A stretch of 52,054 nt of DNA from an uncultured Eubacteriales bacterium (GTDB taxonomy: Bacteria > Bacillota > Clostridia > Christensenellales > Aristaeellaceae): positions 1 through 52,054 of the forward strand of contig CACWXP010000026.1 in NCBI GenBank assembly GCA_902764875.1. Reading direction: 5' to 3'. Of the stretch, positions 1 to 52,054 are shown piece after piece. The notes under the pieces are model-generated. The model was not told where the DNA came from. It did no database searches and saw nothing but the letters and a program-made list of their open reading frames with translations. Each line of letters starts with the position of its first letter. Position 1 is the stretch's first letter. The position numbers and the translations under genes are program-made.

Positions 1-306
1 TTCCTCCCCTCCTGACATTGCTGACAGCAGCTTGCGGTTCGCTACACTTGGCGGTAAATACCCGTGGCAGGACTTACACCTGCTAGAATTGTGCCATGCC
101 CGGCACACATAGCAAAAAACCGGCTTGCGCCGGTTTTTTGACTGTCAAATTGTTTTGAAATACAAATATGCTGTGTCATGCTTGTTCGCGTATGATTCTG
201 CCAACTGTAGCGAACGCCTGAAAATCTCTCGCTACGTTCCGGCAGACATGATTGGCATCGCAAATCGTTCATAAGTACAACAGCATCCGAACATATGGCA
301 ATAACC
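1..306. other. Non-coding flank downstream of asnA
   Basis: No convincing gene is visible here. The only sizeable open frame (about 76 codons, minus strand, 42-272) has unusual Cys/Arg/Ser-rich content and no good ribosome binding site, so I do not call it. The first 113 bases contain short GC-rich inverted segments (for example GTGCC/GGCAC around 92-106) followed by a perfect hairpin terminator at 114-139. The arrangement could be the end of a conserved intergenic or mobile element, but I could not identify it. Confidence 0.4.
114..139. terminator. Bidirectional intrinsic terminator
   Basis: A perfect 11-bp stem (AAAAAACCGGC at 114-124, GCCGGTTTTTT at 129-139) closes a TTGC loop. Because the arms begin in A6 and end in T6, it can work on both strands. 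It lies about 170 bases beyond the asnA stop codon and may end that transcript, and also one entering from the left edge. Confidence 0.8.
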
Positions 307-1311
307 TCATAACAACGGGATATTTCCGTTGTGGCAGGCTTTCTGGACTTCTTCGGGCCAGAGGGAAGCCTGGACTTCTCCGACGTGGGCCTTGCGCAGA
401 AAATAAACGCACATACGGCTCTGGCCGATGCCGCCGCCGATGGTCTGGGGCAGTTCGCCGTTCAGCAGCGCCTTCTGGAAAGGCAGCTCGGCCCTCTTTT
501 CGCATCCGCGGATTTTCAGCTGTTTCATCAGGGTTTCCGGATCCACGCGGATGCCCATGGAGGAAACTTCCAGCGAGATGTCGAGCAGCGGATCGTACAG
601 CAGGATATCGCCGTTCAGAGACCAGTCATCATAGTCCGGCGCGCGGCCGTCATGGATTTTTCCGCTGCGAAGCGCACCGCCCACCTGCATCAGAAAGACA
701 GCGCCGTATTCCTTCGCGGCTTTGTATTCCCGCTCTTTGGAGGACAGATTCGGATACCGGTCTTCCAGCTCCTGGGTTGTGACAAAGGTGATATGATCCG
801 GCAGCTCCGGCTTGATGTGCGGATAGTGGGCACAGACGAAGCCTTCGGTTTTCCGCAGGGTCAGATAGATTCGGCCCACGATTTCCCGCAGAAAGCCTTC
901 GTTCCGTTCGGAGGGCGCCATGATGCGCTCCCAGTCCCACTGGTCCACAAAGATGGAATGAATATTGTCGGTTTCCTCGTCGCGGCGGATGGCGTTCATG
1001 TCGGTATACAGTCCTTCTCCCACGGAAAATCCGTAGGTTTTGAGGGCCTGACGCTTCCATTTGGCCAGGGAGTGAACGATTTCAGCGGTCTGGCCGGTTT
1101 CCTTGATGTCGAAGGAGACGGGACGCTCCACCCCGTTCAGATTATCGTTGAGACCGGACTCGGGGGTGACCATGATGGGGGCCGAAACACGGGTCAGGTT
1201 CAGCGCTTTGGCCAGTTCCGTTTCAAAAAAGTCCTTGACCAGTTTGATGGCGATTTCCGTGTCCCGCAGATCCAGCACGGGATTGTAATTCTTCGGTATG
1301 ATCAGGTTCAT
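307..1311 (-). CDS. asnA: Aspartate--ammonia ligase AsnA
   Basis: This is the ammonia-dependent asparagine synthetase, which makes asparagine from aspartate, ammonia and ATP, giving AMP and PPi, in the cytoplasm. The 334-residue length matches the family (about 330). Recognisable family segments are the N-terminal VSAPIMV stretch, the RRDEETDNIHS segment in the middle, and the C-terminal GGGIGQSRMC block followed by GEVQASLWPEE. The fold is related to class II aminoacyl-tRNA synthetases. The ATG at 1311 is preceded by AGGAGGG at good spacing. It stands alone on the minus strand, divergent from pth. A weak promoter (TTTCCT, 17 bp, TATCAT) can be read just upstream, and I saw no T-box leader. 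Confidence 0.96.
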   Translation of the reverse strand: MNLIIPKNYNPVLDLRDTEIAIKLVKDFFETELAKALNLTRVSAPIMVTPESGLNDNLNGVERPVSFDIKETGQTAEIVHSLAKWKRQALKTYGFSVGEGLYTDMNAIRRDEETDNIHSIFVDQWDWERIMAPSERNEGFLREIVGRIYLTLRKTEGFVCAHYPHIKPELPDHITFVTTQELEDRYPNLSSKEREYKAAKEYGAVFLMQVGGALRSGKIHDGRAPDYDDWSLNGDILLYDPLLDISLEVSSMGIRVDPETLMKQLKIRGCEKRAELPFQKALLNGELPQTIGGGIGQSRMCVYFLRKAHVGEVQASLWPEEVQKACHNGNIPLL

Positions 1312-1669
1312 GACGGTTCCCTCCTGAAAAAAACTACGGCTATGATACCACCAAACTTCGAAACAGGAAAGATTTTCTTATGTTCTGTCAGACAAAAGCG
1401 GACAGGAAAGGTTTCCTTCGGTTCTTGACACAATTCCGGAAACATGAGAAACTGTGCACAGCGTAGAGGCAGGAGCTTCTACGCCGCTACCTGTTTGAGC
1501 AACTGCCCCCATCTCTGATTTGGGTAACAGGTTGCCACTGCCTGGCACGCGCGGTGCGCAAGAGACGAGACTGTGTCTCCGCGGTGCGCGAGCGAATCAA
1601 ATACAGCCGTCAAAGTTCCGAAAGGAACTTTGACAACGGCGACCGACATGCGGAGGATTCGAAAAAACC
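1312..1669. other. Divergent intergenic region, asnA/pth
   Basis: This 358-base gap has no supported gene. From left to right it holds the asnA ribosome binding site and a weak minus-strand promoter, a TTGACA at about 1427 without a good -10 partner, a hairpin at 1461-1484 (GCGTAGA/TCTACGC arms), two copies of a CGCGGTGCGC motif near 1550 and 1581, and a strong hairpin at 1606-1640 just before pth. On the minus strand, 1461-1530 resembles the end region of IS200/IS605 elements, but I cannot prove this. Confidence 0.45.
1606..1640. repeat. Strong intergenic hairpin before pth
   Basis: A 10-bp perfect stem (TCAAAGTTCC at 1610-1619, GGAACTTTGA at 1624-1633) with a GAAA loop is extended by an outer GCCG/CGGC pairing with a 2-base bulge. 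There is no T-tract, so it is not a classical terminator. It ends 29 bases before the pth start and resembles other long hairpins in this window. Confidence 0.6.
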
Positions 1670-2251
1670 ATGAACAAACCGACGTATCTGATTATCGGCC
1701 TGGGAAATCCCGGGGAGAAATATGCGCACACCCGGCACAACGCCGGCTTTGAGGTGACGGAGCTGCTGGAAAAGAAGTTCTCGGTGAAACTGCGGAAAAA
1801 GATGCTGCAGCCCTGGGCGGAAGCGGAATGGACGGACGGGGAAAAGAAAATCGTCCTGTGCCGGCCTCTGACCTTTATGAACAACAGCGGCATCGCCGTC
1901 AAAAAGCTCATGGAGCGATATCATGTGCCGGCGGAGCAGGCGCTGATCATTTATGACGATATTGATCTTCCGCCGGGAAAGATCCGCGTGCGTAAGAGCG
2001 GCGGCCCAGGCACGCACAACGGCATGCGCAGCATTATCGGCGAAACGGGCATGGATGCGTTTCCGCGGATCCGGGTGGGTACGGGCGACCGGCCCGAGGG
2101 AGAAGACCTGGTGAAATGGGTGCTGGGGCGTCCGGCGGGAGAAGAAAAACCAATGATGGAGAAAGCCTTCGCGCTGGCGGCGGAATGCGCGGAAGAGTGG
2201 ATTGAGAACGGGATTGACGCTGCGATGCGGCTGACTGGCACCAAAAAGTAA
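1670..2251 (+). CDS. pth: Peptidyl-tRNA hydrolase
   Basis: It recycles tRNA by hydrolysing the ester bond of peptidyl-tRNAs released from stalled ribosomes. The 193 residues fit the family. The GLGNPG motif near residue 10 and TRHNAGF near residue 22 carry the substrate-binding Asn and the catalytic His. YDDIDLPPG near residue 88 holds the catalytic-site Asp, and GTHNGMRSI is the conserved SGGHNG-type loop. The start is the ATG at 1670, with GGAGG 13 bases upstream, slightly far. It is followed 83 bases later by mfd, the classic Firmicutes pth-mfd order, so the two probably share a transcript. Confidence 0.97.
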   Translation: MNKPTYLIIGLGNPGEKYAHTRHNAGFEVTELLEKKFSVKLRKKMLQPWAEAEWTDGEKKIVLCRPLTFMNNSGIAVKKLMERYHVPAEQALIIYDDIDLPPGKIRVRKSGGPGTHNGMRSIIGETGMDAFPRIRVGTGDRPEGEDLVKWVLGRPAGEEKPMMEKAFALAAECAEEWIENGIDAAMRLTGTKK

Positions 2252-2334
2252 AGCCTACGGAACAAAAAGAACCGGATATAACGGAGAGCAGACAGTGGAA
2301 CCGTCTTTCCTGTCTGATTTGAGGAGAACAGATT

Positions 2335-5300
2335 GTGATTGAAACATTAATCATTTCCGGGGAGGAAGAACTGCTTTCGGCCAGACCGGGGCAGGTGATT
2401 GCGCTGACGGGCGTGAATGCGACGCTCTCGGCGGTACTGGCCTGCCGGGCGGCTCTTGCGGGACGGCGGACGCTGCTGGTGGCGGAGAACGATCTGAAGG
2501 CTTCCCGGATGGCAGATGATGTCCGGCAGCTGATGGGGGAAGCGGCTTTTCTGCCGGGCGGAGAGATTGACCTGACCCGGGCGGCGGGAAGCCTGGAAAA
2601 CAGCTGGCGCCGCCTCGAAGCGCTGAGTGCGGTCTGCACGGGGGAGACAAAGGTCCTTTGCACCGGCGCGGAAGCGATGGCCCAGCGGATGGGACGGCCG
2701 GAACGTTTCCGGGCACTTTGTATGGCGCTGAAGGCCGGAGACCGTATTGCACCGGCGAATCTGACCCGCCGGCTGATTTGTATGGGATATGAGCGGGTCG
2801 GCATGGTTGAGGGCAAGGGGCAGTTCGCTCTGCGGGGTTCCATATTGGACGTTTATCCACCGTCTCTCAGCCAGGGGATCCGAATCGAATTCTTTGATGA
2901 TGAAATCGACAGCCTGCGGGAGTTTGACTGCATCAGCCAGCGGAGCCTGACAGCGGCGGAGCAGGTGGTACTGACGCCGGCCTGCGAGACACTGCTGGGG
3001 GAAGAAGAATACGTGGCCGCGGCAAAACGCATGCGTGCGGCGTTGGAAGTTTCGGAAGAAACCGGCGGAAATACCGGCCCGGATGATATGGATTTTCTGG
3101 CGTCGCTGCCGCCGATGCCGGACGACGACGAGGACGACGCGCTACTGTTTGACAGCGTTGTGGCGCCCGCGGTTCGGCAGGCCAAATATGAAGCGGCGGA
3201 GGCTACGGAAAAGGAGCGGCGCGTTTCGCGCCTTCTGGAGGACGCGGACAGCCTGGAAGCCGGTGTGCCGTTCCGGCGGATGCGCTCCTGGATCACCGTG
3301 CTGACAGATGAAACGGGATCGGTCTGTGACTGGTTCCGGCCGGATCTGATCCTGCTGTGCGAGCCGGACCGGATTCGCAGCCGTATTGAAGAACGGAACG
3401 CGGGCTTTGCGGAGGACCTTGCGTCCGCCATGACCCGCGGAGAAGCCGTGCAGGGCCAACAGGACCTGCTGCAGGACTGGGAAAGCATCCGAAGAGAGAT
3501 TTCCGGGTTCCCCGCCGGGGTGCTGACGGAAATGCTGCTTTCTCTTGGCGGTATCCGGCCGGATATCGTTGTGAATACGGAAGCTGCAGGCATTCCCGGA
3601 TACGGCGGGCAGATCCGCCTTCTGAAAAACGACCTGGCTGCCTGGCGGGCGGCAGGGAACCGGATTTATCTGCTTTCCGGCGGCAGCTCCCGCGGAAAGC
3701 GGCTGCAGGAAAGCCTGCGTGAGCTTGGGGAGGAAACGTCTTTTTCCGAGGAAAGACGGGAAGCAAAAGCGGGGGAAGCCGTGATTCTGCCCATGACGCT
3801 GCGCAGCGGTTTTGTCCTGAAAAAAGGCGCTGTCGCGGTGGTGTCTGACGCGGATATCTGGGGCGAGGGCTACCGGAAGAGCAAGAGCCGAAAATACTCC
3901 GGGGAACGGATTTCGACCTTTACGGATCTGAAGGTCGGGGACTACGTGGTGCATGAGGATCACGGCGTGGGCCTGTACCGCGGAATCACCCGGATCCAGA
4001 GCGAGGGGACCTGGCGGGACTATCTGCTGATTCAGTATGACGGAAACGACAAGCTGTATGTACCGGTGGAGCAGCTGGAACGGGTGCAGCGGTATATCGG
4101 CAATCCTGGCCAGAAGCCGAAGCTGAACCGGCTGGGCGGCGGCGAATGGGCAAGACAGAAGGGCAAGGTCAAGGAAGGCCTGAAAACCCTTGCCTTTGAC
4201 CTGAAGGCGCTGTATGCCGAGCGGAGCCGTGAAACCGGGTATGCCTTTGGGCCGGATACCCCCTGGCAGCGGGAATTTGAGGATGAGTTCCCCTGGGAAC
4301 TGACGGCAGACCAGGCCCAGAGTGTTAGGGAGATTTCCGCCGACATGGAGAGCCACCGAAACATGGACCGGCTGCTGTGCGGCGACGTCGGATACGGAAA
4401 AACGGAGGTCAGCCTGCGGGCGGCCTTCAAGGCGATCACAGAGAACAAACAGGCGGCGCTGCTGGCGCCGACCACAATCCTGGTGCAGCAGCATTACAAT
4501 ACCATTGTCAAACGATTCCGGAACACGGGGGCCAGGATTGATTACCTGAGCCGTTTCCGCACGCCGAAGGAACAGAAGGAAGTGCTTGCCCGCCTGGCCG
4601 CGGGAGACATTGACTTTATTGTCGGGACGCACCGGCTGCTGGCGAAGGACGTAAAATTCAAGGATCTGGGCCTGCTCATTGTGGACGAGGAGCAGCGCTT
4701 CGGCGTGGCACACAAGGAAGCTATCAAGAATATGAAGCGCCAGGTGGACGTGCTGACGCTCAGCGCGACGCCGATTCCCAGGACGCTGCATATGAGCATG
4801 ACCGGCATCCGGGACATGAGCGTGCTGGAAACGCCGCCGGAAGACCGGATTCCCGTTCAGACGGTGGTTACGGAGTATTCCGACGCCCTGATCCGGGACG
4901 CAATCCTGCGGGAGATCGGGCGGGGCGGACAGGTCTATTTCCTCTACAACCGGGTCCGGAGTATTGAGAAGTTCTATGAACGTTTGCGGACCCTGGTACC
5001 GGAGGCGCATGTCGGCGTGGCGCACGGACAGATGCGGGAGCATCAGCTGGAAGACGTCATGATGGACTTTTATGCCGGGAACTATGACGTGCTCCTGTGC
5101 ACGACGATTATTGAAAACGGACTGGATGTGCCCGGAGCCAATACACTGATCGTTTTTGACGCGGACCGCTTCGGACTGAGTCAGCTGTATCAGCTGCGGG
5201 GACGGGTGGGCCGGAGCAACCGGCAGGCCTATGCCTATTTTACGGTGCGGACGGACAAGATTCTGACCGAAACGGCGCAGCAGCGCCTGGCCGCGATCCG

Positions 5301-5994
5301 GGAATTCACGGAGTTCGGCGCGGGATTCCGCATTGCTATGCGCGACCTGGAAATCCGGGGCGCCGGGAATATTCTCGGCCCGGAACAGCACGGGCACCTG
5401 GCGGCCGTCGGCTATGACATGTACTGCAGACTGATGGAAGAGACGCTGGCGGAGGTCCAGGGCCGGCGGGAGACCCGGGACCTGGAAACCCGGGTGGATC
5501 TGCGGGTGGACGCCTTCCTCGGCACGGATTATATTCCGGAAGAAAAACAGCGGATGGAGATGTACAAACGCATCGCATCCATTGTGACGGACGAGGAGCG
5601 GGCGGACGTGACGGATGAACTGATCGACCGCTATGGAACCCTGCCTCCGGCGGCAGAAACGCTGCTGGATGTGAGCCAGCTCCGGGCCCTGTGCAACCGG
5701 ATCGGCGTCAGCAACGTGAGCCGGGGGAAGGAAGGCCTGGTGATGAAACTGGACGAGCGGTATGTGCCGGACGCGGCGGTTTTTCTGCAGGCGATCGCGG
5801 AGACGGACGGCCGCCTTTCGCTGACGGCGCGGCCGCCTTTCCGGCTGGTGTTGAAGGTTTCCGCCGGAAAGGATACGGAGCTGATGGCCGAAGGGCTGAA
5901 AGTGATGCGTAAACTGGTCAAACGCATGGATGAGCTGCTGGAAACGAAGAAAGAGGAAGAAGAACACACAGCGAAGGAAGAAGAGACGGTATGA
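2335..5994 (+). CDS. mfd: Transcription-repair coupling factor Mfd
   Basis: Mfd is a DNA translocase that pushes RNA polymerase off lesions and recruits the Uvr excision machinery. In order it has a UvrB-like N-terminal module, an RNA polymerase-interaction (CarD-like) domain from about residue 528 ([15 protein letters not shown]), and a RecG-type helicase with Walker [10 protein letters not shown] at about 683 and the DEEQ box at about 784. LSATPIPRT and QLRGRVGRS motifs follow, then the TRCF C-terminal domain. At 1219 residues it is slightly longer than usual, ending in a Lys/Glu-rich tail. GTG start at 2335 with GAGGAG upstream. Its TGA overlaps the lspA ATG by four bases, indicating translational coupling. 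Confidence 0.97.
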
Positions 5995-6440
5995 GAAAAG
6001 TCTGGCCGTGGGCTGTTGCCGCGGCGGTGTTCATAGCGGACCGGGTGACGAAGATCCTTGCTCCCGGGATCCCGGAGAACGGGGTGGTGCTGATTCCCGG
6101 GGTGATCGGGCTGCGGTATGCGGAAAACAGGGGGATTGCCTTTTCCCTGCTGAGCGGCGCGCCCTGGGCTTTGGGTGTGGTCAGCCTGTTGATCATTGCG
6201 GCGGCTTTCTTCTGTCTGCGGGGAAAAAAACTTCAACCGTTGGCTCTGACCGGGCTGATGATGATGCTCGGTGGGGCAGCGGGAAATATGGTCGACCGTT
6301 TTGTACATGGGTTCGTACCGGATATGATTGAAGTGCTGTTTATGAATTTCGCGATTTTCAATGTTGCCGATATGTTTCTGTGCATCGGCTGCGGGCTGGT
6401 GATCATCTCCCTGCTTCGGAAAGATACCGGACTGGATTAG
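5991..6440 (+). CDS. lspA: Lipoprotein signal peptidase (SPase II)
   Basis: This membrane aspartic protease removes signal peptides from prolipoproteins. The 149-residue protein has about four membrane segments. YAENRGIAFS (residues 43-52) and GNMVDR (98-103) are family boxes. Asp111 (VPDMIEV) and Asp127 (FNVADM) fit the catalytic pair known from the family. It overlaps mfd by an ATGA and is followed 125 bases later by a pseudouridine synthase gene, the usual lspA-rluD neighbour pair in Firmicutes. Confidence 0.95.
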   Translation: MRKVWPWAVAAAVFIADRVTKILAPGIPENGVVLIPGVIGLRYAENRGIAFSLLSGAPWALGVVSLLIIAAAFFCLRGKKLQPLALTGLMMMLGGAAGNMVDRFVHGFVPDMIEVLFMNFAIFNVADMFLCIGCGLVIISLLRKDTGLD

Positions 6441-6466
6441 ACACCGGGATTGGCGGGGTTTCGCAG

Positions 6467-6539
6467 CACCGGGACAGTTCCCCTCTGATGCCAATTTTAT
6501 GCTGAAGGCATCAGAGGGGAACTGATTCCGATGCCGGTG
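6467..6539. repeat. Long palindromic hairpin between lspA and rluD
   Basis: An 18-bp perfect stem (arms 6475-6492 and 6507-6524, built on CAGTTCCCC/GGGGAACTG) has a 14-base loop. It is enclosed by an outer CACCGG/CCGGTG pairing (6467-6472, 6534-6539). No T-tract follows it. It lies between two co-directional genes and is far longer than a normal terminator stem. Confidence 0.75.
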
Positions 6540-6565
6540 GCGGGGTTTAATAGAAAGGAACTTCC

Positions 6566-7477
6566 ATGGAAGAGAAAGTGTTTCAGCTGGAAAGCGACGG
6601 GCGGCGTCTTGACGTGCAGTTCAGCGAGGTAGCGGGGATCAGCCGGAGCCGGGCGGCGGCACTGATGGAGGAAGGATACTGCCTGTTGGCGGGAGAAGTA
6701 TGCCGCAAAGCCGGCACGAAGCCGCCGGCGGGACGGCCGGTGACTCTGAAGATCCCTGCGCCGAAGGATGCTGCGCCGCAGGCGGAGAATATTCCGCTGG
6801 AGATCCTTTATGAAGACAGGGATCTGGCGGTGGTTGTGAAACCGCGCGGAATGGTGGTTCATCCAGCGGCGGGTCACAGCGAAGGGACCCTTGTCAACGC
6901 GCTGCTGGGGAACCTGGACGAACTCAGCGGCATCGGCGGTGAAAAACGCCCGGGAATCGTGCATCGACTGGATAAGGACACCAGCGGCGTGATGATGGTG
7001 GCCAAGAACGATGAAACGCAGGCGGAACTGAGCCGGATGCTGAAAGACCGGGAAATCGAGAAACATTATCTTGCCCTGACGGAAGGGATGATGAAAGAAA
7101 AGGAGGGGACCGTTGAGGCACCCATCGGCCGGAGCCGGAAAGACCGAAAAAAGATGGCGGTGGATCCGGAAGGAAGGCCGGCGGTCACGAAATGGCGCGT
7201 CCTTACCGAAGGGCGGAACTGTTCGCTGCTGGACGTTCATATCCTGACGGGACGGACGCACCAGATCCGCGTGCATATGCGAAGCATTCAGCACCCGGTT
7301 TGCGGCGATCCGCTGTACGGATTTGAAAAGGGCGTAAAGGTTCCCTGCCTGATGCTGCATGCCCGGAGCCTCAGTTTTCAGCATCCCCGGACAAAAGAAA
7401 AAATGACCTTTCAGGCACCCCTGCCCGGGGACTTCCTGAAAGGTCTGAAAACAAACGGGATCGATTTTACCGATTGA
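6566..7477 (+). CDS. RluD-family 23S rRNA pseudouridine synthase
   Basis: It converts uridine to pseudouridine in structured RNA, most likely 23S rRNA. The 303-residue protein has an N-terminal S4 RNA-binding domain (residues 13-60, GRRLDVQFSE...SRSRAAALMEEG) and the catalytic domain with H133-R-L-D136-KDTSG, where Asp136 is the catalytic residue. LLDVHILTGRTHQIRVH follows as the second family signature. AAAGGAA precedes the ATG. The 3' end overlaps that of the convergent minus-strand reductase gene by 11 bases. Which uridines are modified cannot be read from sequence. It corresponds to B. subtilis YlyB by position after lspA. Confidence 0.92.
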   Translation: MEEKVFQLESDGRRLDVQFSEVAGISRSRAAALMEEGYCLLAGEVCRKAGTKPPAGRPVTLKIPAPKDAAPQAENIPLEILYEDRDLAVVVKPRGMVVHPAAGHSEGTLVNALLGNLDELSGIGGEKRPGIVHRLDKDTSGVMMVAKNDETQAELSRMLKDREIEKHYLALTEGMMKEKEGTVEAPIGRSRKDRKKMAVDPEGRPAVTKWRVLTEGRNCSLLDVHILTGRTHQIRVHMRSIQHPVCGDPLYGFEKGVKVPCLMLHARSLSFQHPRTKEKMTFQAPLPGDFLKGLKTNGIDFTD

Positions 7478-8306
7478 TTTCCTGAAGATACCGATCCAGC
7501 GCGTCGCTGAGATCCGGCATTGGCGTAATCCCGTCCGGCAGCTTTGCGGCCAGGCGGCCATTCAGCGGTCTGCGAACATGAGACGGGAGTTCGGCGTCGC
7601 GTACGGGGATGATCTGACAGGAGACGCCCGATTTTTTGATGACCATTTCTGCGAACTCGGCCGGTGTGCAGGCGCCTCTGCTGTTGCGTGCGTGCCAGAT
7701 GCCGAAGGATTCGGTCGCAATAACATCACAAATCACCCGGGCCAGGTCTTTTGACCAGGTCGGCTGTACGACACGGTCGCATGATAAAGTGAGGCTCCGC
7801 CTGTCCTGCGCCGCTCGCAGCACGGAACGGACGGGATCCTTTGAATTGCCGAAAAGGCTGCCGGTGCGCACAATATAGTAACGGGTCATCAGGGAACGGA
7901 CGGCATCTTCCGCCTGAACCATGCTCATGGCGTAAACGTTCTTTGGCCCGTGGGGAGCTGAAACAGGGTTGGGCCTGTCTCCTTCGCCGGAAAAAACCTG
8001 CGCTGTAGAGAGCAGGAGCAGCCTGGCTCCGACACGCAGTGCCGCCCGCGACATGGTCAGCGCGCCTGAGCCGTTCACGGCCGCGCAAGTGGCAGGCTCG
8101 GATGCGGCTTTGTCCACATTGGTGTAGGCTGCGCAATGAACAATGACGTCCGGAGCGTATTCATCGACAAGCCGGTAGACGGCTTTGCTGTCGGTGACTT
8201 TTAATTCCGGCGCGTCCGCGCCGCGGCAGGGAATGCCCCGGCCGTCCAGCTGGCGCAGCACATCGCGTCCGGGCAGGCCGGATGATCCGGTCACCAGAAC
8301 CTTCAT
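7467..8306 (-). CDS. RmlD-like NAD(P)-dependent reductase, altered active site
   Basis: This is a short-chain dehydrogenase of the dTDP-4-dehydrorhamnose reductase (RmlD) type. The N-terminus gives the nucleotide-binding TGSSGLPG glycine loop (residues 7-14). ELKVTDSKAVYRLVDEYAPDVIVHCAAYTNVDKAASEP-like sequence is split across family motifs, and NVYAMSM occupies the position of the catalytic YxxxK. The lysine is replaced by Met, as the nucleotide sequence near 7917-7935 confirms. A conventional RmlD reaction is therefore doubtful. It may be a binding protein or have another activity. No other rhamnose genes are nearby. It lies downstream of aspartate kinase on the same strand. Confidence 0.8.
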   Translation of the reverse strand: MKVLVTGSSGLPGRDVLRQLDGRGIPCRGADAPELKVTDSKAVYRLVDEYAPDVIVHCAAYTNVDKAASEPATCAAVNGSGALTMSRAALRVGARLLLLSTAQVFSGEGDRPNPVSAPHGPKNVYAMSMVQAEDAVRSLMTRYYIVRTGSLFGNSKDPVRSVLRAAQDRRSLTLSCDRVVQPTWSKDLARVICDVIATESFGIWHARNSRGACTPAEFAEMVIKKSGVSCQIIPVRDAELPSHVRRPLNGRLAAKLPDGITPMPDLSDALDRYLQEINR

Positions 8307-8382
8307 AGGGGGAACCTCCCTTCGGTATCATCCGCAATCTCAATAGTCGCAACTCTGCCAGGGTTACCACCCGTTTCTTACT

Positions 8383-8407
8383 GAAAACAGTCCACTGGAC
8401 TGTTTTC
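8383..8407. terminator. Palindromic hairpin, possible terminator
   Basis: Perfect 11-bp arms (GAAAACAGTCC at 8383-8393, GGACTGTTTTC at 8397-8407) flank a 3-base loop. Each arm ends in four T, so it could act weakly on both strands. It lies between the aspartate kinase gene and the downstream reductase gene. Confidence 0.5.
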
Positions 8408-8454
8408 CGGGTGTGCGAAACCACTGTGGAGAATGCTCCTTTTCGATTGAATTC

Positions 8455-8494
8455 ACCGCCGACGAAACTTCCGCCACCGGCGGTCGTCGGCGGT
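8455..8494. repeat. GC-rich hairpin abutting the aspartate kinase stop
   Basis: Arms ACCGCCGACGA (8455-8465) and TCGTCGGCGGT (8484-8494) enclose an inner CCGCC/GGCGG stem with a one-sided AACTT bulge. It begins directly beyond the stop codon of the minus-strand kinase gene and has no T-tract. It could protect the 3' end of the mRNA, or be a copy of a dispersed intergenic repeat. Confidence 0.6.
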
Positions 8495-9817
8495 TCATCC
8501 CACAAATTCGTGGTAAATCGCGTGGATGGTCTGTTCGAAGTCGCTGTCGTTGACGCCGACAATGATGGAAAGCTCGCTGGAGCCCTGGTCAATCATACGG
8601 ACGTTGATACGCGCGCGGCTCATGGCGTTGAAAAGCCGGGCAGCGGTGCCGCAGTTGTGCACCATACCTCTTCCGACCGTGGCGATGATGGACAGATTGT
8701 CGCTGACAGAGACACTGCCGCTGCCTTCCACCAGTTTTTCGATTTCGGACAGAACCTGTGAGCGGTGCGGCTCAAAAACGGAGCTTTGCACAACGACACA
8801 CATACTGTCGATCCCGGTCGGCATATGTTCAAAGGAAATACCTCTGTCTTCGAGTACCTGCAGCACTTTGCGACCGAAGCCGACCTCGCTGTTCATCATG
8901 CTTTTTTCGATGCTGATGACGCTGTAACCCTTATGTCCGGCGATGCCGGTGATGGTAGGTACCATCACTTCATTGGGTGCGTTCTTGCTGATCATGGTGC
9001 CGGGATGAAAGGGCTTGTTGGTGTTGCGGATATTGGTGGGGATACCGGCCTTATGCACGGGGAACATTGCGTCCTCATGAAGCACGGAAGCCCCCATATG
9101 GCTCAGTTCCCGCAGCTCCTTATAGGTGATGGAGGAAATTTCCGCCGGGTTTTCGACAATCCGGGGATCCGCCATCAGGAAACCGGACACATCCGTCCAG
9201 TTTTCATACACGTCGGCATTCACGGCACGGGCAACCAGAGCACCGGTAATATCGCTGCCTCCGCGGGAGAACGTGCAGACTTCGCCGTTCTTCTTCGCCC
9301 CGTAGAAACCGGGGATAACAGCGGATTTCCCGTCCGCCAGCCGGGCGGAAAGTTTTTCCTGGGTTGCATCATCATCCAGACGGCCTTCGTCGTCGAAGAC
9401 AATCCCGTCGGCCGCGTCCAGGAACTCCCATCCCAGGTAATCCGCCATCAGCAGACCGCACAGATATTCCCCGCGGCTGGCGCACCAGGCACGGCCTTTG
9501 CCGGAGGCGATGCCGTCCTCTACTTCCTGCAGTTTGGCGGAAATATCCACTTTCAGATGCAGGCCGCGGGCGATGGACTCGTACCGTTCCCTGATTTTGG
9601 CAAACTCATCGGTAAAAGGTTTCCCGTCGTTTCTCAGGGTGTGACAGAGATAGAGCAGGTCGGTGACCTTCTCATCATTGGAAAAGCGCTTTCCGGGAGC
9701 GCTGGGCACCAGATAGCGGCGCGTCGGTTCCAGCTCAAGAATACTGCGGACCTTTTTGAACTGCTCATCATTCGCCAGAGAACTGCCGCCGAATTTGGTT
9801 ACAATACATTCAAGCAC
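8495..9817 (-). CDS. Aspartate kinase
   Basis: It phosphorylates aspartate, the first step towards lysine, threonine, methionine and diaminopimelate. The N-terminal TKFGGSSLAND motif binds ATP and aspartate. The C-terminal third carries two ACT regulatory domains (HKGYSVISIEKSMMN and LSIIATVGRGM regions), as expected for a feedback-controlled monofunctional kinase. I place the start at GTG 9817 (440 residues) because GGAGGG sits just upstream. A longer frame to 9994 would cross the promoter at 9871-9900 and run into comFC. Transcription therefore starts about 45 bases before the gene. No lysine riboswitch is present. Confidence 0.94.
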   Translation of the reverse strand: MLECIVTKFGGSSLANDEQFKKVRSILELEPTRRYLVPSAPGKRFSNDEKVTDLLYLCHTLRNDGKPFTDEFAKIRERYESIARGLHLKVDISAKLQEVEDGIASGKGRAWCASRGEYLCGLLMADYLGWEFLDAADGIVFDDEGRLDDDATQEKLSARLADGKSAVIPGFYGAKKNGEVCTFSRGGSDITGALVARAVNADVYENWTDVSGFLMADPRIVENPAEISSITYKELRELSHMGASVLHEDAMFPVHKAGIPTNIRNTNKPFHPGTMISKNAPNEVMVPTITGIAGHKGYSVISIEKSMMNSEVGFGRKVLQVLEDRGISFEHMPTGIDSMCVVVQSSVFEPHRSQVLSEIEKLVEGSGSVSVSDNLSIIATVGRGMVHNCGTAARLFNAMSRARINVRMIDQGSSELSIIVGVNDSDFEQTIHAIYHEFVG

Positions 9818-9841
9818 GGGATTCCCTCCAACCTGTTCCGT

Positions 9842-9867
9842 GTTTGGTACGCCGCAGCGCACCAAAC
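9842..9867 (-). promoter_or_regulatory. 5' leader hairpin of aspartate kinase mRNA
   Basis: GTTTGGT-a-CGC and GCG-c-ACCAAAC arms form an 11-bp stem with one mismatch and a CGCA loop. Given the promoter at 9871-9900, this hairpin would be at the extreme 5' end of the transcript. It is too small to be a lysine riboswitch, and mRNA stabilisation is a plausible role. Confidence 0.5.
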
Positions 9868-9870
9868 TAT

Positions 9871-9900
9871 ATAATAAAGCCCCGGGATGGGTATTGTCAA
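9871..9900 (-). promoter_or_regulatory. Promoter of aspartate kinase gene
   Basis: On the minus strand, a perfect -35 TTGACA (9895-9900) is followed by an 18-bp spacer and a -10 TATTAT (9871-9876). It begins just after the comFC stop codon, so the kinase has its own promoter, and this fixes the start choice. Confidence 0.8.
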
Positions 9901-9905
9901 ATATT

Positions 9906-10619
9906 TCACAGGTAGGATGAAGCGCCGCCCATGGCCCGGGTGAAAGCCAGGAAAGTGATCTCGTCGGCGCCGCCTTTCCGCAGCGCTTCGGCACACCGCC
10001 GGGCAGTGGTGCCCGTGGTCAGCACATCATCCACCAACAGCACGGGGAAAGCGATCTTTTCAGAGGCTGCAAAAGCCCGGGACAGGTTTGCTTCCCGAGC
10101 CTGCCGGCCAAGGCTGGCCTGGGTTTTATCGTTGGCGTTCAGGCGGAAAAGAAGGGGGCGGCAGGTGAGATTCAGCCGGGTGGCCACCGCTTCCGCCAGA
10201 ACTTTTCCGTGGTCAATGCAGCGCTCGCGGCGGCGGGTTTCCGGCATGGGAACCCAGGTCACGACCGTCTCCGGGGGAAAAATGATGTGGGGAGGCACCG
10301 GCAGAAGCAAATCCGCCAGCTCGTCTGCCAGGCATTTTTCCGCACCGTGTTTCAGGCCCAGCACCAGCTGACGGGCAACACCGGTATGCGGCCGGAGGAC
10401 GTAAGCGTCCAGGCCAGGCTCCAGTTCCTCACGCTCCCAGGCCATGACTATTCCGTCGGAGCGCAGCCGGACTTTACAGTCCGGGCACAGGACACCGCCT
10501 TTTGAAACGCATCCGCAGACTGCGCATACCGCCCGCTCCGGGTAGACGATATCTTTCAGAAATGACCGCATCCGGGGCAGGAAGGAGAAAAAACCGCCGT
10601 AGAGAACCTCTTTCTTCAT
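9906..10619 (-). CDS. comFC: ComF family phosphoribosyltransferase-like protein
   Basis: ComFC-type proteins have a zinc finger followed by a phosphoribosyltransferase fold and are needed for DNA uptake in competent bacteria. In other species the exact biochemical role is unsettled. Here (237 residues) two Cys pairs (CAVC near residue 32 and CPDC near 45) form the zinc site. The PRPP loop LLVDDVLTTGTTA lies near residue 200, with TQASLGRQAREANL before it as in the family. Its start overlaps the recD2 stop by four bases, so the two are translationally coupled. No comFA is adjacent. Confidence 0.88.
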   Translation of the reverse strand: MKKEVLYGGFFSFLPRMRSFLKDIVYPERAVCAVCGCVSKGGVLCPDCKVRLRSDGIVMAWEREELEPGLDAYVLRPHTGVARQLVLGLKHGAEKCLADELADLLLPVPPHIIFPPETVVTWVPMPETRRRERCIDHGKVLAEAVATRLNLTCRPLLFRLNANDKTQASLGRQAREANLSRAFAASEKIAFPVLLVDDVLTTGTTARRCAEALRKGGADEITFLAFTRAMGGASSYL

Positions 10620-12844
10620 GGATTCTTCACAGCCTCCTGTAACATGAGCGACAGGGTCGTATAGCGCCTGGCAATATGATCGTTTTCCACCATACGACGG
10701 ATGACATCCTCGCTGCCCACCAGAACCACCAGCTCCCGGGCTCTTGTCATGGCAGTGTAGAGCAGGTTCCGGGTCAGCAGCATAGGCGGACCGCCGATGA
10801 CCGGCATGATAACCACCGGGAACTCGCTGCCTTGGGATTTGTGGACAGACAGACAGTAGGCGGGTTCCAGAGCGGAAAGTGCCCCCGCTTCGTAAACCAC
10901 TTCCCGGTCTTCGTCAAAGAGAACCGTGAGATTGTTATTCTCCGGATCCACAGACGTAATGTATCCGACATCCCCATTGAAGACGCCGACACCGTCCTCG
11001 TAGCCGTAACGCGTTTTCCGGATCCATTCGAGGGAGTAATCATTCTTTGTCTGGATGACTTTATCGCCCAGACGGAAAATCGTTTCCTCGCGGGTCAGCT
11101 GGGGTTTGGCGGGGGAGGCGGGATTCAGCGCTTCCTGCAGGAGGATGTTCAGGGAATTGACACCGCATTCTCCCTTCCGGGCCGGGGCCAGCACCTGAAT
11201 ATTGCGAACGGAGAGATTTGCCGCTTTTTCGGGGGGATAGCCGAGATACTGCGGCAGACGACGGATGGCCAGGGATAGCACGGACTGGGCCGTGTCGGCG
11301 AAGGTGGCCTTGCGCTCAAAGAAAAAATCCGTGTTTTTTTCGTTCAGCAGGGGCATTTTGCCGCGATTGATCAGGTGGGCATTCATAACGATACGGCTGG
11401 TTTCGCTCTGGCGGTAGATGTCCGTCAGCCGGGCGCAGGGCACCGCGCCGCTGGAGAGAATATCGCCGAGCACGTTTCCCGCGCCGACGCTGGGCAGCTG
11501 ATCCGCGTCGCCGACCAGGATCAGGCGCGTACCCGGTTCGATGGCCCGCAGGAGGGAGCGCATCAGCATCAGATCGATCATGGAGGCCTCATCGGCGATG
11601 ATGCAGTCCGCATCCAGCGGATGATCCGGATTTTTGGCAAAAGTCCCCTCACTGCCGCCGAATTCCAGCAGGCGATGGATGGTTTTTGCCTCGGCTCCGG
11701 TGGCTTCCGTCATACGCTTGGCGGCGCGGCCCGTCGGCGCGCAGAGCAGGACGACGTTTTCTTCCGAAAGCAGCTCGAGGATACAGTTGATGATGGTGGT
11801 TTTCCCGGTGCCGGGGCCGCCGGTGATCACAAAAACACCGGTCTCCAGCGCACGGACGATGGCTTTCCGCTGGTTTTCGGAAAACCGGATTCCCCGGCGC
11901 TTTTCAAAAGAGGAAACGGCCCGGACGGCGCCTGCAAACTTATCCGGACGGATGGCTTCCATCAGTTCCCGGATCCGCAGGGCCACTTCCCGTTCCGCAC
12001 GCCAGAAATACGGCAGATAGACCCGCCGGCGGCTTTCCTCTTCTTCTTCCGCCACGAGTGCGGAAGAAAGCAGCAGAGAGGTTAGTGCCCGGGTGCACAG
12101 ATCGCGGGGCACCTGCAGCAGGGATGCGGCGGTGCCGCACAGTTCGTCCTCCGGCAGGTAGACATGCCCGGCGGAAGCTGCGGCCTCCCGCAGTACATAC
12201 TTCATGGCACAGCGGATGCGGCTGTCGCTGGTCGGCGCGATGCCCAGAGCGATGCCGATCCGGTCGGCCGTGCGGAATCCGACGCCCTCCAGATCGTCGC
12301 ACAGGCGGTAAGGGTCCTCCCGGACTACTTCCTGCGTGCGGTCTCCGTAGAACAGGGCGATCTGCATCGCAAGGGTGGGCGGGATTCCGTAGGATTGCAG
12401 GAAGATCATGCCCTTCCGGGCGGCCTCGTGTTCGCGGTAACTCTCGGCAATCAGGGCCATTTTTTTCGGGCCGATGCCCGGGATTTCCGTCAGCCGCTCC
12501 GGATGCTCGGAAAGAACCGTGAGCGTTTCTTCACCGAACTGGCGGACAATCTGGGTTGCGGTGGCGGGCCCGATGCCCTTGATGACACCGCTGCCCAGGT
12601 ACCGTTCGATGCCCAGCAGCGTGGTCGGCGTCTGAATCTCACAGGAAACGCATTTAAACTGCCGCCCGTAGGATTTATGCTCGGTCCATTCCCCGAAAAA
12701 CACAGCCTGTTCCCCGGGCCCCAGCGCCGGCAGCGTTCCCACAACGGTAACCTCGCTGCGTCCGGAGCGGACGGTCAGCACGGTCCAGCCGTTTTCATCA
12801 TTGCGGAAAACGGTTCCAAGGATTCCCCCCTCCAGCTTTTCCAT
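10616..12844 (-). CDS. recD2: RecD2-like ATP-dependent DNA helicase
   Basis: RecD2 is a 5'-to-3' superfamily 1B helicase found in bacteria that lack RecBCD, with roles in repair and replication-fork processing. The 742-residue protein has an N-terminal OB region, tandem helix-hairpin-helix segments (IKGIGPATA, TEIPGIGPKK), Walker A GGPGTGKTT at about 342-350, the ADEASMIDL Walker B and GDADQLPSVGAG. The C-terminal UvrD-like domain has SVHKSQGSEFP. AAAGGAGG precedes the ATG. It is the first gene of a recD2-comFC operon. Confidence 0.95.
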   Translation of the reverse strand: MEKLEGGILGTVFRNDENGWTVLTVRSGRSEVTVVGTLPALGPGEQAVFFGEWTEHKSYGRQFKCVSCEIQTPTTLLGIERYLGSGVIKGIGPATATQIVRQFGEETLTVLSEHPERLTEIPGIGPKKMALIAESYREHEAARKGMIFLQSYGIPPTLAMQIALFYGDRTQEVVREDPYRLCDDLEGVGFRTADRIGIALGIAPTSDSRIRCAMKYVLREAAASAGHVYLPEDELCGTAASLLQVPRDLCTRALTSLLLSSALVAEEEEESRRRVYLPYFWRAEREVALRIRELMEAIRPDKFAGAVRAVSSFEKRRGIRFSENQRKAIVRALETGVFVITGGPGTGKTTIINCILELLSEENVVLLCAPTGRAAKRMTEATGAEAKTIHRLLEFGGSEGTFAKNPDHPLDADCIIADEASMIDLMLMRSLLRAIEPGTRLILVGDADQLPSVGAGNVLGDILSSGAVPCARLTDIYRQSETSRIVMNAHLINRGKMPLLNEKNTDFFFERKATFADTAQSVLSLAIRRLPQYLGYPPEKAANLSVRNIQVLAPARKGECGVNSLNILLQEALNPASPAKPQLTREETIFRLGDKVIQTKNDYSLEWIRKTRYGYEDGVGVFNGDVGYITSVDPENNNLTVLFDEDREVVYEAGALSALEPAYCLSVHKSQGSEFPVVIMPVIGGPPMLLTRNLLYTAMTRARELVVLVGSEDVIRRMVENDHIARRYTTLSLMLQEAVKNP

Positions 12845-12879
12845 CCGGCGCCTCCTTTACAGCGTGGGTTGATACGGAT

Positions 12880-12909
12880 ATTATGCCATAGCGTTCCACG
12901 GAATGACAA
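12880..12909 (-). promoter_or_regulatory. Promoter of recD2-comFC
   Basis: Read on the minus strand, TTGTCA (12904-12909), an 18-bp spacer and CATAAT (12880-12885) lie about 35 bases upstream of the recD2 ATG. Each hexamer matches consensus at five of six positions. Confidence 0.6.
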
Positions 12910-13026
12910 CGGGAACAAAATGATTTTCCGGAAGAAAAAACGGAAATGAACCGTTCAATAAACAGTTGACATCCGGAAGGGATGCGCATACCCTTGCAGG
13001 AGACACGAAGACGGAGGTGAGCGGAA

Positions 13027-14259
13027 ATGAGCATTGCGGCATCCATTCTCAGCGGCATGCTGTTTGTTTCCGCTCTGGTACTGTTTCTGCGCGGCGCGTG
13101 GAAGGGCGGCCTGAAGGCGGAACTGAACTGCATACTTCGTGATGATTTTCAGACAAGGGAATATATCGCCGTGCTGCTCCTCTGCCTGGGGAGCCTGGTG
13201 CTGCATGCCGCCGTGGCTTCCGGGATCCGGCTGATCAGCGGGAGAAACGATCGGCTGATCGACGCTTTCCGGCTGTACAGCGGACTGGACTCCAAACATT
13301 ATTTTGACATTGCACGGTCCGGCTATTCCGTGACGAATGAAGCGGGAGAGATTCTGGATCTCGTGTTTTTTCCCGGATATCCGCTGCTGACGGGCATGCT
13401 GATGATGGTTTTTGATGAAATGCTGAGCGGCTATCTGGCCGCGTGGATTCCTTTCCTGATTGCCGGAGCGGTGCTGTACCGGCTGTTCCGCCTGGACTAT
13501 GACCGGAGGAAATCGCTGAGGATCCTGCTGTGGCTGTGCCTGATGCCCGGGGCGGTGTTTTACAGTTATCCCATGTCGGAATCCCTTTTCCTGGCGGCGG
13601 TGGCCGGAGCGGTGTACATGGCAAGGACCCGCCGGTGGTTTGCCGCGGGGGTCTGCGGCTTTCTGGCGGCTTTTACGCGCTCGGTGGGGATCCTGCTGCT
13701 TCTGCCGCTGGGAGTGGAACTGCTGGAGCAGTACACCGGGAGGTTCCGGGAAGAACGGAAGGGGCTGATCCGGGACGCGGTGTGTCTGCTCCTGATCCCG
13801 CTGGCGCTGGGGATTTATCTGTATATCAATTTTGTGGCGGAGGGCGATCCGCTGAAGTTTTTGCAGTATCAGAAGAGCAACTGGCACCAGGAAGCAAGCT
13901 GGTTTTTCCGGACCGCGGGAACCCAGACGGATTACGCGGTACGCACGTGGACGGAGAATCCGATTAAATTCTGGGGCCTCTGGATGCCGAATCTGGCAGT
14001 GAGTTTCGGTTCTCTGCTGCTGATGCTGTTTGCCGGGAGAAAGCTTCGCCTGGCGGACGGCGTCTGGTTTTTCGCCTATTTTGCCGTTTGCTACGGAACC
14101 AGTTGGCTGCTGAGCGGACCGCGCTATATGGCGGTGTTTTATCCTGCGGCTATTCTTGCGGAGGAGCTTCGGATTCCGAAGACTGTGAAGATCATCGTGT
14201 TTGCCGTTGTGGCGGTGTTTTATGCGATCTGCTTCGGCATGCGGTGGAGCGTCTGGTAG
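13027..14259 (+). CDS. PIG-V/Gpi18-like membrane glycosyltransferase
   Basis: This is a 410-residue polytopic membrane protein with roughly ten hydrophobic segments. Residues about 88-125 contain the family pattern, with DSKHYFDIARSGY followed by DLVFFPGYPLL. This resembles the catalytic-loop region of the PIG-V/Gpi18 mannosyltransferases, which use a lipid-linked sugar donor at the outer membrane face. The acceptor is unknown, with cell-surface glycans or proteins most likely. GGAGG lies about ten bases before the ATG. A TTGACA at 12964-12969 could be its -35, although the -10 (TACCCT) is poor. It is divergent from recD2. Confidence 0.75.
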   Translation: MSIAASILSGMLFVSALVLFLRGAWKGGLKAELNCILRDDFQTREYIAVLLLCLGSLVLHAAVASGIRLISGRNDRLIDAFRLYSGLDSKHYFDIARSGYSVTNEAGEILDLVFFPGYPLLTGMLMMVFDEMLSGYLAAWIPFLIAGAVLYRLFRLDYDRRKSLRILLWLCLMPGAVFYSYPMSESLFLAAVAGAVYMARTRRWFAAGVCGFLAAFTRSVGILLLLPLGVELLEQYTGRFREERKGLIRDAVCLLLIPLALGIYLYINFVAEGDPLKFLQYQKSNWHQEASWFFRTAGTQTDYAVRTWTENPIKFWGLWMPNLAVSFGSLLLMLFAGRKLRLADGVWFFAYFAVCYGTSWLLSGPRYMAVFYPAAILAEELRIPKTVKIIVFAVVAVFYAICFGMRWSVW

Positions 14260-14322
14260 GCAAAGGGGAAGGCCGGAGATCCCGTCTGAGTGAATCGAGT
14301 GAGTGAATCAGCGGTTTGGGGA

Positions 14323-14351
14323 TTGTGTTTCAGGGTGCGGTTTGATATAAT
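14323..14351 (+). promoter_or_regulatory. Promoter of the peptidoglycan-binding protein gene
   Basis: TTGTGT (14323-14328), a 17-bp spacer and a perfect TATAAT (14346-14351) lie about 33 bases upstream of the chosen start codon. Confidence 0.7.
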
Positions 14352-14384
14352 TAATGGAACTGAAGGGAACAGGGAGTGGCGCGT

Positions 14385-15650
14385 ATGAACTATATGAAGA
14401 TTCTGCTGATCTATATGGCGGCGGTGATGTCGCTGGCTGTGCAGAGTACAACTGCGCCCGTGGAGACACCGGTTCCCACGCCCGAAGCCATCGTGGAGCA
14501 GCAGACGGGGGAAACGAAAACACCCGTTCCCGCGATCCCGGCGTTGGCACCGGAAACAGTTACGGAAACGCCTGTTCCGACACAGACGCCTCCCCCCGTA
14601 CCGCAGATTACGCCGAACAAAAAGTATCACAACCTGAAAAAGGGAGACAAAGGCGCCGAAGTGAAAGCGCTGCAGGAGCGGCTGATCGAGCTGGGATACC
14701 TGCCGAAGGGCGCCGCGGACGGAAGCTACGGAAACCAGACCTATAAGGCGGTGCGCGCTTTCCAGGCCAATAACGGCCTGACAAAGGACGGCATTGCAGG
14801 AAGGAAGACGCAGACATACCTGTTTGAGAATCCGGATATCAATCCTTCGCCGGATCTGACGCCCGCGCCGACGGACACGCCGGAAGTGACAGAAGCTCCG
14901 ACACCAACCGCGACGCCGACGCCCACGGCGACGCCTACCGCAACGCCGACGGCTACACCGGCCCCGACCGAGAAGGCGACGAAAAAACCGACGGAAGAAC
15001 CCACAGAGAAACCAACGGAAAAACCGACAGCGGCACCGACGAAAAAGCCGGCCGCAAAAGCGACGGCGAAGCCCACGGAAAAACCAACAGAAACCCCCAC
15101 GAAAAGTCCCGCAAAAGGAACTGCAGCGCCGGATCGAACGGTCGGAGCTCCGGTGACCAGTGCCCCCGCAACGAAAGCGCCTGTATCCCGGCCGACCATG
15201 GCAGTGGAGGAGATCGATCCGGAGGAACTGCATTTTACGGAAACCGTTGGCAGCGTTGCGTATAATGAAAGCGGTGCGCCGTTGTCCTGGATGGCCATGG
15301 AGGACGGTGTTCAGGTGCATAAAAAACCGCGGCTGCAGCGCCGGGAAGGAAAGATCCGCGTCAGCCTGGACGACCTGACGGACTGTCTGGAAAAATGGAC
15401 GCTGAACGCCGAGGGAAACAGCGTTGTACTCGAAACGGAAGGGCATACCCTGGCGCTTCTGAACGAGGACGCCGGGATCGTCATGACCGTGGACGGTATT
15501 GAAATGCCGGTGGAAGCTGCGGACTTTGATTTTGAAGACGGACATTTCATCAGTGCGGATATTCTAGCAAAAGCACTGGGCGGTGAAGCGGAATGGGTGG
15601 AGGAAGAGAACACCCTGATGCTGAAAATACCAGAGAAGGCGAAAAAATGA
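14385..15650 (+). CDS. Exported peptidoglycan-binding protein with Thr/Pro-rich linker
   Basis: The 421-residue protein begins with a hydrophobic signal segment (MNYMKILLIYMAAVMSLAV). A Thr/Pro-rich stretch follows, then a PG_binding_1 domain (about residues 80-145, LKKGDKGAEVKALQ...GIAGRKTQ). Next comes a long low-complexity linker of TPTA and TEKP repeats. The C-terminal domain of about 140 residues resembles the copper-amine-oxidase N-terminal-like surface module (VSLDDL...MTVDGIEM). It probably anchors non-covalently to the wall, and its role beyond that is unknown. ATG 14385 is chosen over an upstream in-frame GTG because AGGGAG then has normal spacing. Confidence 0.75.
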   Translation: MNYMKILLIYMAAVMSLAVQSTTAPVETPVPTPEAIVEQQTGETKTPVPAIPALAPETVTETPVPTQTPPPVPQITPNKKYHNLKKGDKGAEVKALQERLIELGYLPKGAADGSYGNQTYKAVRAFQANNGLTKDGIAGRKTQTYLFENPDINPSPDLTPAPTDTPEVTEAPTPTATPTPTATPTATPTATPAPTEKATKKPTEEPTEKPTEKPTAAPTKKPAAKATAKPTEKPTETPTKSPAKGTAAPDRTVGAPVTSAPATKAPVSRPTMAVEEIDPEELHFTETVGSVAYNESGAPLSWMAMEDGVQVHKKPRLQRREGKIRVSLDDLTDCLEKWTLNAEGNSVVLETEGHTLALLNEDAGIVMTVDGIEMPVEAADFDFEDGHFISADILAKALGGEAEWVEEENTLMLKIPEKAKK

Positions 15651-15701
15651 GAAAAACCGCGGATCATGTCGGATCAGGCCGAAGAACTACCGGATCGTCA
15701 A

Positions 15702-15730
15702 TTGAAATCGATACCATCTTCCTGTATGAT
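15702..15730 (+). promoter_or_regulatory. Promoter of HPr-like gene
   Basis: TTGAAA (15702-15707), a 17-bp spacer and TATGAT (15725-15730) lie about 50 bases before the GTG start. Confidence 0.75.
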
Positions 15731-15780
15731 ATGTCAGACCCCGCGGGAGCGGAGATCAATGCGTAAGGAGGTGCTTTGCC

Positions 15781-16011
15781 GTGAAATCCGTCATGATTCG
15801 TCTGAGCCTGGTGGAAAATGTCAACAAGTTCGTCAATGTTGTGTCGCGCTATCCGTTTGAAATGGATTTGCGTGCCGGGCGCCATGTCGTGGACGCAAAA
15901 TCAATCCTCGGGATTTTCTCCCTGGATCTGAGCCGTCCGATTACGCTGGATATCTACAGCGATGACTGTGACAAACTGCTCGAAGAAATCAAGCCGTTTG
16001 TCGAAGAATGA
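15781..16011 (+). CDS. HPr-like protein lacking the phospho-histidine
   Basis: The 76-residue protein matches HPr, the phosphocarrier of the sugar phosphotransferase system, in length and in its second half (LRAGRHVVDAKSILGIFSLDLS, split here from LDIYSDD). The segment that should hold the GxHARPA active site reads KFVNVVSRYPFE, so there is no His15. The serine of DAKSI, equivalent to the regulatory Ser46, is kept. A direct phosphotransfer role is therefore unlikely, and a regulatory or structural role is possible. AAGGAGG precedes the GTG start. It has its own promoter and double terminator, so it is monocistronic. Confidence 0.8.
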   Translation: MKSVMIRLSLVENVNKFVNVVSRYPFEMDLRAGRHVVDAKSILGIFSLDLSRPITLDIYSDDCDKLLEEIKPFVEE

Positions 16012-16027
16012 CCGGGTACCACATGCC

Positions 16028-16075
16028 GCCGCAGCGATGCGGCTTTTTTTCGGCTTTTTTGCGACAAAAAAGCCG
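16028..16075 (+). terminator. Double intrinsic terminator
   Basis: GCCGCA/TGCGGC arms (16028-16033, 16038-16043) with a GCGA tetraloop are followed by seven T. A second hairpin with CGGCTTTTTT and AAAAAAGCCG arms (16051-16075) follows immediately. They separate the HPr-like gene from purR. Confidence 0.85.
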
Positions 16076-16096
16076 AACATTTCCGTTCAAAATGCT

Positions 16097-16125
16097 TTGC
16101 AATATTCGGATATTCATGGTATACT
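16097..16125 (+). promoter_or_regulatory. Promoter of purR
   Basis: TTGCAA (16097-16102), a 17-bp spacer and TATACT (16120-16125). Transcription would start near 16132, which rules out an upstream in-frame ATG at 16129. Confidence 0.75.
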
Positions 16126-16164
16126 GATTTGGAAACGAGGAAAAGGAGCAAGGAGACGAGAACC

Positions 16165-16989
16165 ATGGAAAAGGTCCGCAGAAACGAGCGTATGAGCGCT
16201 ATCATGAAGATGCTGAGCAGCGCGCCGAACCGTATTTTTACGCTCAGCAGCTTCTGTGAGATGTTCGGAAGCGCCAAATCCACGATGAGCGAAGATGTGG
16301 ATTTGCTGCGCGAGATGTGCAGTCATTTTGATCTGGGCGTGGTGGAAACCGTGACCGGAGCGGCCGGAGGTGTGCGCTATCGCCCGGCCGTGAGCAGGAA
16401 CAAGGCCAGGGAAACGATTCAGGATCTGTGCAGGAAACTGAGCGGCAGTGAGCGGGTGCTGCCCGGCGGTTTTCTGTACTACAGCGATATTCTGAGCACG
16501 CCGGACATTGTGAACCGGATGGGCGAGATCATTGCCTCCGAATATACGGAGGTTGAGCCGGACTTTGTGCTGACGATGGAAACGAAAGGAATTCCCGTCG
16601 CCTTTGCCACGGCAAACGCACTGGGGATTCCGCTGGTGATTGCCCGGCATTCCTCCAAGGTGTATGAGGGATCCGCGGTGAACATCAGCTATGTTTCGGG
16701 CAGCGGATCGATTGAAACCATGAGCCTGAGCCGCCGGGCGGTGAAGGAGAATCAGCGGGCCCTGATCGTGGATGATTTCCTGAAGGGCGGCGGCACGGCC
16801 AAAGGCATGGTGGAACTGATGCGTGAGTTCAACGTGACGGTGGCGGGGATGGCTTTTGTAATGGCCACGGTGACACCGGAAAAGAAGCGGGTTTCCGGGG
16901 AAAAGAGTCTGATGACGCTTGCTGTTAGGGATGGCGAGCCCGCGGAGGCCGTCGTTCGTCCGGCGGAATGGCTGATGGCTGATAACTGA
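16165..16989 (+). CDS. purR: Purine operon repressor PurR
   Basis: This is the Gram-positive PurR type: an N-terminal winged-helix DNA-binding domain (residues 1-75, RNERMSAIMKML...SAKSTMSEDVDLL) joined to a phosphoribosyltransferase-like domain. The PRPP-sensing loop ALIVDDFLKGGGTAKG lies near residues 197-212. In the family, PRPP relieves repression of purine genes. The 274-residue length matches. The start is ATG 16165, with AAGGAG upstream; the frame extends further, but the promoter position excludes earlier starts. No PurBox pair was searched for systematically. It is monocistronic as far as seen. Confidence 0.93.
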   Translation: MEKVRRNERMSAIMKMLSSAPNRIFTLSSFCEMFGSAKSTMSEDVDLLREMCSHFDLGVVETVTGAAGGVRYRPAVSRNKARETIQDLCRKLSGSERVLPGGFLYYSDILSTPDIVNRMGEIIASEYTEVEPDFVLTMETKGIPVAFATANALGIPLVIARHSSKVYEGSAVNISYVSGSGSIETMSLSRRAVKENQRALIVDDFLKGGGTAKGMVELMREFNVTVAGMAFVMATVTPEKKRVSGEKSLMTLAVRDGEPAEAVVRPAEWLMADN

Positions 16990-17018
16990 CGGCCGATAGG
17001 TGATTGTCGATGGTGGAT

Positions 17019-17048
17019 TTGCAAAAGGGAGTCTGATTATGGTATCAT
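17019..17048 (+). promoter_or_regulatory. Promoter of the division cluster
   Basis: TTGCAA (17019-17024), an 18-bp spacer and TATCAT (17043-17048) lie about 36 bases before the HlyD-like gene. It could drive the HlyD-like, yggS, sepF, divIVA series. Confidence 0.65.
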
Positions 17049-17083
17049 AATTTATTGGATATTTTCGGAAAGGAGGGCTTCGG

Positions 17084-18331
17084 GTGTATCAGATGAACCC
17101 GCCGCAGCCGCCGGCTGCCATGCCGCCGCAGCAGACGCCGCGCGATAGAAAACGGCTGAGCGTACCGCAGATCATGCTGATCGTGCTGACGCTGGCATTT
17201 GCCGCGTGGTATGTGATTACGTCACTGACACCGGAGCCTGCCCGATTTGCAAAGATTACTACCGATACGATCGGATCCCGGTACACGGGGGACTGCCTGA
17301 TTGTGCGGGATGAAGTTCCTTACGACGCGGAAGGTCTGAGCAGTGTTGACTACGTTGCGGAAGAGGGAACCACTGTATACCGCGGGGCGACGATTTGCAA
17401 CGTATATTCTTCCGGCTTTTCCACCCGTGAGATGACGACCCTTCAGGAATACCGGGATCAGATCAAGGAATACCAGATGAAGCTCCTGCAGTCGGAAATC
17501 ACCACGGACACATGGATGGAAAAACTGGAGAGCGAAGTGATGACCCGAGCCCGGGAGGAACGGGAGATAATCGCTGGCGCCCGGGGAAATATGACCAACC
17601 AGGAAAAGCTGCTGACAGCGGCCATTCAGGCGCGGCAGAGCTATCTGCGCGAGAAATATGCCGACGATCAGCGGATGACCCGCCTGTACGACGACGAACA
17701 AAGCCAGCTGCAACGGATCAGCAGCTGGACGAAACAATACGTTGCGACGGGCGATAAGGCAGTGGTCAGTTTCTATTCCGACGGATTTGAGTACGGACTG
17801 ACAACTTCGAACTACGATCAGTTTACGCCGGCCGAGGTGCGGTCGATGATCAACGGTCAGAAGCCGAAGGGAGAAGAACTGGCCAAGGGAAAGACCACGA
17901 TCTACCGGATGATCAAAGACGGCCGATGGTATGTGCTGATGCTGATCCGTGACAGCAACTGGAACCCGACGGAAGGCGCCGTTTACGACCTGAAACTGGA
18001 GAACTTTACGGACACGACGGTGCAGGCTGAGGTTCTCAGTTTCACCCGGACGGGCGGCGAACTTGAAGTTGTTCTGAGCGTGGAGAGCAGCGTGGAGCCT
18101 GTACTGTACGTGCGGGCCTGCACCGGCATCCTTGGAGACAGCGTTGCAAGTCTCTGCGTGCCTGCCCGGGCTATTTATACCCAGGACAATATGCCGGGGG
18201 TCGTTGTTGTGGACGGTGACTATGAATGGTTTATTCCGGTGAACGTCCTTGACAAGCGGGATAACATGGTCTATATCGCGGCGATTCAGCAGGGAGTGCT
18301 GGCTGAGGGACAGACGGTAAGGCTGTTCTGA
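17084..18331 (+). CDS. HlyD-like membrane-anchored protein next to division genes
   Basis: The 415-residue protein has a short Pro/Gln-rich cytoplasmic N-terminus, one membrane segment (about residues 28-48, IMLIVLTLAFAAWYVI) and an extracytoplasmic region. That region starts with a biotinyl-lipoyl-like barrel (VDYVAEEGTTVYRGATIC), continues into a coiled coil (EYRDQIKEYQMKLLQSEI), and returns to beta structure. This is the layout of HlyD/membrane-fusion-like proteins. No ABC exporter is adjacent. It precedes yggS and sepF with a 14-base gap, so a link to division or envelope assembly is inferred from position only. GTG start with AAAGGAGG. Confidence 0.7.
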   Translation: MYQMNPPQPPAAMPPQQTPRDRKRLSVPQIMLIVLTLAFAAWYVITSLTPEPARFAKITTDTIGSRYTGDCLIVRDEVPYDAEGLSSVDYVAEEGTTVYRGATICNVYSSGFSTREMTTLQEYRDQIKEYQMKLLQSEITTDTWMEKLESEVMTRAREEREIIAGARGNMTNQEKLLTAAIQARQSYLREKYADDQRMTRLYDDEQSQLQRISSWTKQYVATGDKAVVSFYSDGFEYGLTTSNYDQFTPAEVRSMINGQKPKGEELAKGKTTIYRMIKDGRWYVLMLIRDSNWNPTEGAVYDLKLENFTDTTVQAEVLSFTRTGGELEVVLSVESSVEPVLYVRACTGILGDSVASLCVPARAIYTQDNMPGVVVVDGDYEWFIPVNVLDKRDNMVYIAAIQQGVLAEGQTVRLF

Positions 18332-18345
18332 CGGAGGTGCGGTTG

Positions 18346-19044
18346 ATGATGAATGAAGTTCGGGAAAATGTGGATCGGATTCGTCGGGAACTGGCAGAGG
18401 CTTCAGAGGGAAGATATCCCACGCCGCGATTGATGGCAGTGACAAAGACCCGGGGAGCGGAGGAGATTCTGCCGCTTGCCGAGATGGGGATTACCGAGAT
18501 CGGAGAAAACCGGGTTCAGGAACTGAAGGCTAAACTGCCGGAGCTAGGGGACGCCTTCCGGATTCACCTGATCGGACGGCTGCAGCGCAACAAGGTTCGG
18601 CAGATTATTCGGGATGTTTGCATGATTCATTCGGTGGATCGGGTCGAACTGGCGGAGGAAATCAGCCGGCAGGCGCTGGGCGCGGGACTGCGAATGGATG
18701 TGCTGACGGAGATCAGCCCGGCGGGAGAGGAACAGAAGGGCGGCGTTGCCATGGAGGAAGCGGAAAGCTTTCTCCGGAAGATTGCACCGCTGGAAGGCAT
18801 CCGGGTGAAAGGACTGATGGCCGTGATGCCGCTGACGGATGATACGGCTTATCTGGAAGGCCTTTTCAGCGGAATGCGGAAACTGTTTGAGCAGATTCGC
18901 GAGACCGCCATCCCCGGCGTTGAGATGGAAGAGCTGAGCATGGGAATGAGCGGTGATTACCGGCTGGCTGCCCGTCACGGAGCCACGGTTGTCCGGGTCG
19001 GAAGCGCGATCTTCGGCCCGAGGGAGGAGAGGATAAAGGAATGA
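18346..19044 (+). CDS. yggS: YggS-family pyridoxal phosphate homeostasis protein
   Basis: This is a single-domain PLP-binding TIM-barrel protein that buffers free PLP and affects amino-acid balance; no catalytic reaction is firmly assigned. The PLP lysine lies in LMAVTKTR near residue 30. GENRVQELKAKL, HLIGRLQRNKV, and the C-terminal MGMSGDY...VRVGSAIFGPR are family signatures. Length is 232 residues from ATG 18346, preceded by GGAGG at 8 bases. The in-frame GTG at 18337 falls inside that ribosome binding site. Its stop overlaps the sepF ATG by four bases. Confidence 0.93.
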   Translation: MMNEVRENVDRIRRELAEASEGRYPTPRLMAVTKTRGAEEILPLAEMGITEIGENRVQELKAKLPELGDAFRIHLIGRLQRNKVRQIIRDVCMIHSVDRVELAEEISRQALGAGLRMDVLTEISPAGEEQKGGVAMEEAESFLRKIAPLEGIRVKGLMAVMPLTDDTAYLEGLFSGMRKLFEQIRETAIPGVEMEELSMGMSGDYRLAARHGATVVRVGSAIFGPREERIKE

Positions 19045-19916
19045 GTCTGACGGACCTGAAAAATAAAATGATGCAACGGTTCTTCCACGGTGAAAAGGAC
19101 GGCAACCGCCGCCCGGACGGGGGAACCAGCTGCTACCGGCCGATTCGCCGGAAAGACCAGGCGGAAGCACCGGCGCCGGAAGAAGCGCCGGCTATGACCT
19201 ATATTCACACGGGATTTACCGGTATGAATCCGCCGGCCAACGGATTTGACACCGGGTTCGGAATGGAGAGTTTCGGTCAGCAGGCATACGGACAGCAGAC
19301 GGCATACGGGCAGCCGGGGCCTTTTTCGGCGCCGGCTTATGAACCGCCGGCCACCGCGACCCGGCCGGAACGCGGATGGTTCGCGTCGCGGGAGGAAACG
19401 CCGGACAGAAACAACATCTCCTACATGCCGGGATACGCGCCGGAAAACAGCGCGGCATCGTTCAACCACGTAGAGCACATCCTGACGCTGACGGGACTCA
19501 AGAGCTGCTATGAAGCGATTGAATGTATGAAAAACGGGGAAACCCTGATCGTCGAGCTTGGGGCGATTGCGAATGAAAACGAAAGCATGCGGTGTCAGGA
19601 CATGTTGGCGGGCGCCGCGTTCACGCTGGGCTGCAGCGTGCGGATGCTGCAGGGCGCGCGGCTGGTGCTGATTGCGCCGGAGGGCGTAAAGATTCTGCCG
19701 GAAGAAGCTGGGAACCGGCCTGCAATGATGCCCCCGGTTTATGCTCCTCAGCCCATTCAGGAACCTATTCCGAGACAGCGGGAACGCCGCAGCGGCCGGA
19801 ACGCGGCGGACTGGAACGCTGCACGCAGCGGACAGATGGACGGCTATAACCCCTATACCGGCACCATGCCGGTGGCTGCCGGCAGTTACGGCAGCTTCGG
19901 GGGTTACGGATATTAA
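19041..19916 (+). CDS. sepF: Cell division protein SepF, extended form
   Basis: SepF tethers FtsZ to the membrane and helps septum assembly. The N-terminal amphipathic membrane-binding helix is MSLTDLKNKMMQRFF. The FtsZ-binding core lies at about residues 143-220 (FNHVEHILTLTGLKSCYEAI...FTLGCSVRMLQGARLVLIAP). The protein is 291 residues, nearly twice the usual 150. A Pro/Gly/Tyr/Gln-rich linker (ASFGQQAYGQQ-like repeats) separates helix and core, and a Gly/Tyr-rich tail follows. It is translationally coupled to yggS and followed by divIVA. Confidence 0.9.
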   Translation: MSLTDLKNKMMQRFFHGEKDGNRRPDGGTSCYRPIRRKDQAEAPAPEEAPAMTYIHTGFTGMNPPANGFDTGFGMESFGQQAYGQQTAYGQPGPFSAPAYEPPATATRPERGWFASREETPDRNNISYMPGYAPENSAASFNHVEHILTLTGLKSCYEAIECMKNGETLIVELGAIANENESMRCQDMLAGAAFTLGCSVRMLQGARLVLIAPEGVKILPEEAGNRPAMMPPVYAPQPIQEPIPRQRERRSGRNAADWNAARSGQMDGYNPYTGTMPVAAGSYGSFGGYGY

Positions 19917-19942
19917 TTCGGATTTGAAAGGAGAGCGGAACC

Positions 19943-20407
19943 ATGGCAAGAATTACGGTTGAAGAGATTTCACGCAAGGAGTTTTCCTTTGCAAACAAGG
20001 GCTATAACCAGAAAGAAGTGGACGATTTCCTGGACGATATCTGCGATGAAATCGAACGAATGGAAAATGAAATCATGGATCTGCGCCAGAAGACAACGGT
20101 GGTGCGGAACGAAACGCCGAACAGCACTGTGAGCGCCGAGAATGAACAGAGCTTCCGGGAAGTGCTGGCCATGGCCGTTCAGGTGAAGGAAGAGACGATA
20201 CGCAAAGCCAAGGAAGACGCGGAAGCCATTCGGGCGAAAGCAGAAACGGAAGCCACTGAAAAGCTGGACGGCCTGAGCGACGAGCGCAAAGCGCTGGAGG
20301 CTGAGGTGGAGACGCTGAAGAAAGCGGCCGCGGATTATCGAGCGAAGTTTGAAGCGCTGTTACAGGCACAGCAGGAAGCACTGGAAAAAGCTTCGGATTT
20401 ATTCTGA
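19943..20407 (+). CDS. divIVA: DivIVA-domain protein
   Basis: DivIVA/GpsB proteins recognise curved membrane and organise division or polar growth. The N-terminal domain (residues 1-60) reads ITVEEISRKEFSFANKGY then NQKEVDDFLDDICDEIE, the conserved lipid-binding and coiled-coil entry. The remainder is Glu/Lys/Ala-rich coiled coil (about residues 75-150). At 154 residues it is closer to DivIVA than to the shorter GpsB. AAAGGAGAG precedes the ATG. It is last in the HlyD-like, yggS, sepF series. Confidence 0.9.
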   Translation: MARITVEEISRKEFSFANKGYNQKEVDDFLDDICDEIERMENEIMDLRQKTTVVRNETPNSTVSAENEQSFREVLAMAVQVKEETIRKAKEDAEAIRAKAETEATEKLDGLSDERKALEAEVETLKKAAADYRAKFEALLQAQQEALEKASDLF

Positions 20408-20443
20408 TCAGCCAGGCGGCGACGGCAGAGGAGTGTGTGAAGC

Positions 20444-21340
20444 ATGTTTGGATACCGGCCGGACGGAAGAAGACTGAAGGACGTTGATCCGATTGTTCAG
20501 ATTACCCCCTATCTGATGCCGATGCGCTGTGATGCGCAGGTGTTTCTGCAGCACAATCTGGACTATGAAAAAATGTCCCGGTACATTGCGGCAAAGAGCA
20601 GGGAAGGCGAAAAGATCACCTTCATGAACATCATTGTCGCGTCTTACGTGCGGGCGGTGGCACATCATCCGGAAGTGAACCGCTTTATCTTCAACAAGCA
20701 GTATTACAGCCGCAATAACTGCTCTGTTTCTTACGTGGCGCTCAAGGATCCGCAGAATCCGGAAAGCGTGGAGACCACCGTGCGGATTCTGTTCGATCTG
20801 ACGGACACGATTTTCGACGTTCGGGACCGGATGGATCATGCGGTGGAAAATGCCCGGGCAACGGAGGACGGGGACTTCGTGATCCGGCTGGCCAGGGCCG
20901 TGCTGAAGGTTCCGGGGGCCGCAACCTTTCTTGTGAACGGCGTGAAACTTTTGGACCGCTACGGGCTGATGCCCGGGATCCTGACGCGGGAGCTTCCGTT
21001 TTACAGCGGCCTGTTTATGACCAACAACGGATCCATCGGTCTGCCGAGCCCACTGCACCATATCTATAATTTCGGCGATGTGAGCCTGTTCATGGGGATG
21101 GGCGGCGTGCAGAAGGAAGCCTTTGTTGAGGCGGACGGCAGAACCAGAATGCGACGGTGGCTGCCGCTGGGGATCACCGCGGATGAACGGGTTTGCTCCG
21201 GAGCGCACTATGCGGCTTTTTTTGCCGAGGTGATGCACAGCATTGCAAACCCGGAGGAGCTGGAGACTCCGCCGGAAGAAGTGAAGTTTGACAAAGACGT
21301 GGAATACCATGTGCCGAAAGTGGAAAAACAGCCGGGCTGA
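20444..21340 (+). CDS. E2-acyltransferase-like protein lacking the catalytic histidine
   Basis: The 298 residues align in pattern with the catalytic domain of 2-oxo acid dehydrogenase E2 acyltransferases and chloramphenicol acetyltransferase: ITFMNIIVASYVRAVAHHPEVN-type helix early on, FMTNNGSIGLPS, then the C-terminal TADERVCSGAHYAAFF block. The family active site DHRVxDG reads DERVCSG here, so His is replaced by Glu and Asp by Ser. There is no lipoyl domain and no E1/E3 gene nearby. It is probably a non-catalytic or re-purposed acyltransferase fold. A terminator overlaps the stop codon. Confidence 0.75.
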   Translation: MFGYRPDGRRLKDVDPIVQITPYLMPMRCDAQVFLQHNLDYEKMSRYIAAKSREGEKITFMNIIVASYVRAVAHHPEVNRFIFNKQYYSRNNCSVSYVALKDPQNPESVETTVRILFDLTDTIFDVRDRMDHAVENARATEDGDFVIRLARAVLKVPGAATFLVNGVKLLDRYGLMPGILTRELPFYSGLFMTNNGSIGLPSPLHHIYNFGDVSLFMGMGGVQKEAFVEADGRTRMRRWLPLGITADERVCSGAHYAAFFAEVMHSIANPEELETPPEEVKFDKDVEYHVPKVEKQPG

Positions 21341-21354
21341 CGCCCGGTTTTTTT
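21332..21354 (+). terminator. Intrinsic terminator
   Basis: CCGGGC (21332-21337) and GCCCGG (21342-21347) with a TGAC loop are followed by seven T. The stem overlaps the last codons and stop of the E2-like gene. Confidence 0.9.
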
Positions 21355-21400
21355 ACAGAATTAGGGATTTTGGGACGGGGAACGATGGGACGTGGGGAAT

Positions 21401-22273
21401 TTAAATAAAACTTTCCGGTTGATTGAAGACAGGGATATATTCTTCTTCGGCGGAATCCTTTTCCTGGAAGAAACCGGGGAGATCCAGGGCCAGCATGTGA
21501 TCCCGAACCCGGCGGTATTCCTTTTCCGTTACCTTTCGCATGAGACCCGGGACGGAGACACCGGCAGCGGGAATATACTGGCGCATGAGGCTGACGGGGG
21601 TGCCGAACGGAAGGTTATCTTTGACCCAGGTAAGAAGTTTCATGCTTTCCCCGGTGAGACCGGGAAGAATCAGATGGCGGATGAGAACACCGCGGAGCAG
21701 GATGCCGTCTTCCGAAAACCGGTTCGGCCCGGTGATACGGCACATTTCCCGGATGGCGGCGGAGGCAGCCTCGAAATAATCCGGGGCTTTTGCGCACAGC
21801 TGTGCGGTGCGGGAGGAATAATGCTTCAGGTCCGGCAGAAAGACATCTACCACGCCTTCCAGCATATGCAGGGTTTCCACGGTTTCATAGCAGGAGGTGT
21901 TCCAGATGATCGGGAGAGGAGGACGCCAGAGCTCCAGCGCGTCCAGGATCCGCGGAACAAAGGGCGTGCCGGTGATCAGGGACAGCGACTGAACACCAAG
22001 ATCCGTGAGGCGTTTCAGCGCGTCGGAAAGCTCGCGGGGGGTGAAGGCTCTCCCCGCGCCGGTATGAGAGATTTCGCTGTTCTGGCAGTAAATACAATGG
22101 AGAGTGCAGCCGGAAAAAAAGACGGCCCCGGTGCCCCGGGTTCCGGAGATCGGCGGTTCCTCCCACAGATGGGGTGCGATCCGGGCAATGTGCATTTCTT
22201 CGCCAAGGCCGCAGAAACCGGGGGATATCGCGCGGTCGGCGCGGCATTGCCGGGGACACAGGGTACAGATCAT
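21401..22273 (-). CDS. Radical SAM protein, PflX/COG1313-like
   Basis: The 290-residue protein has the radical SAM cluster motif C56-x3-C60-x2-C63 (SGCTLHCIYCQN), which binds the 4Fe-4S cluster that cleaves S-adenosylmethionine. An extra Cys set lies at the N-terminus (CTLCPRQC...GFCGL, residues 3-21). This architecture is typical of the 'putative pyruvate formate-lyase activating enzyme' group PflX. Its true substrate in the family is unknown, and no pflB is adjacent. GGAGG precedes the ATG. It is divergent from the beta-propeller gene and monocistronic. Confidence 0.85.
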   Translation of the reverse strand: MICTLCPRQCRADRAISPGFCGLGEEMHIARIAPHLWEEPPISGTRGTGAVFFSGCTLHCIYCQNSEISHTGAGRAFTPRELSDALKRLTDLGVQSLSLITGTPFVPRILDALELWRPPLPIIWNTSCYETVETLHMLEGVVDVFLPDLKHYSSRTAQLCAKAPDYFEAASAAIREMCRITGPNRFSEDGILLRGVLIRHLILPGLTGESMKLLTWVKDNLPFGTPVSLMRQYIPAAGVSVPGLMRKVTEKEYRRVRDHMLALDLPGFFQEKDSAEEEYIPVFNQPESFI

Positions 22274-22298
22274 GGCGGGCCTCCTTTTTGTTGGGGTT

Positions 22299-22327
22299 AT
22301 TATATACCCAAAAGGGGGTTGTGTATA
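22299..22327 (-). promoter_or_regulatory. Promoter of the radical SAM gene
   Basis: On the minus strand, TATACA (22322-22327), a 17-bp spacer and a perfect TATAAT (22299-22304) lie 26 bases before the start codon. Confidence 0.7.
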
Positions 22328-22343
22328 CCTGTGGTATCGTCAC

Positions 22344-22372
22344 TTTACGGTCGCGGAGTTTTTCGGTATAAT
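22344..22372 (+). promoter_or_regulatory. Promoter of the beta-propeller protein gene
   Basis: TTTACG (22344-22349), a 17-bp spacer and a perfect TATAAT (22367-22372) lie about 47 bases before the TTG start. It is back-to-back with the divergent promoter at 22299-22327. Confidence 0.75.
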
Positions 22373-22419
22373 ATATTTGTGAGAATTTTGATTTTTCAGC
22401 GCAAAGGAGACGAAGCGTT

Positions 22420-25404
22420 TTGAACGAAGAGATCAACCGGAATGAAGAGAGGCAGGAATCGCCTAGGCGCCGCAGAAGAAGCGAACTGCATTCTGCGCCG
22501 GCGGAGGATACGATGGGCCGGACGATGGAAGTCCGGATCCCCGGAAAAGATGCTTTGCGGAAGAGCGCGGACAGCCGGATATCTTCGGATGAGCCTGCGG
22601 TGCAGGGTGCGGACAGCCGAATCCCGCCGGAAGCGCGCCGCATGACAGCTTCGCCATATGGTGCATCCGGCGACAAGACTCCGAAGAGACCCGGAACCCG
22701 CCCGGCAAAGGCGGCACGCCGGCCTGCAGAAGACCGTTCCTACGGATCGCAGAACGAAGCCACGAGTCGGGAGAACCGTTCTTTCGGAGCGCAGAGCGGA
22801 AACGCGAATCGGGGGACAAAAATCTACGGGCTGCCGGAGGATAAAACCGACGGGACCCGGGCTTTTGACCGGAAACGGATTTCTGTCGGATATGCCCCGG
22901 GACAGATGAAGATTGATCCCCGCAGATTGCGGGAAGCCGGACGGGAAGTTTACGGACGGGATATTTACAGCCGGGAAGCGCATGAGCGCGGCCCCCTGCA
23001 GGAGGGACGGACCGGAATCCGCCTGCCGGAGGATCGGGAGCTTCTGACGGACGACCGTCATCCGGGGCTGTGGATTCTGACGGCACTGCTGCTTGTGATC
23101 GGGCTTGCTGTGATCGTGCTTCTGTCTCTGCCGAAAAACAATTCCGTACGGATCAAGGCGGCGGATGCGGTTCGGGTGGTCACCGCGCCGATTGAAAACC
23201 TTGTGGAACGGAAGAAACAGGAACCCGCCCGGATTGACGGTTTTACCGTTACGGGAAACGAGAAAGCCACGGCGCCGGCGGACGTCCTTTTCTCCGTTAC
23301 CACCGGAACTGCCGTGAACGACCTTCGCCTGATTGACGAGGACGGCCTGGAAGTGGATACGGATCAGACCCGGGTGGAGAATACCGACAATAACTTCTGG
23401 ACGCTGACATTCCACGTGAAGGACGGGTATGAAGGTCTGGTGCGGCTGCAGACACAGCGGAAAGGAGAGACCTGGGAAGATACAGAATACACCGCAGACC
23501 TGAAGATTGCGCCGCCGCTGGCCGGCGGTGAAACACCCGTGCCGGAGAAAACGACCGCGGCGGAAGAAACCGCTGTGCCGGATAGGGGAGCCGAGAAACA
23601 GAACGGCGGCGAAAAAGAGGCGGTCGGAGAAAACAAAGGCAAGGAACAGAGCGGCGAAACAGCGGGACAAACCGAAAACAGCGACGGAACCGGAGCGGAT
23701 GCTGAGGATTTCGGAGACGAAATGTGGGGCGTTCCCTGGGGAGGAACGCCTACGCCGGATCCGGATACCAAACCGACGGCGACGCCTGCGCCGACAGATA
23801 CGCCGGAGCCTACGCCCGAACCTACGGCGACCCCGGCGCTGGAAGCGGAAGCGGATCCGGACGCCGACCCGTCATTGATCACAAACACAACGGTTTACGA
23901 CGGATCGAAAAAAGTAAAGGATTATATGCGGGCGGCCAAATCGCTGATTCATATGCCGACCGGCGATGACTACACGACGAAAAAAATCGGCGTGCTGACC
24001 TTCCGCGGCAATGCTTTCCGGCAGAACGCGGCGGTGGGCGAGGTTGACAATCCGGCTGGACTGGCGCAAATCTGGCAGGTGGAGGCGGGCAGCTCCCGGG
24101 GCGCCAGCCAGACCTTCTACGGATATGAATGGACCGGACAGCCGGCCATCGTGAAATGGAGCACACAGGTGCGGGCGGCTTCCAACATTGACGAGGACAA
24201 GAAAGTCAAAAGCGCCTTGCGGGAAGTGATTATTGCCGGCGTGGACGGCGTTATCCGCTTTATCGACCTGGAGGACGGCGTGCTGACCCGCGGTGCAATC
24301 AACATGGGTTATCCCATGCGGGGAACGCCCAGCCTGCATCCGGCGGGATATCCCTACATGAACGTGGGCCAGTACACCCGGAAGATGAAAAACAAGACCG
24401 GGAAAATCGGCCTTCGGCAATACAACCTTTACGACCAGAAGGAGATTACCCTGATCGACGGGCTGGACGGGAAAATGCACCGGGGGATCAACAAATACGG
24501 CAGTTTTGAGACCTCTTCGCTGATTGACCGCACCAGCGACAATATGGTGACCCTCGGCACCAACGGACTTTTGTATCTGACCAGTCTGAACACAGAGTTT
24601 GACTATCAGGCAGGTATCCTGAAAGTGAGTCCGGGTTCCATTGTGATGTCGTCCCGGGCCAAGGGAGAAAAAAAGGACGAACTGGTGGCGGTGGAATCGA
24701 GCCACGCCATGTATGACAAGTATGTGTTCTACGCGGACATGGGCGGCGTTCTGCGCTGTGTGGATACGAACTATCTGAAACCGATTTGGGCCGTGAACAC
24801 GGGTGATTCGGTGATGGCGGCGGTTGCGCTGGATCTGAACGGAGACAGGGAACTGAATCTTTACACAGCGAACATGCTGAACAACCGGAAGAAGGGCCCT
24901 GCCCAGATCCGCCGGTATGATGCGCTGAGCGGGAAGGAAATCTGGACTGTTGAGATCGGCGTTGCGAAAAACACAAAAACCAAGGAAGACGTGGGCGTGA
25001 AAGCTTCGCCGGTGATCGGCCAGAAAAGCCTGAGTGAGCTGGTGTATTTCACGGTGACCGGACTGGACGCAGAGGGCCGGACAATGTTGGGCGTCGGAGA
25101 GGAAACAAAGGCCGCGATTGTAGCGATCGAAAAGGAAAACGGAAAAATCCGCTGGTCGAAGGGCCTGGGAGACCGGAGCGAATCTTCACCCGTGGCGGTT
25201 TACGACAAGGAAGGAAACGGCTGGATCATCCAGTGCGTTGAAGACGGAACCATTCTGCTGATGGACGGCCTGACCGGCGAAACAAAGGATGAACTGCAGG
25301 TTGAAGGAAAAATCAAAGCCTCTCCGGCGGTGTACAACGACATCATGGTGATCGGTACCACGGGGAAGGGAACGGAGTTTGTTTACGGGATCCGGATTCA
25401 GTAG
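22420..25404 (+). CDS. Membrane-anchored PQQ-like beta-propeller surface protein
   Basis: The 994-residue protein has a charged, disordered N-terminus of about 215 residues (Arg/Glu/Ser/Pro-rich), then one membrane segment at about 217-239 (LWILTALLLVIGLAVIVLL). An Ig-like stretch follows, then an acidic Thr/Pro/Glu linker. From about residue 490 the C-terminal half resembles a PQQ/WD-type propeller (for example DGVIRFIDLEDG, LRCVDTNYLKPIW, IWTVEIG, IVAIEKENGKIRWS). The topology is probably N-in, propeller outside. A TTG start is used, with AAAGGAG ten bases upstream. Function is unknown. It is followed 24 bases later by glpK. Confidence 0.7.
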   Translation: MNEEINRNEERQESPRRRRRSELHSAPAEDTMGRTMEVRIPGKDALRKSADSRISSDEPAVQGADSRIPPEARRMTASPYGASGDKTPKRPGTRPAKAARRPAEDRSYGSQNEATSRENRSFGAQSGNANRGTKIYGLPEDKTDGTRAFDRKRISVGYAPGQMKIDPRRLREAGREVYGRDIYSREAHERGPLQEGRTGIRLPEDRELLTDDRHPGLWILTALLLVIGLAVIVLLSLPKNNSVRIKAADAVRVVTAPIENLVERKKQEPARIDGFTVTGNEKATAPADVLFSVTTGTAVNDLRLIDEDGLEVDTDQTRVENTDNNFWTLTFHVKDGYEGLVRLQTQRKGETWEDTEYTADLKIAPPLAGGETPVPEKTTAAEETAVPDRGAEKQNGGEKEAVGENKGKEQSGETAGQTENSDGTGADAEDFGDEMWGVPWGGTPTPDPDTKPTATPAPTDTPEPTPEPTATPALEAEADPDADPSLITNTTVYDGSKKVKDYMRAAKSLIHMPTGDDYTTKKIGVLTFRGNAFRQNAAVGEVDNPAGLAQIWQVEAGSSRGASQTFYGYEWTGQPAIVKWSTQVRAASNIDEDKKVKSALREVIIAGVDGVIRFIDLEDGVLTRGAINMGYPMRGTPSLHPAGYPYMNVGQYTRKMKNKTGKIGLRQYNLYDQKEITLIDGLDGKMHRGINKYGSFETSSLIDRTSDNMVTLGTNGLLYLTSLNTEFDYQAGILKVSPGSIVMSSRAKGEKKDELVAVESSHAMYDKYVFYADMGGVLRCVDTNYLKPIWAVNTGDSVMAAVALDLNGDRELNLYTANMLNNRKKGPAQIRRYDALSGKEIWTVEIGVAKNTKTKEDVGVKASPVIGQKSLSELVYFTVTGLDAEGRTMLGVGEETKAAIVAIEKENGKIRWSKGLGDRSESSPVAVYDKEGNGWIIQCVEDGTILLMDGLTGETKDELQVEGKIKASPAVYNDIMVIGTTGKGTEFVYGIRIQ

Positions 25405-25428
25405 GGGTTAGAGAGCGAGGGCTTGTTT

Positions 25429-26919
25429 ATGGCGAAATATTTGGCGGCTTTGGATCAGGGGACCACCAGTTCGCGGGCGGTGCTCTTCACGGAAGACGGG
25501 CAGGTTGTTTCCTCCTATAACCGGGAGTTTCCGCAGCATTATCCGAAACCCGGATGGGTTGAGCACGACCCGAAGGATATCCTGGACAGCCAGATTGTTT
25601 CCCTTCGGGAGGCGGTGCGGCTGGCGGATATCAACCCGGCAGACATCGCGGCCATCGGCATCACCAATCAGCGGGAGACCACGTTCCTGTGGGACCGGAA
25701 AACCGGCGAATGCTGCGGGAACGCGATTGTATGGCAATGCAGGAGAACCGCCGGCATTGTGGACGACCTGGTACGGGCCGGCCACGGGGATATGATCCGC
25801 CGGAAGACAGGGCTGGTTCCGGACGCCTATTTTTCCGGAACGAAGCTGAAATGGATGCTGGATTACTACAATCTCCGCGAAAAAGCGGAGAAGGGCGACC
25901 TGTGCTTCGGAACGGCAGACAGTTTCCTTTGCTGGAACCTGCTGGAAGACCGGCCCCACGTGACGGACGCCACGAATGCGGGACGGACCATGCTGTTTAA
26001 TCTTCGGGAACAGGACTGGGATGAGGATCTTCTGGAACTGCTGGATATTCCGAGGGCATGCCTGCCCCGGGTGGTGGACACGGCGGGGATGATCGGCATG
26101 CTGGATCCGGCCATTCTGGGCTGCAGAATCCCGGTGACCGCCATGGCCGGAGACCAGCATGCCAGCCTTTTCGGCCAGGCCTGTCTGAAGACGGGGGATG
26201 TGAAGAATACCTACGGCACCGGCTGCTTTATGCTGATGAACACCGGGGAGATCCCCGTCGAAAGTCAAAACGGACTGCTGACGACCATGGCCTGGCGGAT
26301 CGGCGGGAAACCGACCTATGCGCTGGAGGGAAGCGTTTTCATGGGCGGCGCCACGATTCAGTGGCTGCGGGACGAGCTGAAAATCATTTCCACGGCGGCG
26401 GAAAGCGAAGCGCTGGCATTGAGCGTGAACGGCACGGGCGGGGTTTACCTGGTGCCGGCTTTCACGGGGCTGGGCGCGCCGTGGTGGGACATGTACAGCC
26501 GGGGCACGCTGATCGGCATGACCCGCGGCACCGGACGGCCGCACATTGTGCGGGCGGCGCTGGAAGCGATCGCCTATCAGAGTGCGGACCTGATGGAGGC
26601 TATGGTAAAGGACGCAGGCCACCGGCCCGGGCGGCTGCAGGTGGACGGCGGGGCCAGCGCCAATGCCTTCCTGATGCAGTTCCAGGCGGATATCTGCGGG
26701 ATTCCGGTGGTACGGCCGAAGGTGCTGGAAACCACGGCACTGGGCGCCGCGCTGCTGGCCGGACTGGGCGCCGGAGTGTTCGCGACGCCGGGGGAAACAA
26801 CCAGGGCCTGGAAACAGGATCTGGAATTTACGCCCCGGATGGACGAGGCTACGCGGCTGCTGGAGATGAACGGCTGGCACAGGGCGGTGGAGCGGAGCCT
26901 CGGATTTGCGAAAGCGTAA
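25429..26919 (+). CDS. glpK: Glycerol kinase
   Basis: It phosphorylates glycerol with ATP to sn-glycerol 3-phosphate. The 496-residue FGGY-family protein has the N-terminal ALDQGTTSSRAV phosphate loop, GITNQRETT, the AGDQHASLFGQ segment near residue 241, GTGCFMLMNTG, and the C-terminal DGGASANAFLMQFQADI followed by ETTALGAALLAG. Start ATG 25429 is preferred over the in-frame TTG six bases upstream. No glpF or glpD lies next to it. The downstream pgsA uses glycerol-3-phosphate-derived lipid precursors, a possible metabolic link. Confidence 0.96.
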   Translation: MAKYLAALDQGTTSSRAVLFTEDGQVVSSYNREFPQHYPKPGWVEHDPKDILDSQIVSLREAVRLADINPADIAAIGITNQRETTFLWDRKTGECCGNAIVWQCRRTAGIVDDLVRAGHGDMIRRKTGLVPDAYFSGTKLKWMLDYYNLREKAEKGDLCFGTADSFLCWNLLEDRPHVTDATNAGRTMLFNLREQDWDEDLLELLDIPRACLPRVVDTAGMIGMLDPAILGCRIPVTAMAGDQHASLFGQACLKTGDVKNTYGTGCFMLMNTGEIPVESQNGLLTTMAWRIGGKPTYALEGSVFMGGATIQWLRDELKIISTAAESEALALSVNGTGGVYLVPAFTGLGAPWWDMYSRGTLIGMTRGTGRPHIVRAALEAIAYQSADLMEAMVKDAGHRPGRLQVDGGASANAFLMQFQADICGIPVVRPKVLETTALGAALLAGLGAGVFATPGETTRAWKQDLEFTPRMDEATRLLEMNGWHRAVERSLGFAKA

Positions 26920-27000
26920 ACAAACGAGATCCTTGTGAACGTATGATTTTGCAAACCGCAGCAAGGACGATAAAAGACAGAATGAAAGAAGCTGAGAACC

Positions 27001-27594
27001 TTGCAGGAAAAGATTCGTAAACTGTTTACCAATGTCTGGAACATTCCGAATGTGCTGACGATGCTGCGGCTGATTCTGATCCCGGTGTTCGTGGTGCTGT
27101 TTTTCAACGGGCAGAAGATGGCGGCACTGGCGGTGTTCTGCATTGCCAGCTTCACCGATTTCCTGGATGGCTTCCTGGCACGGAAACTGAACCAGGTGAC
27201 CGATTTCGGCAAATTGTTTGACCCCCTGGCGGACAAGCTGATGGTGCTGACGGCGATGATCTGCCAGACGTTCTGGGGGCCGCTGCCCCTGGTGGCCGTG
27301 CTGATCGTTGCGCTGAAGGAGCTGGTGATGGTCTTCGGCGGCATGTTCATGCTGAGCAAAAACGTGGTGGTCTATGCCAACTACTACGGAAAGGCGGCGC
27401 AGGTGGGCTTCATCGCCTCGCTGATCCTGAGCTTTTTCCACGACAAGTTTGAGGAAGGCAATGTTAAAGTGCTGGGGATGACGCCGGACATTCTGCTGCT
27501 GTGGATTACGGTAGGCTTAGCCATCATCGCCATGATCGTATACGCCGTGCAGGCTGTGAGAACTATCCGGAAGAACGAAAAAGCAGGCAGTTAA
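27001..27594 (+). CDS. pgsA: CDP-diacylglycerol--glycerol-3-phosphate phosphatidyltransferase
   Basis: It catalyses the committed step of phosphatidylglycerol synthesis, transferring the phosphatidyl group from CDP-diacylglycerol to glycerol 3-phosphate in the membrane. The 197-residue protein has several hydrophobic helices. The full CDP-alcohol phosphotransferase signature is visible at about residues 57-83 (DFLDGFLAR, then DFGKLFDPLADK), with all four metal-binding aspartates. A TTG start at 27001 fits the conserved N-terminus (NIPNVLTMLR), but the ribosome binding site is weak. It lies 81 bases after glpK. Confidence 0.93.
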   Translation: MQEKIRKLFTNVWNIPNVLTMLRLILIPVFVVLFFNGQKMAALAVFCIASFTDFLDGFLARKLNQVTDFGKLFDPLADKLMVLTAMICQTFWGPLPLVAVLIVALKELVMVFGGMFMLSKNVVVYANYYGKAAQVGFIASLILSFFHDKFEEGNVKVLGMTPDILLLWITVGLAIIAMIVYAVQAVRTIRKNEKAGS

Positions 27595-27758
27595 AAAACG
27601 TACGCGTGAAGAAACGGAGAAAAGAAAACCGGCACGACGTAAACAGACTATAAGGAAACAGACGCGGGGAAAACGCGAACAAAGAAAACAAGTACTCAGA
27701 AAGCAAAAATGGGAAAGACAGTCACAGAGAAATCAAACAGAAGAACGCGGAGGCAGAA

Positions 27759-29084
27759 ATGAGAACAGACGGAAGAGCGCCGGAACAGAAACGGCCGGTG
27801 AGTATTGAAACGGATTTTGTGCGCACGGCATACGGCAGCTGCCTGATTGCCACGGGGAATACGAGGGTGATCTGTACGGCCAGCGTGGAGGAAACGGTTC
27901 CTCCTTTCCTGAAAGGCAAGGGACAGGGCTGGGTGACGGCGGAATACGCGATGCTGCCGGCCTCCACCATGGAGCGCAAAAAGCGGGACGGCATCAAAAA
28001 GGACGGCCGGAGCGTTGAGATTCAGCGACTGATCGGCCGGAGTCTGCGGCAGGCTGTGGATCTGAAAGCCCTGGGAGAGCGGACGATTACGCTGGACTGT
28101 GATGTGCTGGAAGCGGACGGGGGCACCCGCACCGCGTCGATTACCGGCGCCATGGTGGCGCTGACCTGCGCCGTAGATCGGATGATCCGGGAGAAAAAAC
28201 TGCTGATCAGCCCCATTATTCATCAGGTGGCGGCGATCAGCGCCGGCATCGTCGGGGATACGCCGTGCCTGGACCTTTGCTATACGGAAGACAGCGGGGC
28301 CCAGGTGGACATGAACTTTGTGATGAACGAAAATCGGGAGTTTATCGAGCTTCAGGGCACCGGGGAAGGCAGGGCCTTCAGCGGGGAAGAACTGAACGTA
28401 CTGATGGGCTATGGCATCAAGGGGATTTCCGAGCTGATGCAGGCCCAGCGGGAGGCCCTGGGAGACCGGGCCCGGCATATCGCTCCGAAGCCGCTGCTGC
28501 TGGTTGCCACGGGGAACGAGCACAAGCTGAAGGAACTGCAGGAAATGTTCCGGGACTACTATACGCTGGCCCCGATGTCCGCGGCGGGCTTCTTCGGCCC
28601 GATTGACGAGAATGCTTCCACCTTTGCCGGAAACGCGGCGATTAAGGCGGAGGCCGTGTGCGCCGCCACCGGATTTCCGGCGATTGCGGACGACAGCGGA
28701 CTTTGCGTGGACGCGCTGGACGGGGAGCCCGGTGTGCTGAGCGCCCGATATGCTGGGGAGCACGGGGATGACAACGCCAACAACGACCTGCTGCTGAGCC
28801 GGATGCAGGGGAAAGAGGACCGGCGGGCCTACTTTATGTGCGCGCTGGCGCTGAAATTCCCGGGGAAGGAACCCTATATCGCGGAGGGGCGCTGCCCCGG
28901 CGTGATTCTGCATGAGCGCAGGGGTACCGGCGGTTTCGGCTATGATCCGCTGTTCCTTTATGAGCCGATGGGCAAGACCTATGCCGAGATGAACGAAACG
29001 GAAAAGAACGAGATCAGCCACCGCGCCCGCGCGGCTCGGGAAATGGCAAAAATCATGAAAAAAATCAGCAACGGAGGCAAGTGA
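27759..29084 (+). CDS. RNase PH fused to RdgB/HAM1 nucleotide diphosphatase
   Basis: Two enzymes lie in one 441-residue chain. Residues 1-243 are RNase PH, a phosphate-dependent 3' exoribonuclease that trims tRNA ends (TCMRTDGR-like start RTDGRAPEQKRPV, GQGWVTAEYAMLP, QVDMNFVMNE). Residues about 245-441 are RdgB, which hydrolyses dITP/XTP to the monophosphate (LLVATGNEHKLKEL, AIADDSGLCVDAL, GTGGFGYDPLF). Both active regions look complete. GGAGG precedes the ATG after a purine-rich 164-base spacer. The fused arrangement is known in some Firmicutes, where the two genes otherwise sit side by side. Confidence 0.92.
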   Translation: MRTDGRAPEQKRPVSIETDFVRTAYGSCLIATGNTRVICTASVEETVPPFLKGKGQGWVTAEYAMLPASTMERKKRDGIKKDGRSVEIQRLIGRSLRQAVDLKALGERTITLDCDVLEADGGTRTASITGAMVALTCAVDRMIREKKLLISPIIHQVAAISAGIVGDTPCLDLCYTEDSGAQVDMNFVMNENREFIELQGTGEGRAFSGEELNVLMGYGIKGISELMQAQREALGDRARHIAPKPLLLVATGNEHKLKELQEMFRDYYTLAPMSAAGFFGPIDENASTFAGNAAIKAEAVCAATGFPAIADDSGLCVDALDGEPGVLSARYAGEHGDDNANNDLLLSRMQGKEDRRAYFMCALALKFPGKEPYIAEGRCPGVILHERRGTGGFGYDPLFLYEPMGKTYAEMNETEKNEISHRARAAREMAKIMKKISNGGK

Positions 29085-29137
29085 TCCCGGAAGATGCGAA
29101 AAAAACCAGAAACAATACACGAAAATCGCCGGAAGCC

Positions 29138-29167
29138 TTGACGTTCAAAGGATAATCAGTGTAAAAT
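29138..29167 (+). promoter_or_regulatory. Promoter of the HerA-like ATPase gene
   Basis: TTGACG (29138-29143), an 18-bp spacer and TAAAAT (29162-29167) lie about 41 bases before the ATG at 29209. Confidence 0.65.
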
Positions 29168-29208
29168 AGCAAAAGATTCCAGGCGATAACGGAAAAGAGG
29201 TGCAGAAA

Positions 29209-30648
29209 ATGCTGCAGGACAACAGGATATGGGTTGGCACAAGCGCCGGCGGTCCTGTACATCTTCTGCCTGCCATGGCTAACCGGCACGGCCTGATCGC
29301 CGGGGCCACCGGCACGGGAAAGACCGTCAGCCTGAAGGTGCTGGCGGAAAGTTTTTCCGACCTTGGTGTTCCCGTTTTTCTGAGCGATATCAAGAGCGAT
29401 CTCAGCGGCATGGTGAAGCCGGGAGTGCGCAGCGACAGCCTTGACAAGCGGCTGCGGGGCTGCGGCGCTGATCCGGAGGCCTTTGCATACAAGGCATACC
29501 CGACGGTGTTCTGGGACGTATACGCGGAGCAGGGCCATCCGATCCGTGCGACGGTGGAACAGATGGGGCCTCTGCTGCTCAGCCGGATGCTGAGCCTGAA
29601 CGAGACCCAGAGCGGGGTGATGAATATCCTCTTCCGGGTGGCACGGGCAGAGGGATACGCCCTCCGGGATCTTCAGGATTTGAAGGCCATGCTGGTTCAC
29701 ATCGGGGAGAACGCGAAGGAATACACCCTGACATACGGCAATGTTTCTTCCGCCAGTGTCGGTGCGATTCAGCGGGCGGTGGCCATCCTGGAGGACCAGG
29801 GAGGAGATACCTTCTTCGGAGAGCCCGCGCTGGACATCGGAGACTGGCTGCGAGTGGCACAGAACGAAGACGGGACGGAACAGGGCGTGATCAACATTCT
29901 TTCCGCCGACCGGCTGTTCAACAACCCAACAATGTATTCGACTTTCCTGCTGTGGATGCTGACATCGCTGTATGACCGGCTTCCGGAGCGGGGAGACGCG
30001 AAAAAACCCCTGATCGTCTTCTTCTTTGACGAGGCGCACCTGCTCTTCAACAACTGCAGCCGGGCGCTGATGGAAAAGATTGAACAGGTGGTGCGGCTGA
30101 TCCGCAGCAAGGGCGTCGGCGTCTACTTTATCACTCAGAACCCGGCGGATATCCCGATGACGATTCTCGGCCAGCTTGGGAACCGGATTCAGCATGCGCT
30201 GCGGGCTTATACGCCGCTGGACCAGAAGGCCGTGAAAGTTGCGGCGCAGACCTTCCGGACCAATCCTGCATTTGACACGGAAGAAGCGATTACAACCCTG
30301 AAGACGGGCGAAGCGCTGGTTTCCTTCCTTGACGAACACGGCGCCCCCGGCATCGTCGAGCGGGCGACGATCCTGCCGCCGCAAAGCTTTATGGGTGCGA
30401 TTGCCGCGGAAGAGCGGGAGCAGTGCATTGCGGAGAGTCCCCTGTACGGCGTTTACGAAGAAGCCGTCGACAGCGAGGGCGCCTTTGAGAAGCTGAGCGC
30501 GCAGAAAAAGGCGCAGGAGGCCGCACAGGCGCAGACGACGCAAGCCCCCCGATTCCTGTTGGTGAACGGCGTTCTGCGGCAGGTTGTTCCGGTTGAACAG
30601 GCAAGAGAGTTTGTTCAGTACAATGGCAATTTGTGGCCGATCCTGTAA
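29209..30648 (+). CDS. HerA-like ATPase, DUF853 family
   Basis: The 479-residue P-loop ATPase has Walker A GATGTGKT near residues 31-38 and Walker [12 protein letters not shown] near residue 270. Its overall pattern is that of DUF853, the helicase HerA-like C-terminal family represented by E. coli Yjg[11 protein letters not shown] and [11 protein letters not shown] are family motifs. The biological role of the family is unsettled. It ends soon after the ATPase core, at the sequence [11 protein letters not shown]. The coiled-coil tail usually found in DUF853 proteins seems to be encoded by the next gene. ATG 29209 is preferred, since AAGAGG overlaps an upstream in-frame GTG. Confidence 0.82.
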
Positions 30649-30663
30649 TCCGGGAGCCACTGC

Positions 30664-31440
30664 ATGCATAAAAATGTCCCTGTTTCCTCAACGACCCCTC
30701 TCGCGGCGCAGGTGAGCACCGCGCAGACGAACATGGTACAGACATTCAAGGTATTCGATCCCGCAACCGGAGAGTATGTGGAAAAAGAAATCCCAGGCAT
30801 GACCCAGCCCGCGGAAGCGGTGCAGCAGGTTGCCGAGGCCGCGGTGCCGATGATTGAGACCGTTGCGGAAGCGGCGGCTCCTGTGGTACAGGCCGTCGCC
30901 GAGACAGCGGCGCCTGTGGTGCAGGCCGCGGCTTCCGTGGTTCAGGCGGCTCCTGTTGTTCAGGCGGCGCAGCCCGTGGTGCAGGCGGCTCAGCCTGTGG
31001 TGCAGGCCGCGCAGCAGGCGGTGCCCACCATTCAGGTGCAGCCCCAGCTGCAGCAGATGCCTGTCCTCGTGCAGGATCCTGCCACCGGCCAGATGGTACA
31101 GCAGATGATGACTGTTCAGTATGATCCCGCCACCGGAACCTATACTCCCGTGCAGCAGCAGCCGGTGGATCCCAAGGTGCTTGCGGAACAGCAGAAAGCC
31201 GCCGAAAAGGCAAAGAAGGAAGCGGAGCGCGTAGCCCGCGAACAGGAAGCTGCTGAGCGCCGTGCCCGGGCGGACGAGCTTCGGGAAGAAGCCGCCGAAC
31301 GTGCCCGCCGGAACGACTCCGTGGCAGGCCGCGTTAAGAACACAGCGATTTCCACCGCCACCCGTCAGGTGGTTTCCAGCCTGACGAAGAACGTTACCAA
31401 AGTAATAGACGATCTGATTGGCGGAGGAAAGAAAAAATAA
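30664..31440 (+). CDS. Repeat-rich coiled-coil protein, likely detached DUF853 tail
   Basis: The 258-residue protein begins 15 bases after the HerA-like gene. Residues about 60-115 are tandem hydrophobic repeats built on PVVQAA. DPATGxYxxx-type motifs occur three times (near residues 38, 139 and 155). A Lys/Glu/Arg/Ala-rich coiled coil spans about 175-220. The last 40 residues (GRVKNTAISTATRQVVSS...) resemble the C-terminal end of single-chain DUF853 proteins. I infer that it acts with the ATPase as a split partner. There is no signal peptide or clear membrane segment. Confidence 0.6.
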   Translation: MHKNVPVSSTTPLAAQVSTAQTNMVQTFKVFDPATGEYVEKEIPGMTQPAEAVQQVAEAAVPMIETVAEAAAPVVQAVAETAAPVVQAAASVVQAAPVVQAAQPVVQAAQPVVQAAQQAVPTIQVQPQLQQMPVLVQDPATGQMVQQMMTVQYDPATGTYTPVQQQPVDPKVLAEQQKAAEKAKKEAERVAREQEAAERRARADELREEAAERARRNDSVAGRVKNTAISTATRQVVSSLTKNVTKVIDDLIGGGKKK

Positions 31441-31467
31441 CACTATTTTTTACAGGAGGTATGGGTT

Positions 31468-31863
31468 ATGAAGAAGCTGATGAAAGAGTTCAAGGAATTC
31501 GCGTTTAAGGGCAACGTACTTGAACTGGCTGTGGCCGTGGTTCTGGGTGGCGCGTTCAACAAGGTCGTTACCGCCGTGGTCGACATTTTCCTGACGCCGA
31601 TTCTGGAAGCACTGCCGAAGCTGGAGAACGGCGGAACAGGTTTCGTCGGAAGCCTGATTTCGTTCCTGGCCGTTGTGGTGGAATTCCTGCTGACCGCGCT
31701 GATCCTCTTCGCGATCATCAAGGCTTTCAACAAGGCCAAGGATCTTAAGAAGAAGGAAGAAGCTCCCGCGGCTCCCACCACCAAGAAGTGCCCCTTCTGC
31801 ATGAGCGAGATCGACATCAAGGCGACCCGCTGCCCGCACTGCACGAGCGAGCTGAAGGAATAA
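31468..31863 (+). CDS. mscL: Mechanosensitive channel MscL with C-terminal zinc ribbon
   Basis: MscL opens under membrane tension and releases solutes on osmotic downshock. The 131-residue protein starts with the amphipathic MKEFKEFAFKGN and the first helix (VLELAVAVVLGGAFNKVV), then a periplasmic loop and the second helix (SLISFLAVVVEFLLTALILF). Where family members have a cytoplasmic helical bundle, this one continues through a Lys/Glu/Pro/Ala linker into CPFCMSEI...CPHC (residues about 109-127), a four-cysteine zinc ribbon. AGGAGG lies eight bases before the ATG. It is probably co-transcribed with the HerA-like pair upstream. Confidence 0.9.
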   Translation: MKKLMKEFKEFAFKGNVLELAVAVVLGGAFNKVVTAVVDIFLTPILEALPKLENGGTGFVGSLISFLAVVVEFLLTALILFAIIKAFNKAKDLKKKEEAPAAPTTKKCPFCMSEIDIKATRCPHCTSELKE

Positions 31864-31885
31864 GCACTGAACATTTTCAGGCAAA

Positions 31886-31932
31886 AGAAAGAAGCGATCC
31901 GGACCGGACCGCTTCTTCTTTCTTTTCTTCTT
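31886..31932. terminator. Bidirectional terminator between mscL and metK
   Basis: GAAGCG (31891-31896) and CGCTTC (31910-31915) arms enclose a TCCGG/CCGGA core. A T/C-rich tract follows on the plus strand, and a CTTTCTTTT tract on the minus strand. It serves two convergent genes. Confidence 0.75.
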
Positions 31933-31937
31933 ACGCG

Positions 31938-33107
<1,170 letters not shown>

Positions 33108-33146
33108 TTGGGGCTTCCTTTCTGCATCTCTGCGGTCGTGGGGGAT

Positions 33147-33180
33147 AAGAAAACCGCCTGGCTGCACACGAGCCAGACGG
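33147..33180 (-). terminator. Riboswitch-controlled terminator of metK leader
   Basis: On the minus strand, arms at 33171-33180 and 33154-33163 (CCGTCTGGCT/AGCCAGGCGG) form a 10-bp stem with one mismatch and a 7-base loop, followed by TTTTCTT. It lies between the SAM-I aptamer and the metK ribosome binding site, as expected for a transcription-attenuation platform. Confidence 0.85.
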
Positions 33181-33200
33181 ACGCAATCTTTTCGATTGGC

Positions 33201-33313
33201 CTTATCTGTCAGCGCTCCCCGGAGGGGTGTGCATGCGCTGCGGGATTTGGCACCAAGCTTTCTGCCGGTTGCCGTGACGTCATCGGGCCCGTCCCTCGGT
33301 CACTCGCGATAAG
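33201..33313 (-). ncRNA. SAM-I (S-box) riboswitch
   Basis: Read on the minus strand, P1 pairs CTTATC (33313-33308) with GATAAG (33206-33201). Between them are the S-box landmarks in order: GAGGGACGGGCCC, then TGACGTCACGGCAACC (P2/P3 junction), then GGTGCCAAATCC, a GC-rich P4-type stem (CCCCTCCGGGG) and GACAGATAAG. These match the conserved SAM-I core. A terminator follows, so SAM binding should stop metK transcription. Confidence 0.95.
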
Positions 33314-33325
33314 GTTTGCGGAAGT

Positions 33326-33354
33326 ATGATACACATCCCGTAACGGTTTGTCAA
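33326..33354 (-). promoter_or_regulatory. Promoter of the metK leader
   Basis: On the minus strand, a perfect TTGACA (33349-33354), a 17-bp spacer and TATCAT (33326-33331). Transcription would begin near 33319, just before riboswitch P1. Confidence 0.85.
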
Positions 33355-33363
33355 TAGTAGTAC

Positions 33364-33393
33364 TTGCCTATTTCCGGCTTTATTTGCTATAAT
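33364..33393 (+). promoter_or_regulatory. Promoter of pduL-like gene
   Basis: TTGCCT (33364-33369), an 18-bp spacer and a perfect TATAAT (33388-33393) lie 33 bases before the ATG at 33426. It is divergent from the metK promoter. Confidence 0.7.
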
Positions 33394-33425
33394 ATTTCCA
33401 CTACTTCAGAAAGAAGGTTCTGATC

Positions 33426-34001
33426 ATGGATAAAAAGATTCTTGTGGAAACATCTGCCCGTCACGTACATGTTACGAAGGAAGACCTGGAAACCCTGTTT
33501 GGCGCCGGCCATGAGCTGACGGTCAAGAGCTGGCTGTCCCAGCCCGGACAGTTCGCCAGCGAAGAGCAGGTTGATATCGTCGGACCGAAGAATACCCTGA
33601 AACGCGTCCGCATCCTCGGACCCGTCCGCCCGGCAACCCAGGTGGAACTGTCCCTGACTGACGCCCGCTCCATCGGCGTGACCGCTCCCGTCCGGGAATC
33701 CGGCGATATCGCGGGATCCGGCGCCTGCAAGCTGGTCGGCCCCTGCGGTGAAGTGGAAGTGGCGGAAGGCGTGATTGCCGCGAAACGTCACATCCATATG
33801 ACGCCTGCGGACGCCGCCGAATTCGGCGTAAAGGACAAGGACGTCGTTTCCGTGAAGGTTGAAACCGCCGGCCGTGCCCTGACCTTCGGGGACGTGGTGG
33901 TGCGTGTCAGCGAGAAGTTCTCCCTGGCCATGCATATCGACACGGACGAGAGCAACGCCGCCTGCGCCGTGAACGGCACCATGGGCGAAATGATCAAATA
34001 A
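33426..34001 (+). CDS. pduL: PduL-type phosphate acyltransferase
   Basis: PduL enzymes interconvert acyl-CoA (acetyl- or propionyl-) and acyl-phosphate, using two zinc ions, and can replace Pta in acetate fermentation. The 191-residue protein has both family zinc sites: SARHVHV near residue 14 and AKRHIHM near residue 122. KSWLSQPGQFASEEQVD and the ILGPVRPATQVELS stretch match the two beta-barrel domains. There is no N-terminal microcompartment-targeting extension and there are no shell genes nearby, so a housekeeping role in acetate/ATP metabolism is more likely. Good promoter and terminator; monocistronic. Confidence 0.9.
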   Translation: MDKKILVETSARHVHVTKEDLETLFGAGHELTVKSWLSQPGQFASEEQVDIVGPKNTLKRVRILGPVRPATQVELSLTDARSIGVTAPVRESGDIAGSGACKLVGPCGEVEVAEGVIAAKRHIHMTPADAAEFGVKDKDVVSVKVETAGRALTFGDVVVRVSEKFSLAMHIDTDESNAACAVNGTMGEMIK

Positions 34002-34023
34002 GGGAATACGCGCATCCTTTCAG

Positions 34024-34046
34024 ACCGGCCTTCGGGCCGGTTTTTC
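34024..34046 (+). terminator. Intrinsic terminator after pduL
   Basis: ACCGGCC (34024-34030) and GGCCGGT (34035-34041) with a UUCG tetraloop are followed by four T and a C. Confidence 0.85.
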
Positions 34047-34081
34047 GGCATCAGAAACACAGACGAAACGGAGGAATCATC

Positions 34082-34534
34082 ATGCTGACGATCGGAACCA
34101 GAGCCCCGGACTTTACACTGCAGGACCAGAACGGCCGGGAACGCTCGCTTTCGGAATTCAGAGGGCAGAAGGTCGTTCTGTACTTCTATTCGAAGGACAT
34201 GACATCCGGATGCACAAAGCAGGCCTGCGGGTTTGCGGAACTGTATCCGCAGTTTATGGAAAAAGGCGCCGTCGTGATCGGCGTCAGCAAGGATACGGCG
34301 GCGTCGCACAAGAAGTTTGAGGAGAAGTATCACCTGCCGTTCATCCTGCTGGCCGATCCGGAAAAGGAAGCGATTCAGGCCTACGACGTGTGGAAAGAGA
34401 AGAACATGTACGGCAAGGCGACTATGGGCGTTGTCCGCACGACGTACCTCATTGACGAGAGCGGAGTGGTCGTCAAGGCGTTTACGAAGGTGAAGGCTGC
34501 GGAGAATCCGCAGCAGATGCTGGAAGAGATTTGA
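34082..34534 (+). CDS. bcp: Peroxiredoxin, BCP/PrxQ type
   Basis: This is a thiol peroxidase that reduces hydrogen peroxide and organic hydroperoxides with electrons from thioredoxin. The 150-residue protein has the thioredoxin-like peroxiredoxin fold. The active-site region YSKDMTSGC44TKQAC49 gives the peroxidatic Cys44 and a resolving Cys49 five residues later, the PrxQ spacing. The family proline of YPKDxTPGC is Ser here. VIGVSKDTAASHKKF and ADPEKEAIQAY are family segments. GGAGG precedes the ATG. It stands alone between two terminator-like hairpins. Confidence 0.93.
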   Translation: MLTIGTRAPDFTLQDQNGRERSLSEFRGQKVVLYFYSKDMTSGCTKQACGFAELYPQFMEKGAVVIGVSKDTAASHKKFEEKYHLPFILLADPEKEAIQAYDVWKEKNMYGKATMGVVRTTYLIDESGVVVKAFTKVKAAENPQQMLEEI

Positions 34535-34546
34535 GGGACTGCAACG

Positions 34547-34565
34547 CAGACGCCAATGGCGTCTG
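34547..34565. repeat. Perfect hairpin after bcp
   Basis: CAGACGCC (34547-34554) and GGCGTCTG (34558-34565) form an 8-bp stem around AAT, with no T-tract. It lies just downstream of the bcp stop and could be a weak terminator or an mRNA end-protecting stem. Confidence 0.55.
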
Positions 34566-34588
34566 TGCCGCCGTGGGGATGTCGGGGG

Positions 34589-34617
34589 TTGTGGTTCGGG
34601 ATTGGAATTGATATAAT
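34589..34617 (+). promoter_or_regulatory. Promoter of the AAA/PD-(D/E)XK gene
   Basis: TTGTGG (34589-34594), a 17-bp spacer and a perfect TATAAT (34612-34617) lie 32 bases before ATG 34650. Confidence 0.7.
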
Positions 34618-34649
34618 CGAGGCAGAAACGGCGGGGGAACGTGATCAGA

Positions 34650-36353
34650 ATGGAGAGAGTCATTGCCACCGGAGTTCAGGACTTTGAAAAACTACGGGTC
34701 AATCAGCGCTTCTATGTGGATAAGACAGATTTTATATCCAAATGGTGGAACGGCGGAGACGATGTAACGCTGATCACCCGTCCGCGCCGCTTCGGCAAAA
34801 CCCTGAATATGTCCACGCTCAACTGCTTCTTCTCCAACAAATTTGAAAACCGGGGAGACCTTTTTGAAGGCCTGAAAGTCTGGGAGGACGCGGATCTGCG
34901 GGCGCAGCAGGGAAAATGGCCGGTCATCTTCCTGAGTTTTGCGGGGATAAAGGGAAGAACATATGATGACACAATGGTCCAGATGAAAAAACTCCTGACA
35001 AAACTTTATCTCGAATTTCCAGAACTGTATCGGTATGAGGGATTTGAGAACAATGAACGGCAGTCATTGATAAAAATCTGTGAGGATATGTCTGATACAG
35101 AGGCAGCACTTTCAGTGAATCTGCTGTCCGGCCTTCTGCGAAAAGTTTACGGTAAAAAGGTGCTGATCTTCCTGGACGAATATGACACTCCGCTGCAGGA
35201 AGCCTATATCAACGGCTACTGGGATGATCTGGTCGCTTTTACAAGGACGATGTTCAACAACGCGTTCAAGACCAACCCGTCCCTCGAACGGGGCATCATG
35301 ACCGGGATTACACGGGTCAGCAAGGAATCCATCTTTTCCGACCTGAACAATCTGGTTGTTATTACCACGACATCCAACTTATATGCTGACTGCTTCGGCT
35401 TTACGGAGGAAGAAGTGTTCCAGGCGCTGGAAGAGCAGGGTTTTACAGAGAAGGACAGGCAGGACGTAAAACGATGGTATGACGGATTTACATTCGGCCC
35501 TGTAACAGACATTTATAATCCCTGGTCGATTACAAATTTCCTGAATGAGAAGAAGCTAAAGGTATACTGGGCAAACACCAGCAGCAACGGGCTGGTTGGA
35601 AAACTGCTGCGCACCGGGAAACCGGAAATCAAAAAGCTGTTTGAGGATTTGATGAAGGGAGAAGTGATCAGGGTTCCGGTGGATGAACAGATCATCTTTA
35701 ACCAGTTGGATACGAACCCGGCGGCGGTCTGGAGTCTGCTGCTGGCCTCCGGATACCTGAAAGTGGTTCATACGACCACTTTCAAGGAGGGGAACGATTA
35801 CCTCACCGAACAGATCTATACGCTTGAGCTCACAAACTATGAAGTCTGGCTGATGTTCAACAATCTGATTCAGCTTTGGTTCGCGCAGGCGGGCGGATTG
35901 TCTGAATTCACGACCGCCATGCTGCAGGGTGATCCGGAGACCATGGAAGAATACATGGACGACATCATGCTGGCAACCATGAGCTCCTTTGACGGCGGCA
36001 TGACCCCGTCGGACAAGGTTCCAGAGAGCTTCTATCACGGGCTCGTGCTGGGGCTGCTGGTGGAGCAGAAGGGTCGATATGAAATCCGTTCCAACCGGGA
36101 AAGCGGATACGGGCGGTATGACGTGATGATGATCCCGAGAGAGGCTGACATGCCTGCTGTCATTCTGGAATTCAAGCTGTTCAGCAGCAAACGCGGCGAA
36201 AAGTCGCTGGAAGACACGGCGGCGAACGCCCTGAAGCAGATTGAGGAAAAGAAATACGACACGGAACTGCTGGATCAGGGAATTCCGGCTGAACGGATTC
36301 TGAAATACGGATTCGCGTTTGAGGGCAAGGAATGCCTGATCCGGAAAGGATGA
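34650..36353 (+). CDS. AAA-ATPase-like protein with PD-(D/E)XK nuclease domain
   Basis: The 567-residue protein has an N-terminal AAA-ATPase-like domain (Pfam AAA-ATPase_like type) with FYVDKT then the P-loop RPRRFGKT near residues 44-51 and Walker B LIFLDEYDTPL near 175. The C-terminal PD-(D/E)XK-like domain (PDDEXK_9 type) spans about residues 475-565, with GRYDVMM and AVILEFKLF giving the D...ExK pattern. This family is abundant and often multicopy in Clostridia and Bacteroidetes; its function is not established, though mobile or defence roles have been suggested. ATG 34650 is preferred over GTG 34641 because of ribosome-binding-site spacing. Confidence 0.85.
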   Translation: MERVIATGVQDFEKLRVNQRFYVDKTDFISKWWNGGDDVTLITRPRRFGKTLNMSTLNCFFSNKFENRGDLFEGLKVWEDADLRAQQGKWPVIFLSFAGIKGRTYDDTMVQMKKLLTKLYLEFPELYRYEGFENNERQSLIKICEDMSDTEAALSVNLLSGLLRKVYGKKVLIFLDEYDTPLQEAYINGYWDDLVAFTRTMFNNAFKTNPSLERGIMTGITRVSKESIFSDLNNLVVITTTSNLYADCFGFTEEEVFQALEEQGFTEKDRQDVKRWYDGFTFGPVTDIYNPWSITNFLNEKKLKVYWANTSSNGLVGKLLRTGKPEIKKLFEDLMKGEVIRVPVDEQIIFNQLDTNPAAVWSLLLASGYLKVVHTTTFKEGNDYLTEQIYTLELTNYEVWLMFNNLIQLWFAQAGGLSEFTTAMLQGDPETMEEYMDDIMLATMSSFDGGMTPSDKVPESFYHGLVLGLLVEQKGRYEIRSNRESGYGRYDVMMIPREADMPAVILEFKLFSSKRGEKSLEDTAANALKQIEEKKYDTELLDQGIPAERILKYGFAFEGKECLIRKG

Positions 36354-36371
36354 CGGAAAAGGACAGGTTGA

Positions 36372-36461
36372 ATGTTTTTCCATCCATACAGACTGATCTT
36401 CACGAAGGAGGACAGCCATACCGTTTCGGTACGAATCGAGGAAATTGAAGACTATCATTGA
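36372..36461 (+). pseudogene. Remnant of a HigB-type toxin gene (C-terminus)
   Basis: A 29-codon open frame reads HPYRLIF near its start and VRIEEIEDYH at its end. This matches the last strand and the (D)YH ending of RelE-fold HigB toxins. The N-terminal two thirds are missing. It lies 15 bases upstream of the HigA-like remnant, in the usual toxin-antitoxin order. The piece is short, so the call rests on the motif and the neighbour. Confidence 0.5.
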
Positions 36462-36476
36462 AAGGAGAGGGCTGGC

Positions 36477-37074
36477 ATGAGGAGCAGAACGATTATTGCA
36501 ACACCGCCAGGTACAACGATTAAAGAGCAGCTGGATGACCGGGGAATGACTCAGAAGGAATTTGCTCTTCGGATCTGAAAACCTGTCGTACATTCGTGGC
36601 ATGACAGTTGAAACACCGGATGTATTTTGCCCTCAACTCGATCAGATTCTGGCAGATTGTGGGATTGCTTTGATTTTGTTGCCGCACATGAGGGGAAGCT
36701 TTCTGCATGGCGCTAGTTTTAAAGATGGGAAAAAGGTTGTCATGGGCTTGACTGTGCGAGGACGAGATGTTGACCGTTTTTGGTTTAGCCTTTTTCATGA
36801 ATTAGATCATATCCTTGAACAGCATATTGACAAACCGCACGGGCCTACAGAGGAGGATGAAAACCATGCTGATTGCTTTGCCCGTGACAAACTGATTCCT
36901 CCTGATGAGTATGTTGCATTTACAGATAGAAAAAATACAAGTTCTTCTGCAGTGATCCGTTTTGCATCTGCGGTTGGGATTGATCCGGGGATCGTTGTTG
37001 GAAGACTACAGAATGATGGAGTGATAAACCATAATGTTCTGAATGAACTTAAGACGCATTATCAGTTGTCTTGA
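36477..37074 (+). pseudogene. Broken HigA-type antitoxin with ImmA/IrrE domain
   Basis: The start (ATG 36477, AAAGGAGAG upstream) reads IIATPPGTTIKEQLDDRG then MTQKEFALRI. This is the N-terminus of a HigA-type XRE antitoxin, and it stops at 36578. In a different frame the sequence continues as SENLSYIRGM and then an ImmA/IrrE-like metallopeptidase segment with FHELDHIL (HExxH-type zinc site) and NHADCFARD, ending at 37074. Family members joining XRE and IrrE domains run to about 370 residues. Most of the middle is missing here and the parts are out of frame, so this is a decayed gene. Confidence 0.7.
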
Positions 37075-37854
37075 TGAATATAGTCGAACTGCCGAACAAG
37101 AGTTCTTCCGGCGCTACTGTCGCCTGGCCCAGTTTGCGGATCCTGCAACAGCGCCACGGCAACGGCTGTGAAAGGCCTGAAGGTCGGTGAAGGCGTTCCT
37201 TATCGCAGAACGCTGCGGGTGTGGAATATCGATGCGGGCGATAACAACAAATATCTGGCGGTATCCTTTGATCGGTTCGGCAAAGCGATGCAGCCGGTCT
37301 ATGAAAGAAAGAGCTTACGGAAAAAGCAGACGCTGTATTTTACGCCCTACGCGATTGCCGTTCTTGATTCCAACGGCCGGTTGGACAGAAGCGCCGCAGC
37401 CGCCGTTTTCGGCTATTCCCCGCGCTCCCCGCAAAACAGCGTCCGCGATACTGTGATTTGGTTGAAAAAGACCGGAAGAAGTTTAAGGTTCAATCTGATT
37501 GGCAAGCAATGCCTCATGGGACCCACGAGGCGAAAAAATGAAAGCCCCTTTTCACGCACATACTGTGCGGCGGCGCATCCTTCGGATTGTTATTCAAAAT
37601 GTTCTCTTTCCATCTGTTCTTATCCTTTGTTAACACTCCCAATTCAGAATAAATGTCTGTTTCGTTCAATCTTGTTATCCTCTGTTTCCGATATCCTTAC
37701 TTAGCCAACAATTTCAAAACATAAACGTCTTTCGTTTCCTGATCACTTCAGTAAAGAATTCAAATATTGCATTTGATTCGGCTTTTCCAACCGACATTCG
37801 TTTTCACCGCCTGAAAGATGATCCTCCGGGTTTCATTGCCGACACATGGTGAAA
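37075..37854 (+). pseudogene. Unidentified degraded coding remnants
   Basis: A frame at 37168-37500 has protein-like codon use (segments such as RTLRVWNIDAGDNNKYLAV and SFDRFGKAMQPVYERK), but no good start. After about 37455 a different frame looks more protein-like (KKFKVQSDWQAMPHG, stop at 37539-37541), which suggests a frameshifted gene. I do not recognise the family. The rest, 37545-37854, is AT-richer and shows no gene or clear signal. Confidence 0.4.
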
Positions 37855-38580
37855 CTATTTTTTGAAATCGGCCACGGAAGCAATTCGTCCGTCCTGATGC
37901 AGCGCGGCGAAATGCACGGCATCTCCTGTTATTTTGCTTCGGACTGATATTTCTTCTCCTTCCCTGCACTGGGACAGAAAGCAGATCTCCATTTCTTTCG
38001 GAGAGAACTCCCGCCAGAAACTGCTGCCATATGCATCCTGGAACATAGCGATATAATGCAGATTGTTCATATGCCGGTTGACGTCCAGGTCGGATGTCCG
38101 GACCGTACGGATATACCGTTCTTCCGTTCCGTCCGCTGTTTTCTCAATGCCCAGGAAATCCGGAATATTATTCGGGATATCCTCGGTAAAATTCTCCGGA
38201 AAATCGATTGCGCTCAGGCGCAGGGGACGCTGCCTGGCCAGGCTGAATACGCAGCACTCCAGCTTTCCGCAGGCGGCTATTTTCCCGTGCTGCAGGATTT
38301 CAATATTCTCATTCACCAGCACCGGCTGCCGGTACGGTTCCATCCAGGCGCGCAGGGTCAGTTCTCCCCGATAATCCATTTTCTGTTTCAGAACCACATG
38401 ATATCGGGTATAGATCCATCCTGCTTCATATTTTTGCGGCAGGACATCGTTCCCTTTATTAACGGAATGCAGATGCCAGGTATGAATGTTCTGAAAATAA
38501 TACATTGCGCCGCGCAAGCCAATCAGGGCATCATCATCCGCGTAATGATACTGTGGCAGATCTTTCTGAATAAAAGGCAT
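37855..38580 (-). CDS. Acyl-ACP thioesterase
   Basis: It releases free fatty acids from acyl-carrier protein. The 241-residue protein has the double hot-dog layout of bacterial FatA/FatB-like thioesterases. The second half contains the active-site segment SDLDVNRHMNNLHYI (near residues 166-180), with the conserved Asp, Asn and His. WIYTRYHVVL and WMEPYRQPVL match the first hot-dog. AAGGAG precedes the ATG. A minus-strand TATAAT (38605-38610) upstream has a poor -35. Chain-length preference cannot be read. Its promoter region abuts the truncated tag gene. Confidence 0.87.
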   Translation of the reverse strand: MPFIQKDLPQYHYADDDALIGLRGAMYYFQNIHTWHLHSVNKGNDVLPQKYEAGWIYTRYHVVLKQKMDYRGELTLRAWMEPYRQPVLVNENIEILQHGKIAACGKLECCVFSLARQRPLRLSAIDFPENFTEDIPNNIPDFLGIEKTADGTEERYIRTVRTSDLDVNRHMNNLHYIAMFQDAYGSSFWREFSPKEMEICFLSQCREGEEISVRSKITGDAVHFAALHQDGRIASVADFKK

Positions 38581-38631
38581 CGCTGGTCTCCTTACTGCTG
38601 ATTCATTATAATGGACAGAAAACTGAAATGA

Positions 38632-38844
38632 TTAGGCTGCGATCCTGTCATACTCAAAATTGTCAAAGCACTGTCTGAAAACCTGCCGCTTTTTCAGCAT
38701 CAGATCCCAGCTGAGGCTGCATTGCAGATTTTCCAATGTCAGGTGTTCGAACATCTGCCGGTCATCATGCACCGGGACGCCCCATTCCGTATCATGATAG
38801 TGCCGTTCTCTGTCATTCACATAAGCCCAGCTGCAATGTCCCAT
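38632..38844 (-). pseudogene. Truncated 3-methyladenine DNA glycosylase I (tag)
   Basis: Seventy codons encode the N-terminal third of Tag: CSWAYVNDRERHYHDTEWG, then VPVHDDRQMFEHLTLE and LSWDLMLKKRQ. Intact Tag, which removes 3-methyladenine from DNA, is about 190 residues and ends with a zinc-binding region. This frame meets a stop right after YDRIAA, exactly where the family continues, and the next bases are the thioesterase promoter region. The 3' part was probably deleted. An 80-base gap separates it from the antitoxin gene upstream. Confidence 0.85.
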
Positions 38845-38921
38845 TTTCTTTTTCCCCCGTATTACAGGCTTTCATAGCTTTCATCGACCATGCGCCGGAT
38901 AAGTTTATCCGAGATTCTCGA

Positions 38922-39230
38922 TTATTCTTTTGATGTAGCGGCGGCCTGTGATGACCCTTTGGGCCTGAATTGCACATCCAGAACCATGCCCATGCCTTCA
39001 GCCAGCCTTTGAAGCAGCTTGATGCTTGGATTTCGTGTGCCGTTTTCCAGACGGCTGATTTCCGTCTGTGCAATGCCAGTTTTCTCTGCCAGCTGTTTCT
39101 GTGTCAGGTTCTGGGATGTACGTGCTTCAATCATCGCGCGAATTACATTCATATCCGGCTGGATTTCCTCATACGCTTTCGCGAATACAGGATCCCTCAT
39201 CTTTTCTTTCTTATAATCCTTCAGATTCAT
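38922..39230 (-). CDS. XRE-family antitoxin (HigA-like)
   Basis: The 102-residue protein has a helix-turn-helix domain at about residues 36-90 (LTQKQLAEKTGIAQTEISRLE), the XRE fold. It lies directly after a RelE-type toxin gene, so it is the antitoxin that should bind the toxin and repress the promoter. The start is ATG 39230, or GTG 39239, which would overlap the toxin stop as GTGA; spacing of AGGTGA favours the ATG. The N-terminal 35 residues (KKEKMRDPVFAKAYEEI) are typical of this antitoxin subgroup and probably contact the toxin. Confidence 0.88.
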   Translation of the reverse strand: MNLKDYKKEKMRDPVFAKAYEEIQPDMNVIRAMIEARTSQNLTQKQLAEKTGIAQTEISRLENGTRNPSIKLLQRLAEGMGMVLDVQFRPKGSSQAAATSKE

Positions 39231-39235
39231 TACAC

Positions 39236-39652
39236 TCACCTGCTTCCTTTCTTGCTCGTTACTGCAGCCTGTTGTCTTCTTAAGAAATCAGCCCTGTATT
39301 TCTTTGCCAGTTCGATCTGTGCTCTGGGTGTTTTCTGAGTCTTTTTGATGAAACCATGAGTAATGACGATTCGACCTTCGACGTAGAAGAAGAACAGAGC
39401 ACGAGAAATGTTGGATCCTTGAGTAGCTCTCAGTTCAAATATTCCATCCTCAAGTGGAGCGGAGTATGGTTCGCGCAGCGAATGCCCTTTCTCTTCCAGA
39501 ATCTCCATCAGGCCAACCATTTTCGCATTCATCTTGGGCTCAAGAGAATCAAGAAATTCCTGTGTTGGAGTTCTGCCATCTTCTGTATCGTAAAACTCTA
39601 CCTGAAATTGTATCTGCTCTACCCTTGCCTCCTGAAAGAGTTCAATTACCAT
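39236..39652 (-). CDS. RelE/HigB-type toxin (phage Gp49-like family)
   Basis: The protein is up to 138 residues, of the Gp49-like HigB family: FYDTEDGRTPTQEFLDSL near residue 20, then LREPYSAPLEDGIFELRA and RALFFFYVEGRIVITHGFIKKTQKTP split across the core. In the family these are ribosome-dependent mRNA interferases held inactive by the adjacent XRE protein. Start choice is uncertain. ATG 39652 falls at the predicted transcription start, implying a leaderless message. An AGGAGG inside the reading frame (39628-39633) has no standard start codon at proper distance. Confidence 0.87.
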   Translation of the reverse strand: MVIELFQEARVEQIQFQVEFYDTEDGRTPTQEFLDSLEPKMNAKMVGLMEILEEKGHSLREPYSAPLEDGIFELRATQGSNISRALFFFYVEGRIVITHGFIKKTQKTPRAQIELAKKYRADFLRRQQAAVTSKKGSR

Positions 39653-39656
39653 TTGT

Positions 39657-39685
39657 ATTATATGAGATATATCTCAATTTTGCAA
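39657..39685 (-). promoter_or_regulatory. Toxin-antitoxin promoter with embedded palindromic operator
   Basis: Minus-strand TTGCAA (39680-39685), a 17-bp spacer and a perfect TATAAT (39657-39662). The spacer contains a perfect 14-bp palindrome, TGAGATATATCTCA (39663-39676), directly next to the -10. This is an ideal site for autorepression by the XRE antitoxin. Confidence 0.8.
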
Positions 39686-39722
39686 GTGCTGTTTTTATTT
39701 CCTTGGAAAGTTATTTCAAAGA

Positions 39723-39940
39723 TTATGCCATGCGGATTCGATTGTATACATCAGTGATATCTTCTTTCGCACCTTCAAACACAGGCCATGCGTCAATCTG
39801 ATCATTCTGGATGCGGGAAATAATATGGATGTGAAAGTGGGGTACGGATTGTCCGGCGCTTTTCCCGCTTGCATTCAGCAAGTTCACACCATCATACCCG
39901 CACTTTTCCGTGAGATGCCGGGAAACCTTCCGAAAAAAAC
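39723..39940 (-). pseudogene. Truncated HIT-family gene (C-terminal part)
   Basis: About 70 codons encode the C-terminal half of a histidine-triad protein: YDGVNLLNASGKSAGQSV, then the triad PHFHIHII and DAWPVFEG. HIT proteins are nucleotide hydrolases or transferases of 110-140 residues. The N-terminal half is absent. The open frame runs upstream into the -35 of the CarD promoter at 39941, so a deletion or insertion junction lies near 39930-39945. Nothing suggests it is expressed. Confidence 0.8.
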
Positions 39941-39969
39941 TTGACAATGATGCAATATATGGTTATAAT
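39941..39969 (+). promoter_or_regulatory. Consensus promoter of the CarD module
   Basis: Perfect TTGACA (39941-39946), a 17-bp spacer and perfect TATAAT (39964-39969). It is the strongest promoter in the window. Transcription should begin near 39976, leaving a leader of about 120 bases before the CarD start. Confidence 0.9.
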
Positions 39970-40011
39970 AATTACTGTATAAGACATGGCACGATACGTG
40001 CGAGATTTCGC

Positions 40012-40047
40012 AGACACGATACAGCAATGTGTCGTGTCTTTTCTTTA
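40012..40047 (+). terminator. Terminator-like hairpin in the CarD leader (candidate attenuator)
   Basis: Arms at 40012-40023 and 40028-40039 form a 12-bp stem with one G-U pair, closed by a GCAA (GNRA) tetraloop and followed by TTTCTTTAT. It sits between the promoter and the first gene. The upstream leader repeats the motif CACGATAC (39990-39997 and 40015-40022) and forms a small GCACG/CGTGC hairpin at 39989-40001, so alternative folds are possible. Confidence 0.7.
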
Positions 40048-40094
40048 TTCTGCTGCATGATTCACCGCAGAACCGGGAAAGGAGGAGATCATCA

Positions 40095-40589
40095 TTGTTC
40101 CATGAGGGCGACTATGTCATGTATTCCGGTATGGGATTATGCACTGTTGAAAAAATCGGGACACCGGATTTCCAGCCAAAGGGATCACAGTATTATTTCT
40201 TACGGCAGGCAGATGATCGCAGCAGAATTTACGTGCCTGTAGATACAAGATTACCCATGCGTAAACCAATAACCGGGCCGGAAGCCGAAAGATTTCTGGA
40301 AGCACTTTCAGCAGAGGTCATCAATGTGCCTAAATCATATAATCACAAGACGATGCTTCCTATGATCAAGGAAATGGTCAGACCCCAGACAGCGGAAGCG
40401 ATGGGACGGACCATCAAAACGATCCGGGCTTTGCATCCTGATGGAAAATATCCCGGTGAAGAGAAGGCAATCCTGGATAAAACTGTCAGGAAGCTGAATT
40501 GTGAGTTGGCTTATGCCATGCATATTTCAGAAACAGAGGCGGACAGTAAACTTCAAAAAGCAACTGCTTCGCCAAAGAAATTGGACTAA
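40095..40589 (+). CDS. CarD/CdnL-type RNA polymerase-binding regulator
   Basis: CarD-type proteins bind the RNA polymerase beta subunit and stabilise open promoter complexes. The 164-residue protein has the N-terminal RNA polymerase-interacting SH3-like domain (FHEGDYVMYSGMGLCTVEKI, then YVPVD near residue 50) and a helical C-terminal domain. TTG at 40095 is the likely start, nine bases after GGAGG. Upstream in-frame starts lie inside the leader terminator. It is the first gene of a three-gene module with two small paralogous proteins, driven by a consensus promoter. Confidence 0.85.
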   Translation: MFHEGDYVMYSGMGLCTVEKIGTPDFQPKGSQYYFLRQADDRSRIYVPVDTRLPMRKPITGPEAERFLEALSAEVINVPKSYNHKTMLPMIKEMVRPQTAEAMGRTIKTIRALHPDGKYPGEEKAILDKTVRKLNCELAYAMHISETEADSKLQKATASPKKLD

Positions 40590-40608
40590 TACGAAGGAGG
40601 TATTACCC

Positions 40609-40860
40609 ATGAAACGAATCCAGTCATCCGCCATTTTTCAGACGCTGATCTTTTCCCAGAAACCGGAAAACGGCTATACCAGAGATGAAGCCTGCCGGAT
40701 GAACAGAGCCGAAGTTGATCATTATATCGAAAAGCTTGAAAGAACACGCACCAGATACAAGATCACAGATCGCCAGGAACAGACAGACGGATCAATCCTT
40801 CTGCACATTCGTAAACAGTATAACGATCGGATTGATGCAAAAGAGTACTTCGAATTGTAA
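40609..40860 (+). CDS. Small CarD-associated protein, copy 1
   Basis: This 83-residue soluble protein has no recognised domain. The N-terminus MKRIQSSAIFQTLIFSQK and C-terminus DGSILLHIRKQYND match the next gene. The pattern is a predicted helix (AEVDHYIEKLERTRTRYKI) followed by a beta hairpin. It is acidic/basic mixed with no Cys. AAGGAGG lies eight bases before ATG 40609; a longer upstream frame overlaps carD and is not needed. It lies 19 bases after the CarD-like gene. Function unknown. Confidence 0.8.
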   Translation: MKRIQSSAIFQTLIFSQKPENGYTRDEACRMNRAEVDHYIEKLERTRTRYKITDRQEQTDGSILLHIRKQYNDRIDAKEYFEL

Positions 40861-40876
40861 CAGGAGGATATGTACA

Positions 40877-41119
40877 ATGAAACGCATAAAGGCCGCCTGC
40901 ATTTATCAGACAATCCTTTTTTCTCAAAAAGAAGAGCATCTTGAACACGATTACGCTGTAAAACTGGTTCAGGATGAGGTAAATCGATATAAAGCAACTT
41001 TGGACAGGAACCGGACAAAATACAAAATCGTCAGCGAAGAGACGCAGGAAGATGGCTCTGTTATGATCAAAATCATCAAGCAGTATAACATAACTCCTGT
41101 CGGCGATTATCTGAACTGA
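40877..41119 (+). CDS. Small CarD-associated protein, copy 2
   Basis: This 80-residue paralogue of the preceding gene shares MKRI, QTxLFSQK, the (E)V-x-Y/H-x4-L-x-R-x-RT-x-YKI helix and DGS(V/I)-IKKQYN ending, at roughly 45 percent identity by eye. AGGAGG lies ten bases before ATG 40877 and the gap from copy 1 is only 16 bases. Conservation of the helix-hairpin pattern suggests both copies are functional, possibly a heterodimer. Function unknown; no DNA-binding motif is apparent. Confidence 0.8.
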   Translation: MKRIKAACIYQTILFSQKEEHLEHDYAVKLVQDEVNRYKATLDRNRTKYKIVSEETQEDGSVMIKIIKQYNITPVGDYLN

Positions 41120-41183
41120 TCATAGGCGTTGTCCATGCTCAGCTTTTCAAGCTTTTCATAAACCTCGGCATCCACATTGGGGA

Positions 41184-42443
41184 TCAAATATACCACACCG
41201 GGATTTGAAACAGATTATCTCTGAGTATCCCAGGAGCGGGACATGTACATATGATGGCTCCGGTTCCGCGCTTTTTTTCACTTACTTTGTCGAGAACAGG
41301 AAAAGCAGACGCATCATCAGCGCTGACTTTTGTCCCTTGCTTGATTTCGATTGGGTAGAGCACTCCATTTTCTTCAATAATCAGATCAATCTCGCTCTCG
41401 ACTTCGACGGTCTCTCCATTCTTTTTGACCTTTTTCTTGTCGCGGCCCCTGTAATAGGACACACAATAACGATAATCAATTCCTCTGTTGGAATAGGACT
41501 TTAGGATCTCTGAAATGACAAAGGTTTCGAAGAACGCGCCACTCATGGCTCCATTTGCCAATGTGTCCGGTGTAAGCCAGCGGGTAAGATATGCTGCAAG
41601 CCCGGTATCACGGAAATAAACCTTAGGACTCTTGATTGCTCGGTTCAGCACGCTTGGCGTATATGCCTCAAGCAGATAAACAATCCCGGAAGCTTCCAGA
41701 ATGGACATCCACGCCTTTACCGTCGTTTGATCCTTGCCGATCTCATCTGCAATATTGCTGTAGTTTACAATCTGTCCGGTCCGCGCGGCAACGGCGACCA
41801 TGAAGCGCCTGAAATCATTCAGATCCTGGACGGCTGTCAGTTTACGTACGTCTCTCTCAAGATAGGTTTTCACATAGCTGGAGAAAAACATACCCCATTC
41901 TACTTCTGGATCTTGCAGTTCGGGATAGCCGCCTCGATGAATTTTCTCCCAGATATTCGTTGGCATGGTGACGCTTTGACTGCGCTCTTTAATGTAATCC
42001 ATCGTGGGAACGAAAGGAAGAGTGAAGGAGTCGCGATCAATCTCACGCTGTGACAAGGGAGAGAGTTCAACGATACCGACTCTTCCTGCCAGCGATTCAG
42101 AGGCTTTCTCCATCAACTCCAGAGGCTGAGAACCGGACAGACAAAATTGGGCTTTGGCATCTGAAGCGTCACAAGCAATTTTGATATAACGAAACAGATC
42201 CGGTGCTCTCTGAACTTCATCATAGATGACAGGCGGTGGGTTGAGCATCATGAACATATTTGGATTGCTGTTTGCCTGTTCCTCTATGAACGGATCGTCA
42301 ATGAGTACATACTTTTTGTCGGGGAACAGCTCTTTTATCATTTTGGTCTTCCCGGTTTGCCGCGCTCCGGTAATCAGAATGCTTTTGAATGTTTTGTCAG
42401 GATGCAAGACAACATCTTCGATGGCCCTTTTGATGTAATCCAT
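41184..42443 (-). CDS. AAA-ATPase with DUF4143 domain
   Basis: The 419-residue protein has an N-terminal AAA_14 domain, with P-loop GARQTGKT (residues 26-33) and Walker B PVIYDEVQRAP near residue 72. LSGSQPLELM is the sensor region. A C-terminal DUF4143 domain contains EIDLIIEENG and YPIEIKQGTKVS, reminiscent of a PD-(D/E)XK nuclease core. The family is widespread, multicopy and of unknown function. GAGGGG precedes the ATG. The promoter lies between two near-identical palindromes. A short open frame in another register follows its stop (41117-41215), which I do not call. Confidence 0.88.
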   Translation of the reverse strand: MDYIKRAIEDVVLHPDKTFKSILITGARQTGKTKMIKELFPDKKYVLIDDPFIEEQANSNPNMFMMLNPPPVIYDEVQRAPDLFRYIKIACDASDAKAQFCLSGSQPLELMEKASESLAGRVGIVELSPLSQREIDRDSFTLPFVPTMDYIKERSQSVTMPTNIWEKIHRGGYPELQDPEVEWGMFFSSYVKTYLERDVRKLTAVQDLNDFRRFMVAVAARTGQIVNYSNIADEIGKDQTTVKAWMSILEASGIVYLLEAYTPSVLNRAIKSPKVYFRDTGLAAYLTRWLTPDTLANGAMSGAFFETFVISEILKSYSNRGIDYRYCVSYYRGRDKKKVKKNGETVEVESEIDLIIEENGVLYPIEIKQGTKVSADDASAFPVLDKVSEKKRGTGAIICTCPAPGILRDNLFQIPVWYI

Positions 42444-42462
42444 GTCAGCCCCTCGCTTTCGA

Positions 42463-42489
42463 CAAATCTGGGATCAGATCCCGGATTTG
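42463..42489. repeat. Palindrome copy A at the DUF4143 promoter
   Basis: CAAATC-t-GGGAT, a CAG centre, then ATCCC-g-GATTTG: 11 bp of dyad with one T/G mismatch per arm. It overlaps the expected transcription start of the minus-strand ATPase gene, so it can be a DNA operator or a 5' mRNA hairpin. Confidence 0.7.
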
Positions 42490-42494
42490 CCATC

Positions 42495-42523
42495 ATTATA
42501 TCATCACACTAATATAAACGCAA
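42495..42523 (-). promoter_or_regulatory. Promoter of the DUF4143 ATPase gene
   Basis: Minus-strand TTGCGT (42518-42523), a 17-bp spacer and a perfect TATAAT (42495-42500), between palindromes A and B. Confidence 0.7.
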
Positions 42524-42536
42524 GAGACAATATCGA

Positions 42537-42563
42537 CAAATCTGGGATTGAATCCCGGATTTG
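42537..42563. repeat. Palindrome copy B at the DUF4143 promoter
   Basis: CAAATC-t-GGGATT, a G centre, then AATCCC-g-GATTTG. It is almost identical to copy A (both lie in a CGACAAATCTGGGAT context), with centres about 74 bp apart, roughly seven helical turns. Confidence 0.7.
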
Positions 42564-42733
42564 CTGTGGATCATGTGGCTCCTATTACTCTCGGTGAGGT
42601 ACTGTAAGCTGTCAAAGAAGGACGAGAGAGCATCAGGCAAAACGCGCCTGATTATGAAGAAACCCATCCTTTGCCTTGTGGCTCTGATGTCATCCAGCTC
42701 GACCTGCTGAAAATGACTGCCATCCACCGAACG

Positions 42734-43000
42734 CTAATATGCGCCAAGAGCAAGCTGCGCAATAGCAGCAGCTTCCTGAGCATGAATGATGTCCGTCAAA
42801 CGCCCGTACTGAGAAATCAGCGCGTCATCGCACAGACGCATCAGCCCCTCGAAGTAATAGTCGTTGGCGGCGACGCTGGTGAAGCCTGTGATAATGGTCC
42901 CCACGCCGCCTCGGGCCAGCTCGTCATATATAGCATAGGCCCTCTTCCGGCATTTTTCTTCTTTATTGACAGGCTGGGTTTCTGCGCCATCTAACGATTC
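42734..43000 (-). pseudogene. Old-yellow-enzyme (NADH:flavin oxidoreductase) fragment
   Basis: The minus strand encodes YDELARGGVGTIITGFTS, then NDYYFEGLMRLCDDALI and LTDIIHAQ...IAQLALGAY. This is an internal stretch from the N-terminal part of OYE-family flavin reductases. Intact members exceed 340 residues. A stop follows GAY, where the family continues, and the upstream sequence is unrelated, so both ends are lost. The next 220 bases (42509-42730) contain an open minus-strand frame of unknown origin. Confidence 0.7.
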
Positions 43001-43043
43001 TGCTAATGACTGCCACATTTGTTTGCTTTGAACTATTTTCTGA

Positions 43044-43487
43044 CTACCGCCTACACCAGAAGGCGTAGTCAATGTGCATATCTTCCATGCGGGACATCTG
43101 ATTGGTTGTGGATGTATCGCCTGTCACATAGACAGAGCAGCCGTTGGAAAAGGTGAGCACATAACCCACGCATTCATTCACATCGTGGAAGCTGTTGAAG
43201 CCTGCCTCAACCGCTTCCACGCGCACATAAGGCAGATTGAATACCTGATGCACGCCGTCGATGAGCGCTTCTTTGTGCGTGACAATTTAGCAATTCTCAT
43301 TTCGATTGGTTACTTTGTCAATGGCACAATGATCGAAGTGCCCGTGGGTCACCAGGATCAGATCGGCAGGCAGCCCGTACTGATCTCCGGCATAGGGATG
43401 ATTGTATATTATGCCTGGCTGTGATAAAACATGGCCAGGTAAAAACTTTTTGGTCAGGTGAATAAAACCCGATGTTCTACTCGTCAT
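43044..43487 (-). pseudogene. Broken metallo-beta-lactamase-fold hydrolase
   Basis: The frame encodes NHPYAGDQYGL and LILVTHGHFDHC, the HxHxDH zinc motif. It meets an in-frame TAA at about 43287-43289 and continues in the same frame with KEALIDGVHQVFNL, SFHDVNECVGYVL and VYVTGDTSTTNQMSRMED, ending abruptly after DYAFW. The single internal stop and the missing C-terminal histidine region indicate a dead gene. The intact family members are zinc hydrolases of about 220 residues. Confidence 0.75.
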
Positions 43488-43512
43488 TCATAGTGAAGGG
43501 AGGTGATCGGCG

Positions 43513-43990
43513 ATGGAACGTGCTGCGGTACCCAGCATGATCCGCGAACAGAGACTGAATCAATGGATCGAAGACTACTCTGATTCGATTTTGCGGACCT
43601 GTTTTCTCTATCTGTCCGATCAGACCCAGGCTGAGGATGCGACACAGGACACGTGGATCAAAGCCTGGAAACACGCGCATAGCAATCAATACCTGCAAGG
43701 ATTACCGGCGTACAGCCTGGTTCAGGCATGTGGATCGGAGCAAAGCGCTGGATGAACTGCCGCCGCAGCTGATTGCCGTGGAACCGGAGGATCGTACCCT
43801 CACGCTGATGGTGATGGATCTGCCGGACAGATACAAACAGGTCATTCTTCTCCATTTCTTTCAGGGGCTTACGATGCAGGAAACAGCCGATGCGCTGGGG
43901 GCATCACAGTCAACAGTGCATCGCAGGCTGAAAAAAGCGGAAGAGCTCCTGAAAGGATCGCTGACGGGAGGTGTGACTTATGAAGGATAA
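43513..43990 (+). pseudogene. ECF sigma factor, copy 1, disrupted by internal deletion and frameshift
   Basis: GGGAGGTGA precedes ATG 43513. The frame reads region 2 (SILRTCFLYLSDQTQAEDA, DTWIKAWKH), then slips. In another frame the protein resumes at RIAINTCKDYRR...WFRHVDR and carries a good region 4 (LPDRYKQVILLHF, ETADALGASQSTVHRRLKK) to the stop at 43990. Compared with copies 2 and 3, about 15 residues (the FRGxSSEKTW segment) are missing at the junction near 43675. The product is likely non-functional unless rescued by frameshifting. The stop overlaps its anti-sigma gene by 11 bases. Confidence 0.8.
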
Positions 43991-44933
43991 CAGATTGGAA
44001 CAGCGAATTCAGCATTCGCTGAACGCGGAGCTTTCCGGGCTGAACACGACTTCCTGGCAGCGTAATCAATTCTTTGAAAGCGCGACAGGAGGAAATAAAG
44101 TGAAAAGAAAGCTTACATACAGCCTTGTGCTGGCGATCGTGTTGCTGCTGATTGCGGCGACAGCGCTGGCAGCGGTCGCTGGGATCATCTTTGCAAAACG
44201 AGTGCCCGCCACAGAAATTGCGGATCAGGCGTTGCTCAGAACCTATGGGATTACCGCCCAGATGCAATCCCTGTTCATACGGGAAACCGCAGAGGGAGCA
44301 GGCGGAACAACTGTTGTAACATATGAAGGAAGAGAGCATCTTGCTTATGTGCTGGGCAAGTATACAGTGATCGTGGATGGCCAAACCGTGAAAAACATAT
44401 GCTGGAGCCATGATGGGGAGGACACAAGTGGCGGGCTGGAAGCCTCCGCCTGGGGGAAGGATCAGCTGGATGAAATCCTGCGGATCGACCCGGAAACCGG
44501 GAAACAGGCCCAGCTGTATACGTTCAATCCTTACATCGAACGGATTAACCGAGAGCATGGTTTTGACTATGAAGCGTATTGGGATGAAGATGAGGATGAA
44601 TATGTAGTTGTTTTGGAGGGGGAAGATGTTCAGCAAGCGAAGGAGCGGCAAGCTTTTTCTGCGCATGAGTTCGTCCAAATCGCAAAGAAAGCCGTTGGTG
44701 TAAGATATCACTTAACTTCCCAGCAGATTTCTTTGATGTCAATAGACGTGGATGAGAATTCTGCCTATGTCCTGCTGGATGGAACGCTCTGTTATCGCTG
44801 TTGGATCTTCGTGGGAGAACTGTCCTCTGAGGAAACGGAACAGGATGGATGTTACACTGTTTATCTGAACCTGGAAACTGGTGTTGTGGAGGATATCCAG
44901 TTCCTGTCTGAGCACGGCGGTGGAAATGGCTGA
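43980..44933 (+). CDS. Membrane anti-sigma-like protein, copy 1
   Basis: The 317-residue protein has a cytoplasmic N-terminus of about 40 residues (IQHSLNAELSGLNTTSW), one membrane helix (about 44-66, LTYSLVLAIVLLLIAATALA) and an extracytoplasmic domain of about 245 residues. The Asp/Glu-rich part and the YTVYLNLETGVVEDIQF ending look PepSY-like. The N-terminus and helix match the partners of sigma copies 2 and 3, so I infer it binds its sigma factor through the LSGL segment. The ectodomain differs from the other two. GGGAGG precedes the ATG. Confidence 0.75.
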   Translation: MKDNRLEQRIQHSLNAELSGLNTTSWQRNQFFESATGGNKVKRKLTYSLVLAIVLLLIAATALAAVAGIIFAKRVPATEIADQALLRTYGITAQMQSLFIRETAEGAGGTTVVTYEGREHLAYVLGKYTVIVDGQTVKNICWSHDGEDTSGGLEASAWGKDQLDEILRIDPETGKQAQLYTFNPYIERINREHGFDYEAYWDEDEDEYVVVLEGEDVQQAKERQAFSAHEFVQIAKKAVGVRYHLTSQQISLMSIDVDENSAYVLLDGTLCYRCWIFVGELSSEETEQDGCYTVYLNLETGVVEDIQFLSEHGGGNG

Positions 44934-44957
44934 TTATTCTGAAAGACTTGTTGCATT

Positions 44958-44986
44958 TTTCCGGCTGTGTTATACATAGCCGGAAA
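44958..44986 (+). terminator. Hairpin after anti-sigma copy 1
   Basis: TTTCCGGCT (44958-44966) and AGCCGGAAA (44978-44986) form a 9-bp stem. A hairpin with the same CCGGCT/AGCCGG core follows anti-sigma copy 2. The T-tract is weak here. Confidence 0.55.
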
Positions 44987-45074
44987 TTTGTATGGAAAGA
45001 ATTATGCCTATTCGATATTTTGCCGACAGGTTACGTCTATATATGTGAAAACCCTTTGAGAGGAGGTGTGTCCC

Positions 45075-45593
45075 ATGGAAGCTGTCAAGGATCCGGACAG
45101 CCTGCGGGATCAAACCATTGAGAAACTGATTTTACAATATCAGACACCGCTGCTTCGCCTGTGCTATGTGCAGTTGCAGGATCAGGCACTGGCAGAAGAC
45201 GCTGTGCAGGAAACATTTCTGAAGGCATACAAAGGATTTGCCTCGTTTCGCGGTGACAGCAGTGAAAAGACCTGGCTGACCCGAATCGCAGTAAATACCT
45301 GCCGGGATTTTCAGCGCGGCGGCTGGTTCAAACATACAGACCGGAGAATAACGCCGGAAATGCTGCCTGTGGGAGCCATACAGCCGGATACTGAAGACCT
45401 GGATTTGTCGATGGCTGTGATGAAACTGCCCCGGAAAATGCGGGAAGCGATCATTCTTTATTACTATCAGGACATGAGCACGGAGGAGATTGCTGAAACA
45501 CTGGGTATTGCCCAGTCATCAGTATCCAACCGATTGCGACGAGGCCGGGAAAAGCTTCGGAAAATGCTGGAAGGGAGGGATCAGGATGCGTGA
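45075..45593 (+). CDS. ECF RNA polymerase sigma factor, copy 2
   Basis: This 172-residue group 4 sigma factor directs RNA polymerase to envelope-stress-type promoters. Region 2 is at about residues 20-85 (LCYVQLQDQALAEDAVQETFLKAY, ending in TWLTRIAVNTCRDFQR). Region 4 is at about 115-168 (LPRKMREAIILYYYQDM, EIAETLGIAQSSVSNRL). GAGGAGG lies eight bases before ATG 45075. An upstream GTG is inside the ribosome binding site. Its stop overlaps the anti-sigma start by eight bases, coupling the pair. Confidence 0.93.
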   Translation: MEAVKDPDSLRDQTIEKLILQYQTPLLRLCYVQLQDQALAEDAVQETFLKAYKGFASFRGDSSEKTWLTRIAVNTCRDFQRGGWFKHTDRRITPEMLPVGAIQPDTEDLDLSMAVMKLPRKMREAIILYYYQDMSTEEIAETLGIAQSSVSNRLRRGREKLRKMLEGRDQDA

Positions 45594-48357
45594 GGATCTG
45601 AACAGAGAAAAAATGCATAAAGCAATTGATTCAACGCTGTCCGGACTGAACGGTGATCCCTGGCTGTTTCAGCGCGTCTCCGCCCGTGCTGCGGAAGGAG
45701 AAACAAAAGTGAAGAAAAAACTGTCTGCCGGATTGGTTCTGGCAATTGTCATGATACTGATTGCAGCGGTTGCTTTGGCTGTGACGCTGCTGACCCATCA
45801 GGAGATCGTTGAACAGGTTGCTGTTCCGCTGGCGGTTGATAACGACGCCTGTGTGGGAGTCAACAAGACATACAATGCTGAGGAACTGGCGGAACTGGTA
45901 CGCAGCCTGAATGAAAACGGGATTACACTGGAAGAAAACAACCGGATTATGCAGGCTCTGCAAAACGGCCAGGGATATTATGAAGAAGAAACAATTATGG
46001 AGATCTGCCGTCAGGCCTTTGGCGGAAACTATTACACCTGGACACTGGAACAGCAGGACTGGTATGAGGATCTGATGGTTCAAATCGGCTTCCATGAAAC
46101 GCATCTGACCCGGTTGCCGGGAGAAGGAAACATGAAATATGAGGATGCGGAAACCTTCGCGTTCCGGAAAATCCGGGAAGCATATGGACAGGATTTGCCG
46201 CTGGAAGATCGGAGCATATGGCAACTGAGCCGCCAGTTCTATGTGGAAAACCCTGACGATCCCACCAGTGCCGGATGGAGTTTCTCACTGGAACCAATGG
46301 ATATAGATCATGGGCAGTACTATATTGGTTTTGGCGACAATGATCCTGAAGAAACAGTCTTTGTCAGTGCCAATATCCATGATTGGTCCCAATCCTATAC
46401 CGGCGATGAACTTCTGGGCCATTTTAATACGGTCTATTCATGGAACTATGGGCAGTGGCCGCAGGAAGCCTGGCAGAGACTGCATGAAATGCTGCAGGGC
46501 GCGGAAATTGATCCGACCAGCCGGGAGGCACAGGCGCTGAAAGCATTCCGAATGACAGAGTATCCTGTACCCGGCGAAAAGGATATTTCAAGGGAGACCG
46601 CGATTCAAAAAGCGAAAGAAGCCCTGCAGGATTCACGCGCAGCGCTGGACGGAGTGGTACTGACTGAATATGAAGGACAAAGAATTTGGATGGTTTCATT
46701 TGTAATCAAGCCTTCAAATGAAGGAATTGCCGATGATACAGCGGGCTTCTTTGCAGTGTCTGTGGACAGTGCAACGGGCACTATACTGGATTCAAGGAAA
46801 CAAGACCTGGATGATTCAATTGCTTTTGCATACGTACCTGTGAATGCCTATGTAAAAGCATGGGAAGGAATCCTTCGCCGGAGCGAGATTATACAATCGG
46901 CTGTTGATGCAATCCAGAAGAAGTATCCTGACTTGGATTTGATGAATGAAGAAAAATACGAAATAAGAGCTGATGGTTATAAGAGATGGAATGTGACATT
47001 CCAGGCGAAAGATATTCGCTGGGGCAATGTGACCGCAAGTGTATCCATGGATGGAATCGTCGGCGAGATCAACGCAGATACTGAGCCGCTGAACGGGGAT
47101 AATCTTTGGAAACGGTACAGGCAGGCACAAGGATATTTCGGTCAGTGGGATCAGTCGGTTTGGGGGCAACTGGAAAAGGACATGTCCGGGCTGGAGCCAG
47201 TGCAGATTGATGGAAAATTGCTTAAAGCAACCCATTATCCGGAAGAATCCTCTGTGAAGATCCAACATGAGCAGGCAAAAGACCTCGGCATACAAGCAAC
47301 CGGAAAGCGCACGGCTGAAGTGAATACCTGTGTGTTGGTGGATGCGCAACCGCATCCGGTCTGGATTATGCGAATCCTGACTGATGAAGCGGATGAGCCG
47401 GTTGTAGGGATTGATGCTGAAACCGGAGTCGTCGTTTTTACGGAACAGTTCAAAACGGATTACACTCCCCAATATGTATTGTATTCCATGCCGGAAACTT
47501 GGCGAAAGATGGAACTGGAAATGCTTGGGGCTCCCTATATGGCGAAGGTGGCCATCACACATAAGTTCGGAGATATGTGGCTTGATGAACCGGAACTGGA
47601 CGTGGATAACACTGAAAACTGGGAATTACAGCAAGATGGGCTTGTGATTCGCTATATCGGACGCTGGAAAGGCATGAAGAGCTACGAAGTGGAGCTGGAT
47701 CAGAACGGGTTTGTGCTCCGCTGTGAGGAAAGCAATACCACCTCTATGGAAGAGAAATCGAATAATGCCGGAGAACTAAATGAAGAAGCGCTTGTTCTGC
47801 CGCCAACGCCGATTCCGCTTCCGGATGGAAAACCCTGGTTCTGGGGAATGGATTTCGCGCCGCAGGAATTCTGGGATCAGTTGGAAAAACTATTTTACAC
47901 GCATGTAATGACGATGGACGATTATCCGGCAAGGGAAAAAGACTGGCTTGAAGCTTTCGGAGAGTCTGAGTTCTGGCCGCAGGGATACCAGATCGTTCGT
48001 TATCTTTATTATGCGACGGAAGAGCAGCTAAAGCAGCCCGGCCTTCAGTATCCGGTATTCCCAAATCCAGACAAGAAAACGCAGAAAGAAATCTGTGAAA
48101 TTGCTCTCAATGCTTTCCACGAGATCGCAGACGCGGAAATGGGTAAAGAATGGGTTGCAAATATAAAAGTCGGCAGCACTTTATGTAGTGATAAGACAAA
48201 TCCCGATACGGAGGAACAATATGGAATGCATATATGGTATGTCAATTTCAACGTCTGGGAAGACGAATTCAATATTTGGAATCCAAAGGGAGAAGCAATG
48301 TTGGATGAAGACGGCAATGTACTCGTAGTAAGGCTGGGGTTATCTGGAAACGGATGA
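45586..48357 (+). CDS. Membrane anti-sigma-like protein, copy 2, giant ectodomain
   Basis: The 923-residue protein has a short cytoplasmic N-terminus (AIDSTLSGLNGDPWLFQRV), a membrane helix at about 45-67 and an ectodomain of about 850 residues. The first 120 ectodomain residues (EIVEQVAVPLAV, LNENGITLEENNRIMQAL, GYYEEETIMEICRQAFG) are closely matched in copy 3. Beyond that lie repeated PepSY-like units (SRETAIQKAKEAL, VDSATGTILDS, DAETGVVVFTEQF) and Trp-rich modules (WPQEAWQRLHEML, WDQSVWGQLEKDM). It probably senses an extracellular signal or processing event. A terminator with a CCGGCTAT stem follows. Confidence 0.8.
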   Translation: MREDLNREKMHKAIDSTLSGLNGDPWLFQRVSARAAEGETKVKKKLSAGLVLAIVMILIAAVALAVTLLTHQEIVEQVAVPLAVDNDACVGVNKTYNAEELAELVRSLNENGITLEENNRIMQALQNGQGYYEEETIMEICRQAFGGNYYTWTLEQQDWYEDLMVQIGFHETHLTRLPGEGNMKYEDAETFAFRKIREAYGQDLPLEDRSIWQLSRQFYVENPDDPTSAGWSFSLEPMDIDHGQYYIGFGDNDPEETVFVSANIHDWSQSYTGDELLGHFNTVYSWNYGQWPQEAWQRLHEMLQGAEIDPTSREAQALKAFRMTEYPVPGEKDISRETAIQKAKEALQDSRAALDGVVLTEYEGQRIWMVSFVIKPSNEGIADDTAGFFAVSVDSATGTILDSRKQDLDDSIAFAYVPVNAYVKAWEGILRRSEIIQSAVDAIQKKYPDLDLMNEEKYEIRADGYKRWNVTFQAKDIRWGNVTASVSMDGIVGEINADTEPLNGDNLWKRYRQAQGYFGQWDQSVWGQLEKDMSGLEPVQIDGKLLKATHYPEESSVKIQHEQAKDLGIQATGKRTAEVNTCVLVDAQPHPVWIMRILTDEADEPVVGIDAETGVVVFTEQFKTDYTPQYVLYSMPETWRKMELEMLGAPYMAKVAITHKFGDMWLDEPELDVDNTENWELQQDGLVIRYIGRWKGMKSYEVELDQNGFVLRCEESNTTSMEEKSNNAGELNEEALVLPPTPIPLPDGKPWFWGMDFAPQEFWDQLEKLFYTHVMTMDDYPAREKDWLEAFGESEFWPQGYQIVRYLYYATEEQLKQPGLQYPVFPNPDKKTQKEICEIALNAFHEIADAEMGKEWVANIKVGSTLCSDKTNPDTEEQYGMHIWYVNFNVWEDEFNIWNPKGEAMLDEDGNVLVVRLGLSGNG

Positions 48358-48421
48358 ATGACATAGCCAATTACAAACCCTGAGTTTTCCAACGTATAAG
48401 TGTTGAATGATTCAACTTTTT

Positions 48422-48451
48422 TCCGGCTATGATATCCATAGCCGGATTTTT
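48422..48451 (+). terminator. Intrinsic terminator after anti-sigma copy 2
   Basis: TCCGGCTAT (48422-48430) and ATAGCCGGA (48438-48446) form a 9-bp stem followed by five T. It separates copy 2 from copy 3. Confidence 0.8.
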
Positions 48452-48512
48452 CCAAGAAATGAAATATTTTCTTTCGCATATCAGTCAGTATTAGTGAAGG
48501 GGGTGAAAGCAC

Positions 48513-49031
48513 ATGAGCAATGTCAAGGGCCCTGACGAAGCTCAAAACCCGAATTTCGAAGAACTGGTGGCGCAGTATCAGGGATCTGTATTGCGGATGT
48601 GTTTCCTCTACTTGTGCGACAAGACACTGGCTGAGGACGCTGTACAGGAAACGTTTGTGAAGGTATACAGGGGATTGAATAGTTTTCATGGCCAGAGCAG
48701 TATCAAGACCTGGATCATGAAAATTGCCATTCATACCTGCTACGATATGAATCATTCCGGATGGTTCCGGCATTTTGATCGTCGGATCACACCGGAGATG
48801 CTGCCTGAAGCGGCAGTCCCGTTTGAGGAAAGAGATGAGGAACTGATCACAGCCGTCATGCGGCTCCCGATTAAACTGCGCGAAGTGATTCTACTGTTTT
48901 ACTATCAGGGATTCAGCATACAGGAAATCATGGATTCGCTGGGCGTGTCCCAGTCAACCGTCACAGGGCGGCTGAAACGGGGAAGAGACAAACTTCGCGG
49001 ATTACTGGAAAGGAGGGATTCCGATGCGTGA
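48513..49031 (+). CDS. ECF RNA polymerase sigma factor, copy 3
   Basis: This 172-residue group 4 sigma factor is clearly homologous to copy 2: region 2 has MCFLYLCDKTLAEDAVQET and SIKTWIMKIAIHTCYDM; the shared GWFRHFDRRITPEMLPEA linker follows; region 4 has LPIKLREVILLFYYQGF and EIMDSLGVSQSTVTGRLKR. GGGGGTG precedes the ATG. Its stop overlaps the anti-sigma start by eight bases, the same arrangement as copy 2, so the pair was duplicated as a unit. Confidence 0.93.
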   Translation: MSNVKGPDEAQNPNFEELVAQYQGSVLRMCFLYLCDKTLAEDAVQETFVKVYRGLNSFHGQSSIKTWIMKIAIHTCYDMNHSGWFRHFDRRITPEMLPEAAVPFEERDEELITAVMRLPIKLREVILLFYYQGFSIQEIMDSLGVSQSTVTGRLKRGRDKLRGLLERRDSDA

Positions 49032-50277
49032 AGCTGAAGAAAGAGAGATCTTCCAGAATGCTGTGGATCGGCGTCTTTCCGGTCTGCAGGAGAATCCTTT
49101 CCTAGCTCAGCGGATCATGAACGCTGAGAAGGGAGAGATAAAACCGATGAAAAAGAAACTGACACTGAGCATGGTTTTGGTCATTGTGTTATTGCTTATC
49201 GCGGTAACGGCGCTGGCCGTTGCACTGCTGTCGCCTAAGGAAATCGTGGAGCAGGTTGCTGTGCCGGTTGCACAGAGCAATGAGCAAGAGAATTATACCT
49301 ATGAAGAACTGGCGGAGCTGATCCGGGCGTTGAATGAAAACGGGATTACTCTGGACGAAGGTTCTAAGATTATGCGGGCTTTTCAGGCCGGGCACGGCTA
49401 CTGGGAAAAAGATGCTATTCATGAAATATGCTTATCCGCGTTTGGTGCGAATAAGAGCACATGGAGCATTGAACAACGGTACTGGTATGGAGAAATGATG
49501 GTCGCGATCGGAGCGTGGGATAGCAATATATACATGCTGCCGGAGGGAGATGACCTGACTGAGCCGGAAGCCAGAAGACTTGCCGTGGACGCACTTAAGA
49601 AAGTGTATAACGTGGATCTTCCAACAGAAACGAATGAAGAATGGCTGATTGGAGCGGGATTTGGTTCCAATTATTATGATGAAGGCGATGATAGCTATTG
49701 GATTGTGGAATGGCATTTAGGCTTCAGCCGCCCGGAGAAGCCGGATGCATTGGTTTACGACGTTAGTTTTGATCGTCACGGAGAGAATATCCAGACTGAA
49801 TATCATGAAGAGCAGGAGATGGACGAGCGGGCGCTCAAACTGTATACGGAATTGATGACCATCGCCTCAAAAGAAAAGGAGGCCATGGAAAAGTATGGTG
49901 AAATCATGTATTTTTGGCCGGATGAAGTAAAGGTTGAAATCTACGGTGCAACAGGTCTGCCCTATGCCATCCCGGAACAGGCGCAAACCGACCAGGCAAT
50001 GAAGGACGCGAAAAGATTTATCACCGAAAAATATGGGCAGGATGCGCTAGCAAATCTGGGCGATTATCAGGTTGGATATCTCTTCCAGAAGCTTGATGAT
50101 GAAGAAGATATTGAAACAAAAATGACGCAGCTGATGTGGGATATTATGTTCACAACAGATCCGGAATTCCTGTCAGACGGCTATAGGGTACAATTCCAGA
50201 GAGTCATCGACCATGAAACTGGCGAAGAGAACATTGTTGATGTGATTGTTGAACATGCCAATCTGGGGTCTGGCTGA
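49024..50277 (+). CDS. Membrane anti-sigma-like protein, copy 3
   Basis: The 417-residue protein has a cytoplasmic N-terminus (AVDRRLSGLQENPFLAQRI), a membrane helix at about 45-67 (LTLSMVLVIVLLLIAVTALAV) and an ectodomain of about 350 residues. Residues 70-190 (SPKEIVEQVAVPVAQ, LNENGITLDEGSKIMRAF, YWEKDAIHEICLSAFG) are strongly similar to copy 2. The remainder lacks the long repeat array. I infer an anti-sigma role from the coupled, overlapping arrangement. No recognised ZAS zinc motif is present. Confidence 0.78.
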   Translation: MREAEEREIFQNAVDRRLSGLQENPFLAQRIMNAEKGEIKPMKKKLTLSMVLVIVLLLIAVTALAVALLSPKEIVEQVAVPVAQSNEQENYTYEELAELIRALNENGITLDEGSKIMRAFQAGHGYWEKDAIHEICLSAFGANKSTWSIEQRYWYGEMMVAIGAWDSNIYMLPEGDDLTEPEARRLAVDALKKVYNVDLPTETNEEWLIGAGFGSNYYDEGDDSYWIVEWHLGFSRPEKPDALVYDVSFDRHGENIQTEYHEEQEMDERALKLYTELMTIASKEKEAMEKYGEIMYFWPDEVKVEIYGATGLPYAIPEQAQTDQAMKDAKRFITEKYGQDALANLGDYQVGYLFQKLDDEEDIETKMTQLMWDIMFTTDPEFLSDGYRVQFQRVIDHETGEENIVDVIVEHANLGSG

Positions 50278-50306
50278 GTTGGAATGATCTATAAACAAAG
50301 CTGGGC

Positions 50307-50360
50307 TTGACACACTTAGTCGACACGTGTATACTAACGAATGTAGACGCGCGTCGACTA
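50307..50360 (+). promoter_or_regulatory. blaI-blaR1 promoter with two operator-like dyads
   Basis: TTGACA (50307-50312), a 17-bp spacer and TATACT (50330-50335). A dyad TAGT-CG-ACACGTGT-AT-ACTA (50317-50336) covers the spacer and -10. A second, related dyad around ACGCGCGT (50341-50360) lies 24 bp downstream. Their outer half-sites share CG(T/C)GTCGACTA. This matches the layout of BlaI/MecI autorepression. Confidence 0.8.
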
Positions 50361-50381
50361 TTTTCGTTGGAGGGATGATTG

Positions 50382-50750
50382 ATGTCTGTACAGGTAACAG
50401 AAGCGGAATGGAAAATCATGGAGTGCTTATGGGATCACGCACCGCAAACCATGGGTGAAATCACAGCGACACTTGAACCGGAAACCGGCTGGACACGCCA
50501 GACGGTGATTACCCTGCTGAAGCGGATGACTGAAAAAGGCGCTGTCAGCATGGACGATTCCGAACGGGCCAAGAAATATGTTCCGCTGATTACCCGGGAG
50601 GAAGCGTCCACGGAGGAAACACATAAATTTCTTAATCATGTTTTCAAGGGAAAGGCGTCCCTGCTTGTCAATCATCTGGTAGACAGCGGAGATCTTTCCG
50701 AGGATGATCTTCAGGAAATCCTGAATGTCATGCGCGAAGAAAAAAAGTAA
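50382..50750 (+). CDS. blaI: BlaI/MecI-family transcriptional repressor
   Basis: The 122-residue protein has a winged-helix N-terminus (VTEAEWKIMECLWDHAPQT, GWTRQTVITLLKRMTEKGAV) and a helical dimerisation C-terminus. In the family, the repressor is cleaved when the sensor protease BlaR1 detects beta-lactam or another signal, which opens the operon. ATG 50382 is chosen, with GGAGGG at normal spacing. blaR1 follows after 58 bases. No beta-lactamase or PBP2a gene is within the window, so the regulated target is unknown. Confidence 0.92.
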   Translation: MSVQVTEAEWKIMECLWDHAPQTMGEITATLEPETGWTRQTVITLLKRMTEKGAVSMDDSERAKKYVPLITREEASTEETHKFLNHVFKGKASLLVNHLVDSGDLSEDDLQEILNVMREEKK

Positions 50751-50808
50751 ACCTCGTAAATAATTGGTGTCTCCTGAATCGTCTGTATAGATGGGAGGTC
50801 TTTTTGCG

Positions 50809-52054
50809 ATGCGTTCTGCAATGATTTTCAATTTTCTGATTGAAGCAAACATTATGGCTTCAATCGCGATTCTGCTGATGATTCCCCTGAGGATACTGCT
50901 CCGGAAACAGATGGGGAATACCGCGATTTGCTTTGGATGGCTGCTGATTGCACTTCGGCTGCTGATTCCCCTGACGTTGCCAAATCCATTGATTCATGAA
51001 ATCCGTCCGGCTTATCTGGACGATACCGCAATCCGGCCGATCGCTGGTCAGGTCAAGGTCCGGTTGGTGGATGCCATCGGTGATCTGGGAAGGGTTTTCT
51101 GGCAGGCCGGTAACCGGCAGGCTTACTCTGATATGCAGAAAGTGGCTGCCGGGGTGGATTATAACGGCTATCCTGCTATTCTTGCCTGGATCTGGCTGGC
51201 AGGATGTGCATTAGTTTTGCTGTGGTTCATCTATAAAAACGTGAAATTCAGAAAAACCCTGAGTAATAATCGGATCGGAGAAATATCCGGCGAACTGAAG
51301 GATCTCTATTTGCAGCTATGCAGGGAACGGAAAGTAAAACCTGTACCTGTATATTTTACTGATCCGGTGCCCGGAGCCTGCCTTGTGGGTGTATTCAGGC
51401 CTTATATTGTGCTTCCCCTCATTACTGCTCCGCAGGATGTAAAGAATGTTCTGACCCATGAAGTCTGCCATCTGAAAAACAAGGATCATCTCTGGGGAGT
51501 GTTGCGGCTTTTCTGCTGTGCCATCCATTGGTTCAACCCGCTGGTTTGGATCGCAGCTTCCATGAGCAGAACGGACAGCGAACTTCGCTGTGATGACCGG
51601 GTGACTGAGCCGATGAATGAATCGGAGCGGAAAGAATATGCCAATGTACTGGTGCTTGCGGCGGCAAGAAAAAGTATGCCCGGGCTTGGCGTTATGGCCA
51701 CAGGGATGACCATGACGGGAAAGCGACTGAAGAACCGCGTGCTTACGGTGCTGGCAGACAGGCAGACGAAACGAGGGTTAACGATTTCTTTTGCTGTTCT
51801 TGCTTCTCTTTGCCTCATCGCCGCTTTTTGCACCAGTGAGTGGGGGCAGAGCTTACGACAAACTGTTTCATTTGCAGAGCCTGAAGCTGTTCATCTGGTG
51901 CCTGAGCATCAGGAACGTCAGATGCCGGAAGATCTCCAGGAATGGGAAAAAGAGGTTTGGACACTGGCCGGATACGATTATGAAGAGATGGCACCATACA
52001 GGAGTACAGCGGCATTGCAGCAGTGGGAAGATGCCGGTACATTGACGCGGGTTT
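50809..52054 (+). CDS. blaR1: BlaR1-type M56 family metalloprotease sensor (partial, runs off window)
   Basis: The frame opens at ATG 50809 (GGGAGG upstream) and stays open to the window edge, at least 415 codons. The N-terminal half contains several membrane segments (ANIMASIAILLMIPLRILL, AILAWIWLAGCALVLLWF). The zinc-protease motif H217-E-V-C-H221 follows, then the conserved NPLVW and ELRCDDRVTE segments of peptidase M56. A fourth membrane helix lies near residue 330 (ISFAVLASLCLIAAFC), followed by an extracytoplasmic region. Whether a penicillin-binding sensor domain follows cannot be seen. Confidence 0.9.
   Translation, partial: MRSAMIFNFLIEANIMASIAILLMIPLRILLRKQMGNTAICFGWLLIALRLLIPLTLPNPLIHEIRPAYLDDTAIRPIAGQVKVRLVDAIGDLGRVFWQAGNRQAYSDMQKVAAGVDYNGYPAILAWIWLAGCALVLLWFIYKNVKFRKTLSNNRIGEISGELKDLYLQLCRERKVKPVPVYFTDPVPGACLVGVFRPYIVLPLITAPQDVKNVLTHEVCHLKNKDHLWGVLRLFCCAIHWFNPLVWIAASMSRTDSELRCDDRVTEPMNESERKEYANVLVLAAARKSMPGLGVMATGMTMTGKRLKNRVLTVLADRQTKRGLTISFAVLASLCLIAAFCTSEWGQSLRQTVSFAEPEAVHLVPEHQERQMPEDLQEWEKEVWTLAGYDYEEMAPYRSTAALQQWEDAGTLTRV

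Follow-up and report, generated by a model that had tools for sequence, protein, structure and literature searches.

The gut bacterium from which this DNA derives carries neighbouring pairs of genes, each comprising a transcription switch and a membrane sensor, and the locus raises the question of how one signalling arrangement comes to be joined to very different sensors. The window (the whole stretch of DNA analysed, 52,054 nucleotides) encodes three tandem sigma/membrane-protein pairs on the + strand between positions 43513 and 50277. A preliminary description of this DNA read them as three pairs of ECF sigma and anti-sigma factors. The pairs stand, but not the three sigma factors, because sigma 1 is present as two fragments in different frames. 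Sigma 2 (45075..45593, + strand) and sigma 3 (48513..49031, + strand) are intact ECF-type proteins, both short (172 aa) with regions 2 and 4 only, and exceed the Pfam cut-offs for Sigma70_r2 (2.6e-15 and 1.3e-13, respectively) and r4_2 (2.6e-16 and 1.4e-12). Both also score above the cut-off of TIGR02937, the ECF superfamily model, as does sigma 1 of a related locus (L052). The membrane partners M1 (43980..44933), M2 (45586..48357) and M3 (49024..50277), all on the + strand, are 317, 923 and 417 aa long. As described earlier, the genes of each pair overlap (by 11, 8 and 8 nt), and all three partners have an LSGL motif and a similar membrane helix. The ectodomain sizes given (about 245, 850 and 350) are close to those measured after the hydrophobic helix, 250, 855 and 348 residues. 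M1 thus consists of an LSGL cytoplasmic segment, a helix ending in ALA, a 250-residue ectodomain and the tail GGGNG; M2 ends in LSGNG and M3 in ANLGSG.

Sequence comparison places the membrane partners in a large family without a name. Matches to the N-terminal module occur in 40 of 45 genus genomes and 101 of 120 family genomes (E up to 1e-3), where weak matches may be to the helix only, because the 74-position profile includes it. At a stricter threshold (E 1e-5), 2 of 81 phylum genomes match, including the genome studied here. We compared 45 loci (the window, L006, L007, L038-L059 and L090-L109) chosen for holding such partners or being nearby; five are repeats (L090=L052, L091=L040, L092=L039, L093=L038 and L095=L055). 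Removal of partners with identical C-terminal 150 residues reduced 79 hits to 65. Every one of these 65 has a sigma gene beside it on the same strand, and 56 overlap that gene, with gene starts picked automatically. Homologues mostly without a sigma gene would have spoken against the preliminary description, and this was not the case among the partners compared. Together with the Pfam E-values of sigmas 2 and 3 (1e-12 to 1e-16), this shows that the pairing is not due to chance.

We consider it likely that each unit consists of an autoregulated ECF sigma factor and a single-pass membrane anti-sigma factor with signal-driven release, whose helix and ectodomain form an exchangeable cassette. At the sequence level, this reading is supported by the pairing, the co-variation of sigma and cytoplasmic segment, promoter-like elements, an AxA motif and cassette exchange. 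The membrane partner probably holds the neighbouring sigma, and would do so through its cytoplasmic segment of about 45 residues, for which two short helices are predicted at low confidence. The PepSY-like ectodomain would bind an outside ligand, exposing a site at the membrane-helix end marked by AxA that, we infer, would be open to cleavage by type I signal peptidase. Further cuts by a site-2 (M50) protease and by cytosolic proteases would then free the sigma to transcribe its own operon, starting at a promoter specific to that module. The AxA is near-invariant at the helix end (absent from the tested stretch in 4 of 65 sequences), in a helix that is alanine-rich. A weaker but serious possibility is that AxA functions in cleavage at site 2 or in recognition by ClpXP, with site 1 cut by another protease or by self-cleavage, since RsgI anti-sigmas are described as having helix XAA motifs recognised by ClpXP and a periplasmic domain that cleaves itself (PMC12203970). 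However, no RsgI model of Pfam or NCBIfam matches the window partners, whose partnered sigmas are ECF, and AxA lies on the outer side of the helix, which is also its place in signal peptides.

The proposed anti-sigma units can be compared with several known systems. The SigI/RsgI pairs of Clostridium thermocellum are similar in occurring several times per genome and in having an N-terminal sigma-binding part, a helix and a divergent C-terminal sensor (PMC12203970). They differ in that the sigmas here match TIGR02937, the sensors are PepSY-like and one sensor was exchanged between modules. SigV/RsiV and SigP/RsiP of Bacillus likewise combine an ECF sigma with a membrane anti-sigma, which signal peptidase is reported to cut at site 1 near the helix before RasP acts (PMC8844934), whereas here the helix ends in AxA, as a putative cleavage site. 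The RsiV/DUF4179 group, in which the signal-peptidase site lies within the DUF4179 domain, does not fit, as neither DUF4179 nor DUF3298 was matched in M1-M3 (Pfam, E up to 0.1). Zinc-binding class I anti-sigmas (ZAS) have the signature Hx3Cx2C (PMC7406223), and this class does not fit either, the signature being absent, by eye, from six aligned N-termini (M1-M3 and three paralogues). The segment of about 45 aa resembles class II anti-sigmas such as CnrY in being under 50 residues and without a zinc motif (PMC7406223). Class II segments wrap the sigma with two helices, and the two helices of the segment here are predicted at low confidence. Within each class I anti-sigma group (ASDI) the fused domains are described as strikingly conserved (PMC7406223), whereas here near-identical modules bear unrelated ectodomains.

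Candidate promoters precede all three sigma genes. The ECF-like promoter of module 1 (43459..43488, + strand) has a TGAATAA -35-like and a CTCGTCATT -10-like element; in a by-eye alignment, other S1-type sigma genes are preceded by comparable elements, and the pattern is present in the same genome. That of module 2 (45012..45039, + strand) reads TCGATA N16 CGTCTA and its elements are conserved in relatives, while the genome contains one exact match, this site, and two matches to the reversed control. For module 3 (48460..48490, + strand; TGAAATA N16 AGTCAGTA), both exact matches in the genome are at module-3 sigma genes and the control has none. CGTC-type promoters were identified upstream of 47 of 61 sigma genes; CGTC is absent from the other 14 upstream regions, including that of sigma 3 in the window. 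With regard to a wider regulon, the strict patterns match almost solely the sigma genes themselves in this genome.

In module 1 the sigma gene is broken. Open reading frames, Pfam and an alignment of relatives place region 2 in a first fragment (43513..43755, + strand) and region 4 in a second fragment in another frame (43637..43990, + strand), so the window's sigma 1 does not qualify as a single-ORF ECF sigma. Relative to four intact relatives, a net 50 nt are missing in region 2 (454 vs 504 nt) and the frame is changed. M1 is therefore probably an orphan membrane partner in this genome. It is rather unlikely, although the window comes from a 67-contig draft assembly, that module 1 is functional and that the break arose in sequencing or assembly. 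Both M1 and the promoter of module 1 are intact, and the sigma ORF is full-length at 12 of 14 non-redundant loci with module 1 (window included), but a net loss of 50 nt is atypical of base-call error, and in an independent relative (L098) the sigma of this module is also broken, by different lesions.

Sigma and cytoplasmic segment vary together. Among 59 of the 65 pairs (excluding window pair 1, whose sigma is broken, as well as two pairs with a sigma under 150 aa and three with an ectodomain under 190 aa), sigma identity correlates with cytoplasmic-segment identity at r 0.88, whereas the similarity correlation between sigma and ectodomain is 0.43. The latter is weaker yet non-random (none of 2000 permutations was as high), and ectodomain exchange is thus only partial. 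The suggestion of a conserved signalling part and a changing sensing part therefore holds more strongly than first claimed. These values bear on whether the membrane proteins might not be anti-sigmas at all but normal exported proteins that have a long leader and that the sigmas regulate as part of the same transcript. Both ectodomain types also occur as free secreted proteins, apparently behind ordinary leaders (by eye), and the membrane helix resembles an uncleaved leader with AxA. However, a plain leader would not need to co-vary with the sigma far more tightly than the ectodomain does, and we regard this explanation as improbable.

The long ectodomain of M2 has about six helix-plus-strands units in a structure model of moderate quality (pLDDT 69.7, pTM 0.50). 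Residues ~520-622 are modelled in the PepSY helix-plus-strands fold. Fold matches of M2 include the YpeB C-terminal domain as well as CD1622 and YpmB, proteins with PepSY-type folds. The M2 matches have low Foldseek TM-scores, however, and E 7e-4 was also reached by an unrelated Mediator chain. At least one M2 unit is like these proteins in fold; none of the three is known as an anti-sigma sensor. The PepSY repeats anticipated in the ectodomains are supported by these matches and by two sub-threshold hits to PF03413 in M2 (unit 2, 20.1 bits; unit 4, 14.1 bits), but the Pfam cut-off (24) is not reached, and the other M2 units, M3 and the M1 parts had no match to this model. In the models, helices and strands follow a similar order in the remaining M2 units and in M1, but fold matches there are few or weak. 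For M1, the model is of poor quality (63.6), with two low-confidence helix-plus-strands units and weak fold matches (E 0.017).

M2 and M3 share the start of their ectodomains over about 155 residues, somewhat more than the 120 first described (45% identity between M2 residues 2-226 and M3 residues 1-223). From this resemblance, copy 2 was first read as having gained a repeat array, which would mean a recent tandem duplication at the locus. The repeated units of the M2 model and a weak internal similarity, best for u2/u4 (E 8.6e-5) and u3/u5 (5e-4) and followed by u5/u6 (1.3e-3 over 16 columns) and u2/u3 (1.9e-3), would fit such a gain. However, the best pairs are only about 22% identical (u2/u4, 22%), with probabilities of ~60% or less, and the other 7 of the 11 comparisons made were insignificant; the units thus appear to be old. 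The long ectodomain is also entire in L039, L040 and L052 (87-93% identical) and diverged in L058 (50%), so that a recent gain is largely refuted and very improbable. The M2 ectodomain is instead conserved, and PepSY-like in part.

The comparison of loci points to a process not previously described here: whole ectodomain cassettes have been exchanged between modules in evolution. Where sigmas are at least 80% identical, ectodomains are unrelated in 27 of 62 comparisons, and ectodomains 93-95% identical are found on sigmas under 50% identical; many of the comparisons (sets of 32 and 62) overlap in membership and do not represent independent events, and ectodomain type E0 is heterogeneous because clusters are single-linkage. 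Copies of one exchanged sensor on different modules are 86-95% identical at the protein level. Breakpoints fall at the membrane helix; two swaps also break at the stop codon. For example, the cassette of M1, from the membrane helix to the stop (44122..44934, + strand), belongs to a different sigma module in L039 and L040, with 90.6% DNA identity to L039 12609-13415 and an HSP that ends 1 nt past the stop codon. In the swap L039_10001/L041_9567, shared DNA extends from 151 nt before the partner gene to ~70 nt past the stop, overrunning both ends, so neither border fits this pattern. For the breakpoint analysis, the N-terminus of the window's M1 served to place it in the S1 module; swaps of at least 75% DNA identity and 250 nt were covered, limits that L099_1117/L046_7170 and L047_6196/L048_10001, for example, fall below. 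Within the same genome, sigma 3 has a near-identical copy on contig C27, and residues ~122-350 of M3 are far more diverged from their C27 counterpart than the flanks. Array size also varies at one locus. It is extremely improbable that the mosaics are metagenome-assembly chimeras, for although the relatives named are metagenome bins, the window and L052 have the same composite M1, the order of four pairs is common to L039 and L040, and the S1 module of G002, a 2-contig assembly, bears yet another ectodomain (L096). The idea of a locally diversifying family is thus retained as to diversification, but not as to local duplication alone.

With the helix and ectodomain exchanged as a cassette, one output module receives different inputs and one sensor serves different outputs. 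These natural chimeras (signalling halves over 90% identical, sensors unrelated) reveal which junction is tolerated, so that sensor-to-output coupling is directly testable with parts swapped by evolution. We doubt, but do propose as a speculative extension, that throughout the family fixed, orthogonal, self-activating ECF modules draw on a pool of PepSY-like cassettes, with recombination at the membrane helix, rewiring signal to promoter in each species, and that a Gly-Asn-Gly tail, also present on unrelated secreted proteins, is a docking tag for one common protease or partner. If so, any cassette could work on any module. The exchange suggests that a gut lineage can rewire its signalling without inventing new regulators, and it offers apparently orthogonal sigma/promoter sets with interchangeable inputs.

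A C-terminal Gly-Asn-Gly is common to unrelated proteins at these loci, in a survey of 572 genes from these loci only, which were called greedily and are in part spurious. Several open frames with such a tail, 65-397 aa long (e.g., in L013, L027, L115, L117 and L120), were judged by eye to be non-genes. The census of the window's own genome, for which we read 30 sites on C1-C6 and the real-stop sites on C7-C45 (leaving out C40, C55 and C66), counted 88 sites for GGNAAYGGNTRR and 49 for the control pattern (TGG included).

The window is one complete contig (C26) of a draft genome (3.27 Mb, 67 contigs). Three sigma/membrane-protein pairs are encoded at 43513-50277, followed by BlaI-like and BlaR1-like genes. 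This gene order agrees with the preliminary description of three tandem ECF sigma/anti-sigma pairs, but one of the regulators, sigma 1, is frame-broken. Its halves occupy different reading frames, and it is short by a net 50 nt relative to the comparison loci L052, L039, L046 and L040. Sigma 2 and sigma 3 are each intact, ECF-type and 172 residues long. A full-length sigma ORF is present in 12 of the 14 non-redundant loci that carry the sigma-1 module (sigma gene plus membrane partner), and sigma 1 of the window is probably dead or mis-assembled. A second sigma 1 was broken independently in L098 (13713-14250, minus strand), where, as read by eye, a short duplication shifts the frame and sequence within region 4 has been lost; the membrane partner there is still open.

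None of the membrane partners of sigmas 1-3 (M1, M2 and M3) has a Pfam match above cut-off or a credible NCBIfam family. Their common features are an LSGL-containing N-terminal segment, a lysine patch and a helix that terminates in Ala-x-Ala (AxA). Among 65 non-redundant relatives, the best-conserved positions after the start are two alanines (95% and 97%) and one lysine (92%). A same-strand sigma gene adjoins every one of these 65 partners and is overlapped by 56 of them, in 45 cases by 8 or 11 nt. At E values up to 1e-3, the N-terminal profile matches 40/45 genomes of the genus, including this one, and 101/120 genomes of the family (46/50 genera; at most 19 matches per genome). At the stricter 1e-5 used for the phylum, it matches only this genome and, weakly and partially, one other (2/81). 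Thus, the family looks lineage-restricted and expanded. The 22 named loci are from Clostridia metagenome bins, of ruminant gut origin where a site is given.

The main result, as read from sequence comparisons, is the exchange of ectodomains (the part of the partner after the membrane helix) between sigma modules. Over 59 pairs, sigma identity correlates with that of the cytoplasmic segment at r 0.885 and with that of the ectodomain at r 0.43, the latter still exceeding all 2000 permutations. Where sigmas are at least 80% identical (62 comparisons), ectodomains are unrelated in 27 and closely related in 27; conversely, 12 of 48 comparisons with closely related ectodomains involve sigmas less than 60% identical. 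For example, the partners L039_7610 and L052_6101 have unrelated ectodomains, yet their sigmas are 96% and their N-termini 94% identical. The ectodomain of window M1 is 93% identical to that of L039_12464 over 247 residues, with 47% identity for the sigma fragment and 39% for the N-terminus, and L006_10622 and L109_6804 pair 31% identical sigmas with 86% identical ectodomains. L099 joins a module-2-type sigma module to a quite different ectodomain. The parts of the system are of known kinds; in the literature searched we found no description of anti-sigma ectodomains being freely exchanged at high identity. For class I anti-sigma groups, the emphasis in PMC7406223 is on the opposite.

Window M1 matches L039 7054-7803 as far as the helix end, and another gene (L039 12609-13415) from the helix start to one base beyond the stop; L052 6101-7051 has this composite structure too. 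Shared DNA in the 32 same-module comparisons passing the filter stops 126-208 nt into the partner gene, around the membrane helix (~138-207 nt). In two cases of swapped ectodomains (M1 type, window/L052 vs L039/L040; L006_10622 vs L109_6804), shared DNA begins at the helix or at most ~14 nt before it and stops within 1 nt of the stop codon. Helix-to-stop borders do not fit a third swap, L039_10001 vs L041_9567, where shared DNA runs from 151 nt before the partner gene to ~70 nt past its stop. Between window M3 and its copy on contig C27 of the same genome, the middle has diverged, with a high synonymous difference, and the flanks on both sides are more recent; this may be a similar mosaic on a smaller scale.

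Flanking matches indicate that array size also varies between related loci. L039 1-3597 and 13425-15675 match C27 at 98.6% and 91.6%, respectively, and enclose four pairs in L039 and one in C27. On one side of the array, L006 2756-6353 and L039 1-3597 are 98.6% identical, as if recently transferred; other long stretches common to these loci are ~88-92% identical. In module 2, the long form of the M2 ectodomain is the conserved one. Its model has about six helix-plus-strands units, the last of low confidence. Among solved structures, the ectodomain best matches the YpeB C-terminal domain, CD1622 and YpmB, the latter two matching the unit at residues ~520-622.

A C-terminal Gly-Asn-Gly (GNG) closes 28 of the 572 genes called at the loci examined, and GxG closes 40; 3.5 GxG were expected, and a control position gave 2 GxG and no GNG. 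Codon third positions of the tail vary, so selection is likely at the protein level. The carriers are mutually unlike (M1, M2, M3-type, BlaR1-like and SH3-like proteins), and those with a readable N-terminus appear exported or membrane-bound (by eye). GNG tails occur at window 44922-44933 and 48346-48357 and at L006 930-941, 3160-3171, 4788-4799 and 6277-6288; window M3 ends in GSG. Three plausible GNG-tailed genes lie outside the clusters in the same genome (L121, L125, L128).

In 47 of the 61 non-redundant regions upstream of sigma genes, CGTC, which we take to be an ECF-like -10, lies between -60 and -15 (shuffled mean 5.5, maximum 11; 60/418 other called genes). Aligned on CGTC by eye, the -35-like elements differ by module: TGAATAA in module 1 and TCGATA in module 2. 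Module 3 has a TGAAATA -35-like element and an AGTC -10, its window copy being without CGTC. In the same genome, the strict module-1 pattern occurs three times, once at sigma 1 (control 0), the module-2 pattern once, at sigma 2 (control 2), and the module-3 pattern twice, both times at module-3 sigmas (control 0). This fits self-activating modules, each with a separate promoter. The secreted-looking gene directly after the pair array (L006 8243-8701, L039 13473-14030, L040 9363-9905), a candidate sigma target, carries a CGTC-type promoter element of its own.

Because AxA ends the membrane helix, cleavage by signal peptidase is suggested; alternatively, the motif could have a ClpXP or site-2 role. 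Signal-peptidase cleavage would resemble that at site 1 of RsiV and RsiP, which RasP then cuts (PMC8844934). Together with RsgI, which has varied sensors on a common plan (PMC12203970), these are the closest precedents. Two M50 proteases are encoded in the genome. PepSY-type sensing of proteins or peptides by the ectodomain is our guess. Free M1-type and M3-type ectodomains, with leaders judged by eye, are encoded as well (L006 3954-4799, with a near-copy at L039 1199-2044; L050 8346-9542; L054 1363-2604), and thus the sensors may function, or compete, away from the sigma switch too. Within L050 188-9542, the free secreted M3-type ectodomain lies near serine-recombinase-like and relaxase-like ORFs (by eye), so a mobile element may carry such a cassette.

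Adjoining the sigma cluster is an NADH:flavin oxidoreductase gene fragment (42734-43072, minus strand; Pfam 2.9e-5, score slightly under cut-off), perhaps a decayed gene. A SAM riboswitch (33199-33315, minus strand) lies upstream of an ORF at 31938-33167 that resembles S-adenosylmethionine synthetase. From ~34 kb onward (34000-52054), G+C drops from ~0.54-0.61 to 0.45-0.51, in a stretch that holds ATPase/DUF4143-type genes and the sigma cluster.
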